From Zanthoxylum bungeanum (lineage: Eukaryota > Streptophyta > Magnoliopsida > Sapindales > Rutaceae), in assembly GCA_019454045.1 (NCBI GenBank), contig SKCR01006513.1:434001-498000 (forward strand): a stretch of DNA of 64,000 nt, in the 5' to 3' direction. This document shows, one piece after another, positions 1 through 64,000 of the stretch (the stretch's first letter is position 1; each line of letters opens with the position of its first letter). A model generated the notes under the pieces. The model saw only the letters and a program-made list of their open reading frames with translations, had not been told where the DNA came from and made no database searches. The position numbers and the translations under genes were made by a program.

Positions 1-119
1 GAGATCGATGGGGTTCAACGACTTGATACCCAACGTCCATTTTTCTATGAAGTTTTTCTTCAAGTCGGGAATAAGTTTTTTTTGTCGGATTCTAAACATT
101 TTTCGATATGTTAACTAAT

Positions 120-299
120 GAGAAAATCTTCTGTACAACAGTGGTATCACGTAATCCATGCAACAAGCCAATCATCCACTGCCACGCGTGCTAAAAAGTA
201 AAAATCAACTAAAAAATAGATAAATAAACTCTAATGTCAGTGGATGATTGGCTTGTGGTACCACGTCACTCATACCACTGTTGCACCAAAGAATCTCTC
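120..299. mobile_element. Mutator-type MITE, 180 bp
   Basis: Non-autonomous DNA transposon with two 62-bp terminal inverted repeats (120-181 and 238-299). Both ends start GAGA and the inner 18 bp (CAAGCCAATCATCCACTG) match perfectly. It is flanked by an identical 10-bp direct repeat GTTAACTAAT (110-119 and 300-309). Long inverted repeats starting with G plus a 9-10 bp target duplication are the hallmark of Mutator-like elements. It has no coding capacity. The boundaries are seen directly; the superfamily is inferred from the ends. Confidence 0.85.
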
Positions 300-553
300 G
301 TTAACTAATACTACGCAATTTCCTCTTATAATTCATCACAAAAAAAAAAAAAATAACTCTTTGAAGAAAAATCACCCAAAAAATCACTTGATACACAACT
401 CACAATATATTAAATTATTATTAACCTTAAATGTCCACTCTAAATTAATGTATATCGATTATGTCTTAAATGGTTATGATGTTGGATAATGCGAGAGAGA
501 TCGAATGGAGCACGTGGATCTCAAAGCTAGGCAGAGGATGATGACTTTGTGGC

Positions 554-887
554 TTGGGCAGGTTATTTAGTGCAAACGGTTTCTTGCCATTAATAGTGGA
601 GTCAGATTTATTACAAGTGACTAATCTTTTGCTGAGGAAACATGACAGCCTGCTGGAAATAGCATGGACAATCGAAGACATTCTGGAGATTTTGAAAACT
701 TATGAGAAGGTGGTAGTGTCTCATATTTATAGAGAAGGCAACTTCTTAGCTCACTCCTTAGCGAGTGCGGCGGTTAATTTTGTTAATCCTGTAGTCTGGA
801 TGGGAGAATATCCTACAGATATCCAGTCATTGTTAACCAATTGATTTTTAATGAAAGTATATGTTCTTTTCAAAAAAAAAAAAAAAA
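554..887 (+). pseudogene. LINE-type RNase H fragment with poly(A) tail
   Basis: An open frame from about 554 to 844 reads as the C-terminal part of a plant LINE-associated RNase H-like domain (RVT_3 type): a VESD-type catalytic strand, then SHIYREGNFLAHSLA, the usual last motif. The N-terminal half of the domain and all reverse transcriptase are missing. The frame ends at a stop at 842-844, and 27 bp later comes a run of 16 A (872-887), as expected for the 3' end of a retroposed 5'-truncated LINE. No clear target duplication was found. It could instead be a fragment of a host RNase H-like gene, but the A-tail argues for retroposition. Confidence 0.6.
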
Positions 888-1619
888 TGGTCCCATGACT
901 TAGCCAGCCCATGAGGCACCATTGGCTACTCAAAACAACATGCATGCACTTTATTGGGTTTTGTTTTCGTGCAGTTCGAGATTTATTTTGTTAGAGCTGT
1001 GGCCATAAATTTTTGCAGCAGCAGTATTTCACCTTCTTCTTCTTCTTCTACTTACAATAAGGTTATTCAAGGGCTGCTTGAATACGATTTTTGTGTTACA
1101 GGGTGCACAATCTTTTTAAGTCCATGACAAAGCAGATAAGGAGAAAAATAAAAAACTGTGTAGTGAATCATTGGACTGAAACAGAATAGTGTTTTGTGTA
1201 ATACAAATTTCTATGGGTATTTTAGTCCAAAATGGGGTCTTTGATTATAAAAGTAAGAAGCTTAGAACTAGAAGATTAGAAAAGTTATTGGATCATTTCT
1301 GTAAATTTCAATAGAAACCTAACACAGAAGACAACCATCTCAACTTCTCTATCATTTTTAAGTTCAATGCAACATTACACAACTTATACAATCGTAGGTG
1401 CAAGAAATTGAATAGAGTATACATGCTATTGATGCAATATATGATAAAAGCACCAAAAGAATACTGTCGGTACACATGCACGCACGCACGCACCCAGGGA
1501 ATTTACTCCTATAACTGAATTACTGCAGTTTTAACAACCTTGTGGGAGTAGTGCTTGGCTTATCTTTACTTTGGTTATATCAAACCAACAAGTAGACAGA
1601 AAATAATTGCTCAACGGGT
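888..1619. other. Intergenic, 3' flank of the IST1-like gene
   Basis: No coding region is supported. It holds a short CTT microsatellite near 1033-1050 and a CACG/CGCA-type microsatellite near 1475-1495. The 3' UTR of the minus-strand gene must lie in its right part, but I see no convincing polyadenylation signal. Confidence 0.5.
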
Positions 1620-4600
1620 TTACCTCCCTTTGAGTGCTGCAAAGCGGGCAGCCAAATCATCATAATCTGGTAATTTTGGATGCACATGTCGGGCTTCATT
1701 CGACCCATCTGGTTGAAAGGATGCCGCACGAGCAAACACTTTTGTTGTCTTTGGAGTTGTTTGTTCATGGGGGAGTGAAGTTGACCTGATGGGAGGAACG
1801 AGCTCTGACTTCATATCTGGTACATCTTTGTTTAGATTCTGAGGTGCTTCATCTGCATTGCTGACCCCACGATGTGCATGGCGACTTTTGGACATTCTTT
1901 TCAATAATCCAGGCTTAAATGTCGATGGTTTCGTACTGTAATACATCAAGAGCTTGTCCATTTTCCTTTCCTCTTCATCATTCTCACACTGTTCATCATC
2001 AAACAAGATTTGTAGGCCTCGTCTGGCATCATCCCTTCTCCTGCTTCTTGATTTTCTTTTCACTACTTCCACATCTCCAACATTGCCAACATCATCATGA
2101 CCAGATGCTGATTTATGGTGTCTCCTCCTGACTGATCTTGGTTTTGGTATAGGATTCCCAATACCATCATACTTCCTATCAACTCTTGTAGTTCCAACTG
2201 CCTCCCTCTCATGTTCACGAAGATCTGATCCTAATTGGATCTTATCTGACCTATCAGCAGATTTAGCTCTGACATGCCGAGAAGGATCATTAGGGACTCC
2301 ATTACCATCAGAACCAAGAGGTGAAGATCCTAAATTGGCTCCATGTTTGCTATCCTTTGATTTGACATATGGTGGGGGGAGTGCACTATTGTAGTACGTT
2401 TTCAACCTCGTCATATCTTCCTCCTCTACTTTCCATAAATTTGTGTTACTGTGTCGACCACCAAGGCTGTAAGAGTCAAGCAGGTCCTTTCCATCACTCT
2501 TAACATGCTGCCCTGCATAACTAGAAGAAATAAATGGCTTCCTATCAGGTGAACTGTCATTGTTTTCTCTCTTAGGTACAGCATTCTCCCGACCACCATG
2601 CGGCTTGGATGTAACATCATCAGACTCCATTCTTTTCTCATGAGTTGAACTGCTGCTTCTGACCGATTTTAGGACAGTATCCCTCTTTCCATTCCAAGCA
2701 TCATGCTTATCACCAATGACTTCATGTTTTCTTTGGAGTGAAATTCCATGATCACCAATTTTCACCATACTTTCTTCTCTGTCATTGAGTGGCTTGAATC
2801 CATTGCTTGAGGGCGCCAATCTGGGCTGAAAGATAGGCTCAATTCTATCTGAGGCGCTATTCTCTCTGCCTTCGCGTGATCTGCGTCCATCACTTGCACG
2901 ATCAATCCTATCTTTATATGAAACACCATGTCTGTCTTCAATGGGTATGGTGTCCTTGGCATTGATCGACTTATATTTATCACTGGGGACACTAAAAGAT
3001 CCATTATTTTTAGGTTGGTCCTGCAACAATATTCAAAGATAGCAAATATCATGAACAGAAAACTGTTAAAGATTTTGACAATTTTCTCAATCTGCTTTCT
3101 ATTTCTCTCTGATAAATACGTCAATCATGAAAGGGAAATACATAGGTGAATACCTGAACAGATGCACAGGGTTTTGACATCCTTTGTTGGAAAGCCAGGG
3201 AATGCCATGTGATGGAAAACTCAGACGCAATATCTTGCATTAGCTGAACCTTTTTATCCATTGTAGCTGGCTTTGGAGATAATTTATCCACAAACTGTTG
3301 AAAGAGATTTAAGATGTCAGTCATATAAAATGAAGTTGCAAATTTATAGATTCATAGTAAAGTATAGATCGACAGAAAGCTACCTCTTTATTCTCAAAGT
3401 GTTCCAAGGAATTCCCGTATTTCTCATGGAATATATGCCTGAGTTCACGCAACTCTGGCAGATCAGAAAACCTTGCAGCAGCAAACATTAGGGATGATAC
3501 AACCTCTCTGCAGTCTACGGGGCAAGAGCTGTAAAGACAACCATGAAGTAAGCAATATGTCAATAAAATATAGTGTTTTTCAATTTGAGATACAAAGAAA
3601 TGCCCAAGAACATAACCAAGCCAGAACCATACGAAATTCACACGAGTTTAACTTAATTTTATTGTACATCTTTGAAAGATAAAGTCATTTACTGGAGAAA
3701 CATAGTAGTCATAAGATCCCATAATCTGCTAATATACCTCTGCCTATGAAGAATTTTCAACTAGATGCTTCAATTTTGCTAGCCATCTACCATATATTCT
3801 AATTGAAGTTTCATAGGTTAATTGAAACTTCTGAATAGATTAAAAGAGCACTTCAATTTTCTCACAAACTTTTAGAACTGGAACCGTGAAATTCTGAACG
3901 GCATACCAATGCTCAACTCTTTAGGCTCATTTGACAATAAGCCTCTGCCCAAAGTATAGTTTTAACATGCACTTCAATGGAGCATAAAACATCTTCTCAG
4001 TGGTACTATCTTCATGGCTTTTTCCACGATACTAGGAAAGAAATTTTGATATCGATATCAGAAACCTCAACTGGTAATGTTTAATATCAAACTAGTAACA
4101 TTCAACATCACCAATACGGCAGTATCGTCATAGTTATGCAGATAAGTAAATCATATCAAAATATATCAGACTTTTACATGGCATCTTACAATTTTGACAA
4201 AAAACTACCATTATTTGATTAGGACTGTAACCATACAATCCGATACCCACACATAAGCAAACACAGAGACATGGATTGTTGTATTCCTATTCAGCATCTC
4301 CAAGTAAAAATACACTGAATTATAGACCAAATGCGAACACTCTGCAACAGTAGAAGAGCACTCGTACCTCAATCTTTGCATGAGTGAAATACTCTTCAAA
4401 ACAAAATTGCAACATTGCTCAACAAAATCATAACAATAGGAAATGTTCAGCTCAGCTAGCAGACCGTCTGCCTGTTTCATCAATTTGAAAGTATGACATC
4501 AACATTCACATCTTAAATTGCCATAAAATCAACAAGCAAGCATAAAAATCATGGTTCTAAAAAACTCTAGGCACTAGGCTTAAAGTGAGGTAGTGCCTAG

Positions 4601-5465
4601 GTCTTCTAGGCGGTGCCCAGATGGACGGATGAACTAAGCGGCGCTAGGCGGTTTTATTTATATTAAAAAAAAATTGATGTTTAGAAATTTGGGTTGATTT
4701 AGGTTTAGGATTAGGGTATGGTAAATTGACGTCAACTAGGGTTAGGATTTGACAATTTGGGGTAATTTGGGTTTCTGGCCGCCATCGATAACAGCTCCGA
4801 CGGCAGACACCGGAGAGTGTAGATTAAACGCCACCTCTTTCAGTGCATGAACTATACATGCCACTGTTGTTTGACGCACGGACCACTCCTCCATGAACAG
4901 ACGACATCGACCAACCATTTCCCACCGTTTACACGCCAATACATGTCATTGTTTGCCATAAATCTATAGTTTTCCAATGAGCTGCCTAGCTCACCGTTTA
5001 GGGATTAATCAGAACGATCAGGCACTGTCTAGGTAGCGGCCTAAACCATCTTTTAAAACACTGAAAAAGATACCAAACAAAAACCTTCCTCCACTAAATG
5101 GGATCAGCTTGAAGCTATTTTATTCTATCCTAAATCATTATTTCATAAAATTGAATAAAATTAATCTTTTTATTGTTAAACTTATGTCATCCCAACCTGT
5201 TGACATTGCCCTCATTTTTTAACTGGAGCAAATTAGAGGACAACAAACATAAAAATACTAAAAAAAAAAACACCATATAAAAAAATAAATAAATATATAC
5301 ATGTAAATATAGCTAATAAATTACCCTGCCATAAGCATTAATGTCGAGTCCATTGGCAAGCAGATCAGCAATGTCTTTCTTCAGAAATTTCTGAGTAGCA
5401 TTTCTCTTTCTTCTTATCACTTCGATCCGATTCTTTATCAATTTTATCAACGGCTTGCTGTCCAT
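1620..5465 (-). CDS. IST1-like protein (ESCRT-III / VPS4 regulator), five exons
   Basis: The family binds ESCRT-III and the VPS4 ATPase during multivesicular-body sorting. Minus-strand exons are 5465-5325, 4471-4368, 3528-3384, 3294-3154 and 3020-1620. All four introns have GT..AG ends and phases join cleanly, giving about 643 residues. Exons 1-4 (residues 1-177) form the IST1 domain: IEVIRRKRNATQKFLKKDIA, then DINAYGR, a helix with CYDFVEQCC, VVSSLMFAAARFSDLPELRE, and EFSITW near its end. The long last exon is a low-complexity, Ser/Arg/Asp-rich, probably disordered tail, with a basic KRKSRSRRRDDARRG patch and the plant-typical ending PDYDDLAARFAALK. The start chosen is the ATG at 5465-5463. 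Plant relatives usually have about ten more residues (a small separate exon), and an AG just inside this ATG could be an acceptor, so the true first exon may lie further right. I did not find it. Confidence 0.88.
4553..5061. mobile_element. Degenerate inverted-repeat DNA element in intron 1
   Basis: This roughly 510-bp block is flanked by imperfect inverted ends: GGTTCTAAAAAACTCTAGGC on the left and, on the other strand, GTGTTTTAAAAGATGGTTTAGGC on the right. Inside are repeated CTAGGCGG / GTGCCTAGG words on both arms, a style common in old hAT-like non-autonomous elements. No intact target duplication is visible. It sits wholly inside intron 1 of the IST1-like gene and does not touch a splice site. 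Confidence 0.45.
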
Positions 5466-6540
5466 GATATTAATCACACTAAATAAATAAATAATAACAT
5501 CCTATGAACAAGAATAATTACAAAGAGAGAGAGAGAGATCAGATAAGTAACCATTTAGAGGCAAACCCTCGACCTAACAGTCCGTCTAGCATCTTCGTTC
5601 TCGCTAGTTCAAAAAGATTTAATGACCGTTGCAGTTTTCAAAAAAATAAAAGAGAAGATTTTGAAACAAATGAAAATGAAGATAATGTCAGATCCGCCAT
5701 TAACGAAATAAAAGGAGAAAATCAAGATCAAAACATGTTGGACATTTTTTTTGGGTTTTGTTGGAAAACGTATTTAAGACACCTTTTTTGTTTGAGGGCC
5801 ACCCACCTACTGAGGTGACTGAACTCAACAAGTCGATGTTTAAAATGCCCTTGGTCTGGAAATTGGTTCCTGGTGATCGAGTGAGTAATTTAAAACATTT
5901 ACGGAGGGTATTATGGTGATAAAATGCATTATGATTCGGTACTCATCAGGCGGAAGGCTGGGGTTGAATTTTGCTATATCATTGGCTGCTTGATGAGACG
6001 ACAAACGATCGTGAGTTAGGGGGAAACTGCTGAGCTGGACCGCACCGAATTATTACTATCAATTTCTTGATTAAAGCTCTGATTATAAAATTAATATTTT
6101 CTTCTTCTTGGGTTGGGCCACACATGTGTTTAGTTTAGATTCGAGCTCACTGCAAAAGCAAATGTAACGGCCACATTTACGGTTGTAACTATAGTTGCTT
6201 TCAAAAAATTAAAAATTATTATATTAACAAAACAATAAATAAAAATTGTCTCATTCCTTTAAAAGAAAGCGAAATATAAAATTAAATAAATAAAAAGCAA
6301 AAAAAAAAAAATAACAACCAGAGAGAGAGAAATGTGTAAATCCAAAGGAAAGGCTACAATCATTTTGCGGACTCAGTTGATAAAATTCTTTTTTTTAGAC
6401 ATGTTGGAAATTCCGTCGTTACATCGTTTATTGAAAATCTCTCTATTAAATCATCTGATCTGAATTTTAAGCGGAGCATGTAAAACTTTTGGTTACCTGA
6501 AGCTCTTATAAAAAACGCACTTTATGGACTTGAACCCAGA
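5466..6540. other. Upstream region of the IST1-like gene
   Basis: AT-rich DNA holding the promoter and 5' UTR of the minus-strand gene. A GA-repeat (5524-5538; CT on the transcribed strand) lies about 60 bp upstream of the chosen start, a common feature of plant 5' UTRs. A second GAGAGA run is near 6322. No reliable TATA box or second gene could be assigned. The plus-strand open frame at 5504-5818 shows no domain. Confidence 0.4.
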
Positions 6541-7245
6541 CCTGACAACTAACCATAAGTGCGGTTCGGTTCCGAACTGCAAACAAGACCGAAACCGAAC
6601 AAGGTCAAAATCGAAATCGAACTAGTCAACGATTCAGAAGCGATTCCAAACCAAACCAGAACCACCAAATGATCGTTCCGGTTTCGGTTCTTCAAAATTT
6701 AATAACTGAACCAAACCGGAATCTAGGTTAGAACCGAACTGAATCCAAATCTTAAGAACCGAACCGCAAAACCGACAAAATTTATTAATTAATGAAGATA
6801 GTATTTTAATTAATATTTATTAATTTATACTTTAATTAATAAAAAAAATAATTTATCAAGGTAATGTTAATTTTTTTTCCATAAACATTTAACTTAATAT
6901 TATGTATTGTGATTATATGAATATTACCTAATTACTAATTTACAAATTATTACTTGTGTCATATTTTATAAAGGGCTCATAATTTAGTCATATATATTAA
7001 TAAGATTATTAATATCAATAAAATAAATTATGTATACAATAAAATAAATTTGTCAAATCCTTAGTTGTAATTTGGTTCCGGTTCTAGGAATTGATTCTGG
7101 TTCAAAAATGATTCCGGTTCGGAACTGAAGAGGAATTGGATCGAACCGAAGCGTACATTGTACCGTTCGGTTCCGGTTCCTCTTTCCGCAAGAACCGGAA
7201 CCGCCGGTTTGGTTTCGGTTCGATTTCGAAATCGAATTACAATTG
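6541..7245. mobile_element. Degenerate GGTTCGG-rich inverted-repeat element
   Basis: The left arm (about 6555-6770) is dense in CGGTTC/GAACCG words and the right arm (about 7065-7245) carries the same words in the opposite sense, around a very AT-rich core. This is the architecture of the much better preserved hAT-type element at 14571-15358. Ends and target duplication are eroded, so the limits are approximate. Confidence 0.45.
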
Positions 7246-7572
7246 AACCTATTGACAATCAAATTATAAGTCATTTACCATCAAGCACACTCATTAGTGA
7301 TTGTTTTGATTTGATAAAATTCTTGTTAGTTATTTTCACTCAAACAAATCAGTAATGTAATATTGCAATTCCATGTCAGGTCAAGCATGAGTTTGTTTTG
7401 TCTCACGTTAAAATAGTCTTCCCAAATCTCCTCCTATGAAAAATATATTTTTAATTCTTTTATTATTATACCTTATTGTTTGTATAATGTGATGTGTTTA
7501 TTAAAAAAAAAAATACGAAGCATTTTGTCTATTAAATTAATGTTAAAATTAACATCAATATTATATATAAAT
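7246..7572. other. Intergenic, no feature seen
   Basis: AT-rich sequence between a degenerate DNA element and the first LTR-type repeat. No coding frame, RNA gene or repeat is supported. Confidence 0.4.
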
Positions 7573-9147
7573 TGTTGGAGTTGGTGCTTGGAGCGCCAAT
7601 CCGGATAATGTATAGTACATTAACTATATTTTCACTTAAAACTTTATTAATGATATTGTCATTATACATATTAAATTGATGTATAAATATGCTAAGAATG
7701 ACATCGACCTTAGAATAGTCATGTAGTAATACTAGACACTAGGTGGTCCGACATCGAGATAAGTACTACTATTATAAACTATTCTTAATATATATATATA
7801 TATATATATTATTAGCCGTTGGTTTTGGAATATGTTCGGATTCCTATAACCTATAAGATTAGCACATGTCGTATATTGGAATTCGAGTTTCAATGGTTTA
7901 ACACGATGTACCATGAGCTTTGGAAGCTCGTATAGACATGTGGGTATTGATTGAACCGAATATTGAATGACTCACAGGTGATTCACAATAGTTTAAAGTA
8001 CACACCATCGTCAATAGGAATATCCTCAAGTCGAGTAGCATATATGATCCTTTGACTATAGGATAACAATTATTTTGTGTGAGATCTTCCATACTTTGAT
8101 GCCAAGTATATCAGAAACCTTTCATAGTCTGGCCTCTAGACGTTAGTTGGGTGTGGACCGATGCACTCGTTAATCAAATGCAAATCAAGATAAGATCCGC
8201 CGGCCCGTATGTGTACCATAAGTGGTTTAGGTATCCATGTGAGTAAGTCACGTTTCTTAAGACTTTGGCCAAAGCCAAACACCTAGGGTGGATCACATCA
8301 GTTGTAAAGAATTGTGCACATGTCGACATAAGATGTGCGACTTGGAAACTTAACGGTGTATTCTATGTTTCCTAAGCACAACTCGGATAGCCTACGACAA
8401 ATGGACTAATAAAATATGATGGCCTCGACTTGTATAGTTCAGAAATGTCGTTTGTGTTCTTCGGGAATTCGGAGGTTGTTGAATTGCGTACATATTAGCT
8501 AGGCTTATATGACGAACGTGTCTGCACTTAGAGAGTTCCGATATAAAGTGTACTCGTTGAGCACTTAAGTAGCCGATTATTTTTGAAAAAAGATAATATT
8601 CGATATTATAATTATCAACTAAAATAATCAAGTGTTATTGGATAACATTGATTATTTACTTTGACCTAATTGGATTAATTCAAGATTTATACAAAGGCTT
8701 TGTCGTAATTTCATAATTATCTATACCATTTGAGGATATTATGGTAATTACAAGTATGTAATTATATATATATAATTGGATTAAATCAAAGTGGAAGACA
8801 TGTAACTTATCATTTAATTAAGTTTTATCTTGATTTAATAGGATTAAATCAAAATGGTAGACAAATATAATTAGTCACACCTAATTATACATATTTGTAC
8901 AGATTAAATTAAGCCCACATAAAAATTGATTAGAACTTTTATTAATTAAAATTGCATAAGTTTTGCTATAAATAGCAAGTTTGGGGAAGGTTTTAATTAA
9001 GCTTGTGAAAGCTAAGTACAAGCAATTCTTGGAGAAATTAGCCTAAGATTAGATAAATGTTTAGAGAATGTTTGGAAGTTCTCTATAACATTTCAATTAG
9101 AAGAAATCAAGATTGGATCTTAGAGTGAAGCTTGTTTGCATTGGAAT
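7573..9147 (+). repeat. LTR of a LARD-related family (LTR-B), left part
   Basis: It starts TGTTGGAGTTGGTGCTTGG, closely resembling the first bases of the long LTRs at 9296 and 14231, and keeps co-linear similarity with them (for example the stretch around 7860-8090 against 15370-15600: cleavage of AACCATGAG-type words, then ACACCAACGTCAATAGGAA-like words). It holds a (TA)n run near 7790-7810 and the palindromic word CTTTGGCCAAAG near 8262. Its continuation appears on the far side of the nested LARD, at 19425, where AATCAAGATTGGATCTT is shared with 9107. No coding. Confidence 0.6.
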
Positions 9148-9295
9148 CTGTTGGATATACTCGATTTGTAAAGCGGGCTTACTTATTGTTGCCTACCTTT
9201 TGAGTGCAAGGTGAGCTCTTGAGGGCCACGATATGTGATACACATTGAGATGTGTAGATGATACTGGGATTGGCACTAGAGCAAGTGGGAGAAAT
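9148..9295 (+). repeat. Orphan internal 3' end of the LARD, with PPT
   Basis: These 148 bp match 14083-14230 (GATTTGTAAAGCGGGCTTAC, then GAGGGCCAC, then GATTGGCACTAGAGCAAG) and end in the polypurine tract AGTGGGAGAAA directly before the LTR. It is therefore the last part of an internal region whose own 5' LTR and remaining interior are missing. This makes the cluster a partial tandem rather than one simple element. Confidence 0.65.
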
Positions 9296-11852
9296 TGTTA
9301 GGGTTGGTGCTCAGAGTGTCAATCCAGATCAAATTTATGTCCGATTATAAATATGAGCAATTCTATTTTCCATAATATTACTAATTTAACGGTAGCACCC
9401 TTGTCTTTTATACATTTATTCGATCTAATTACGATTAGATATCTAATTATGATTAGATCAAAATGAATCTAGTTCGGTGATACGTGTATATTAGACAAAT
9501 ACCCTAGGATTTACAATATAATACGCAGTTACAACTTAGTTTGTAATTGACATTGGGAAACGCACTATAAGATGTATATCCTTAAATAAAGTTCTTAGTC
9601 AAGATTTACTAATACAGGTCGGTTAGTAAAATCCGCTGAGACCAGTACATGTCGTATATCGTGACTTGGTCCGATGGTTTATCCCAATGAACCATGAGTC
9701 TCGGGAGACTCGTATAAACATTTAGGTGTTTATTTGATAAGACACTGAATGACTCACTGAAGATTTCCTAATAGATTATACACCAACGTCAATATGAATC
9801 TTCACGAGTTGAACGAGCATAGTGGTCCTTCGACTTGAGATACCACAATGGGATATATGAGTTATCCTCCACACTTTGATGGAAGTCACGTCACTGATCT
9901 ATTTAGATCAGACCTCCGCATGTTCCTTGGGTGTGGACTGATGCTCATGATATCCAGTGCATATGAAGAGAGAATATGTCTGTCCTGTGTACAGGGCATA
10001 GACATCTGCACGTGTTTATGATCTAGTAAATTTATGGTCGTGGTATAACTTTGAAAATCAGTTCCGAGTATTATTTACAGATCATAAATTGAAAGTCGAT
10101 TGTATTATACCGAACGGATTTGACATTTTCATCTATATCCCAGGTATAATACGGATAGCCCATGACGGAGGAATTATATGTATGCAATGACCTCGGCTTG
10201 CATAGTTTAGTGAGATTATCTGTGGTCGTCATAATCGATGAGTGGGTGGATTATAGATATAAAATTGGATTTCATGACGGATAAACCTAAACTTAGAGAG
10301 TCCTACAATATGAAGTGTACTCGTTGAGTACTTGGGCAACACGATATGAATAATACATATTATTCATAATACTTTATCGGATTAAATGAGTTAATTCAAA
10401 TCGTTTAATTGGTTAAACGATAACACATGCATTATGGGATTTTGTCTGATTGTAATTATTGTGTATTTGTATTTGATACATAATATGATTAGATAAACAT
10501 TAATTATTCATCAAATGAGAATTTGGCACATGCCATAATATATATATATTTGTTATTTATTTTAAATAAAAATACATATATAATAATAATTACATTAATT
10601 GATTATTTGAATATTTAATTATTAAATATTTGAATAATTAATTAATTAATTTTTTTTCATAAATTTTATTAAATTTGTTTAATTATTATTGGAACATTTG
10701 ACTTGGTTTAATTATTCTTTATGTGTTCTAATTTGAATGGATAACATAAAGTATGATTTATTTGATTTGATTTTAATTTGATTAAAATGGAAAAATGATA
10801 AAAATGCCCTCGCTTATTGCCAAACCCTTTGTTAAAAGGGAAAAAATTGTTTTTCTTCCTCCTTTAACTTGCTGCCATGGCTGAAAACCTCAAAGAAAAT
10901 GGGTTTGAAAATTCATTTCACAAATCCATGAAGAAATGAAGGAAAATCAAGAAAAAAATTTGGGATTTCAAGAGATTAAAAGGTAGTCTACTTAACCCTA
11001 AGCTTAGAAATTTGATTTCTTATTTCTTGATGATTTAGAAATGTTTTAGGGGTCCTTTAATTCTGAAATTTTAGGGCTTTTGGTTGTTGGTGATGAATTG
11101 GAAGTGATGAAGCATGTGTGAAGTAGATTTGGTTAATATTATTGTAATATTAGGCCAATTTGATCAAGTTTTGATGAGTTGCTATTCTAGAGTGTTATTT
11201 CCACTCTTATGACACCTAGAATTGTTCTGGGATTGTTTATATGTAGTGACTTTGGTTGGTGTTATAATAATTAGATTAATCTTGAAAATTTGGATTTAAA
11301 GCATGAAAATTGGAATTTTTGGTTTCTGGATCAGATCTTGTAAAACTGGAAATTTTGTGATGTATTTGATGTATTATGAATGTAATGGATGTGTTTTTGG
11401 AGTTGGAACAATTTTCGGAAAGTGTTTCGGAGTTAAAATAAGCGAAAACGATCAAAAACAGTGTTACCGGGTGACTTTTGAGTCAACCGGGTGACTTTTG
11501 AGTCAACCGGGTGATGACTATCCAAAAAGTGAGTTCATCACTGTTCGGGAAGCCCATAAACTGTCTTGACACTATTAGGGTTGACCTGGGCTGTCCCCAT
11601 AAGTATCGGGTAGTCAGTTTGGTCAAAAACGTGTTTTGCGTCATTTTGAGGAAAAACGTTTTTCGTAAAAGTTTCGCGAAGTTTCTATTGAATTTATGTC
11701 ATTATTTGATATCGAATAAATAGATTTAGATGAAATATGAATAAATTATTCATATTAGATATTGAATAATTTATTCAGTAATTTGGAAAGTTTTAAAATA
11801 CGATTTCGCCCGAACTGCGCTTCCGCTACTCCCTTCATCCAAAACCCTAACA
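9296..11852 (+). repeat. LARD long terminal repeat, copy 1
   Basis: 2,557-bp LTR with perfect 8-bp inverted termini TGTTAGGG and CCCTAACA. It is preceded by a polypurine tract and followed 4 bp later by a Met-type primer-binding site. It has no coding frame of note. It serves as an undamaged reference for the insertions in copy 2: it has the empty site for the hAT element near 9618 and for the solo LTR near 10535. An imperfect 38-bp palindrome lies at 9422-9459, close to the LTR start. Confidence 0.8.
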
Positions 11853-14230
11853 AAAATGGTATCAAAACGGGTCTGATACTTCATCCTTTACATTACTCAT
11901 GCTTGATATTTGATATATAATCCAATTTTAATATTTGCAAATGAATGTAATCCATATATGTTTCTTTACTTTTCGGTTCTACGTTAACGGAAAATATAAC
12001 ATAAATTTAATAGTTAAATTTTGTTATTTTTTCTAAGGTAGAATTGAATTGTTTAGAAAATTATTTAGATTAAAATTCTACATTTGATGTAGATTATAGC
12101 TTCCAGAGGAAAATCCCCGCTTTTAAAATATTGCTGTAAAGTAACGTGTATTGGATACATGTTTCTTGGTCCGTCTTTTTAGTACAGTTTATGGGTATCA
12201 TTCTATAACTGCATCCAAGATCGTGCCAAAGCTGTGAGGGTTTAGGTTATAGAATTATTATCCATATCGGTTGTATATTGATACTGGACAAATTCAAGTG
12301 AGAGTGGAAATCCTGAACGTGCCAAAACTGTCAGGACTATATCGGTAGCTTGAGTTTGTCATTGACAAGTGAAGCCTTGATATACCTCTTTGTGAACGTG
12401 CCAAAGCTGTCATAATGAGAAATGGTGAAGACCAAAACCAAGAGTCACTGGTGAGTGATTGAAAATGAGTTGTCTACCTAATGAATATATGTAGGCGAGA
12501 TCGTGCCAAAGCTTTGAGTCGAAATATATTCATGGGATCCTATTCTCACTATGTAATTCGATTTAATTATTGAATTCCCATTGTCCGTTGAGGATTACGG
12601 TATTACGTAAGTAGTGGGAGACACTACTGAGTTTAAATCCATAATTTATAATGAGAGCGATACTTGATATCGTTTTGGGAAATTAACATTAAACTATATA
12701 TCTAAAATTGTTTGTAGCTTACTACGATCAAGTTTTGAACTTGATTAAGCTTTTGTTATGAATAGTTCATAAAGTGTGCAAATTGTTTACACAACAAAGC
12801 AAAGTAAGCTTGATAAAGGTTTGACCTTTATAGTATGACAATGAGAAAGGCTATCCTCAGTAGTTTATTGTAGATTCTGAGAATACTTGTCTCTAGTCGC
12901 ACTAATTGAACGGTTAAAGATCTGTTGGTTAATGTTGATATTAACTATGTATTTTGGCTAAAGAATGCAAAGTGGCGTTCTTGAGTGATTTCTTCGAATG
13001 AGAGATCTGTTGCGGTTTCTTTTTTTGAAGAGTTCATTCTAGAATGGCCCTGAAGTTTGTATTCTGCTAAGATCACAGTTTGATATACTGACTTATAGAG
13101 CCTATTGTAGACTCAGATAAGTTTTTCGAAAAATCTGTGTTATCAAAGTATAGAGAATACATATTTGATAGTAGAGTCAGTAGGAGCGTACAAATTTCTT
13201 TCTGGTGTTATATATCCCAACGATATTATCATTATTAAAGTAGTAATGAGATATTTGTAAAGTAAAACATTTACTTAAGTCTTATTTTCTCCGTGTAAGT
13301 AGTGTGAGTAGTCTCTATTATATTTGATATAAAGTTTATATATAATATAAAACAAGAGACTTGTGAGAAACTCCCATTAGTCGTGTATTAGATATGATCT
13401 AATAAGAGACACAGTAAGACTATCTATATGACAGTTAATATAACTGTTTGACAGTTAACATGTCTTTTATATATATAGTATTCATCTTTCGTAAATGATG
13501 ATTCCTTTTTCGAAAGAAAGATTAATTGAAATATCTAGTTAATCTTATATATCATAGGATGATGGCGTAATGAATACTATATTATGTGCGAATAAAAATA
13601 TCAATTTAATCATCATTATTACGAGTTATTTTGATATGTTTTCGACCATATGATGAGTCTTGAAACATGTTCTTTATGATCTTTGAGATATTAAGAATGA
13701 GTTTCTTATTCATGGAGAATTTAGTCTACAACCATAAGGTGTCAGATCAGATTTGATTTTAATTATGACATTAGATGGTCTATGTCATATAAAGTCAGAA
13801 AAGATGCAGTGGGAATGTCATTGTTGATTCTACTGAACTAGTGGAATCAGTTGCGACTTTTGAGATATTGACTTAAGAAGTTGCAAAGTGACCTCAATGA
13901 TTAGAAGTGTTGATATTAGTTTTGTGCTTGCGATTGTCTTATAGTATTTCAGATTTGATCCATATATACTTAGACAACTCAACAGCTATAGCACAAAACT
14001 GATATAGCGTCTGAGTCATATTAATATGGAATTTGGATTCTGCAAAATATGAATGATGCTGGTTAAGGAAAACGGTTGGGTTTGTTGGACAGACTTGATT
14101 TGTAAAGCGGGCTTACTTGTTATTGCCTACCTTTTGAGTGGAAGGTAAGCTCTTGAGGGCCACAATATGTGATATACATTGAGATGTGTATATGATACTG
14201 GGGATTGGCACTAGAGCAAGTGGGAGAAAT
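11853..14230 (+). mobile_element. Non-coding LARD internal domain (PBS to PPT)
   Basis: 2.4 kb between two long LTRs. It begins with the primer-binding site TGGTATCAAAAC (11857-11868), a mutated complement of initiator tRNA-Met, and ends with a polypurine tract at 14220-14230. No gag, protease, integrase or reverse transcriptase could be recognised, so it must be mobilised in trans: a large retrotransposon derivative (LARD), probably copia-derived from its PBS and PPT. Its leader has four copies of CGTGCCAAAGCTGT-like words at 12222, 12319, 12397 and 12502. Confidence 0.7.
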
Positions 14231-14570
14231 TGTTAGGGTTGGTGCTCAGAGTGCCAATCATGATCGTATTTATGTCCGATTCATAAATACGAGCAATTCT
14301 ATTTTCCATAATATTACTAATTTAATGGTAGCACCCTTGTCTTTTTTACATTCATTCGATCTAATTACGATTAGATATCTGATTATGATTAGATCAAAAC
14401 TGAATCTGGTTCAGTGATACGTGCATATTAGACAAAGACCCTAGGATTTACAATATAATGCGCAGTTACAATGTAGTTTGTAATTGACATTGAGAAGTGC
14501 ACCATAAGATGTATATCCTTAAATAAAGTTCCTGGTCAAGTTTTACTAACACGGGTCGGTTAGTAAAATC

Positions 14571-15358
14571 TAGGGGTGGGCGCGGTTCGGTTTGGTTCGG
14601 TTTTCGCTAAAAATCAAACCAAACCATATTTTACGGTTCAGATTTTTTACCTCTCAAACCAAACCATTAAATAACGGCTTGGTTCGGATTGAAAATTTTT
14701 TAAACCAACGGTTTACGGATTGGTTCGGTTCGGTTCGGTTTACAGATTATTATATTTAAAATAAATTTTCATCCACTTAAATGGAAAAAAAAACTAGTTT
14801 ATCCAACAAATAGTATGAAGTGCTATGGTGTAAGTTGTGACTCTAGGAAAAACACGCACTCCATAAAGGATTGAAAAATAAGGCACAATTAATTCTTGTA
14901 TTTTTTAAAAATTACCTTGAAAATGATGCTACCATCATTCTAATTAAGAGACAAATCCAACATCTTACTTTCAAGAATAATGATACTAACATAAAACAAA
15001 AAAATTAAGAATAAAAGTATTAATAAATAAATTGAAGAATAAAAGTATTAACAAATAAATATATTAACAAAAAAATTTAAGAATAAAAGTATTAACATAC
15101 TAATAAAAAGAAAATATAGAATAAAATTAAAAGAAAAATATAAATTTTTTTATAAAAATATATAATTTTTTTAATTATAACGGTTCGGTTCGGTTTTACA
15201 GGTGCGGTTCGGATTAGCTCCTGAACCGAACCGTAAACCGTTTGGGGTAGGCCAATCCGAACCGCAAACCGAACCGTTAGAAAAAAAACCGTAAATTCGG
15301 TCCGATTTGGTTCGGTTTGTGGTTTGGTTCGGTTCGGTCGTTTTTTTGCCCACCCCTA
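14571..15358. mobile_element. hAT-type non-autonomous element, 788 bp
   Basis: The termini TAGGGGTGGGC / GCCCACCCCTA are perfect inverted repeats, flanked by a perfect 8-bp target duplication GTAAAATC (14563-14570 and 15359-15366). The subterminal regions are packed with CGGTTCGGTT words in opposite orientation on the two arms, around an AT-rich core. No transposase frame. The paralogous LTR at about 9612-9632 shows the uninterrupted site (GGTTAGTAAAATCC), which proves the boundaries. An 8-bp duplication and short inverted ends indicate the hAT superfamily. Confidence 0.9.
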
Positions 15359-16239
15359 GTAAAATCCACTGAGACCAGTACATGTCTTATGTCGTGACTT
15401 GGTCTGATGGTTTATCCTAATGAACCATGAGTCTCGGGAGACTCGTATAGATATGTAGTTGTTTATTTGATAAGACATTGAACGACCCACTGTAGATTTC
15501 CTAATAGATGGTACACCAACGTCAATAGGAATTTTCATTAGTTGAGCGAGAATAGTGGTCCTTCGACTTGAGATACCACCGTGGGATATATGAGTTATCC
15601 TCCACACTTTTATGGCAGTCACATCACCGATCTATTTAGATCAGATCTCGGCCTATCCGTTGGGTGTGGACTGATGCTCATGATATCCAATGCATATTAA
15701 GAGATGATCTGCCAGCCCTGTGTACATGACATAGGCATCCGCACATATTTACGATCTAGTAAATCCATGGCTGTGGTATAACTTCGGAAATCAGTTTCGA
15801 GTGTTATATACAGATCGTAAATTAAAAGTCGATTGTATTATATCGAACGAATTTGACGTTTTCATCTATATTCCAGGTATAATACGGATAGCCTGTGACG
15901 GAGGGATTATATGTATACAATTCACTGTCGTCATAATCAATGAGTGGGTGGATTATGGACACGAAATTGGATTTCGTGACGGATAAACCAAAACTTAGAG
16001 AGTCCCACAATATGAAGTATACTCGTTGAGCACTTAGGCAACGCGATATGAATAATACGGATTATTCATAATACTTCATCGGATTAAATGAGTTAATTCT
16101 GATCGTTTAATCGGTTAAACGATAACACACGCATTATGTGATTTTGTCTGATCGTAATTATTATGTATTTGTATTTGATACATAATACAATTAGATACAC
16201 CTTAATTATTCATCAAATGAGAGTTTGACAAATGCCATA

Positions 16240-18187
16240 TGTTGGGTTCTCATAGAATATGTCAAGGATCTATTAAGCATAAACATGTGTGAATAATCAA
16301 AGTAAATTGTGGAAATAATACTTACTTTTATCGGTTATGGGATGTAGAGAATACAAAATTTTACCTCCTTGAGATGTGCTCCAAGCCCACCTTTGTATGA
16401 TTGTTGAGCTCCAAGCTTTGATCTTTGAATTCCAAACTCAAGGGGATAGTTTCCCTATTACCTTTGTAAACTCTTTAATGTGCTAGCAATCAAGATTTTG
16501 AAACAAAATCAAGAACTCATAAACCCTAGGTTCACGCCAATAGAGAGATGAAGAGGGGGGGGAGTATTCGGCCTTGGTGAAAAAAAAGAGTGAGTGATGT
16601 ATTTTGATTTTCCAAAATCAATTAACCTAATACCAAACTTCCAAACTTAGTAAAAGTCAATCACACATCAAAAATGAAATAAGCTTGTGTAAGAAACAAG
16701 TCATCAACCACTACTAACTTCCATCACCATAAAAGTAAATGTTTGACTAGTGATGTGACTTGATGTGGGCCCCACTTTAAATTAAAAATTTGAGTGGGTC
16801 CATAAAACACATATTGGGCTCGGGTTCTTTAATTCCGAATTAATGAATTTTCCGTCGCGACTTAATTAAATCAAATTTAATTAAATAATAATGCCTCGTA
16901 AAATTATTACGAAAGTCGCTTACGAATTAATTCTAAATTAATTCGTTCGCCCAAATTAAAATCCAATTTTAATTCCGCTTTGAAATCTAATTTCCTTTAA
17001 TATATTGAATATATTATTTAATCGATTAATTCCAAATTAATCGTTCTCTCTCTATTAATTGAATTTTATCCCAGATAAATTATCGTTGTAATTAATCCTA
17101 GATTAATTTTCTCTCTCTCATAATTAATTCCAGATTAATTCTGCTCGAGTCAAACGTCATCGGTGAATCTTCGGGAAGCGACCATGAGATCTCTGGATAT
17201 GTTGACAGTAAATTCGGTCCTCGGACTATCCGAACATGTGCGTACACCGTACCACGTTCTTACCGATTTACAAGACATGGTTGGCTTCTAGCAAAGCACT
17301 GTGCCTACCCAATTCTCCAGAAATATTCTTTTAAGGAATATTTAATCTATATCAGGCATAGTATACTAAGTATTACGCATTGCAATCCAGTATCGGATAT
17401 CATATGCTAGGCCTGAGACTTGAATTGTGTCTACCCCATACGAAGCATATATCGGATCACAAGAAACTAGTCTCTTTAATCGGATAATCATGACCTTGTC
17501 ATATTATCCCGATAGTTGCAACATATCAGAGTACCAATTCTACATCCCTACGTGATCATCATCTCCATATGACTGAAGTGATACTTTCATCTTGACATCA
17601 TATCCAATACACTATGATTCTTAATAAACCTAGAAGAGGCGTACACAGAACCTGGTAAAGCCCCGGACGACCAAAACCAAAGCGTACTGATTGTCACAAG
17701 TATTAGCGATGCAAGTCTCAGGTTAAGACCAAATACACCTACCCTGATTCGGATTCCCATAGACACATAGTTATACTACCAATGGGATTCTGATGGGTCT
17801 ATCCAGAGCGAAGCTGTTTCCATACCATTGGCAAACAGAACCTTCTATTACACTCGCATGAGTATCCAATACCCAAATATATGAGAACTATGTCGTTACG
17901 CTTCCATAACACGCACAAATATAATACTAGTCTATTCCGCATTATCGATGTCCAGTCTCGATAATACTACGACTATGGATATTTAATGATTAAACCGTTC
18001 GTGGATTGATATTGTCTCATATCTTATTAATCTGAAACTAATCATAAGGACTTTTATCATTTGTATATTCAAGTAATCTAATTACAAATTGATAAAATAG
18101 CAATTTTCTTTGTCACATAGTTATATTTGTACAAAAATCACAATGTCTTTTACAAATAGTGATGCTATAGGTCATAACTGTCCAACA
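16240..18187 (-). mobile_element. Solo copia LTR, C1/C3 family
   Basis: 1,948 bp beginning TGTTGGGTTC and ending GTCCAACA, flanked by CCATA on both sides (16235-16239 and 18188-18192). It matches along its length the LTRs of copia C1 (22106-24072, 30040-31848), including the run of AATTAATC-CCA-GATTAATT hairpins (about 16920-17150). No internal domain is present, so it is the product of LTR-LTR recombination. The strand follows the orientation of C1. Confidence 0.88.
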
Positions 18188-19424
18188 CCATAAATATATG
18201 TATTTGTTATATATTTTAAATAAAAATACATATATAATAATAATTACATTAATTGATTATTTGGATATTTAATTGTTAAATATTTGGATAATTAATTAAT
18301 TAAACTTTTTCATAAATGTTATGAAATTTGTTTAATTATTATTGGAATATTTGACTTGGTTTAATTATTCTTTATGTGTTCTAATTTGATTGGATAACAT
18401 AAAGTATGATTTATTTGATTTGATTTTAATTTGATAAAAATGGAAAAATGATAAAAATGCCCTCACTTATTGCCAAAGTCGGTCAAGCCTTTGTTAAAAG
18501 GGAACAAATTATTTTCCTCCTCCTTTAAATTGCTGCCATGGCCGAACACCTCAAAGAAAATGGGTTTGAAAATTTGTTTCACAATTCCATGAATAAATGA
18601 TGGAAAATCAAGAAAAAATTTTGGGATTTTAATAGATTAAAAGGTAGTCTACTTAACCTTAAGCTTAGAAATTTTATTTCTTATTTCTTGATGATTAGAA
18701 ATGTTCTGAAATTTTAGGGCTTTTGGTTATTGGTGATGAATTGGAAGTGATTAAGCATGTGTGAAGTAGATTTGGTTAATATTATTGTAATATTAGGCCA
18801 ATTTGATCAATTTTTTATGAGTTGCTATTCTAGAGTGTTATTACCACTCTTGTGACACCTTAATTAGATTAATCTTGAAAATTTGGATTTAAAGCATGAA
18901 AATTGGAATTTTTAATTTCTGAATCAGATCTTGTATAGCTAGAAATTTTGTGATATATTTGATGTGTTATGAATGTAATGGCTGTGTTTTTGGAGTTGGA
19001 ACAATTTCTGAAAAGTGTTTCGGAGTTGAAATAAGCGAAAACAGCCAAAAATGACGTACATGGTGACTTTTGAGCCAACCGGGTGACAGCTGTCCAAACA
19101 GTGAGTTCATCACTGTTCTGGCAGCCCATGAACTTTCCTGACACTGTTGGGGCTGACATGGGCAATCTTCATAAATATCGGGTTGTCGGTTCGGTCAAAA
19201 ACGTATTTTGCATCATTTTATAGAAAAATATTTTTCGTAAAAGTTTCGTGAAGTTTCTATTGAATTTATGTCGTTATTTGATATCGAATAATAAGTTTAG
19301 ATGAAATATAAATAAATTATTCATATTAGATATTGAATAATTTATTCAGTAATTTGAAAAAGTTTTAAATTACGATTTCGCCTGAACCGTGCTTCCTCTG
19401 TGCCCTTCACCCTAAACCCTAAAA

Positions 19425-19975
19425 GAATCAAGATTGGATCTTGAAGTCAAGCTTGTTAAACCTTGGAAGTTCTGTAATAATTTCAATAAGGAGAAGAAGA
19501 TTGGATTTTTGTATCAAGCTTACTAGTTAATGTTTGATCTTCTCCTGTGTTAGGATGCTTTGAAAGTATAAACACAATATGCTTGTACTTTAGTCAAAAT
19601 ATTTATGTTAGACATAGAGATAAAATTAGAGTTTGGAACTCTGTATTAAAGTTTAGAGCTATAGCTACCATTCTAGAATCACTTGACCACCTTTAGGTGA
19701 CCTAGAATTATTCATGAGACATTTCATTGTGCAGCGTGCGCTGCAAGCGCACTAGGTGCGCGCGGGTCTGAATTTTTTTCTTGATTTTTAGCCAAATTAG
19801 ATTTTTTCGGACCCATATTCATTTCTGATTTTTCCCTAAACACTTGAAAATTGAATATTGTATTTCATTAAATTTTTAAAAATACACCCATGCTAGATAT
19901 ATATGGATTAGACCCATTTTTGCTGCGCGGAATACCGATCCGACCCTAGGGGTTCCACATCTACCCCAACATAAA
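19425..19975 (+). repeat. LTR-B, right part (continuation of 7573-9147)
   Basis: It resumes the family seen left of the LARD: GAATCAAGATTGGATCTTG here and near 9106. A similar unit (AAGTTCTGTAATAATTTCAA, AAGATTGG, CAAGCTT) is repeated a second time at about 19465-19530. A TTCTAGAATCACTTGACC / GACCTAGAATTATTC stretch is shared loosely with the LARD LTRs. Two adjacent GC-rich palindromes lie at 19731-19744 and 19747-19761. A CCCCAACA near 19966-19974 is a possible LTR end. Confidence 0.45.
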
Positions 19976-20366
19976 TAACATCAAGAATATAGTAAGTATA
20001 AAAAAAATCTAAATTAAAAAAATATGAAAAGCATTGCCAACTTAATTATCATTCTACCATTGTGGACTAGTTGCATCTTTCATTAAAATATATGATCAGA
20101 GGCGGTTGTCTTAAATTTTATGGATTTTTATATAAATTATTAAGATAGAATCCCTAGATAAAGGTTAAAATATGTATATAAATCATATTATATATTAAGA
20201 TTAAAAATTTCTTTAAATTCAAGCCTCTTATTTTAGGTTTAATTTAGGGATTCCAACCGATTATATCGACTCTCATATATATGACTCATCTTCCTCATTT
20301 GATTTAATTGACCAAATCATGTCTTTAATTATTTAGATTTACGACTTATAGTTATTGGTGGTTTAG
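19976..20366. other. AT-rich spacer, no feature seen
   Basis: Between the LARD cluster and the 3' LTR of copia O. No frame, RNA gene or repeat could be supported. Confidence 0.4.
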
Positions 20367-20899
20367 TGTTATTAAACAGATCAAACCCAGAAAATCCATC
20401 CAATCTATGCAAAACTCTAAAAACTTAAAACAAGAAGAAAACCTGGTAAATTATGAAATATGCAGTCCAAGTCGAGATAGATCTCTGTCCTTAAGAACTT
20501 ATCAGTCCCGTCTCGGTGCTCTACGAGTTTTGTGCCTAATTTTCTCCCATGATAACTAGAATTTCTTTTGTTCAAGGAGCACTCCTTAACAAGATCTTGA
20601 ACTTGGAAATGAAGGAACTCTCTCTGTTACTCAAAAATGAAAACTGTGAGTTTCAAGACTTGTTTTCAGATCTGGATTATTAGAATGAACCTCCAAAGCC
20701 CTTTAAATAGACATGGAATGGTGCCTTAAGGGCACCATTTGTTTTGTGGTGTAACCCTTCTAAGGGTTATACCTCTTACATGCACCATTTGGAGCCCAAT
20801 GAGTGTTCTTCTAAATTGGAGGACATGTCCCATTGGGGTACCATCCAATGGATATGTCCATTCTCCATCCAAACACAATAATTAGAGTATTTAAAACAA
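20367..20899 (-). repeat. 3' LTR of copia O
   Basis: On the minus strand it starts TGTTTTAAATACTC directly after the polypurine tract GAGAATTGTAGGAGA (20901-20916) and probably ends GTTTAATAACA at 20367, giving about 533 bp, a usual size for this copia group. A TATA-like CTATTTAAAGGG lies near 20700. The far end is inferred from the TGTT/AACA termini only, because no second copy is in the window. Confidence 0.55.
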
Positions 20900-21470
20900 T
20901 CTCCTACAATTCTCCAAATATTCATGCAGAAACTTGAGAGAGTTTATGTGAACTAAAGCTGCATCGAAATAGGTAGCTTTCTTCTTGAAACTTTTCTAGT
21001 TAATGACAATCAGATTTACTTGACAAATCAGTGACTCATAGACTTGAACTGTTCCGTCGTTGTTGTAAATCAAGACAATTGCTAACACACAGCTTTACTT
21101 CGACCATTTCCCATTCTACGACTGTGTTCATTTTGATCCTGAACAACGGTCCTGGATTCATCAAGCACTTTAGAGAAATCAGCCTGTAAAATCCCATGGA
21201 AGTGACCTCACTTCTTACTTGAAATAGATGATCTATTATGAAGAGGTGATCTGCTTTTACCCACATTAGGACTTATCTCCTAATATAGTGATCACTAAAA
21301 GCCTTAGCTTTTCCTAACCTTGACAGACAGCACTCGGCATTATTATCGAAATAGGAAAGAGTGCTTGCTTTAATTGCACAAAGTTTCAGTTGTCCTTTGT
21401 GAACCTAGATCTTGGGATCTCCAGTCAGTTAGGTTGGGTTTCCACAGTGACAATTATTAATTTATAGGCT

Positions 21471-22105
21471 TCACCTCGATGACTTCTCAACTTGCTCTCT
21501 AGATAAACCTTTAGTAAGTGGATTCTCTAGGTTTTCCTTTGACTTAACATAATCGATCGATATTATGCCACTTAAGAGCAGTTGACGTATGGTATTATAT
21601 CTCTGACGTATGTGTCGAGACTTACCATTATACATTGTATTTTGGGCTCTCCCAATAGCCGATTGGCTATCACAATGTATGCCTATCGCTGGCACCAGTT
21701 TGGGCCAACTAGGAATATCCTCCCGGAAATTTTGAAGCCATTCCGCTTCTTCCGCTGTTTTTTCTAATGCTATGAACTCTGATTCTATAGTAGACCGAAC
21801 AATACAAGTTTGCCTCAAGGATTTCTATGACACGGCTGTATTATCAAGTGTGAAAATAAATCCACTGTATCAGATATCTAGTTAGCATCGCTTTATCTCT
21901 CTAGAACATCATGATATCTAACATAATGTAGCCCATATTTTGAAGTTTCTCTCAGATACCTCAAAACTTTTTATATGGCTTTCCAATGGTTATTTTCTGG
22001 ATTGCTCTTATATCTACTAAGCATTTTCATAACTTGATCTATATCATGTGCAATTCGTGAGATACATCAGACTTCCTATGATTCTCGAATACTATGATTG
22101 CGATA
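21471..22105 (-). pseudogene. Copia O: RNase H domain (broken)
   Basis: The frame 21818-21471 carries the end of a copia polyprotein: TIESEFIALEKTAEEAEWL (catalytic Glu region), IHCDSQSAIGRAQN (catalytic Asp), SRHIRQRYNTIRQLL and DYVKSKENLENPLTKGLSRE, followed by the stop. Upstream to 22105 the end of the reverse transcriptase continues with stops (IIGSLMYL is recognisable). It is interrupted at 22105 by copia C1. Between its stop and the 3' LTR lies about 570 bp of untranslated sequence (20900-21470). Confidence 0.85.
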
Positions 22106-24072
22106 TGTTAGTGTCCTACACATGCCACAAGATCACTAAGATGATTTGTGTGTGAATAAAATCAAAGGAAGTTGCGGAAAAACTTACAATGATCGGATGA
22201 AGTTCAAGACTTTTTCTTGGATGTAGAAGCTCTAAGCCCTCCTTTTGAGTTCCAAACTCTCAAGTGAGTTTCCCTATCACCTTCTTTTGACTCTTAAAGT
22301 GCTAGCTTACATGAAATTTAACAACAAAATTCCATGGGGAGAGGAAACATGTTCAACAATTTGGAAGAATGAGAGATGAAGAGTTTTTGTTATGTTGTGT
22401 GTTTCTTTTCAAAAACCAAAATGATGTAATTGTTTTCCAAAAACAAAAACAAGGTTGGATAAAAGTAAGTGGTGTTGTGAAAACCAATTACTTTTACCAA
22501 ATACCACCATCACTTTTGACAAGTGATGTGAGATATGGGTCCCACTCAATTTTGAATTCAAAATTCAAATTTGCTTGTTCAACACACTTCAGGCTCGGAT
22601 TTGTTTAATCCGATTAAATGATTTTTTCGTCACTACGTAATTAAATCTAATTTAATTAAATAATAATACCCAGTAAAATTATTACGGAAGTCGCTTACGA
22701 ATTAATTCCAAATTAATTTGTTCGCTTGAATTAAAATTCAATTTTAATTCCATGTTGAAATCCAATTTCAATTAATATATCTGATATATTATTTAGCCCA
22801 AATAAATAAATTAAATAGTAAAATCCAATTTCAATATTAAATTGACTTTACCGATTAATTCCAAATTAATCACGTTCTCTCTTCTTCATGAATTAATCCT
22901 AGATTAATTCATGACGCAATTAATCCCAGATTAATTTTCTCTCTGTTAATTAATCTCAGATTAATTATTGCCGTAATTAATCCCAGATTAATTTTCTCTC
23001 TCACAATTAATCCCAGATTAATTCTGTTCGAGTCAAATGTCATTGGTGAATCTTTGGGAAGCGACCCAAGAAATCCCTGAATATGTTGGCAGTAAATACA
23101 GTTATCGGACTATCCGACACGTGCGTACCGCGTACCACATTCTCACAGATTTATAAGACATGGTTGGCTTCTAGCAAAGCACTGTGTCTACCCAATTCTC
23201 TAGAAATATATTCAATATTGAATATATATAATCTATATCAGACGTAGTATACATTGTATTACGTATTACGATCCAGTGTCGAATGTCATATGCTAGGCCG
23301 AGGGTTGGAATTGTGTCTGTCCCGTACGAAGCACATATCGGGTCACTAGCAACTAGTCTCTGTAATCGGATAATCATGACCTAGTCATACTATCCCGATA
23401 GCTGCAACATCTAAGAGTACTAGTTCTGTATCCTACAAGATCATCATCTCCATATGACTGAAGTGATACTTTCATCTCGACATCATACCCAATACACTAC
23501 GATTCTCAGTATACCTAGAAGAGGCGTACACAGAACCTGTTAAAACCCCAGGCGACCAAAATCAAAGTGTACAGTTTGTCGTAAATATTAGCGATGCAAG
23601 TCTCAGGTTAGGACCAAATACACCTACCCTGATTCGGATTCCCATATACACATAGTCATACTATCAATGGGACTCCGAGGAGTCTATCCATAGCAAAGTT
23701 ATTCCCGGTCCAACGGCTAACAGAAACTCCTATCACACTTGCATAAGTATCCAATACTTAAATATATGAGAATTATGTCGTTAAGGTTTTATAACATGCA
23801 CAAGTGTGCAATACTAGCCTATTCCGTATTATCGATGTCCAGTCTCAATAATACTACGACTAGGGATATTTAATGATCAAATCCTTCATGGATTAACATT
23901 GTCTCATATCTTATTAATCTGGAACTGATCATATAGACTTTCATCATTTATATATCCAAGTAATCCAATTACAAATGATAAAAGAGCAATTTCCTTTGTC
24001 ACATGGTTAATTTGTACAAAGAACACCATGTCTTTTACAAATAATGATGCTATGGGTCATAATTGTCCAAAA
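22106..24072 (-). repeat. 3' LTR of copia C1
   Basis: 1,967 bp; in plus orientation it starts TGTTAGTGTCCTACACATGC and ends near GTCCAAAA, where the family has GTCCAACA. The polypurine tract CCAAGTGGGAGAT (minus, 24085-24073) abuts it. It carries six to seven small hairpins of form stem-CCA-stem between 22695 and 23022. Confidence 0.85.
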
Positions 24073-24086
24073 ATCTCCCACTTGGC

Positions 24087-25540
24087 TTATAGCCAATCAC
24101 TCAAATGTCTAACATCTGAACTATGTATGGGTCGTTCATGCTTATGTTGAGATATCGCTTTCGCCAGCAGATATGCAAGGTTATCATCTGAAATGATCTT
24201 TTGATCTTGACATCGCCACGATGTATGATCTCACGAATCAGATGAAACTGTTCAAAGTACACACTTGGATCATTGATGAGACATTAATTCCTTTGCCTGT
24301 GTTGTAGCCCAGCTCAGCTGCTAACATAATTACTCCTAATCCAATTAAGAATTTTGTAGATCCAAAATGCTTCTTTTGCTACCTCAGCCGCAGCAATATA
24401 ATCCGCTTTTGTTGAATCGGTAACAGTATCTTGCTTGGAAGATTTCCAGATAACTGTTTCGTTGTTCAAATAAAATATATACCCTTATTGCGACTCAAAG
24501 TCGTCTTTATCGGTTAGGAAACTTATGTCGGTGAACATAGTCACTTCAAGTTCTCATTCTCCATAGATTAGGAATGCATCCTTAAATCATCTAAGATACT
24601 TAAGGATGTTCTTTACATCAATCCAGTGACCATCACTTGGATCGACTGATCTGATTTCAGATGCTCAAAGCATATGAGACACCAGGTCGCGTACATGTCT
24701 AACTATGTACGAGCTCTCGGAGAGCGCCAATAATTTTTAGATCTATCCCAGTAGATCCTTATTCCTAGAATAAAAGTTGCCTCTCCCAAGTATTTTCTAT
24801 GGAGAATTTTAATGAAAGCCAAGCTTTCACCGATTATGATATGGGAATGTTATTGCCAAGAAGCAATACATCATCAACATATAGGACAATCATTGTCAGT
24901 GCGCTCCCACTAACCTTCTTATATACACAAGAATCGTCTTCGTTTTGGATGAAACCATATGGTAATATGATCTCATCAAAACGTTGGTTCTAAGAACGCA
25001 ATGCTTGCTTCAATCCATAAATGGATCGATTCAACATGCAAACCTTGTTTGCATGTCACCACAAAACTGTCAGATTGTTTTATATAAACATCCTCCAAAA
25101 GGCCTTAAGGAAAGCGATTTTGACGTTCATCTGTCATATTTCATAATGAAACATGCAGCATTAGTAAGTATTATCCGAATGGATTTAATCATGGCAACGA
25201 GTAAAAGGTTTCATCGTAATCGACACTATGTTGAGGATGATACCCTTTAGCTACAAGCCTAGCTTTGTACGTTTGTATGTTGCCATCCATGTTTGTTTTC
25301 ACCATGAAGACTTATTTGCTACCAATAGGCACATTGCCTTCTGGTACGTCAACCATTGTCCAAACTTAGTTGGTATACATGGAATCCATTTCGGACATCA
25401 TGGCTCATTGCCATAAAATTGAGTCAATATCTTGTATCGTTTTTTCATACGTAGCCGGCTCATTATCCTCAATAAGATTAATATCTACATGAGGTGAGAT
25501 CAGAAACTCATACCTCTAAGGTTGTTTTCTGACTCTCTCC
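24087..25540 (-). pseudogene. Copia C1: reverse transcriptase and RNase H (broken)
   Basis: Read on the minus strand, the stretch parallels the C3 polyprotein at 55250-56764: the same ending HLSDWL before the stop (24087-24089), and the YVDD catalytic box is intact near 24869-24880. The frame is broken repeatedly by stops and small indels. It follows the integrase region and runs to the polypurine tract. Confidence 0.75.
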
Positions 25541-25779
25541 AACCTACGCAGTTCTTGTGTATTAGAAGATTGTGGAACAATCTCATCCCTGATGAATTAT
25601 TCGTATTCCGTAAGGGGATCGGTGTCAGGAACAGTATTACTCCGATTTTCATCGAGTTCTATTTTCCTCCCACTTTCCACTGCATTTAGGAATTCCTCTA
25701 AGGAAAACCACATGGAGAGCAACAAATATTTTCGTTCTCTTGTGAGTTATGGAAATAATATCCTTTGGTTTCCCTAGGA

Positions 25780-26577
25780 TAACCAAATATAATTAGGCAC
25801 TTATCCGATTTGGGTTCTAGTTTGGTACCAACCAAACATATGTCCAGCATTTCCAAATCTTCAGGAATGAGAAACCCAGTTTCTTTCCTGTCTATATTTC
25901 ATATGGAGTCTATCCAACAGACTTTGACGGAACCTTTTTCAAAATAAGTATTGCATTGTTCAATGTGTATCAGTGCGACTTATCATTAACCTTACTATGT
26001 ATAACAAAGTCAGGTTTCTCCATTCAGATACACCACTCAATTGAGGTGTTCCGGGAGGAGTCCAATGTGAAAGAATACAATACTCTTTCAGGTAATCTAG
26101 AAACTCATTGATCAAGTACTTTCCACCACAGTACAACCGTAATATTTTAATACTTTAGCCGGTCTATTTTTTTACTGCGTGTCGAAACTCTTTGAATTTA
26201 TCAAAAGTGTATGATTTTTATTTCATAAGATACACATAATCATAACGCGATGCAACATCCGTAAAGGTTTCGAAGTATTCATAACCACCTCTAGCCTAGC
26301 TAAATATGGGCCCACTTACGTCACTATGAACGAGGGCTAACAGCTCGGTGGCACATACACCTTTACCGCTAAAAAGTGTTTTAGGTACTTTGCCTAATAA
26401 ACAAGATTCGCAGAGATCATATGAATTAGGATCAAATCCATCCAAGTATCCACTCTTCGAAAGTGTGGATATACGAGTCTTGTAAATGTGTCCCAGACAA
26501 CAATACCGCAGATAAGTCTCATCCGTGTTACTTAGTTTGAGCCTTTTATTTGTCATATTTATATACTTGAGATTCAT
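25780..26577 (-). pseudogene. Copia C1: GAG-pre-integrase and integrase (broken)
   Basis: The clearest part is 26577-26296: GHIYKTRISTLSKSGYLDGF, then CESCLLGK, the His/Cys zinc-binding head of a copia integrase (the usual first His is replaced here). It continues as LVHSDVSGP. The integrase core further left is recognisable by comparison with C3 (54317-54949) but is full of stops. Confidence 0.75.
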
Positions 26578-27785
26578 TTATATTTAAAATATAAATACTG
26601 TTATTCACATCTAATGTGTATATCTCAATATTATCTTTATAAACAAAACACACAGTTTTCTGGAACATAAAGGTATACCCGCAATGAGTCAAACTAGATA
26701 TAGAGATAATATTTCTAGTCAAACTAGGTACATTATAACAGTTTCCTTATTTAAGTAATGCCCAAAGGGCAGTTCTAAAACTTAGGTTCCTACAGCCAAA
26801 ACAGTGACTTTCGTCACATATCTGATTCGCAGGTCGATCTCATCTGATGCCAGTCTCCTGCTAATCAGCAGATCTCGCACATCAGTACATATGTATGTAC
26901 CACATCTAGTATCAAAATCCAATTTTAAAACTAGTAGTGGACATGTTTATAACAAACATACCTAAAGTTGGAGACTTGCCCGCCTTCAATTCCTTCATGT
27001 TTGCCTTGTCCATACAGCAGTCACGCTTCCAGTAATCCCGTTTGCCACAGTTTAGGCAGACACGTTGGGATATGTCCTTTGTCTTCCCAGAAGATTGTGA
27101 TGATTTTTCCTTTGCCCTTTTTCTTCACACCCCTAGAAGCTTTCGGCCAAGCCTTGGCCTTTTGGGATGTCAAAGTAAGATGCGTCTTGCGCTTCTTGCC
27201 CTTTTGAAAGCTCTGACTCTGCCTCCTTGAGCATAGCCATTAACTCTCCAAGAGTTTTCTCTTTGGTTCATTATGAACCCGCCCCAGCATTCGGGCAGAA
27301 ACTATAAGATCAAATCTATGGAAGTCTCGGCCTCGTAGGTAATGCCCAGCTAACCTAACTGTTCGATGCCAGTAATCATCTGCGACACCTAGTGCTTGAC
27401 TGATGTACCCTCTGACATACGAGAGTGAAAGAGCTTCTTTTGCAATTTATACTTCTAAGATTTAAGGTTAGATCTGTGAAGATCATTTAATTTCAACATC
27501 ATGGTATATGGATCTAATCCTTTGTTCCAACGATGAAATTAAGGAGTCAAGGCTGCAAGCATAAAGGATTTAGCATTAAAGTTATCATCACAATGAGTCT
27601 TCCTAAGCTCATGCTCTACTATTTACTCAACTCCGGGCTCAGGCCCCAAGAGATTTCTCTATCCAATAGAGTAACTTCTCAGCTCCCAGGAATATCTTGA
27701 TATTCATTTCCCAATCTGGAAAATTTACGCCGTTAAAGACATTTTCACCTATGATTATGTCCCTTAAAATTAATCTTTCAGTCAT
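26578..27785 (-). pseudogene. Copia C1: gag, zinc knuckle and protease (broken)
   Basis: The gag start is the ATG at 27785-27783 (MTERLILRDIII..., then NFPDWEMNIKIFLGAEKLL), closed by a stop about 50 codons later; gag similarity continues in other frames. A CCHC-type zinc knuckle (CLNCGKRDYWKRDC) lies near 27025-27065, and the protease region follows leftwards. It matches the layout of C3. Confidence 0.72.
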
Positions 27786-30039
27786 CTTGATTGCTATAGT
27801 CTAACTATCTAGCTAACAATTTTGGGTACACTCAAAATGCAATAGTTACTATAGTCTAACTATATAACCAACTACAAATAGAGTAGTGTGTTGTACAGTC
27901 TAACTGTTCAAAGAAAGCAATATTAAATATTAGTCCAACTAATATATATTTATAACAACAATAAATAAAATAAAATAAAATAGCACGTTTGACCAAGTAT
28001 TAAACGAAATTGAAAATTTAATACCGACCTCCCACTATTTTTTGGTGAGCCTCTAATCCTCTGTGGAGTACTCGGGAAACCTAGTTTCCTAGTGGGCTAG
28101 GATCCTGTTAAATAACACACAACCTTGACTTTGGCCAACAAGCTGTATGAAACTTAACTAGGTAGATCTCTAAGATCAATTGGATCTCATCCAATTCCTA
28201 GATCCAGTAGGTGGACCTCCAAATCCAAAACATATATCCAATATATGTAAATATATCTAATATATCCCCTAACCTTTTCATCTGAATCAACTAGGCCTTG
28301 GTTTTGGCTCAACAAACTTAATGATTCTAGTTAAGCGAGACCCATTGATAGTGGGAAAGCTTCATAATCCATATCGATGAACAAGAAGTGACTTTGACTT
28401 TGGCCAATAAATCACAACTTCCCAAGACATACGTTATGTAACAAAGCTTTCGTGGTTCAAACACATCTGTGATGGACAATGATCTTGACTTTGGCCAACA
28501 AACCAATTTCAATCTTGGATCTTGAGAGAGAACCACTCAATGGAAGGAAAACGCTTAATATTTAAAGAGGATTTTTAGCGTAAATTGGCATCCAATTTAT
28601 TATCTTTTATTAGGCCTCATCATACACCCTTAAACATGCATTCTAAAAGCATAATAAGGCGCGAATAAGATTAATAATGATATGCGGATGAATATGTAAA
28701 AAATTATTCCTAGAACAAATCTCTCTATTTCCTCTCTCCCGCTAGCACTATTCATACTTCTACCCAATTACATAACACTATAAGAAACCTCATTTACATT
28801 GAGGGGAATTTGTGAGAAGATAAATATAATGAGAAAAGAGATAATAGGCTGGACATGCAGGTCCAATTTAATAAATTCTAAATTTATTACAATAATTTCC
28901 AAAATTGCCTCTACCCTTCTAATATCCATCTGATATATTATTCATTCATATACATCCAAGTATTCACATAAAACATGTTATTCAATCAATCTAATCCAAT
29001 TAATTAATCTTTGAATTAATTAGCATCAAATGTTCATACAACGATTTGATTTGCGTGAGTCCAACTCGTTAAGAATAAATACTTAAAGTAAGTATTCTTG
29101 AATTATTTCGAACTACAATTTTAAATCCCATTTAATTTGTATTCAATACTAATTCGAATTTAATTCCAAATTAAATAATTACACTTATTTTAGTGCATTT
29201 TAGACTTAGATTCTAAATCTAATCTAAATGGGTCTTAAAGGCCTAATTAGTATCCAATACTATTTTAATTAAAGTTCAATGGGCTTTTAATTAATTCTTA
29301 AGGCATGGGCTTTGGCTAATATGGACAAACCCAAGATGCCAAAGGCCAATTTAGGAATCACCTTATGCCACAAAATCAATTTAAGCCCATTAGGCCCAAT
29401 TAATTTATTAAAGGCCCAATTGTCATATTTGGACTTTATGGAAATGGTTTTAGGCCCAATTGGATCCTACCCAATTGTCCAAAACCAAACTTGGCCCAAC
29501 CAAGCCCATTAGGCCAATTACAATAATTTAAATTAACATATTAATCCAAAATACATTAATTTAATTTAAAGTGTAATTAACATAATTAATCAACTAATCT
29601 AATGTTTCCAAAACACTAATTAATCCAATTATTCATGCTCATTAATTCCAATTCATGTCCAACACAAATTGAAGCAAAACAATTCATTCCAACATGCTTC
29701 AATCTCACGGAAATTGCATAAAATAACATTCAATTTTTATTTCAATCCAATTAAATCAACGATCAATATTTATTTCATGCATTTAACATATCCAATTGTC
29801 AAAATTCAAAAAATTACCATGAGCAACTCTAGGGTAGTATTCGGCCATGTGGTAGGAATCAGGGATTTTTGATCTAAAAAATTTATCTCAATTCCAAAGA
29901 TGCACAAATCCAATTCATCATCATACAAACATAACCCAACAATCAATTTAGACAAATCATGCTCCAAACACAAAATCCCCAAATTAAAGTCCATAAACTC
30001 TAGAATTCAAATAAAGCTTAGGATGGCTCTAGATACCAT
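27786..30039 (-). other. Copia C1: long untranslated leader
   Basis: 2.25 kb between PBS and gag with no supported coding. Near the gag side it has four copies of a motif, read on the minus strand as TTGTTGGCCAAAGTCAAG, at 28124-28141, 28297-28315 (diverged), 28394-28411 and 28484-28501. C3 has the same motif at the same place. The PBS (minus TGGTATCTAGAGCC) abuts the 5' LTR. Confidence 0.65.
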
Positions 30040-31848
30040 TGTTAGTGTCCTACACATGCCACAAGATCACTACGATGATTTGTGTGTGAATACAATTAAA
30101 ATAAGTCGCGGAAAAACTTACAATGATCGAATGAAGTTCAAGACTTTTTTTGGATGTAGAAGCTCTCCCTACTTTTGAGTTCCTAACTCTTGGGTGAGTT
30201 TTCTTATCACCTTCTTTTGACTTGAAGGGCTAGCTTACTTGAAATTTAACAACAAAATTCCATTGGGAGAGGAAGCATGTTCGGCAATTTGGAAGAAGGA
30301 AAGAGGAAGAGTTTTTGTTATGTTGTGTGTTTCTTTTCAAAAACCAAAATGATGTAATTGTTTTCCAAAAACAAAAACAAGGTTGGTTAAAACTAAGTGG
30401 TTTTGTGAAAACCAATTACTTTTGCCAAATACCACCATCACTTTTGATAAGTGATATGAGATATGGGTCCCACCCAATTTTGAATTCAAAATTCAAATTG
30501 TCTTGTTCAACACACTTCAGGCTCAGATTCGTTTAATCTGATTAAACGAATTTTCCATTGCTACGTAATTAAATCTAATCTAATTAAATAATAATACCCA
30601 GTAAAATTATTACGGAAGTTGCTAACGAATTAATTACAAATTAATTCGTTAGCTTGAATTAAAATCCAATTTTAATTCCGTGTTGAAATCCAATTTCAAT
30701 TAATATATCAGATATATATTTAGCTCAAATAAATAAATTAAATAGTAAAATCCAATTTCACTATTCAATTTACTTTACCGATTAATTCCACATTATTCGC
30801 GTTCTCTCTTCTTCACAAATTAATCCCAGATTAATTCATGATGCAATTAATCCCAGATTAATTTTCTCTCTATTAATTAATCTCAGATCAATTATTACCG
30901 TAATTAATCCCATATTAATTTTCTCTCTCACAATTAATCCCAGATTAATTCTGTTCGAGTCAAATGTCATCAGTGAATCTTTGGGAAGCGACCCAAGAGA
31001 TCCCTGGATATATTAGCAGTAAGTATGATTATCGGACTATCCGACACGTGCGTACCGCGTATCACGTTCTCACCGATTTACAAGACATGGTTAGCTTCTA
31101 GAAAAGCATCGTGTCTACCCAATTCTCCAGAAATATGTTCAACATAGAATATATATATATCATCTATATCAGGCGTAGTATACATTGTATTGCTTATTAC
31201 GATCCAGTATCAGATGTCACATGCTAGGTCTAGGGCTGGAATTGTGTCTACTCCGTACGAAGCACATATCGGATCACTAGCAACTAGTCTCTTAATCAGA
31301 TAATCATGACCTAGTCATACTATCTCGATAGCTGCAGCATTTAAGAGTACTAGTCTTGTATCCTACGTGATCATCATCTCCATATGACTGAAGTGATACT
31401 TTCATCTCGACATCACACCCTATATACTACGATTCTCAGTATACCCAGAAGAGGTGTACACAGAACCTGTTAAAGCCCCGGACGACTAAAACTAAAGCAT
31501 AAAGATTGTCACAAGTATTAGCGATGCAAGTCTCAGGTTATGACCTAATGCACCTACCCTGATTCAGATTCCCACAGACACATAGTCATACTACCAATGG
31601 GACTCCGAGGGATCTATCTAGAGTGAAACTGTTCCCGGTCCAACTGCTAACAGAACCTCCTATCACACTTGCATAATCTCATATCTTATTAATCCGGAAC
31701 TGATCATATGGACTTTCATCATTTATATATCCAAGTAATCCAATTACAAAATGATAAAAGAGTAATTTCCTTTGTCACTTAGTTAATTTGTTCAAAGAAC
31801 ACCATGTCTTTTACAAATAGTGATACTATGGGTCATAATTGTCCAACA
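30040..31848 (-). repeat. 5' LTR of copia C1
   Basis: 1,809 bp, TGTTAGTGTCC to GTCCAACA in plus orientation. It is about 160 bp shorter than the 3' LTR because of a deletion near 31675, where CTTGCATAA jumps to TCTCATATC. It keeps the stem-CCA-stem hairpin run (about 30625-30950). Confidence 0.85.
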
Positions 31849-32387
31849 CAATACACTTGAGCCAGTATTCTTTGATAGATGAATAGTTAGATCTACAGGA
31901 GTTCTAGCCTTATTTAGATCTCATTTGTTATATTTCTCAAGTACATTCTCAACATAATGAGTCTGAGATAATATATATCCTTCTGATGTTCTAGAAATCT
32001 TAATTCCTAAGATCACATCAGCTATCCCTAAATCTTTCATATCAAATCTGCTGGATAACACTCTATTGGTAGACAAAATCATTTCATGATTACTACCAAT
32101 TATCAGCATATCACACTTATCACACTCATTGGTTTGAACCCACTTGACAACATCACTTTGTCAATTTTCTCATGCCATTGTTTAGGTTATTTTTTTAATA
32201 CGTACAAGGATTTTACAAGTTTGTACACTTTCTGTTCTTGTCCAGGAACATTGAAACTTTCTGGTTGTTCCATGTAAATCTCTTCATCCAATTCACCATT
32301 CAAGAATGTCGTCTTTACATCCATTTGATGTATTTCAAGACCAAATATAGCTGCTATAGCTATGAGCATTCTTATTGATGTGATATG
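31849..32387 (-). pseudogene. Copia O: reverse transcriptase, middle part
   Basis: Minus-strand frames carry IRMLIAIAAIFGLEIHQMDV, then TFLNGELDEEIYM (reverse transcriptase core) and, after a frameshift, FDMKDLGIADVILGIKISR (32109-31921). On the right it ends at copia C2 and on the left at copia C1. In both cases the O frame resumes in phase beyond the insertion, once one copy of the target duplication is discounted. Confidence 0.85.
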
Positions 32388-34685
32388 TGTAGGAAACGCT
32401 TTCCTCGCGCAACAGAAGTGGCTTAGGCACACATATATGACTTGAAAAAATTTTCTGCCCTTCCCATTGAGTTGCCGAATCTGATCAGCAGGTATACTGA
32501 AATTTTACTTCTGTTTCGGACAAGATTTCAGCCCCGGAATGCCCCCGAAACAGTCTATGAACACCCCTCGAACTGCAGTGAAATAACAAACTGTTTTGGA
32601 CCCGTTACGCAACCGAACTACACCCAAAACAGCCCTGATTTGCGTGAAATGCTGTGATGTTTTAGGTCTGATTTTTCACTCAAAAAACATTCCCAACTCA
32701 GCTCTAAAATTTCCCCAAGTGTTTCCCAAAAGTTCGGATTAAAAAAATTTAAACGAAACCTCGAAACCCCTTTATAGCAAGATGCGGCAGTGAGGAAAAT
32801 TACCCTCATTGCCGTGAATCCAAAATGAATGGAGGAGATGAATTTTTGTTCGTTTGACACCAAAAGATCTTTCGTACTATATCTCACAACCAAATGAAAC
32901 AAGTGTGGGCTTGACTCACACAAATTAAATCTCTAAACACTTTAGAGAATCTTGTCACAATAATATTTTTCTTATTTTTATTCTTGTTCTTATTTTTCTT
33001 TTATCAACAGTTGAGAGAGAATGAAGAAGAAGATGGAGGCTTGGTTTTTCAAGAATGAGAGAGAGCAAAAAGAAAATTAAATTTTCTTTATATACTTAGG
33101 TAAAATTGTTTCCAAAACAAAACAACCATTCCTCTTCCCTTTAGGTGAAAATCGGCCAAGGCTATCAAATTGATTTAATTTTATAACATATAATATTTAA
33201 TTACCACAATGAAAAGATGTTACAATAATTAAATATGTCATTACCTTTCAAAAAGGTGTAACACCCAATAAGATATTTAATTTGTCAAAACAAATAAAAC
33301 TCTTCCCTTTTATTTTCCTCCAAAAATCGGCAATAGCATATTTTTCTTTATTAATTTTGCAACATGTGATATTAACTTTCCATAAAGTCAAAGATGTTAT
33401 AAAATCAAAAAGATTAATGCCATTATAGATTTGTAACTTCCAAAATTAAATCAAGGGTTTCCAAAACCCATAATTTAGAAATTACAATCTTAGTCTTATT
33501 AATTATATCATATATATAATTTAATATTTTGTATTTAACAATTATCATATAATTATTAATACCATACATTAACTTTTAATATATAGTTTCAAGTGTGACA
33601 ATAATATCATTAATCATATTAATAATATTTATACATATGTGAGTATATAATTGGAGTATCCAATTATACTAAATCCGCTATAGTATATTGAGCTAGCACG
33701 AGGACCAAATGGACCTACGGTTCCTAGCTCCAATAATCTCGAAATATTAATTAAGCTCTTAATTAAATATTCTGAATTATTAACTCCGGTTATTCCACTG
33801 AAAACCCGAAGTTGCACTCTCGTTGCCGCAGATGATATATTAAGCCGAACTAAGTCGGTGTCCATCGATATAGTCATTACATACGAATTGACCCTTCACG
33901 AGTATCTCGTAATTAGAGTCGGGTCATAATATTCGTTAACCCCTCTAATTATTTTTACCTTAAGTACCATTGTTTCTCTAATGAACGATTTATTCATAAT
34001 CATTATGAATTTTAATCTTTCTATTCGTAACAAAATGACTTTAGAGCTCAAATCATTCAAGCACCGAATCAACCCTTAATAAAGATACTCCTCTACTTCT
34101 CGCAAGAAGGAGTGAACTCCATATCCATGTAAACGTCCTCAGCTACACAACAGACCATGCCCCCAAAATACGTACTCACCTTTGTAAATCAAAGGACATA
34201 GCCTGCCATGCAGGAGTTCGTAGTACACTTAGGATTAAGATCAATCCATATATGACCATCTAGTAGATCGAAATGACTTTCTTGGTTTAACAGATATTAT
34301 AAGAATGTCATTTCCATCTGGATCCAGTCCTATATGATCGCATCATACAAGGTGTCTCCATTCTCATGTCTCTACATGGACGATCCGGATCAAGATCGCC
34401 ATACAAATATAGAATGGACCGCAGCTATAGATAAACCACAAACAAAGTGGCCGCTTTGTTTGCTCTCTATGGACTATTTAAGATTACTAATTTCAGACTT
34501 AAATCCTCTTGTGTGTGACACTCATACACAAGTCTGAAGGCATATAAGTAATCTAGGGTATTCAAGATGATTTATAATATGCGAAAATTAAAAAAACAAT
34601 TTGATAAATGAATAATGCATAGTTTTATTTCAAAACACATAAAACCGTTTACATCACAAGTAGCTCTAGGGCATACATCCCAACA
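32388..34685 (-). repeat. 3' LTR of copia C2
   Basis: 2,298 bp, plus orientation TGTAGGAAACGC to CATCCCAACA. The polypurine tract GTGCAAGTGGGAGAT (minus) lies directly to its right at 34687-34700. It is visibly diverged from its partner at 40364-42694 by scattered substitutions and small indels. Confidence 0.87.
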
Positions 34686-34699
34686 ATCTCCCACTTGCA

Positions 34700-36400
34700 C
34701 TAGAGCAAATGGGACATGTCACGTAATCCTAGACCATCTAGGTGACCTTCAAAAATTTTAACCGGCAAGGTCTTTGTAAACGGATCAGCCAGGTTCTCTG
34801 CGGATACAATATTTGTGACGGTAACGTCTCCTATCTGCACTATCTCCCTGATGAGATGATATTTCCTCTCTATATGCTTTCCCCTTTTGTGGCTTCTTGG
34901 TTCTTTGGAGTTTGCCACCACACCACTATTATCGCAATAGAGTGTGAGTGGTTTATCTATATCTGGAACAACTTCCAGATCTCCCAAGAATTTACGTAGC
35001 CAGACTGCTTCCTTAGCTGCTTCACAAGCTGCTACATATTCAGTCTCTATGGTGGAGTCAGCAATACAAGATTGCTTTATACTCCGCCATACTATAGCCC
35101 CACCACCTAGGGTGAACACTGATCCAGATGTAGATTTCCTAGAATCGACATCTGTCTGAAAACCAGAGTCTTTATATCCCCTTAGGATCATATCCTCACC
35201 GGAATACACAAGTATATATTCTCTCGTTCTCTTAAGATACTTGAGAATGTGTTTCACAGCCACCCAGTGATCCAATCCTGGGTTTAACTGAAACCTACTG
35301 ACTACTCCCACTGCAAAATAAATGTCCGGTCTCGTCCATAACATAGCATACATGAGACTACCAACTGCTGAGGCATATGAGATATGTCTCATTTCCTCAA
35401 CATCTTGAGGTGTCTTAGGAGACTGTTCCTTTGAAAAATGAATTCCATGCCGATAAGGCAGATTACCATTCTTGGAATTCTTCATCCCAAATCACACAAG
35501 GATCTTGTCGATATAGGATGACTGAGACATAGCTAACAGTCGTTTCTTGCGATCCCGAAGTATCTGAATCCCAAGAACATAACTGGCCTCTCCTAAATCT
35601 TTCATTTGGAATTGGTTAGCTAGCCAGGTTTTCACATCTGATAATGTCTTTACATCATTCCCAATGAGTAAAATATCATAGACGTATAAAATAAGAAAAA
35701 CCACATTCCCGTCAGTGATGTGCTTGTATACACAAGGCTCATCAACATTCTGCTCAAAATCATAAGACTTGATCGTGGTATCATATCTTATATTCCAAGA
35801 TCGAGATGCATGCTTGAGTCCATAAATGGACCTTTGCAGCTTGCAAACCTTTTGCTCTTGACTTTGGGCAATGAACCCCTCTGGTTGTATCATATAGATA
35901 CTCTCATCAAGATTGCCATTCAAGAATGCAGTCTTGACATCCATTTGCCAAATTTCATAGTCATAATATGCGGCAATATATAAAAGAGTGCGGATGGATT
36001 TAAGCATGGCTACTGGCGAGAAAGTTTCCTCATAGTCAACTCCCTCTTTCTGGGTATAACCCTTGGCCACTAGTCTAGCCTTGAAGGTCTATACCTTCCC
36101 ATCTGATCCCCTCTTCCTCTTGTAGATCCATTTGCAACCTATGGGTTTTACCCCATCAGGTTGGTCTACAAGTTCCCAGACTGAGTTGGAGTACATGGAC
36201 TCCATCTCTAGGTTCATGGCTTTGAGTCATTCCTCTTTGTCAGACTCATCCATTGCACTACTATAGGTTAATGGATCATTTATGCCATCGCTGGATGCGA
36301 CAACTTGTGCCTCTCCAACCCCAAGGTAGCGATCGGGTTGTCGTACAACCCTCCCACTGCGTCTAGGTGATAGATCATTCTGACGAACTTACATCTGACT
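34700..36400 (-). pseudogene. Copia C2: reverse transcriptase and RNase H
   Basis: 35485-34700 is an open frame of about 260 codons for the RNase H part: GYKDSGFQTD, ADSTIETEYVAACEAAKEAV, LYCDNSGVVANSKEP and ADPFTKTLP near the end. 36070-35492 is a second frame with the reverse transcriptase: EGVDYEETFSPVAMLKSI, MDVKTAFLNGNLDESIYM and IYGLKHASRSW. Its catalytic YVDD box reads YVYD (Asp to Tyr), so the enzyme would be dead. The two frames are separated by a stop/frameshift at 35486-35491, and the N-terminal part (36071-36400) is broken. Confidence 0.88.
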
Positions 36401-37624
36401 CTCAGATGTCGAAGGTGCTATGTGTTTGTCAACTTTTGTTGACTGTGGTGTGCTGGTCGAACCAGCAAGTAACTCCTCGAGTAACACCTTACTTCGAGGT
36501 TTGAACTCCTTCATATAGTCTTCCTCTAGAAATATGACATTTGTTGATACAAACACTTTGTTATCATCAGGACTGTAGAAGAATCCACCCCTAGTCTCCT
36601 TAGGATAGCATACAAATAGGTATACCTGAGAACGTGGATCCAACTTTGTGGTCTTATTCTTCAGCACATGTGCTGGACATCCTCATATGCGGAAATGTCG
36701 TAAACTAGTTTTACGACCATTCCACAACTCTAATGGAGTCTTAGAAACGGACTTAAATGGAACTATATTAAGGATATACATTGCATTTTGTAGTGCATAT
36801 CCCCAGAACGAAATAGGTAGTGAGCTATAACTAAACATAGATCTCATCACATCCAGTAGGGTCCGATTTCTCCTCTCTGCAACACCATTTTGCTGTGGTG
36901 TTCCAGGTGTTGTGAGCTGGGATACTATCCCGTGCTCAATTAAGAATTCATTGAAATCTCTGTCGAGGTATTCCCCTCCACGATCCTATCGTAGAGCTTT
37001 GATTGTCTTACCTAATTAGTTCTCAACCTCAGCACGATACTCTTTGAACTTTTCAAAGGTATCTAATTTGTGATGTATTAGGTAGACATACATATATCTT
37101 GAATAATCATCAATAAATGTGACGAAGTATTCATAACCACCTCAGGCTCTTACATTCATCGATCCGTAAACGTCTGAATGTATTAGCTCAAGTGGTTGAC
37201 TGGCTCTTATACCTTTTCCAGTAAAAGGTCTCTTGGTCATTTTTCCTTCTAAACAGGATTCACAAACTGGTAAAGTCCCAAGCTTTAACTAGTTTAAGGC
37301 TCTGTTCTTTATCAATCTATTTATCCGGTCAATGTTGATATGACCAAGTCTAAGATGCCATAGATATGTGTCATCGTGAGAAATCTTTGGCCGTTTAGTT
37401 TTAGATTTCTCAACCTTAAACATTTCAGCGTTGAGTAGTGACTTATGTGTTAACGGTCTTAACACATACAAGTTATTTTCTGAGTTTTCTGTGCATATAG
37501 TTAATCCATTTATACCAATAATAACCAAGTTGCTATTAAAAGAAACTGAATAACCATCATCCAAAAGTTTAGAAACAGAAATCAAATTCATAGGAAAACC
37601 AGGAATGAATAACACATTGTTCAA
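36389..37624 (-). pseudogene. Copia C2: integrase (broken)
   Basis: 37624-37289 holds the GAG-pre-integrase zinc-binding head (YLWHLRLGHINIDRINRLI). 37288-36668 shows the core on the minus strand: a stop replaces the Ser of the LRSDRGGEY motif, followed by TPGTPQQNGVAERRNRTL with the catalytic Glu. 36667-36389 is the C-terminal part (DPRSQVYLFVCYPKETRGG). These pieces lie in different frames. Confidence 0.82.
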
Positions 37625-37626
37625 AT

Positions 37627-37986
37627 TTAATAACTATTATTCATGAAATTTAAACTAGAGACTCTCACTGCTCTTGCTGAAATGGCATCCACTGTCCCGA
37701 CCCTCATGGTGTAGTCGCCTTCAGCAAGGTCCCTCCATGAATCAAGTATCTGTAAAGAAGAACAAACATGGTTAGTGGCTCCAGAATCAACAATCCAAGT
37801 GGATTTATCATCTTCCACTAATAGAGATTCAATAACGAGTAAATCATATTTACCTGTTTCCTTTTTCTCCTCCAGCTCAGTAAGGTATTTAGGACAATTA
37901 CTTTTCCAATGCTCATTCTTGTTGCAGTGGAAATATTTTCCTTTGGGCTTGACATCCTTGGAGCCTTTCTTGTTCTTCTTCTTCAT
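37627..37986 (-). pseudogene. Copia C2: zinc knuckle and protease
   Basis: One frame of 119 codons: a basic stretch, a knuckle degraded from CCHC (FHCNKNEHWKSNC), then WIVDSGATNHVC, the active site of copia aspartic protease. It is separated from gag by about 70 bp with a frame change and ends where the GAG-pre-integrase frame begins. Confidence 0.85.
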
Positions 37987-38057
37987 AGGCTTTCTCTTAG
38001 CCTTCCCAGTGTTTTCTTCGTCATATTTGCAGATTTAGAAGACTCGGCAACATTTAC

Positions 38058-38672
38058 CTATGCACCGGACTTACGAGAATCCACAAGCATGGACTCGTAA
38101 TGGGTGAGATAATTATGCAGTTGGGTCAAAGAAAAAGTCAACTTATTCATAACATAGTTGCTTTTAAACTGCATGAAACTCTTCGGAAGAGTTCCCATAA
38201 TCATGGTCACTTGGCTACGCTCGTCAATACGAGCACCATGGGTTTCAGCAGTGTTGAGATAGGTCATCATCCTTAAGACATGCTCTCGGACTGATGTCCC
38301 ATCCTTCATCCTAGTAGTCATCGCTGAGACCATGGCCTCATGGCGTTGACGCTCCGAAGGCTGCCCAAACATGCCTTGTAATGACTCCATCATCTGAGAT
38401 ATTAGAGTCATAGGTTCATGCTTTGCAGCAAGAACCTCAGACATCCCTGCTAGCAAGTAGCAACAGACTTTTTCATTTGCTGCGACCCATTTCTGATAGG
38501 TATAGCGCATAGCTTGGCTAGCATTTTTGGCCAGCTCGGGAGGACTCTCCTTCGTCAGGACAAACTTTATGTCTTCACAGAACAGGATAGCGTTCATGTT
38601 ACTTTTCCACTTAATATAGTTTTCTCTCGTTAATTTATAATTTGAGAGTATGGAAATAATTGGAGAAACCAT
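38058..38672 (-). pseudogene. Copia C2: gag
   Basis: Frame of about 204 codons from the ATG at 38672-38670 (MVSPIISILSNYKLTRENY). It has the copia gag (UBN2-type) pattern: NYIKWKSNMNAILF, a Trp-containing helix (YQKWVAANEK), MTTRMKDGTSVREHVLRMM and IMGTLPKSF. It forms the capsid of the virus-like particle in functional relatives. It stops before the knuckle, so it is separated from protease by a frameshift. Confidence 0.85.
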
Positions 38673-40363
38673 GGCTGAAAAATAAAATAAACATGCATTA
38701 ACAGTCATTCATTGCATATTAAAATCATCAAATAATTTTAGCATAAAATTAAACATGATGCATGAACCATGAATAATGAATTAGAAATCTAAGAGAATTA
38801 CTATGCCACGGAAATATATCATCCCATAAGTAAGTACCGTCGTAGGGTAGGTCAAGTACTCGCATGATAGATCGAGACAATCTCAGTCAATTTAATACAT
38901 GTGGGAATAACTCTTATTCCTATATTAAACAACTACCATTTTATTTAATCAAGGAATTTTATTAACAGTTAATTATTCCTTTGTAAGTGTAATCTGCCGT
39001 TTCGGGATTCTTGGACTTAACAAGTGAAGTGCTGCCGTAGGGTAGGTCAGTTCACAAGATACATCTAGAATCCATATCCTCTCGGAACCCAAATCTGATA
39101 TTGACCCAAAATGGACATCATCCGTAGGGGGACGAAAGCAAAGCGGTCTCGAGGCGCCTTTTGAATCTCACGTTTTTGGACTAACAACGGAGATCGCGAG
39201 ATATACTATCGTATATCCCTCTCACACTCACTATTTTAAAATAAGGTTTCTATCTATAAAATATTTTAATTTGACTAGTGTGGATAAATATATGGCGGCT
39301 AAATCATAATTTTTATTTACACTAGTTTAACATAAGTGACCTAACCAGTTTTAACTCTTAAAATTGTATCACTAATATTTCATTAGTCTCTACTAATAGT
39401 TTTACTCAATTAAACTAATTTAATTAGAGTGGTATTAGTGAGCTATTATATTTTAACTCTTAAAATACTATAACACTAATAAGTTTAAAATTTATGGAAT
39501 TCTAAAAAGGCCAAAATTTTAATTAAACATTTTAATAAATCTTAGTGCGTTATAAAATCCAATGGTACATGGAATTGTATCTCCGAGTGCAGACCATATT
39601 ATCTTCCATTCGGATCGGCTATGGAATTTATATCCGGGTTTCCATCCTATATACCAATGGAATTTATTATGCACCAATTAAGCCCAATATATTAGAATTC
39701 AAATTTTAAACCATAAATCCAATTAATCTAATTAATTGATTTCTATGCATATCATATTCTAATTTAAATATTTTAAATTACATAAAATCATATTTTTATG
39801 TCTATAATGATAATGCATCTATGACATGTTATGGCATTTGAAATGCAAGAGTGGGCACCCTAAGCTATATGACATGTTATTCAAATAAATCGAAATAAAC
39901 TACATATAACATAAAAATATTTTGCATTGACCGGGCTCTTATTTTTCCTATACTAATCCAATTAGTACATAAGATTCACCAAGGCATTCCTTGGTCTTCA
40001 AATCCCGCTTCAAAGTGGTGTTGGCTCCTTTTGCGACTTCGGTGCTCCAAATTACAAAAAATGAAATTTTACATTGAAAAAATAATATTACAATAAATGT
40101 AAACAATGGCCTTATAGCCTTACATCCCAAAAAAAAAAACCAACTACAAAAATAAGAGCCGGAAAAATTTACGACCAATGCAAAATCCACTCATCACATG
40201 AAATAACAAAAACATTCATCATATGAATATTACTTGTGTCCACTCATCTAAACATGCATATCATATTTATAATTCATATAAATATATTAAAAACATAAAC
40301 TTAAGATGGAAAAAAAAAAAAGAAGGGTTAAGAACACTTTTCAACCTCACTCTAGATGCCAAT
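38673..40363 (-). other. Copia C2: leader and PBS
   Basis: 1.7 kb with no supported coding. The PBS next to the 5' LTR reads TGGCATCTAGAGTGAGG on the minus strand (near 40344-40360), a diverged Met-type site. The leader holds two exact copies of CGTAGGGTAGGTCA (plus orientation, 38841-38854 and 39036-39049) and a weaker third near 39123. Confidence 0.6.
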
Positions 40364-42694
40364 TGTAGGAAACACTTTCCTAACGCAGCAGAAACAGCTT
40401 AGGCACAATGATCGGACTTGGAAACTTTTTCTGCCCTACCCTTTGAGTTGCTGAATCTGAACAGCAGGTATACTGAAATTTTTCTTCTGTTTCGGACAAG
40501 ATTTTAGCCCTGGAATGCCCCCGAAATAGTCCCAAATAGCCCCTCGAACTGCAGTGAAATAACGAACTGTTTTGGACCCGTTACGTAAACGAAGTGCACC
40601 CAAAATAGCCCCTGATTTGCGTGACCTACTGTGATATTTTAGGTCTGATTTTCACTCAAAAAATAGTCCCAACTCAACCCCCAAAATTTCCCCAAGTGTT
40701 TCCCAAAATTTCGAATTAAAACAAATTCAAACGAAACACCGAAACCCCTTATAGCAAGATGCAGCAGTGAGGAAAATTACCCTCACTGCCGTGAATCAAA
40801 GATGAATGGAGGAGATGAATTTTTGTTCATTCAACACCAAAAGATCTTTCGTACTATATCTCACAACCAACGGAAACAAGTGTGGGCTTGACTCACACAA
40901 ATTAAATCTCTAAACACTTTAGAGAATCTTGTCACAATAATATTTTTCTTATTTTTGTTCTTGTTCTTATTTTTCTTTTCTCAACAATTGAGAGAGAATG
41001 AAGAAGAAGATTGAGGCTTGGTTTTTCAAGAATGAGATAGAGAAAAAATAAAATCAAATTTCCTTTATATACTTAGGTAAAAATTTTTCCAAAACAAAAC
41101 AACCATTCCCCTCCCTTTTAGGTGAAAATCGGCCTAGGCTATTAAATTGATTTAATTTTGTAACATATAATATTTAATTGCCATAATTAAAAGATGTTAC
41201 AATAATTAATTATGCCATTACCTTTCAAAAAGGTGTAACACCCAAATAAGAGATTTAATTTGCCAAAACAAATAAAACTCTTCCCTTTTCTTTTACTCCA
41301 AAATCGGCAATAGCATATTTTTCTTTATTAATTTTACAACATGTGATATTAACTTTCCATAAAGTCAAAGATGTTACAAAATCAAAAAGATTAATGTCAT
41401 TATTGATTTGTAACTTCCAAAATTAAATCAAGGGTTTCCAAAACCCATAATTTAGAAATTACAATCTTAGCCTTATTAAATTATATCATATATATAATTT
41501 AATATTTTGTATTTAATAACTATCATATAATTATTAATACCATATATTAACTTTTAATATATAGTTTCAAGTGTGACAAATAATATCATTAATCATATTA
41601 ATAATATTTATACATATGTGAGTATATAATTGGAGTATCCAATTATACTAAATCCGCTATAGTATATTGAACTAGCACGGGGACCAAATGGACCTACGGT
41701 TCCGAGCTCCAATAATCTCGAAATATTAATTAAGCTCTTAATTAAATATTCCGAATTATTAACTTTGGGTTATTCCACTAAAAAACTGGAGTTGCACTCT
41801 CGTTGCCGCAGATGATATATTAAGCCGAACCAAGTCGGTGTCCATCAATATAGTCATTACATACGAATTGACCCTTCACGAGTATCTAATAATTAGAGTC
41901 AGGTCATAATGTCTGTTATACCCCTCTAATTATTTTTACCTTAAGTACCATTGATTCTCTAATGAATGACTTATTCATAACCATTATGAATTTTAATCTT
42001 TCTATTCGTAACAGAAAGACTTGAGCGCTCAAATCGTTCAAACACCGAATCAACCCTTAAGAAAGAATCTCATCTACTTCTCGCAAGAAGGAGTGAAATC
42101 CATATCCATGTAAACGTCCCCAGCTACACAACAGATCATGCCCCCAAAATACGTAGCTATTGGTCGGGACTGCTACACCAACCTCACATTTGTAAATCAA
42201 AGGACATAGCCTACCATGTCGGAGTTCGTAGTACACTCAGGATTAAGATCAATCCATATATGACCATCTAGTAGATCGAAATGACTTTCTTGGTTTAACA
42301 GATATTATAAGAATATCATTTACATCTGGGTCCAGTCCTATATGATCGCATCATACAAGGTGCCTCCATTTTCATGTCTCTACATGGACGATCCGGATCA
42401 AGCTCGCCATGCAAATATAGAATGGACTACAGCTATAGATGAACCACAAACAAAGTACCCGCTTTGTTTGCTCTGTATGGACTATTTAAGATTACTAACT
42501 TCGGACTTAAATCATCTTGTGTATGACACTCATACACTAAGTCTGAAGGCACATAAGTAATCTAGGGTATTCAAGATGTTTTATAATATGCGAAAATTAA
42601 ATAAATAATTTGATAAATGAATAATGCATCGTTTTATTTCAAAACACATAAAAACGTTTACATCACATGTAGCTCTAGGGCATACATCCCAACA
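40364..42694 (-). repeat. 5' LTR of copia C2
   Basis: 2,331 bp, plus orientation TGTAGGAAACAC to CATCCCAACA. It is co-linear with 32388-34685 and carries an extra insertion of about 30 bp near 42155-42185 (GCTATTGGTCGGGACTGC). Confidence 0.87.
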
Positions 42695-43800
42695 ATACGA
42701 GTCACTGGTGAATAGGTGTCAAAGTAATCAAGGCCTTCCTTTTGTCTATAACCTTTTATGACAAGTCTTACCTTGTACTTATCTATTAATCCATCAGGTT
42801 TCATCTTCCGTTTGAATATCCATTTGTAGCTCAGTGGCTTACAACTTAGAGGAAGATCAACCAACTCCCAAGTATGGTTCTGTATGATGGAATCAATCTC
42901 ACTGTTGATAGCCTCTTTCCATAAAGGTATTTCTGGCGAAGACATTACTTCCTTATAGCTTTGAGGCTTATTTTCTAATAAGTATGTCAGAAAATCGGGA
43001 CCAAACGACTTAAATGTTCTTGCTCTTTTTCTACATCTAGGTTCAATTATCTCAATGTTTGTTATTTTTGACAATATCAATAGTTCTTTTGAGAGACTTT
43101 ATTCTTTGTCTTTCCTTACAAGGAAAGTCTCTTCAAAAAATATCGAATTCTTTGACTCAATTATAATATTCAGGACTTGTGTACCAAGAATCGATACGCA
43201 CTACTGTTGCGAGCATATCCAATGAATATACAATCAACAGTTTTAGGGTCCTATTCTAACCTTTTTAGGTTTAGGAAGCATTACTTTGGCAATATACCCC
43301 AAGACTTTCAGATATTTGTAGGAAGGTACATGAACTTTCCACAACTCATATGGTGTCTTGTCCAATCTTCTGTGACAAAGCTTGTTTAGAACGTAGTTCG
43401 TGGAAAGCAAGGCTTCCCACTACAAGTTCTGGGGTAAACTAGAGCTTGTAAACATGACGTTCATCATTTCCTTCAAAGTCTGATTTTTACGCTCAGCAAT
43501 CCCGTTTTGTCGAGGCAAATAAGGAGTAGTGGTTTCATGAAAAATTACATAATTGGAACAATATTTACCAAATGGTGACACATATTCACCACCTCTATCG
43601 CTCCTAATTCTTTTTATTTTCTTACCGAGTTGATTTTGAACATCGTTCTTATAGTGTACAAAGCTCTCAATAGCTTCATCTTTGCTCCTCAGTAAATACA
43701 CATAACAGAATCTTGTGCTATCATCGATAAAAGTGACAAAGTACTTTTTACTGCCTATTATTTGCACAATATTCATATCACACACATCAGTGTGTACAAT
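42695..43800 (-). pseudogene. Copia O: integrase and start of reverse transcriptase (broken)
   Basis: Minus strand: 43785-43420 holds the integrase core with VTFIDDSTRFCYVYLLRSKD (first Asp), RIRSDRGGEY (second Asp) and PRQNGIAERKNQTL (Glu). 43419-43081 continues with stops (RRLDKTPYELW). 43010-42695 holds the start of reverse transcriptase (WKEAINSEIDSI, KPLSYKWIFKRKMKPDG, EGLDYFDTYSPVT), cut by C2. On the right it is cut by gypsy G just after a VHTDVCD-type motif. Confidence 0.85.
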
Positions 43801-45652
43801 GTCAAATGATTACTAGTATCTAATAGGTTGATTGATTGATTTAAAATGGTGATGGTTTTAAAATTAAAAACAAGTAAATAAAATAACACGAAAGTATGAT
43901 TAAGAAAATTCAATATTAAGAAACTATCTAGGGTTGTGAATCTTTCTAATATCTTTTAAAAAGATGAAGTGGTTATTTAATGTTTTTGTAATAAATCGAT
44001 TTACTAACCTGGAACATGAAATTATGCAAAAGCCTTTGTCGATGGTCAGACGTAAATACCCAGTATAACCCAATTGAACCATATGTCTATGTCAACCAAA
44101 TTACCTGGATTCATTAAGATTATATTCTAATTAAGGTTACCCCCGCCCGACAGGTATATGTCTATCCTGTAAGGAAATCTATTAAAGGGTTATTTATCCT
44201 CAAGGAAGATCGTGGCCTATTGAGTCTAAGGCTGAAACCTAAAATTCATTTGTTAAGTTTATTTTAGGTTTACCAAATCAATCTTATTATTGGCCAGTTA
44301 ACAAGACGCATTAAGCTTAAGACTTAATAAGTAAACCTTTAAATTACTCAAACTATAAAATAACCCCTTATAAACTGATGATATTAGAATTCATCACAAC
44401 CTTAGATAACTAACTTAGTTACGACACATAACTAGGCTAGTAAAAACTTAAAAGTAAAGACATAAAGTAAAAATGCAGAAAATTAAATGTGGAAAAGTAA
44501 ATACTGAAAAGTAAAATTACAAAAATAAAATGCTAGGGTTAAAGAATCTAATTTTACCACTACTAATTTAGATATCTCCCTTAATATAATATATTAACTT
44601 GTGATAACATTACCAACCAGCCATATAAGCGGTAATCTGATTAAGTCAAATTAAGTCCAACCAGCCATTAAGGCAGTAATATTTGTCTATAAACCTGCCA
44701 TATATGCGGTAAATTACCAACCGACCAACCAGGCGGTATCATTGCTTAGTCAAGTTTAAACCTATTTAAAATAAATTACCAACCGACCAATATAGCGGTA
44801 TCATTATTAAGTCAAATTTTAAATAGTGAAATATTTACCTTTTACCCCAGCAAGGGGGAGTTACCTCCTCATTGCTTGAAAAGTAAAAACTGAAAAAGTA
44901 AAGAAATGAAAGGATTGTGCGTAAAAGTAAATTGCGGAAAGTAAAAACTGAAAAGTAAAGAAAAGAAAGTGCGAAAGCAAAAATTAATTACTGAAAGCTG
45001 TAAATAAACAAACAATATACAATCTTCTTAGTTATTCTTTAGGAATTTCAAAGAATAAAGTATGAATTTACAAATGAAATGGCTTGGTATTTATAGGTAA
45101 AATTTTACCTCCACCAAATCCATTATTAATTGCTTCACTAATTGCTTATCATGTTTGGTGGTGATTTGATAATTTTTATTATTTATTTATTAATTTATTT
45201 TTTTGCTTTGAAAATGACTTTAATAATTACACACAAAACACTTCTGGATGTTTCATCAATTTCGGGCATGAAATCTTCAGAAAATTGAAATTATTTTGTC
45301 TTTTAAAGTTGTATATCTTTGAGTCTTCTTTAATCTGGAACTTGAATCAGCTCAATCCGATATCGGAGTAAAACGTTATGCCCAAAAAACAACAGATATG
45401 CAAAATTGGAATTTCTAAAACTGCACTTTATCAAAACGCCCTTTCAAGTTTCCAATCTCCAAAATTAATATGTCAAGTCCAATATTTTCCCTTATTTGAC
45501 CCAAATTTCATCCTAAATGATTTCATTGAGTCCCAATATTATTTTATCTACAAAATAAACTAAAACATATCAAAACATTCATCAAACCCGAGAAACTAAA
45601 CAAAATATTAAGTAAAATGGGCGGTACATATTGATATATTTTCCGCTCAACA
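43801..45652 (-). repeat. 3' LTR of gypsy G (end-truncated)
   Basis: 1,852 bp matching 60011-61944. The first roughly 105 bp (plus orientation) of the partner LTR are missing, and the junction to O is abrupt (ACAAT|GTCAAATG). It ends TTTTCCGCTCAACA. It carries the ATTACC...GGTAAT mini-hairpin array at about 44605-44810. Confidence 0.82.
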
Positions 45653-46952
45653 CACCCTCAAACCTAACATTTTGCTAGTCCTCGAGCAAAACAACAAAAT
45701 AAAAATAAAATTAAACTAAGCCACTTTCGTAGGGATCACGATTGCATTTAGCGTATGGGACAAACCTTTAAACCCCTAGGTGTCCCTAGTGGACGAGTTG
45801 TAGTCTCGTGAGGGTTTACAGCAATGATACCCATAAATATTTTACAAAAGTAAAAAGATAGTAAAACTAATGCACAAAAAGTAAAAAGACAAGAGAAAAT
45901 ATAATAAAGAAGTTAGTGACTAATCAGGTGAAACTTCTACTCCAAGTCTCTAGTTGTTTTCTATCTTTCTAAATTATTGAATAAGAAAATTCTCTGATTA
46001 TATTTACCATTCTTCGTATACACAGCCAACAAAATATTAATCAATCTCATTTTTGCCCACAACAGTCACAAGTGTAGTTGATAAGAGAGTAATATTTTTG
46101 TTCTAAAGTTTTATCAGAATTCACACCTTTTTGTAGTAATATAATAATTTTTCTGATTTTTTCTTTGATTTTTTATTATTTTTTTATTTATATACAATAT
46201 CTTTCCATCTATGTAGCGAGTTTTGGGTCGGTGGCTCCCAAACCAGTTGGATTTAGAGCATCAGGTGTTAAGACACCCCTACGGACTTAATTACTCAGAC
46301 TTCAGATATGTATATATTTTGCAACATCATTGATCCATGTAGTGAGCTTTGGGCTAGTGACTCCCAGACCAGTTGGCTTTAGGGCACTAGATGTTAAAAC
46401 ACCCTTACAGACTTAATAACTCGGATCTCAGATGTTTTTTTTAACTCCATCACTTTTTGAGATGCTTCATCCATTAGACTAGAGCACTGAATATTACAAA
46501 CTTTTCAATTACAGCTCATGTCTGTATGTTACTATGCATATTGATAATACCTGTCAACTGAGCATATGAAGATCCATTTTAGTCAGTTTTATGGAGAATT
46601 TACAAATTAATTAATTCAAAAAGAATAAATAAAAATTAACTTGTTCCGAAAATAGGTTTGAAATACGTCTCAGGAGTGGAAACTCCTTACACAACTATCT
46701 CTTACCAATTTCACTCGATTAATCAAACACAAAAACATAAAATATAAAAATATAAAAATATAAAAATATAAATTTGATTTTTGTAAAATCTTTCAATTTT
46801 TTTGAATTTTTTCGAAAAAATTTGGACTAAAATAAGATACTATTGACTAATCCCCTCCCCCAAACCTAAATGAGACATTATCCCCAATGTCTTAAACAGT
46901 AGAAGAAAAGTTTAGAAGATAGTACCTGGTTAGCTGAAATTCTACAGGAAAA
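45653..46952 (-). other. Gypsy G: polypurine tract and 3' untranslated region
   Basis: The tract reads GTTTGAGGGTG on the minus strand just right of the LTR. Further right are two imperfect direct repeats of about 103 bp (46208-46310 and 46333-46434; both carry GTGGCTCCCA/GTGACTCCCA and CCAGTTGG) and an AT-rich 8-bp microsatellite near 46740-46772. No coding is supported up to the LOG stop codon. Confidence 0.65.
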
Positions 46953-47605
46953 TTAAAGGTTAAGATCCAGATTAATCCGACGCTTCTTACCACGATCATC
47001 CTCAGACCATTTTATCTTGGAAATGATAGGGTCAATTTGTGGTTCAAATGCTAAGATTTGGTCAATTAGATCCGGGGCAGTTCTGGCAGTAAAGATGAGT
47101 TCTTTCATAGGTTTTGTCACGAACATTTTCTTTGGGCATCATCAAGAAACACACAAAGAAAGTCATAAAATCCCTCAATGTTAAACAGCCCAATCGGTTT
47201 CTGGTGTATGTTCAAGTTCACCTAAGATAGCACTATAAAAATTTCCTCCAATGTGCCCAAGCCACCTGGCAAAGCAATAAAAGCATCACCACGGTTAATC
47301 ATTTCTATCAGTCGTTCAGACATACCTGGCACAATTAGTTCTTCTCTGTTTGATGGTCCAATAAGATTTGCCTCCGCCAAGGGTTTTGGGATGATTCCCA
47401 AGACTTGACTGCCTCCTTCCTGTACAGCCTTTGAAACGATCTCCATAAGTCCAAGATTGCCACCGCCATATACTAGGTGCATGTTCCTTTCAGCTAAGAT
47501 TCGACCCAATTCCTATTCTGCTTCTATGTATTGTGGTTTAACACCAACACTAGTATCGCAAAACACACAGATGTTTTCAACTCGTCTTCTTGAAGTGGCT
47601 TCCAT
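46953..47605 (-). pseudogene. LOG-type cytokinin riboside 5'-monophosphate phosphoribohydrolase, captured copy
   Basis: LOG enzymes release active cytokinin bases from their nucleotides. From the ATG at 47605 the frame gives VENICVFCDTSVG (first Rossmann strand), HLVYGGGNLGLM at residues 43-54, IIPKPL, then SERLIEM with the family's catalytic Arg at 98 and PGGLGTLEE at 113-121 (PGGxGTxxE, Glu121). The region is about 217 codons, the normal LOG length, and has no introns, whereas plant LOG genes have several, so it derives from a spliced RNA. Lesions: TAG at codon 31 (47515-47513), TAG at codon 128 (47224-47222, where relatives have Trp), and a frameshift near 47125-47135, after which the frame resumes (KELIFTARTAPDLIDQ) and ends RINLDLNL. 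It lies between the Cys-rich frame and the 3' LTR of gypsy G. Confidence 0.85.
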
Positions 47606-47856
47606 GTTGTACTCTGGATGTCTTCAAAAGTGCAATGATGAGTCGAATTTATAACACCTGAAAAGGGTGAGTAAAATAATAGCACTAGTACCTGCCAAAT
47701 AACAATTATTAGTTAAATAGTAAAATAAATCGTGATAGCCAAAAAAATCTGGATCCTGTCGAAGAAAATAAAAGAAAACAACAAAACAAATCACAATTAT
47801 TAGGAAAAGACAAAGAGATATAATATGTACAAGAAACGTAGTGACTTGATTAACGT

Positions 47857-48398
47857 CTATGCATTAGGGACAAGCTTCCCATCCAATTTTCTTATAAATT
47901 GGCAAACAGGGTCTTTTTGAGTCAGATTCCCGAGACTTAACTGTTGTCTTTCTTTTTGGAATTTTGTATGTAATTTGCGTATGGCAATATGAACATATCC
48001 ACTGGGATGCGTCTCAAGAGTTGAAGATAAATCATCTACAGACTCCTTACTCAAGCCATCCTTAATGTATTTAATTTTATCTTCGCGTTTATCAGACATC
48101 ATTCCTAAAGAACGACAACGAGTATTGCAATTCTAGCATGCACATTTGTAACAAACACCCATTTGCTTAGCTCTACGTTTCTTTACATAGGTGCTTTTTT
48201 TCCAAAACCGGGATTACAGGAATCAGAATACTCACCTGCTAATCGGACCCGTGCTTCGATTACCCAACGAATGTCATTAGGAACGCCATTAATCATTAGT
48301 AGTCTCATCCGTTCCAAGCGAGCTTTATAAACTTTCATCAGAGATTTTTGAGGGAGAGAAGGAAATTTCTTATGAAGATTTACGATAGCTTCTTCCAT
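47857..48398 (-). pseudogene. Small basic Cys-rich protein, nucleic-acid-binding-like (broken)
   Basis: From the ATG at 48398 (MEEAIVNLHKKF; an upstream in-frame ATG is at 48416) the frame runs 71 codons. It then shifts at a 7-A run (48195-48201) and continues as STYVKKRRAKQMGVCYKC, a strongly basic stretch running into closely spaced cysteines (C-x2-C-x-C-x2-C-x3-C, with a TAG at 48135-48133 inside). Then come RCRSLGMMSDKRED, IKYIKDG and a charged tail to 47857, about 180 codons in all. The basic run directly followed by CxxC, then a (I/F)KxIKDG-like strand, recalls the nucleic-acid-binding proteins (silencing-suppressor type) of plant flexiviruses. That likeness is from recollection of the family and needs a profile search. 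It could also be an unrelated plant zinc-binding protein. Confidence 0.6.
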
Positions 48399-48479
48399 CC
48401 TAAAATAACTTGACATGTGAAAACTAAACACACCAAATTAAATCACACCAAATCACAATATATACAAAAATTACATTGG

Positions 48480-48707
48480 TTACCTCCTTGCGAGCGCTAA
48501 GTTAACGTCGTCAGCTAGACGTGACTGCCCGAAGTAGGCTGGATCTGAAAGTGTGACACTTTCTTTTTGTCGCTCAAATGTTCTCCTCAATAGTGTTTGA
48601 AACATAGCTTCATATTTTTTTAACTGAGCTAGCACTTCTGCCATTACTGGTTCTTTTTCATGCTCCTGGCCGTTGTTCTGTTGCTGGAATTCAGGTGGTG
48701 GATAGTT
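48480..48707 (-). pseudogene. Gypsy G: gag, C-terminal end
   Basis: Continuation of gag across copia C3. The minus-strand frame KNYPPPEFQQQNNGQEHEK, then VMAEVLAQLKKYEAMFQTLL, ends NLALARR and a stop at 48480-48482. The Pro/Gln-rich stretch followed by a helix is usual for the end of Athila-type gag. Only 82 bp separate this stop from the Cys-rich frame, so pol is absent rather than hidden. Confidence 0.75.
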
Positions 48708-48712
48708 CTTTT

Positions 48713-50630
48713 TGTTAGACATTATGACCCATAGCGTCACTGTTTTGTAAATGATATTGTATTATTGTATAAAATTAACTATGTGATAATGAAATGCCTT
48801 TTTGCCATTTTGTAATTTATTTACTTTGATATATAAATGGCGAAAGTCCATATGATTAGTTCCGTATTGAGAAGATATGAGACAGTATCAATACATAAAG
48901 GATTAATCATTAAATATCCCTAGTCGGAGTATTATCGAGATAGGACATCGATAATGCGGAATAGACTAGTATTGCACTTGTGCACGTTGTGAGGGCACAA
49001 CAGCATAGTTCTCATATATTTAAGTATAGGATACTTATGCAAGTGCGATAGGAGGTTGTGTTTTACCGATGGTACGGAAAACAGCTTCGCTCTGGATAGA
49101 CCCGCGGAATCCCATTGGTAGTATGTCTGCGTGTCTATGGGAGGCCGCATCAGGGTAGGTGTATATGGTCTTAACCTGAGACTTGCATCGCTAGTACTTG
49201 CGACAATCGGTAAACTTTGGTTTTGATGGTTGGGGGCTTTAACCGTTCTGTGTTCACCACTTCTGGGTTTATCAGGAATCGTAGTGTACTGGGTGTGATG
49301 TCAAGATGGAAGTGTCACTTCAGACATATGGAGTTGATGATCGGCAGGATACAGAACTAGTGCTCTATAAAAGGTTGCAACCGTCGGGGCAATATGACTA
49401 GGTCAGGATTGTCCGATTTAAAGAGACTAGTTGCTTGATGTCCGATATATGTTTCGTACGGGGCAGACACATTTCCAGCCCCAGGCCTAACATGTGATCG
49501 TCCGACACTGGATCGATGTACGCAATACTACGGTATACTACGCTTGATATAGATATAATATTCCTATAAGAATATTTCTGGAGAATTGGGTAGGCATCGC
49601 GCTTTGCTAGAAGCCAACCTTGTCTTGTAAATCGGTAAAAACGTAGTACTAGGTACGTACGTGTTCGGATCATCCGACGACCGTATTTACTGCCAACATA
49701 TCCGGAGATCTCTCGGGTCGCTTCCCTGAAGATTCACCTATGATATTTGATTCGAACTTTATTAATCTTGGATTAATTACGGAGAAACTTTATCTTGGAT
49801 AAAATGCCTTATTTTGAGAGAGAACGATTAATTTGGAATTAATCGGTAAAATAATATATTCGATATATTAACGAAATTAGATTTCGACGCGGAATTAAAA
49901 TCGGATTTTAATTCGGGCAAACGAATCAATTTAGAATTAATTCGTTAGCGACGTGAATAGTGATTTCGCTAGGCATAATTATTTAATTTACGTCGCGACG
50001 GAAATTCGTTAATCGGAATTAGCGAAACCGAGCCCGAAAGTGTTTGCGGACACATTCGTATTTTGAAACGAGTAGGACCCGCAAGTCACATCGTGAAGTC
50101 ACATCACTTGACATGACTAGTTGATGGATGTCACAAGTCACTTTATTAAAGTGACTAGATGTCACTATTCATGAAAGAAGTTGGTGGAGCCAATTAAAGG
50201 CTTTTTGGAGGGAAATTGAGTTTTGACTTTTGGAAAAGCCATATACCAAATATTTGGTATTTGATATCATTATTATTCTTTGAGAAGAATTATCAAAAAA
50301 AGAAAAGCTCTCCTCTCTCTCACATGCCGTGAGTTCTTAAGGCAAAGAAGAATTTTTTTCTTCATTTTCTCTTTTTGCTAGCACATCTTGAATCAAATGA
50401 GGTGATAGTGGAAACCACCTTGGAGCTTGGAATTCACAAAGCTTGGAGCTTTCATCCATTTCCTCCTCTTGGCCGAAACTTCAAGGAACTTGGGCTTCCA
50501 TTTTGTTCATCTTCTTCATCACACAAGCTTTGTAAGTATGATTCCGCCATGCTTCAAGTTTATTATATATTCACTTTTGTTGTATTTCATATGCTTAATC
50601 TTTCCTTGGGACATATAATAGAAACCAACA
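48713..50630 (+). repeat. 5' LTR of copia C3
   Basis: 1,918 bp from TGTTAGACATTATGACC to GAAACCAACA. Same family as the LTRs of C1 (which lies in reverse orientation), including the TTAATCTTGGATTAA-type hairpins at about 49742-49970. Confidence 0.92.
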
Positions 50631-52829
50631 ATGGTATCAGAGCTATGTTTAAGCATGAAATACATTAGGTTAAAATTTGGGTAAAATTGATTGAAGCATG
50701 TTCTTGTGAAATTTGATGAATGAGTATGCTTACATGTATATAGAATGATGTTATATGGAATCAATTTTGAGAAAAATGCATTGGATGATTTTTCCCCAAA
50801 AATTTAACCTTGGCCGAATGTGATGTTCCTTGCTTGGGATTGGAATTTTTTGTGTACAAATCATTGGATGACTTTAAACGTATACGGAACGTAGATTAGT
50901 GATTCAATCGGATTGAAAAACAAATCGACACAAAAATCATCCTTGGCCGAATGTAATGGACATGAAAATGGACTTGATTTTTTTGTTCAAATAAATGTTG
51001 GACATGTGTTTTGAACAAGTGATGATTAATAATAAATTTGTTGTTTTGGAAATATTTGGTTTAATGTATTAATCATGGATTTACACTTTAATTAATTGGA
51101 TTTTAAAATTTGGAATATTAAAATAATTAATGGGCTTAATTGTAATATTGGGCTTGAATTATTATATTTGGGCATAATGGGCTTGGTTGGGCCAAGTATT
51201 TGGGCCAAAAGGATTGGATCCAATTTGGGCCTAAATCACTCCATTAAGTCCAAATATGGTAAAATGGGCTTTTATGTTTATTGGGCCTTATGGGCTTGAA
51301 ATTGATTTTATGGCATTTAAGGGTGATTCCTTATTTGGGTTTGGCAATTGGGTTTGACCCACATTGACCAAAGCCCAAGCCTTAATAAATCAATTGAAAG
51401 CCCATCGGACTTTAATTAAACAAACATTGGATGTTAGTTGGGCTTTGAGACCCAATTAGATTAGATTTAGAATCTAAGTCTTTAAAGCACATTAAAAGTG
51501 TAAACATTTAATTTGGAATTAAATTAATTGAATTAGTATTGAATACGAATTAAATTAGATTTAATAAGTAGTTCGATATAATTCGCGAATTCGTACCTTA
51601 TGTACTTATTCTCAAAGAGTTGGACTCGCGCAAAATCAAAAACCGTTGTTTGAACATTGGATGATCACTTAAACAAAGACTAATTAATTGGATTAGATGG
51701 TTGTAAGCATGTCTTGATTGAATATATATGTATGTGATGAATGAATAGTGTATATCGGATGGATATTAGAAGGGAAAGGGTAATTCTAGGAATTATTGTA
51801 AATTCAGAATTTATAAATTGGACCTGCGTGTCCAGCCTTATCTCTTTTATCTCTTTGTATTCCTTTCTCACCTAATTCCCCTCAATGTTAATGAGGTTTC
51901 TCTTATTGTATTATGTAATGGGTGTAGAAGTAGAATAGTGCTAGCGGGGAGAGGAATGGAGTGATTTGTTCTAGGAACAAGTTGTTTATATATCCATCCG
52001 CATATCACTATTAATTTACTTTACGCGCTTTATGATGTTTTAGAAGCATGCTTAAGGGTGTATGTTGATGAGACCTAACAAAGATAATAAATTGGTTGCC
52101 AATTACGCAAAATCCCTCAATCTATATTAAGCGATATCCTTCCATTGAATGATTCTTGTTCAAGATCCAATTGGCATTGGTTTGTTGGCCAAAGTCAAGA
52201 CCTTGTCAATTAGGATGTACTTGAATCATGAGAGTTTTTGTTCCACATCGGTGTCTAGTCCAAGTTGTGATTTGTTGGCCAAAGTCAAGATCACTTCTTG
52301 TCCAAAGACATTGATTACGAAACTTTCCTTGTCAATGGGTCCCGCTTAACTGGAATCATTAGGTTTGTTGTGCCAAAGCCAAGGCCTAGATGATTCGGAG
52401 GATAAGGTTAGGAAAATGTATTAGATACATTGACATAAGTATTGTACATATGTTTTGGACTTGGATGTCCACCTAACCGGATCTGGGAATTGGATTGGAT
52501 CCAATTGATCTGTGAGATCTACCTAGTTAAGTAGCATACAGCTTGTTGGCCAAAGTCAAGGTTGTGTGTTATTTAACGGGATCCTAGCCCACTAGGAAAT
52601 AGGATTTCCCGAGTTCTCAACAGAGGGTTAGAGACTTGATGAAAATAGTGGGAGGCTAGTATGTGAATTTGCAATTTCGTTCAGATACTTTGCCTTACGC
52701 GTATTTCAAAATTTTTCGTCTATTTATGAATTAGTTGGACTAATACATTGTTATTTTTCTTGTAACAGTTTGACTGTACCCATTTTATCGTCAACTAGAT
52801 AGTTAGACTATCGTGGTTGAGATGCTAGC
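50631..52829 (+). other. Copia C3: PBS and long leader
   Basis: The primer-binding site TGGTATCAGAGC (50632-50643) is the standard complement of initiator tRNA-Met. The 2.2-kb leader has no supported coding. Its second half has four copies of TTGTTGGCCAAAGTCAAG: 52182-52199, 52272-52289, 52365-52383 (diverged) and 52543-52560. Confidence 0.75.
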
Positions 52830-54072
52830 AAGGGAAATGTGCGTGACATCATCATGGGTGATAATGTCTTTAAGGCACAAACTTCGCTGACTGGGAAATG
52901 AACTCAAGATAGTACTTGGGGCTGAGAGGCTACTGTACACTATACAGACACCTCTCCGCCTAGACCCACTGAGCCACTTGAGCTGGAGTTATGGAAAACT
53001 CACAGCGAGGATTGTGACACAGCTCAGGCTGTTATGTTAGCTTCAATGACTCAACACTTTCGTCGCCAGAATAGGGACTTGGATCCTTATAATATGATGG
53101 CTAGACTACAAGATCTCCACCGCACCAATAAGCGGATGGAGAGGTATGAGTGTTGTGAAGAAACTCTTCCGCACCCGAATGACTGAAGGCACATCAGTTG
53201 AGGTCCACGGGACTCAAATGATCGCCGATATTGATGAGTTGGCCAATATGGGAATAGTCTTGGAGGCTGAGCTGACTGTAGATTTGATCTTACAGTCACT
53301 TCCCGATACTTGGAAACAAATCATAATCAACTATAAGTTGATACCGATGACACTCTTGGAGAGCTGTTATCCATGCTGAAGGAGTCTGAAAAAGAACTCC
53401 TAAAAGGGGGCAAGCGCGAGGCGCACTATGCATCGACCTCTCAGGGGCCAAGGGCTGGGCCAAGCCACTGGAGGGGTGAAGAAGAGGAAATATAAGAACA
53501 AGGGTAAGGGCAAGTTGACAAAGGCTTCTGGGAAGCCAAGGGACAATCTCAATATGTCTGCCTCAAATGCGGCAAAAAGGGTCACTGGAAACGTGACTGC
53601 CGAGTGGGCAAAGGACAAAAGGAGGATATTAAGGCAGGCAAGGCTCTAGCCTCTGGTACGTTTGTTATGGAAATAAATATGACTACTTCTAGTCTTAAAA
53701 ATTGGATTTTTGATTCTGGTTGTGCTGCTCATATTTGTACTGATTTGCAGGATCTGCAGAATAGTAAGGATGCTGGCTTCAGGGGAGGTTGACCTACGAG
53801 TCGAAAACGGAACTCCAGTTGCTGTTTTGGCTGTAGGAAATTTTGTTTTGGAACTGCCCTCGGGGCATGTACTTAAACTTTTGAACTGTTATTATATACC
53901 TAGTTTAACTAGGAATATCATATCTGTATCTTTGTTAACCCAGCATGGGTACACTTTTGTATTTAGAAACACTGGGTGTTATTTATATAAAAATGATGCA
54001 GAAATTTACACTGCTGTTGCAAATAATGGTCTTTATATTTTGAATATAAATGAATCTCCTAAACGTAAATGA
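52830..54072 (+). pseudogene. Copia C3: gag, zinc knuckle and protease (broken)
   Basis: gag similarity starts near 52845 (DIIMGDNVFKA, parallel to C1 gag) and continues at 53146-53379 in another frame (LFRTRMTEGTSVEVHGTQMI, ILQSLPDTWKQIIINY). A CCHC knuckle (CLKCGKKGHWKRDC) lies near 53560-53605 but out of frame with its surroundings. The protease active site appears as FDSGCAAHIC near 53710-53740, and 53710-54072 continues the protease (LKLLNCYYIPSLTRNIISVS). At least four frame changes. Confidence 0.8.
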
Positions 54073-54114
54073 CAAACAAAAGGCTCAAAATGAGTAATCT
54101 AAAATGATGCTTAC

Positions 54115-54949
54115 ATGTGGCATTGTCGTCTAGGACACATCAACAAGACTCGCATATCCACACTTTCGAAGAGTGGGTACTTGGACGGATTTGATCCTAA
54201 TTCATATGATGTCTGCGAATCTTGTCTTTTAGGAAAAATGCCTAAATCACCTTTTAGTGGTAAAGGTGAACGTGCCACAGAACTGTTAGCCCGTTCATAG
54301 TGACGTATGTGGGCCCATGTCTAGCCAGGCTAGAGGTGGATATCATTACTTCGTAACCTTTACGGATGATGCATCTCGTTATGGTTATGTGTATCTAATG
54401 AAACACAAGTCGGAAACTTTTGAGAAATTCAAAGAGTTTCGACACGAAGTAGAAAAACAAACAGGCAAGAGTATTAAGACATTGCGGTCAGACCGTGGTG
54501 GCGAATACTTAAGTTATGAGTTTCAAGATTACTTGAAAGAATATGGTATTCTTTCACAGTGGACTCCTCCTGGAACACCGCAATTAAACGGTGTGTCTGA
54601 ACGGAGAAACCGTACCTTGTTAGACATGGTAAGGTCGATGATGAGTCGCACTGAGCTACCAATATCCTTCTGGGGATACGCATTAAACAGTGCAGTACTT
54701 ATTTTGAATAAGGTTCCGTCAAAGTCTGTTGAACAGACTCCATACGAGATATGGACAGGAAGGAAACCAGGTTTCTCTTTCCTGAAGATTTGGGGATGCT
54801 GGGCATATGTTAAACGTTTGGAAGGTACCAAACTAGAACCAAATCAGATAAATGCCTTTTCGTGGGATATCCTAGGGAAACCAAAGGATATTACTTCTAT
54901 CACCCACAAGAGAACAAAGTATTTGTTGCTCTATTGCATTTTTCCTTGA
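54115..54949 (+). pseudogene. Copia C3: integrase
   Basis: 54115-54300 holds the zinc-binding head (WHCRLGHINKTRI, CESCLLGK) and ends at a TAG; a frame change follows. 54317-54949 holds the core with its three acidic residues: VTFTDDASRYGYVY, LRSDRGGEYLS and NGVSERRNRTLLDMV. It then continues into SFWGYALNSAVLILNKVPSK and a GRKPGFSFLKIWGC motif. The end is frameshifted near 54860. It would insert cDNA into chromosomes if intact. Confidence 0.88.
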
Positions 54950-55460
54950 GAAGGAATTCTTAGATGCATGTGGTAGTGGGAGGAAAGTAGAGCTCGATGA
55001 AAATCGTAGTGATACTGTTCCTGGCAATGAATCAACGACGGAACATGAACAACACCATCCGGGATGAGTCTGTACCACAATCTTCATATACACAAGGACC
55101 GCGTAGGTCGGAGAGAGTCAGGACAGTACCTGAGAGGTATGGGTTCCTGATCTCGCCTCATGTAGATATTAATCTTATTGAGGAAATGAACCGGCTACGT
55201 ATGAGGAAGCAATACAGGATATTGATTCCGCTTTATGGCAAGAAGCCATGAAGTCCGAGATGGATTCCATGTATGCCAACCAAGTTTGGACACTGGTTGA
55301 TGCACCAGAAGGCGTAAAGCCTATTGGATGCAGATGGATCTTCAAGAAGAAGACCGACATGGATGGCAACGTGCAAACGTACAAAGCTAGGCTTGTAGCA
55401 AAGGGGTATCGTCAACAATATGGTATTGATTATGACGAACTTTCTCACCCGTTGCCATGA
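54950..55460 (+). pseudogene. Copia C3: integrase-RT linker and start of RT
   Basis: A linker region with an acidic, Asn-rich stretch (54997-55250), then the N-terminal reverse-transcriptase motifs in 55248-55460: MKSEMDSMYANQVWTLVDAP, GCRWIFKKKTDMDGN and ARLVAKGYRQQYGIDYDE. It is joined to the next frame by a one-step frameshift near 55440-55457 (YDELSHPLP where relatives have an ETFSPV-type motif). Confidence 0.82.
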
Positions 55461-56764
55461 TTAAATCCATTCGGATAATGCTTGCAATAGCTGCATATTT
55501 CGATTACGAGATATGGCAGATGGACGTTAAAACCGCTTTCCTTAGCGGAAACCTTTTGGAGGATGTTTATATGCAACAGCCTGACGGTTTTATCGTACCT
55601 AGACTTGCAAACAAGGTTTGTAAGTTAAATCGATCCATTTATGGATTGAAGCAAGCATCACGGTCATGGAATCAACGTTTTGATGAGATCATAAAAGAAT
55701 ATGATTTCGTGCAAAACGAAGATGACCCTTGTGTATACAAGAAGGTTAGTGGGAGAGCACTGACTTTTATTGTCCTTTATGTCGACGATGTATTGCTTAT
55801 AGGCAATGACATTCCCATGCTAACGTTGGTGAAAGCTTGGCTTTCATTAAAATTCTCCATGAAAGATCTGGGAGAAGCAGCCTTTATTCTGGGAATAAAG
55901 ATCTACCGGGATAGATCTAGAAAACTGCTTGGACTCTCCCAGAGTACATATATTGACAAAGTGTTGAAGCGATTCAGCATGGATCAATCCAAGAAAGGAT
56001 TGATGCCAATGTTACATGGTATCTCTCTGTCTAAGGACATGTGTCCTAAGACTCAAGAAGAGAGAGATAACATGAGTCGGATACCGTTCGCCTCGGCAGT
56101 CGAATCGATCATGTATGCCATGATATGTACACGACCTGATGTGTCATATGCTTTGAGCATGTGCAGTCGCTATCAGGCCGATCCAGGTGAAGGTCACTGG
56201 ATGGCAGTTAAGAATATCCTTAAGTATCTTAGACGAACTAAGGATGCTTTCTTAATTTACGGAGAAGGAGAACTTGTGGTATCCGGGTATGCCGATGCAA
56301 GTTTCCAAACTGACAATGATGACTTCAAGTCGCAATCGGGGTACATTTTTTGTTTGAATAACGGAGCAGTGAGCTGGAAATCTTCCAAGCAAGATACTGT
56401 TGCCGATTCAACAACAGAAGCGGAGTATATTGCTGCGTCGGAAGCAGCAAAGGAGGCAGTTTGGATCCGAAAATTCCTAATTGGATTAGGAGTAGTTCCG
56501 TTAGCTGCTGAGCCCGTTCCATTGTATTGTGACAATAACGGGGCTATAGCACAAGCTAAGGAACCAAGGTCTCATCAACGATCCAAGCATGTTCTTCGGC
56601 ATTACCATCTGATTCGAGAGATTATACATCGTGGCGATGTAAAGGACGAGAAGGTCGCATCAGATAACAACATTGCAGATCAGCTGACGAAGGCTGTTTA
56701 TACGCATGTGTTTGAAAGACATATACATAGTTCAGGTATTAGATGCTTGAGTGACTGGCTATAG
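55457..56764 (+). CDS. Copia C3: reverse transcriptase and RNase H, open for 435 codons
   Basis: Longest retroelement frame in the window. Reverse transcriptase: SIRIMLAIAAYFDYEIWQMD, VKTAFLSGNLLEDVYM, IYGLKQASRSWNQ, and the catalytic YVDD box in VLYVDDVLLIGND. RNase H: VVSGYADASFQTD (Asp), DSTTEAEYIAASEAAKEAVW (Glu), PLYCDNNGAIAQAKEP (Asp), IADQLTKAV, ending CLSDWL. All catalytic residues are present. The start is not an initiation codon of an independent protein: this is the downstream part of a gag-pol polyprotein cut off by an upstream frameshift. Confidence 0.92.
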   Translation: MIKSIRIMLAIAAYFDYEIWQMDVKTAFLSGNLLEDVYMQQPDGFIVPRLANKVCKLNRSIYGLKQASRSWNQRFDEIIKEYDFVQNEDDPCVYKKVSGRALTFIVLYVDDVLLIGNDIPMLTLVKAWLSLKFSMKDLGEAAFILGIKIYRDRSRKLLGLSQSTYIDKVLKRFSMDQSKKGLMPMLHGISLSKDMCPKTQEERDNMSRIPFASAVESIMYAMICTRPDVSYALSMCSRYQADPGEGHWMAVKNILKYLRRTKDAFLIYGEGELVVSGYADASFQTDNDDFKSQSGYIFCLNNGAVSWKSSKQDTVADSTTEAEYIAASEAAKEAVWIRKFLIGLGVVPLAAEPVPLYCDNNGAIAQAKEPRSHQRSKHVLRHYHLIREIIHRGDVKDEKVASDNNIADQLTKAVYTHVFERHIHSSGIRCLSDWL

Positions 56765-56765
56765 G

Positions 56766-56778
56766 CCAAGTGGGAGAT
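56766..56778 (+). promoter_or_regulatory. Polypurine tract of copia C3
   Basis: CCAAGTGGGAGAT directly before the 3' LTR and just after the pol stop. It is the plus-strand DNA priming site. The same tract precedes the 3' LTRs of C1 and C2 and, in a related form, of the LARD. Confidence 0.88.
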
Positions 56779-58705
56779 TGTTAGACATTATGACCCATAG
56801 CGTCACTGTTTTGTAAATGATATTGTATTATTGTACAAAATTAAATATGTGATAATGAAATTGCCTTTTGCCATTTTGTAATTTATTTACTTTGATATAT
56901 AAATGGCGAAAGTCCATATGATTAATTCCGTATTGAGATGATATGAGACAGTATCAATACATAAAGGATTAATCATTAAATATTCCTAGTCGGAGTATTA
57001 TCGAGATAGGACATCGATAATGCGAAATAGACTAGTATTGCACTTGTGCACGTTGTGAGGGCACAACAGCATAGTTCTCATATATTTAAGTATAGGATAC
57101 TTATGCAAGTGCGATAGGAGGTTGTGTTTTACCGATGGTACGGAAAACAGCTTCGCTCTGGATAGACCCCGCGGAATCCCATTGGTAGTATGTCTGCGTG
57201 TCTATGGGAGGCCGCATCAGGGTAGGTGTATATGGTCTTAACCTGAGACTTGCATCGCTAGTACTTGCGACAATCGGTAAACTTTGGTTTTGGTGGTTGG
57301 GGGCTTTAACCGGTTCTGTGTTCACCACTTCTGGTTTTATCGGGAATCGTAGTGTACTGGGTGTGATGTCAAGATGGAAGTGTCACTTCAGACATATGGA
57401 GTTGATGATCGCGCAGGATACAGAACTAGTGCTCTATAAAAGGTTGCAACCGTCGGGGCAATATGACTAGGTCAGGATTGTCCGATTTAAAGAGACTAGT
57501 TGCTTGATGTCCGATATATGTTTCGTACGGGGCAGACACATTTCCAGCCCCAGGCCTAACATGTGATCGTCCGACACTGGATCGATGTACGCAATACTAC
57601 GGTATACTACGCTTGATATAGATCTATATTCCTATAAGAATATTTCTGGAGATTTGGGTAGGCATCGCGCTTTGCTAGAAGCCAACCTTGTCTTGTAAAT
57701 CGGTAAAAACGTAGTACTAGGTACGTACGTGTTCGGATCATCCGACGACCGTATTTACTGCCAACATATCCGGAGATCTCTCGGGTCGCTTCCTGAAGAT
57801 TCACCTATGATATTTGATTCGAACTTTATTAATCTTGGATTAATTACGGAGAAACTTTATCTTGGATAAAATGCCTTATTTTGAGAGAGAACGATTAATT
57901 TGGAATTAATCGGTAAAATAATATATTCGATATATTAAACGAAATTAGATTTCGACGCGGAATTAAAATCGGATTTTAATTCGGGCAAACGAATCAATTT
58001 AGAATTAATTCGTTAGCGACGTGAATAGTGATTTCGCTAGGCATAATTATTTAATTTACGTCGCGACGGAAATTCGTTAATTCGGAATTAGCGAAACCGA
58101 GCCCGAAAGTGTTTGCGGACACATTCGTATTTTGAAACGAGTGGGACCCGCAAGTCACATCGCGAAGTCACATCACTTGACATGACTAGTTGATGGATGT
58201 CACAAGTCACTTTATTAAAGTGACTAGATGTCACTATTCATGAAAGAAGTTGGTGGAGCCAATTAAAGGCTTTTGGAGGGAAATTTGAGTTTGACTTTTT
58301 GGAAAAGCCATATACCAAATATTTGGTATTTGATATCATTATTATTCTTTGAGAAAGAATTATCAAAAAAAAGAAAAGCTCTCCTTCTCTCTCACATTGC
58401 CGTGAGTTGCTTAAGGCAAAGAAGAATTTTTTTCTTCATTTTCTCTTTTTGCTAGCACATCTTGGAATCAAATGAGGTGATAGGGAAACCACCTTGGAGC
58501 TTGGAATTCACAAAGCTTGGAGCTTTCATCCATTTCCTCCTCTTGGCCGAAACTTCAAGGAACTTGGGCTTCCATCTTTGTTCATCTTCTTCATCACACA
58601 AGCTTTGTAAGTATGATTCCGCCATGCTTCAAGTTTATTATATATTCACTTTTGTTGTATTTCATATGCTTAATCTTTCCTTGGGACATATAATAGAAAC
58701 CAACA
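56779..58705 (+). repeat. 3' LTR of copia C3
   Basis: 1,927 bp, TGTTAGACATTATGACC to CCAACA, nearly the same as 48713-50630. Differences seen by eye are mostly single-base gains in homopolymers, especially near 58260-58400. Confidence 0.92.
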
Positions 58706-58710
58706 CTTTT

Positions 58711-59772
58711 ACCCTGAATTGTTGCTCCATGAAAAGTTAGGATGATTCATCCACCCTGGGTTGTAGGTGTTGGAATATGGATTGTTCCCCTGTCTGTTGA
58801 AATTGTTGACATAATTCACCTCTCTTCAAGTTGGTTTGGCTCTGGTGCTCCTCCAAAAGATGAACTTGTGGCTCTAATATTGCTTTATGTGCTGAGAGTC
58901 TCCATGTATTTGCATATCTGATCCGGCTTGGCACTGACTTCTGTATTTGCTCCAACTTCATAAATTCCTGTAATTCTTTGAATCGTGCTCCTTTGTTTGG
59001 ACACAAGGAATTATTGGTGGCCATTTCTTCTTCTTCGATTAGGTTCCAAGCTTGATCTTCTCCTTTTGCCATCAAAGCTCCTTCAACAGCAAGCATCAAT
59101 TGTGGTTCTCATCAGTCTAGAAAGTCCATTATAGAAAGTTTGGACTTGAAGCCATTTTGGAATTTCATGGTGAGGACATTTCCGGAGCAAATCTTTGTAC
59201 CTTTCCCAAGCTTCGTAGAGAGTTTCCGAATTAAGTTGTATAAATTATGTGATGTCATTCCTCAGTTTTACTGTTCTAGCTGGTGGAAAGTACTTTGCAA
59301 TGAATTTGGTGGCTAGAGTGTTCCACGTTGTGATGGAACCTGCTGGCAGTGAATGTAGCCAAGCTTTTGCTCTATGTTTCAAAGAATATGGGAAAACTCG
59401 CAGTCTCATAGCTTCTTCAGCTCCCCGGTTGTAATTGAAAGTGCCGCAAACTTCCAGGAAGTTGCTGATGTGGGCATTAGGATCTTCAGTTGTATTTCCT
59501 CCAAACTAAACTGACTGTTGAATCATCTGAATGTAAGTTTTGTATGTCACCCGCATTTGCTATTAGAGAGGAAGTCCAATACAGGAAATGAGGCCATCTA
59601 CCACCGGAATGGTTCTGTCTCGAATAGAAATTGGTGGTGCAACCTCCAAAGGTTCAGGTTCCATGTTAACAATTATTTCTTGGCCTTCTCGCCTTTCTCT
59701 TCTTAACTCTCTGATGGTTCTTTCAATCTCAGGGTCAAACAGACGGATTTCAAAGCTTCTGGCTCGTCTCAT
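58711..59772 (-). pseudogene. Gypsy G: gag, N-terminal and central part
   Basis: Starts at the ATG 59772-59770 (MRRARSFEIRLFDPEIERTI), with a basic/acidic head typical of Athila-type gag. After a stop near 59563 the capsid-like domain goes on: FGGNTTEDPNAHISNFLEVC, RVFPYSLKHRAKAWLHSLPA, TKFIAKYFPP and TLYEAWERYKDLLRKCPHH, the standard retrotransposon gag core. 59099-58737 continues the C-terminal part. Several stops and frameshifts. It is cut at 58710 by copia C3 and continues at 48707. Confidence 0.85.
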
Positions 59773-59880
59773 GTAGTGCCTGAGAATCTGAAACACAAGA
59801 AAACAAAAACAATAAGTAAAAAGAAAAATAGATACAAGTAAATGTATCTAACCCCAAAACTAATAGTGAAAGATAAATAA

Positions 59881-59899
59881 ATCTCCGACAACAGTGCCA
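59881..59899 (-). promoter_or_regulatory. Primer-binding site of gypsy G
   Basis: Minus strand TGGCACTGTTGTCGGAGAT, seven bases inside the 5' LTR. It is a mutated form of the TGGCGCC-GTTG-type site, complementary to tRNA-Asp, used by many plant gypsy (Athila/Tat) elements. This sets the direction of the element. Confidence 0.75.
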
Positions 59900-59905
59900 A
59901 AAACT

Positions 59906-61944
59906 TGATATGTGCTTTCACACATGTATAACGCAAGCGCACGTATCATTCAAGTAGTATAAAAAGTATCGATCCCACGAGGACTTAATACATATTCTAT
60001 TAATTTTATGAGGTCAAATGATTACTAGTATCTAACAGGTTGATTGATTGATTTAAAATGGTGATGGTTTTAAACTTAAAAACAAGTAAATAAAATAACA
60101 CGAAAGTAGGATTAAGAAAATTCAATATTAAGAAACTATCTAGGGTTGTGAATCTTTCTAATATCTTTTAAAAAGATGAAGTGGTTATTTCATGTATGTG
60201 TAATAAATCATTTTACTAACCTGGAACACGAAATTATGCAAAAGCCTCTGTCGATGGTCAGACGTAAATACCCAGTATAACCCAATTGAACCATATGTCT
60301 ATGTCAACCAAATTACCTAGATTCATTAAGATTAAGTTTCAATTAAGGTTACCCCCACCCGACAGGTATATTTCTATCCTGTAAGAAAATCTATTAAAGA
60401 GTTATCTATTCTCAAGGAAGATCGTGGGCTATTAAGTCTAAGGCTGAAACCTAAAATTCCTTTGTCAAGTTTATTTTAGGTTTACCAAATCAATCTTATT
60501 AGTAGCCAGTTAACAAGACGCATTAAGCTTAAAACATAATAAGTAAACCTTTAAATTACCCAAACTATAAAATAACCCCTTATAAATTGATGATATTAGA
60601 ATTCATCACAACCCTAGATAACTAACTTAGTTACGACACATAACTAGGGCTAGTAAAAACATAAAAGTAAAGACATAAAGTAAAAATGCTGAAAATTAAA
60701 TGCGGAAAAGTAAATACTGAAAAGTAAAATTATAAAAATAAAATGCTAGGGTTAAAGGATCTACTTTTACCACTACTAATTTAGATATCTCCCTTAATAT
60801 AATGTATTAACTTGTGATAACATTACCAACCAGCCATATAAGCGGTAATCTGATTAAGTCAAATTAAGTCCAACCAGCCATTAAGGCGGTAATATTTGTC
60901 CATAAACCTGCCATATAGACGGTAAATTACCAACCGACCAACCAGGCGGTATCCTTGCTTAGTCAAGTTTAAACCAGTTTAAAATAAATTACCAACCAAC
61001 CAATATAGCGGTATCCTTATTAAGTCAAATTTTAAATAGTGAATATATTATAATTAAGGAGATTAATCTAAATAGCAATAATAAAATCTTTACCTTTTAC
61101 CCCAGTAAGGGGGAGTTACCTCTTCATTGCTTGAAAAGTAAAAACTGAAAAGTAAAGAAATGAAAGGATTGTGCGTAAAAGTAAATTGCGGAAAGTAAAA
61201 ACTGAAAAGTAAAGAAAAGAAAGTGCGAAAGCAAAAATTAATTACTGAAAGCTATAAATAAACAAACAAGATACAATCTTCTTAGTTATTCTTTAGGAAT
61301 TTCAAAGAAGAAAGTATGAAATTACAAATGAAATGGCTTGGTATTTATAGGTAAAATTTTGCCTCCATCAAATTTTCCACCAAATCCATTATTAATTTCT
61401 CCACTAATTACTCCACCAAATCCATTATTAATTGCTCCACTAATTGCTTATCATGTTTGGTGGTGATTTGATAATTTTTATTATTAATTTATTAATTTAT
61501 TTTTTTGCTTTGAAAATGATTACATACAACATACTTATTGATGTTTCATCAATTTCGGGCATGAAATCTTCAGAATTCGAAATTATTTTGTCTTTGAAAA
61601 TTGTAGAGCTTTAAGTCTTCTTTAATCTGGAACTTAAATTAGCTCAATCCGATATCGGAGTAAAAAGTTATGCCCAAAATACGACAGATGTGCAAAACTG
61701 GAATTTCCAAAACTGTACTTTTTCAAAACGCTCTTTCAAGTTTCCAATCTCCCAAATTAATATGTCAAGTCCAATATTTTCCCTTATTTGACCCACATTT
61801 CGTCCTAAATGATTTCATTGAGTCCCAATATTATTTTATCTGTAAAATAAACTAAAACATATCAAAACGTTCATCAAACCCGAGAAACTAAACAAAATAT
61901 TAAGTAAAAGGGGCGGTAACTATTGATATATTTTCCGCTCATCA
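59906..61944 (-). repeat. 5' LTR of gypsy G
   Basis: 2,039 bp, plus orientation TGATATGTGCTTTCACACAT to TTTTCCGCTCATCA. It is complete, unlike its partner at 43801. It contains the ATTACC...GGTAAT mini-hairpin array (about 60820-61015) and a local duplication of a CCACCAAATCCATTATTAAT unit near 61375-61440. Confidence 0.87.
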
Positions 61945-63346
61945 CACTTATGTTGGCTATCAATTGCAAATTTAGGTATAAGGTCCATGTTAATTAATTT
62001 ACGCATTATATCATAATTAACATGTCCTAACCTCTCATGCCATACAATTTTGTGACTCAATAATATAAGCGGAAATTGTAGTTTTATTAATAGCACTGTG
62101 TCGATCGACAGTCATTACATTGAATTTGAAAAGGCCATCAGTGATGTATCATTTTCCTACATACACATCGTTTTTTGTTAATACAATTTTATCAGAAACA
62201 AATACAAGCTTAAAAATATCATTGCTAAGGAGAGAGCCCGAGACCAATTCTTCTGAATATCAGGAACATGTAAAATATTTTTCAATGTAAGCTCTTTTCC
62301 AGATGTCATCTTCGGAACCATTGTACCTTGTCCAACCACTCTTAAGGTAGACGAGTTTCCCATTGTTAGATGATCGCCGCCATCGATCTTCTGATACGAG
62401 GAAAACATCTTGCTATCTGCACAGATATGATGAGTACCCCCAGTGTCTACCCATCATTCTCTCGAATTCCCAACCAGGTTGACTTTGTTTATCACTGATG
62501 AGAGGTTCATCTCTGAGATCTCTTCAGTCAGCTGCTCATCTTCAGTGACATGGGCCTCATTTTTCTTTTTCTTACCCTTGTCCTGATACTTCTTGTTTCT
62601 ACGGTCCTTTACCATGTGACCGTTCTTTCCATAGTTGTAGCACTTCCTCTTGAACTTCTTGTTAGATTGGGAAGAATCAGATTTCTCTTCTTGCTACCCT
62701 TTACACCCTCGATGATGTTGGCCTTAGACTCCATATTCTTGTAGCTGGCCTTCTTGGACTTCCGATTGTCATCTTAGATCCTTAATCGAACTCCGAGGTC
62801 TTCAAGGCTCATCTGTTTCTTTTTGTGTTTCAGATAGCTCTTGAAGTCCTTCCATGATGGAGGTAACTTTTTAATTATGGTGGCAACTTGAAATCATTCC
62901 TTCATCCAGTATTTCATGAATGATCAATTATAGTTCACCCAACTGAGACATTATCGTTCTTGAATCTACCATTTTGTAGTCCATGAACCTACCCACGATA
63001 AATTTCTTTTGCCCGGAATCCTCTGTTTTGTATTTCTTCTCGAGAGATTCCAAGAGAATATTCACAGAAGTCATGTCTTGGTACACATTATACATGATAT
63101 TGTCAAGTCCACCAAAAAGGTAGTTCTTGCACAAGAAGTCGTCAGATGACCAGTCTCTTCTCGCAGTTGCTTGGCTGTTTCTTATTCACCCTCCATAGGA
63201 CCCAGAGGATCTTTGTGATACTTAGCCAACTGGAGAGTTTTCAGGTAGAACAATATTTTACTCTGTCACTGTTTAAAGTTTGCCCCACTAAACTTTTCCG
63301 GCTTTTCTCCATGAGAGACCGGTACTGTGATGTTTACGCTAGCCAT
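61945..63346 (-). pseudogene. Copia O: gag, zinc knuckle and protease (broken)
   Basis: gag starts at the ATG 63346-63344 (MASVNITVPVSHGEKPEKFS), with a stop after about 20 residues. 63134-62928 continues (MYNVYQDMTSVNILLESLEK, FIVGRFMDYKMVDS). A zinc knuckle with one Cys changed (CYNYGKNGHMVKDR) is near 62600-62645, and the protease site [12 protein letters not shown] near 62415-62450. 62408-62178 carries the end of the protease region ([16 protein letters not shown]). The GAG-pre-integrase head at 61945-61985 (KFAIDSQHKC) is cut by gypsy G. Confidence 0.82.
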
Positions 63347-64000
63347 GTGTAACTGGAAAAATCAACAGAGATCTATAAGTGTACAAAAGATAAATTGCAC
63401 AACGTTCAACAAATGATCTTGTTCAAGTGATATACGAAGTATCCACTCATTATTCTATTGGACGGTAGTATCAATAAACACAAGTCCTAGAATTTCGACT
63501 AAGGTTTCTTATGAAAAGTAAATAAATGAATATTCCTAGAGGACGAGGGGGCTCCATAGTAACCACTTAAATCTCTGATCACTTAGGCTCTTATCGCCTT
63601 TTTGACAGAATATCATTTAAACACTTCCTCAATAGAATCTCTTAGGAATTCAAATCTTAGTATTACACTTTTAATTTTACAAAATAATATTTGATATGTG
63701 TAGATATATGTGTTTTGTGTCAATCAAGATTAGATGGAATTACTTGTGTATGATTACATTTTAAATTCTCAATCAAGTATGCAACACATAATTAATTTAC
63801 AACTTTATCACTATGTGTATGCTTGTGATAATTGAACACCCTAATAATAACTTAAATATATACTACCAAGATTATTGTGATTCAGTATATGATTTACTAA
63901 GTTAATATTAGGATTAATTAAATTAATCTAAGTCTTTTCAATTTATACATAATTTCAGGACTTAGTATGTTAGTGTCGCGTTCGTATCTACATTCAAATG
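63347..64000 (-). other. Copia O: probable leader, no coding seen
   Basis: This lies upstream (minus strand) of O gag. Neither a Met-type PBS nor the TGTTATTAAAC end of the O LTR is visible, so the 5' LTR should lie beyond the window, unless another insertion intervenes. No other gene supported. Confidence 0.4.

Follow-up and report, generated by a model that had tools for sequence, protein, structure and literature searches.

We consider it probable that the window, a 64,000-nucleotide stretch of Zanthoxylum bungeanum DNA, holds the remains of one member of a likely Athila-type retrotransposon family, a copy that has decayed, lost its pol and been broken up by a Copia insertion. On this reading, pol-bearing members of the family contain a Cys-rich protein gene (CRP) together with a LOG-like gene, and the pair likely serves the element through host silencing, transcription and cytokinin level. 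Our confidence in the anatomy of the family is very high. The features of the window copy are collected in Table 1.

Table 1. Parts of the outer element, in its own 5' to 3' order, and of the Copia element nested in it
Feature	Position	Strand	Basis
5' LTR of outer element, inner end uncertain	59906..61944	-	LTR pair, extended by reading to the PBS-like site
tRNA-Asp-like PBS	59882..59899	-	imperfect match, by reading the sequence
5' portion of gag, frameshifted and with stops, interrupted by Copia insertion	58711..59772	-	PF03732, E 4.6e-21
Younger nested Copia, foreign to outer element	48713..58705	+	LTRs 48713-50630 and 56778-58705, 98.2% identical
gag C-terminal piece on far side of Copia insertion	48597..48710	-	90% over 39 aa against L039 gag C-terminus
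pol-frame tail, joined to gag by deletion	48480..48596	-	junction search; pol ends of L039, L041 and L044 compared
Cys-rich gene (CRP; carlavirus NABP homologue) with one frameshift and one stop	47857..48398	-	frames, Pfam, relatives
LOG-like gene, intronless, with two in-frame stops in its first 162 codons and a frameshift	46953..47605	-	PF03641, E 4.5e-30
Interval of about 1.3 kb from LOG to 3' LTR, long frames absent	45653..46952	-	frame reading
3' LTR of outer element, about 100 bp missing at outer end	43801..45652	-	LTR comparison

The outer element lies on the minus strand between two LTRs (43801-45655 and 60013-61947) that are 90.1% identical by BLAST, with a K2P distance of 0.051 over 1844 ungapped sites and 102 gap columns. 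Its 5' LTR seems to continue to about 59906, adjoining the PBS, and relative to it the 3' LTR lacks the last ~100 bp at the outer end. No target duplication was seen at the ends of the element, which is inserted in the integrase frame of an older Copia (rve, E 2.3e-10 on the 43.8-kb side; by reading on the 61.9-kb side). Its gag is in turn split by a younger Copia, which has an RVT_2 frame and is flanked by a 5-bp target duplication (48708-48712 and 58706-58710). The original prediction had treated 43801..61944 as a single Gypsy element with an LTR pair around gag, a basic Cys-rich frame and LOG; all of these parts proved real, but the nested Copia had been missed. The PBS-like site at about 59899-59882 may be of the tRNA-Asp type, a feature of Athila elements. 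Domain order, PBS, gag likeness and sequence likeness to Athila elements make it likely that the outer element is Athila-type.

Stops or frameshifts break each of gag, CRP and LOG in the window copy, and pol has been lost. Protease, RT, RNase H and integrase were found neither in 45620-49105 (locus L009) by tblastn with the relatives' pieces nor in the frames of 58706-60012 by reading, which confirms their earlier noted absence from the outer element's own DNA. We found that among the best 40 scored matches of 2399 candidates to a 151-base query across the gag/pol-tail junction, the window alone spans the junction; the other 39 end at base 95 or 101. The pol of this copy was lost by a deletion that, among the scored matches, is private to it. 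Two loci of the same 3.96-Gb genome, L039 and L044, contain gag, PR, RT, RH and INT pieces followed by CRP and LOG, and thus show the Gypsy order gag-PR-RT-RH-INT that the window copy itself does not; the order in relatives is gag-PR-RT-RH-INT-CRP-LOG-LTR. The L039 pieces scored above the Pfam cut-off for rve, Integrase_H2C2 and RT_RNaseH and below it for RVP_2 and RVT_1.

These results bear on the family type that had been proposed, a non-autonomous, gag-only (TR-GAG-like) family that borrows pol and carries two accessory genes, with the window copy as a typical member. Such a reading would fit the lack of any pol domain in the window copy, and pol-less relatives do exist. In a separate pol-deleted subfamily, represented by 13 of 30 CRP loci, the protease is joined to the integrase C-terminus, and 16 of 17 measured loci share a spacing of 194-196 bp. 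Moreover, a second LOG carrier that lacks CRP has no pol in L040 either, and its ~1.3 kb upstream of LOG is common to eight further loci. However, the window junction occurs in the window alone among the best 40 of 2399 candidates, instead of recurring as the common pol-less structure of an amplified TR-GAG-type family, and the window copy is also without the protease, unlike the deletion common to the subfamily. We regard the gag-only reading, which these results contradict for this copy, as very improbable. The order of CRP and LOG recurs in other copies, and in L039 and L044 pol lies between gag and CRP.

Returning to the pol-bearing family, CRP and LOG keep their order and spacing at many genomic places with dN/dS well below 1, and the prediction that the two frames belong to an amplified family under purifying selection was borne out. 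In 30 CRP loci, cut out as the best of 150 scored among 46456 candidates, the integrase C-terminus is always upstream of CRP (30/30), and LOG is downstream in 29, the 30th stopping at a contig end. The spacing is 127-147 bp from the INT end to CRP and 230-279 bp from CRP to LOG (45 loci each, counting some places fetched twice, e.g. L010, L039 and L050). Searching from the other gene, CRP was present in 18 of 29 LOG loci, with none within reach in the remaining 11. In L076, which comes from a contig of different origin, CRP stands behind a retrotransposon integrase, with no LOG in the last 986 bp. Because of L076 and these 11 LOG loci, CRP and LOG are not an inseparable pair. LTR sequence lies behind LOG in all six 10-kb loci fetched, and we therefore rejected the idea that LOG is a host locus accompanied by pseudogenes.

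Both genes are under purifying selection between copies. With sets drawn from the best-scoring gapless copies, a choice biased towards conserved ones, dN/dS was 0.180 for LOG (21 copies; dN<dS in 210/210 pairs) and 0.239 for CRP (25 copies; 295/300 pairs), L035 being left out of the latter for its frame-shifted, misaligned start. When the other gene guided the choice of copies and stops were retained, the values were 0.177 for LOG (65/66 pairs), from the 12 of 29 LOG matches of CRP loci that remained usable once gapped or split copies were left out, and 0.293 for CRP (36/36 pairs), from 9 copies out of the 18 LOG loci showing CRP. If LOG and CRP were passengers, taken up a single time from host and virus and hitch-hiking at no use to the element, one could account for the stops in the window copy and others and for the occurrence of each gene without its partner. 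The dN/dS of 0.18-0.29, which holds also where the other gene chose the copies, speaks against this, as do CRP frames that stay open in relatives (35 aligned, 55-97% identical to P0001), and we find the passenger reading improbable. Spliced RNAs may serve for the translation of CRP and LOG. Each gene is preceded by acceptor-like sites, whose conservation is no better than that of the surrounding spacers (mean column majority about 93% in spacers from 38 and 36 copies); since whole spacers are equally conserved, these sites give splicing no special support.

Profile matches identify CRP as a homologue of the carlavirus nucleic-acid-binding protein (NABP). Three intact relatives, P0001, P0047 and P0058, each taken alone, score 28.5-31.6 against Viral_NABP (gathering cut-off 23) and 24.5-26.8 against Carla_C4 (cut-off 20.9), and both families are matched at E<=0.01 by 35/35 CRP relatives; the broken CRP piece of the window stays below both cut-offs (E 0.012 and 0.02). 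The original suggestion that the Cys-rich protein might bind nucleic acid gains from these matches, which place CRP among proteins of that kind. A basic motif precedes the finger in 21/26 own copies and 34/35 relatives. The finger itself, C-X2-C-X4-C-X3-C, is found in 22/26 own copies, 32/35 relatives and 71/80 listed proteins of at least 175 aa, and is absent in 4/26 and 3/35 of the first two sets.

Alternatively, CRP could be no viral homologue but a small zinc-ribbon protein native to the element, perhaps an RNA chaperone for packaging, whose basic-plus-Cys motif arose by convergence. The Pfam scores of the three intact relatives are modest (24-32 bits over 32-87 residues), the C-terminal part of CRP (about residues 121-182) falls outside the Pfam match, and the finger does not have the C-X2-C-X9-C-X4-C spacing given for the PVH NABP (PMC3689765). 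The viral genes stand at the 3' end of an RNA virus genome; CRP is a retrotransposon gene located between pol and the 3' LTR. The AlphaFold model of CRP is poor (pLDDT 61, pTM 0.27), and therefore the fold lends no support to homology; a PDB search by sequence gave no CRP match at E<=1. Convergence would have to explain, however, why both viral NABP families are matched by 35/35 relatives and why the Viral_NABP match starts ahead of the finger, running from residue 34-38 to 120; we judge it unlikely. Against viral contigs, P0001 found nothing, and a match of alignment A1 at one locus, L075 (35% over 59 residues), was dismissed as chance, as it lies inside a 573-aa frame resembling an SbcC-like ATPase.

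The LOG motif PGGxGTxxE is present in 20/21 intact copies. The solved structure of At2g37210 (2a33) is matched at E 3.2e-43, and Populus LOGL10 proteins, among the matches listed, are 53-54% identical to a LOG copy from the same genome as the window. Such an enzyme would be expected to free active cytokinin.

By analogy with the studied viral homologues, which are reported to counter RNA silencing (PMC3689765, PMC12172455, PMC7588395), CRP may bind nucleic acid, suppress silencing and/or activate transcription. Pol-bearing members hold CRP and an intronless LOG between pol and the 3' LTR; in the mechanism we propose, CRP would act on host silencing and/or transcription and let the element escape silencing, and LOG would free active cytokinin and alter host-cell growth. 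We give slightly less than even chances to CRP playing some part in silencing or transcription during the element's cycle, and a benefit of LOG activity to the element is a little more doubtful still. More tentatively, a widespread plant retrotransposon clade may have, at the env position, a gene in common with positive-strand RNA viruses whose product suppresses silencing and activates transcription in the viral manner. LOG would then have been added in the lineage of this genome, and the two genes together would control the host, protecting element RNA and driving host cell division to bring new copies into the germ line. If true, this would imply that plant RNA viruses and retroelements have exchanged genes, in either direction, and the viral gene may have originated in a retroelement. 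One of the extra genes behind pol here gains a testable identity: it is homologous to viral proteins that reportedly act against RNA silencing, the defence by which retrotransposons are kept in check. Should CRP work in this way, plant elements would own a viral-type suppressor that is kept by purifying selection in many copies, and the neighbouring LOG would couple element activity to cytokinin. LOG-bearing copies could also inflate the number of LOG-like proteins annotated in plants.

Steinbauerova et al. (2011, Genetica 139:1543) reportedly described two Athila-like elements with LOGL4-like frames, and are not known to mention a viral NABP homologue beside LOG. LOG (YgdH) domains in Gypsy LTR elements of Citrus sinensis, C. 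clementina and Populus trichocarpa are also described in PMC9289625, which cites Steinbauerova 2011 for such domains and, in its excerpted text, mentions no viral NABP homologue beside LOG. LOG in plant Gypsy elements is thus already published, and the statement that no described family carries this pair stands for the pair, found in no literature searched, but not for LOG alone. The carlavirus-NABP nature of the Cys-rich protein was likewise found in no literature searched, nor was any retrotransposon with a carlavirus-type NABP; papers retrieved for PF01623 dealt with glyoxalase genes. Like the known LOG-bearing elements, the family here combines gag-pol with a LOG-type gene; it differs from them in its very many copies, its pol-bearing and pol-deleted forms and the second, CRP-less LOG carrier.

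With Athila-type elements that have 3' extra or env-like ORFs (PMC7264820, PMC6317226, PMC11728184), the family shares a same-sense ORF between pol and the 3' LTR. Extra genes at this place in plant Gypsy elements are described as mostly of unknown origin and debated role (PMC7264820); the ones here are a NABP homologue and a LOG-like enzyme, not an env-like protein. In one survey an extra ORF had to reach 250 codons (PMC6317226), a threshold below which genes of 182 and 217 codons would go uncounted. The Gypsy domain order is a further shared feature, and the tRNA-Asp-like PBS may be another.

Carlavirus and mandarivirus NABPs (PF01623, PF05515) resemble CRP in having a basic stretch followed by a Cys finger, and intact CRP relatives, like them, score above the Pfam cut-offs; CRP differs in being retrotransposon-borne and 182 aa long, with an extra C-terminal part and a shorter finger loop. 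The LOG-like gene shares the PF03641 domain and the PGGxGTxxE motif with LONELY GUY enzymes; it is one uninterrupted frame within an LTR element, and its activity is putative. Finally, an orchid Gypsy element with AlkB (PMC9289625) likewise carries an enzyme domain also found in plant RNA viruses, with a different domain, lineage and hosts from those of the family described here.

The outer element of the window, a minus-strand LTR retrotransposon copy of likely Athila type (Gypsy), sits in an older Copia integrase frame and is itself interrupted by a nested Copia element, whose insertion point lies in the 3' portion of gag. Its LTRs share 90.1% identity by BLAST (K2P 0.051) and, at plant substitution rates of 0.65-1.3e-8, indicate an insertion age of roughly 2-4 million years; the 3' LTR lacks ~100 bp at its outer end. 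Stops or frameshifts interrupt gag, the Cys-rich gene, and the LONELY GUY-type (LOG) gene alike, and neither the Cys-rich protein (CRP) nor the LOG protein can be made intact by this copy. Window positions 9149-31853 hold several overlapping repeats related to the nested Copia, which are additional copies or fragments of a Copia family; their pieces share ~70-80% identity with it in opposite orientation, and as much as 95% among themselves. At 32388-34687 and 40364-42696 lies a ~2.3-kb direct repeat whose two units are 91.6% identical.

Coordinates of the elements described (window positions unless a locus is named)
Feature	Position	Strand	Characteristics
Outer element	~61944 to 43801	minus	LTR pair
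Outer element's own internal DNA	45653-48712 and 58706-59905	minus	gag (PF03732), short pol tail, Cys-rich gene, LOG gene
Nested Copia	48713-58705	plus	LTRs 98.2% identical, K2P 0.019; 5-bp target duplication; RVT_2 frame
Second LOG carrier	L040 (place of L013) 5850-8330		LOG-bearing; CRP not within reach

Copies of the two genes were recovered across the Z. bungeanum assembly, and they keep the Cys-rich-then-LOG part of the gag-Cys-LOG order that the original prediction had looked for. Among the 30 Cys-rich loci cut out (the best of 150 scored, from 46456 first-look candidates), an integrase C-terminus was found upstream in all 30. LOG follows in 29, and the remaining locus is cut by a contig end; LOG starts 230-279 bp behind the Cys-rich gene in this genome. 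A LOG-side search scored 150 of 60859 candidate places; leaving the window aside, their identity to the window piece ranged over 86-91%, and 129 of the 150 were stop-free by hand count. Besides the window, 29 LOG loci were cut out; the Cys-rich gene was within reach in 18 of them, and at L028 it stands ~2.9 kb off, behind an insert (seen in L043). The Cys-rich gene and LOG are fixed parts of the family.

Selection on the two genes was gauged by dN/dS between copies, measured throughout in well-scoring, gap-free copies. The value was 0.180 in 21 stop-free LOG copies and 0.239 in 25 copies of the Cys-rich gene, both below 1. To lower the bias of choosing copies by the tested protein, the loci chosen by one gene also served to measure the other, with stops kept, which yielded 0.177 for LOG (12 copies) and 0.293 for the Cys-rich gene (9 copies). 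Third positions hold 60% of the LOG differences.

The window copy had been proposed to belong to a family without pol. In a genome-wide comparison with a 151-bp probe over its gag-to-pol-tail junction, the junction was spanned by the window alone among the 40 matches scored (the best of 2399 candidates). The other 39 matched the gag side only, at 94-98% identity, and ended at base 95 (one at 101). Moreover, in two relatives, L039 and L044, ~4 kb with pieces of protease, reverse transcriptase, RNase H, and integrase separate gag from the Cys-rich gene; their frames have breaks as well. The pol deletion is therefore private to the window copy among the best 40 of 2399 candidates, although a more distant copy may share it, and membership in a pol-less family does not hold for this copy. 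A pol-deleted subfamily, formed by a different deletion, nevertheless exists, but the window copy is not placed in it. While 17 of the 30 Cys-rich loci retain an RNase H/integrase core, in 13 the integrase C-terminus directly follows the protease. The spacing between these two, measurable in the 13 and in L026, L041, L042, and L043, was 194-196 bp in 16 of 17 loci and 135 bp in L061. It is because one spacing recurs across these loci that we recognize a non-autonomous subfamily, and its near-constancy fits one ancestral deletion that was later multiplied.

Nine LOG loci (L013, which is the same place as L040, with L012, L017, L021, L022, L025, L032, L037, and L038) have a different common upstream region of ~1.3 kb, part of which is also found at L015. 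This group is a second family of LOG-carrying elements: the Cys-rich gene is not within reach in these loci, and L040 also lacks pol. The two LTR ends of L040 share 86% identity over 318 bp, and the other frames of this element, of 141 and 296 aa, had no Pfam match above cut-off; one has a CCHC-like stretch and the other is acidic.

The Cys-rich gene also occurs in a second, independent context. A scan of prokaryote assemblies returned one contig (L076; DAIEQH010000041.1, 1-3330, 3330 bp) that had been assigned to a Ca. Nomurabacteria bin and that we took for contaminating plant retrotransposon DNA. An open RNase H-integrase frame of 496 aa, with 59% and 55% identity to pieces of L044, is followed there by an intact 182-aa Cys-rich gene (67% identity). 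Because LOG is absent from the remaining 986 bp behind that gene, as against a distance of 230-279 bp here, this one contig points to the Cys-rich gene as the older partner of pol and to LOG as a later addition in some lineages. One LOG-like database protein (P0131), 66% identical, has an N-terminal extension that by reading resembles the spacer ahead of LOG in this genome, a hint that the LOG lineage also exists elsewhere. Three predicted Xanthoceras proteins (P0129, P0135, and P0153; 290-359 aa) each contain a LOG-like stretch twice, which may reflect annotation fused across neighbouring copies.

The Cys-rich protein is a homologue of the carlavirus nucleic-acid-binding protein (NABP). The window piece matched only Viral_NABP (E 0.012) and Carla_C4 (E 0.02) among Pfam families at E<=1, both below cut-off. 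A database search with this piece found 271 proteins, and PF01623 was precomputed on 115 of the 120 listed (hand count). Organism names, present on eight rows among the matches listed, were all of plants, in six genera (Xanthoceras, Parasponia, Populus, Orobanche, Acer, and Rhamnella). All 35 relatives scanned matched both families at E<=0.01, with SHQ1 as a third family in 3, and three relatives tested alone exceeded both cut-offs. The Pfam match spans at most residues 34-120, and the conserved remainder is without a match.

Two Athila-like elements with LOGL4-like frames were reportedly described by Steinbauerova 2011. A later study reports YgdH (LOG-type) domains in Gypsy elements from two species of Citrus and, when its filter is left off, from Populus trichocarpa, a finding in line with Steinbauerova 2011 (PMC9289625). 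The capture of LOG by Gypsy elements is thus already known, and that half of the supposedly undescribed Cys-rich and LOG pair is not new. For the other half, no viral NABP homologue in a retrotransposon was found in the literature searched, most subscription journals and supplements being outside its reach. One reason for the Cys-rich gene being overlooked may be that a large survey counted extra ORFs only from at least 250 codons (PMC6317226).

In a model of how the two genes might serve the element, gag-pol would be made from LTR-driven RNA, with CRP and LOG translated from messages of their own, produced by splicing or in another way. Putatively, CRP would bind nucleic acid and either blunt RNA silencing of element RNA or activate host or element promoters, and LOG would release active cytokinin, favouring dividing cells. 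Among the viral homologues, the CRP of Potato virus H suppressed local silencing (PMC3689765), a mandarivirus CRP suppressed silencing for single-stranded triggers (PMC12172455), and p12 of Chrysanthemum virus B is described as both a nuclear transcriptional activator and a cytoplasmic suppressor (PMC7588395). The finger spacing of the Cys-rich protein is shorter than the carlavirus spacing given in PMC3689765.
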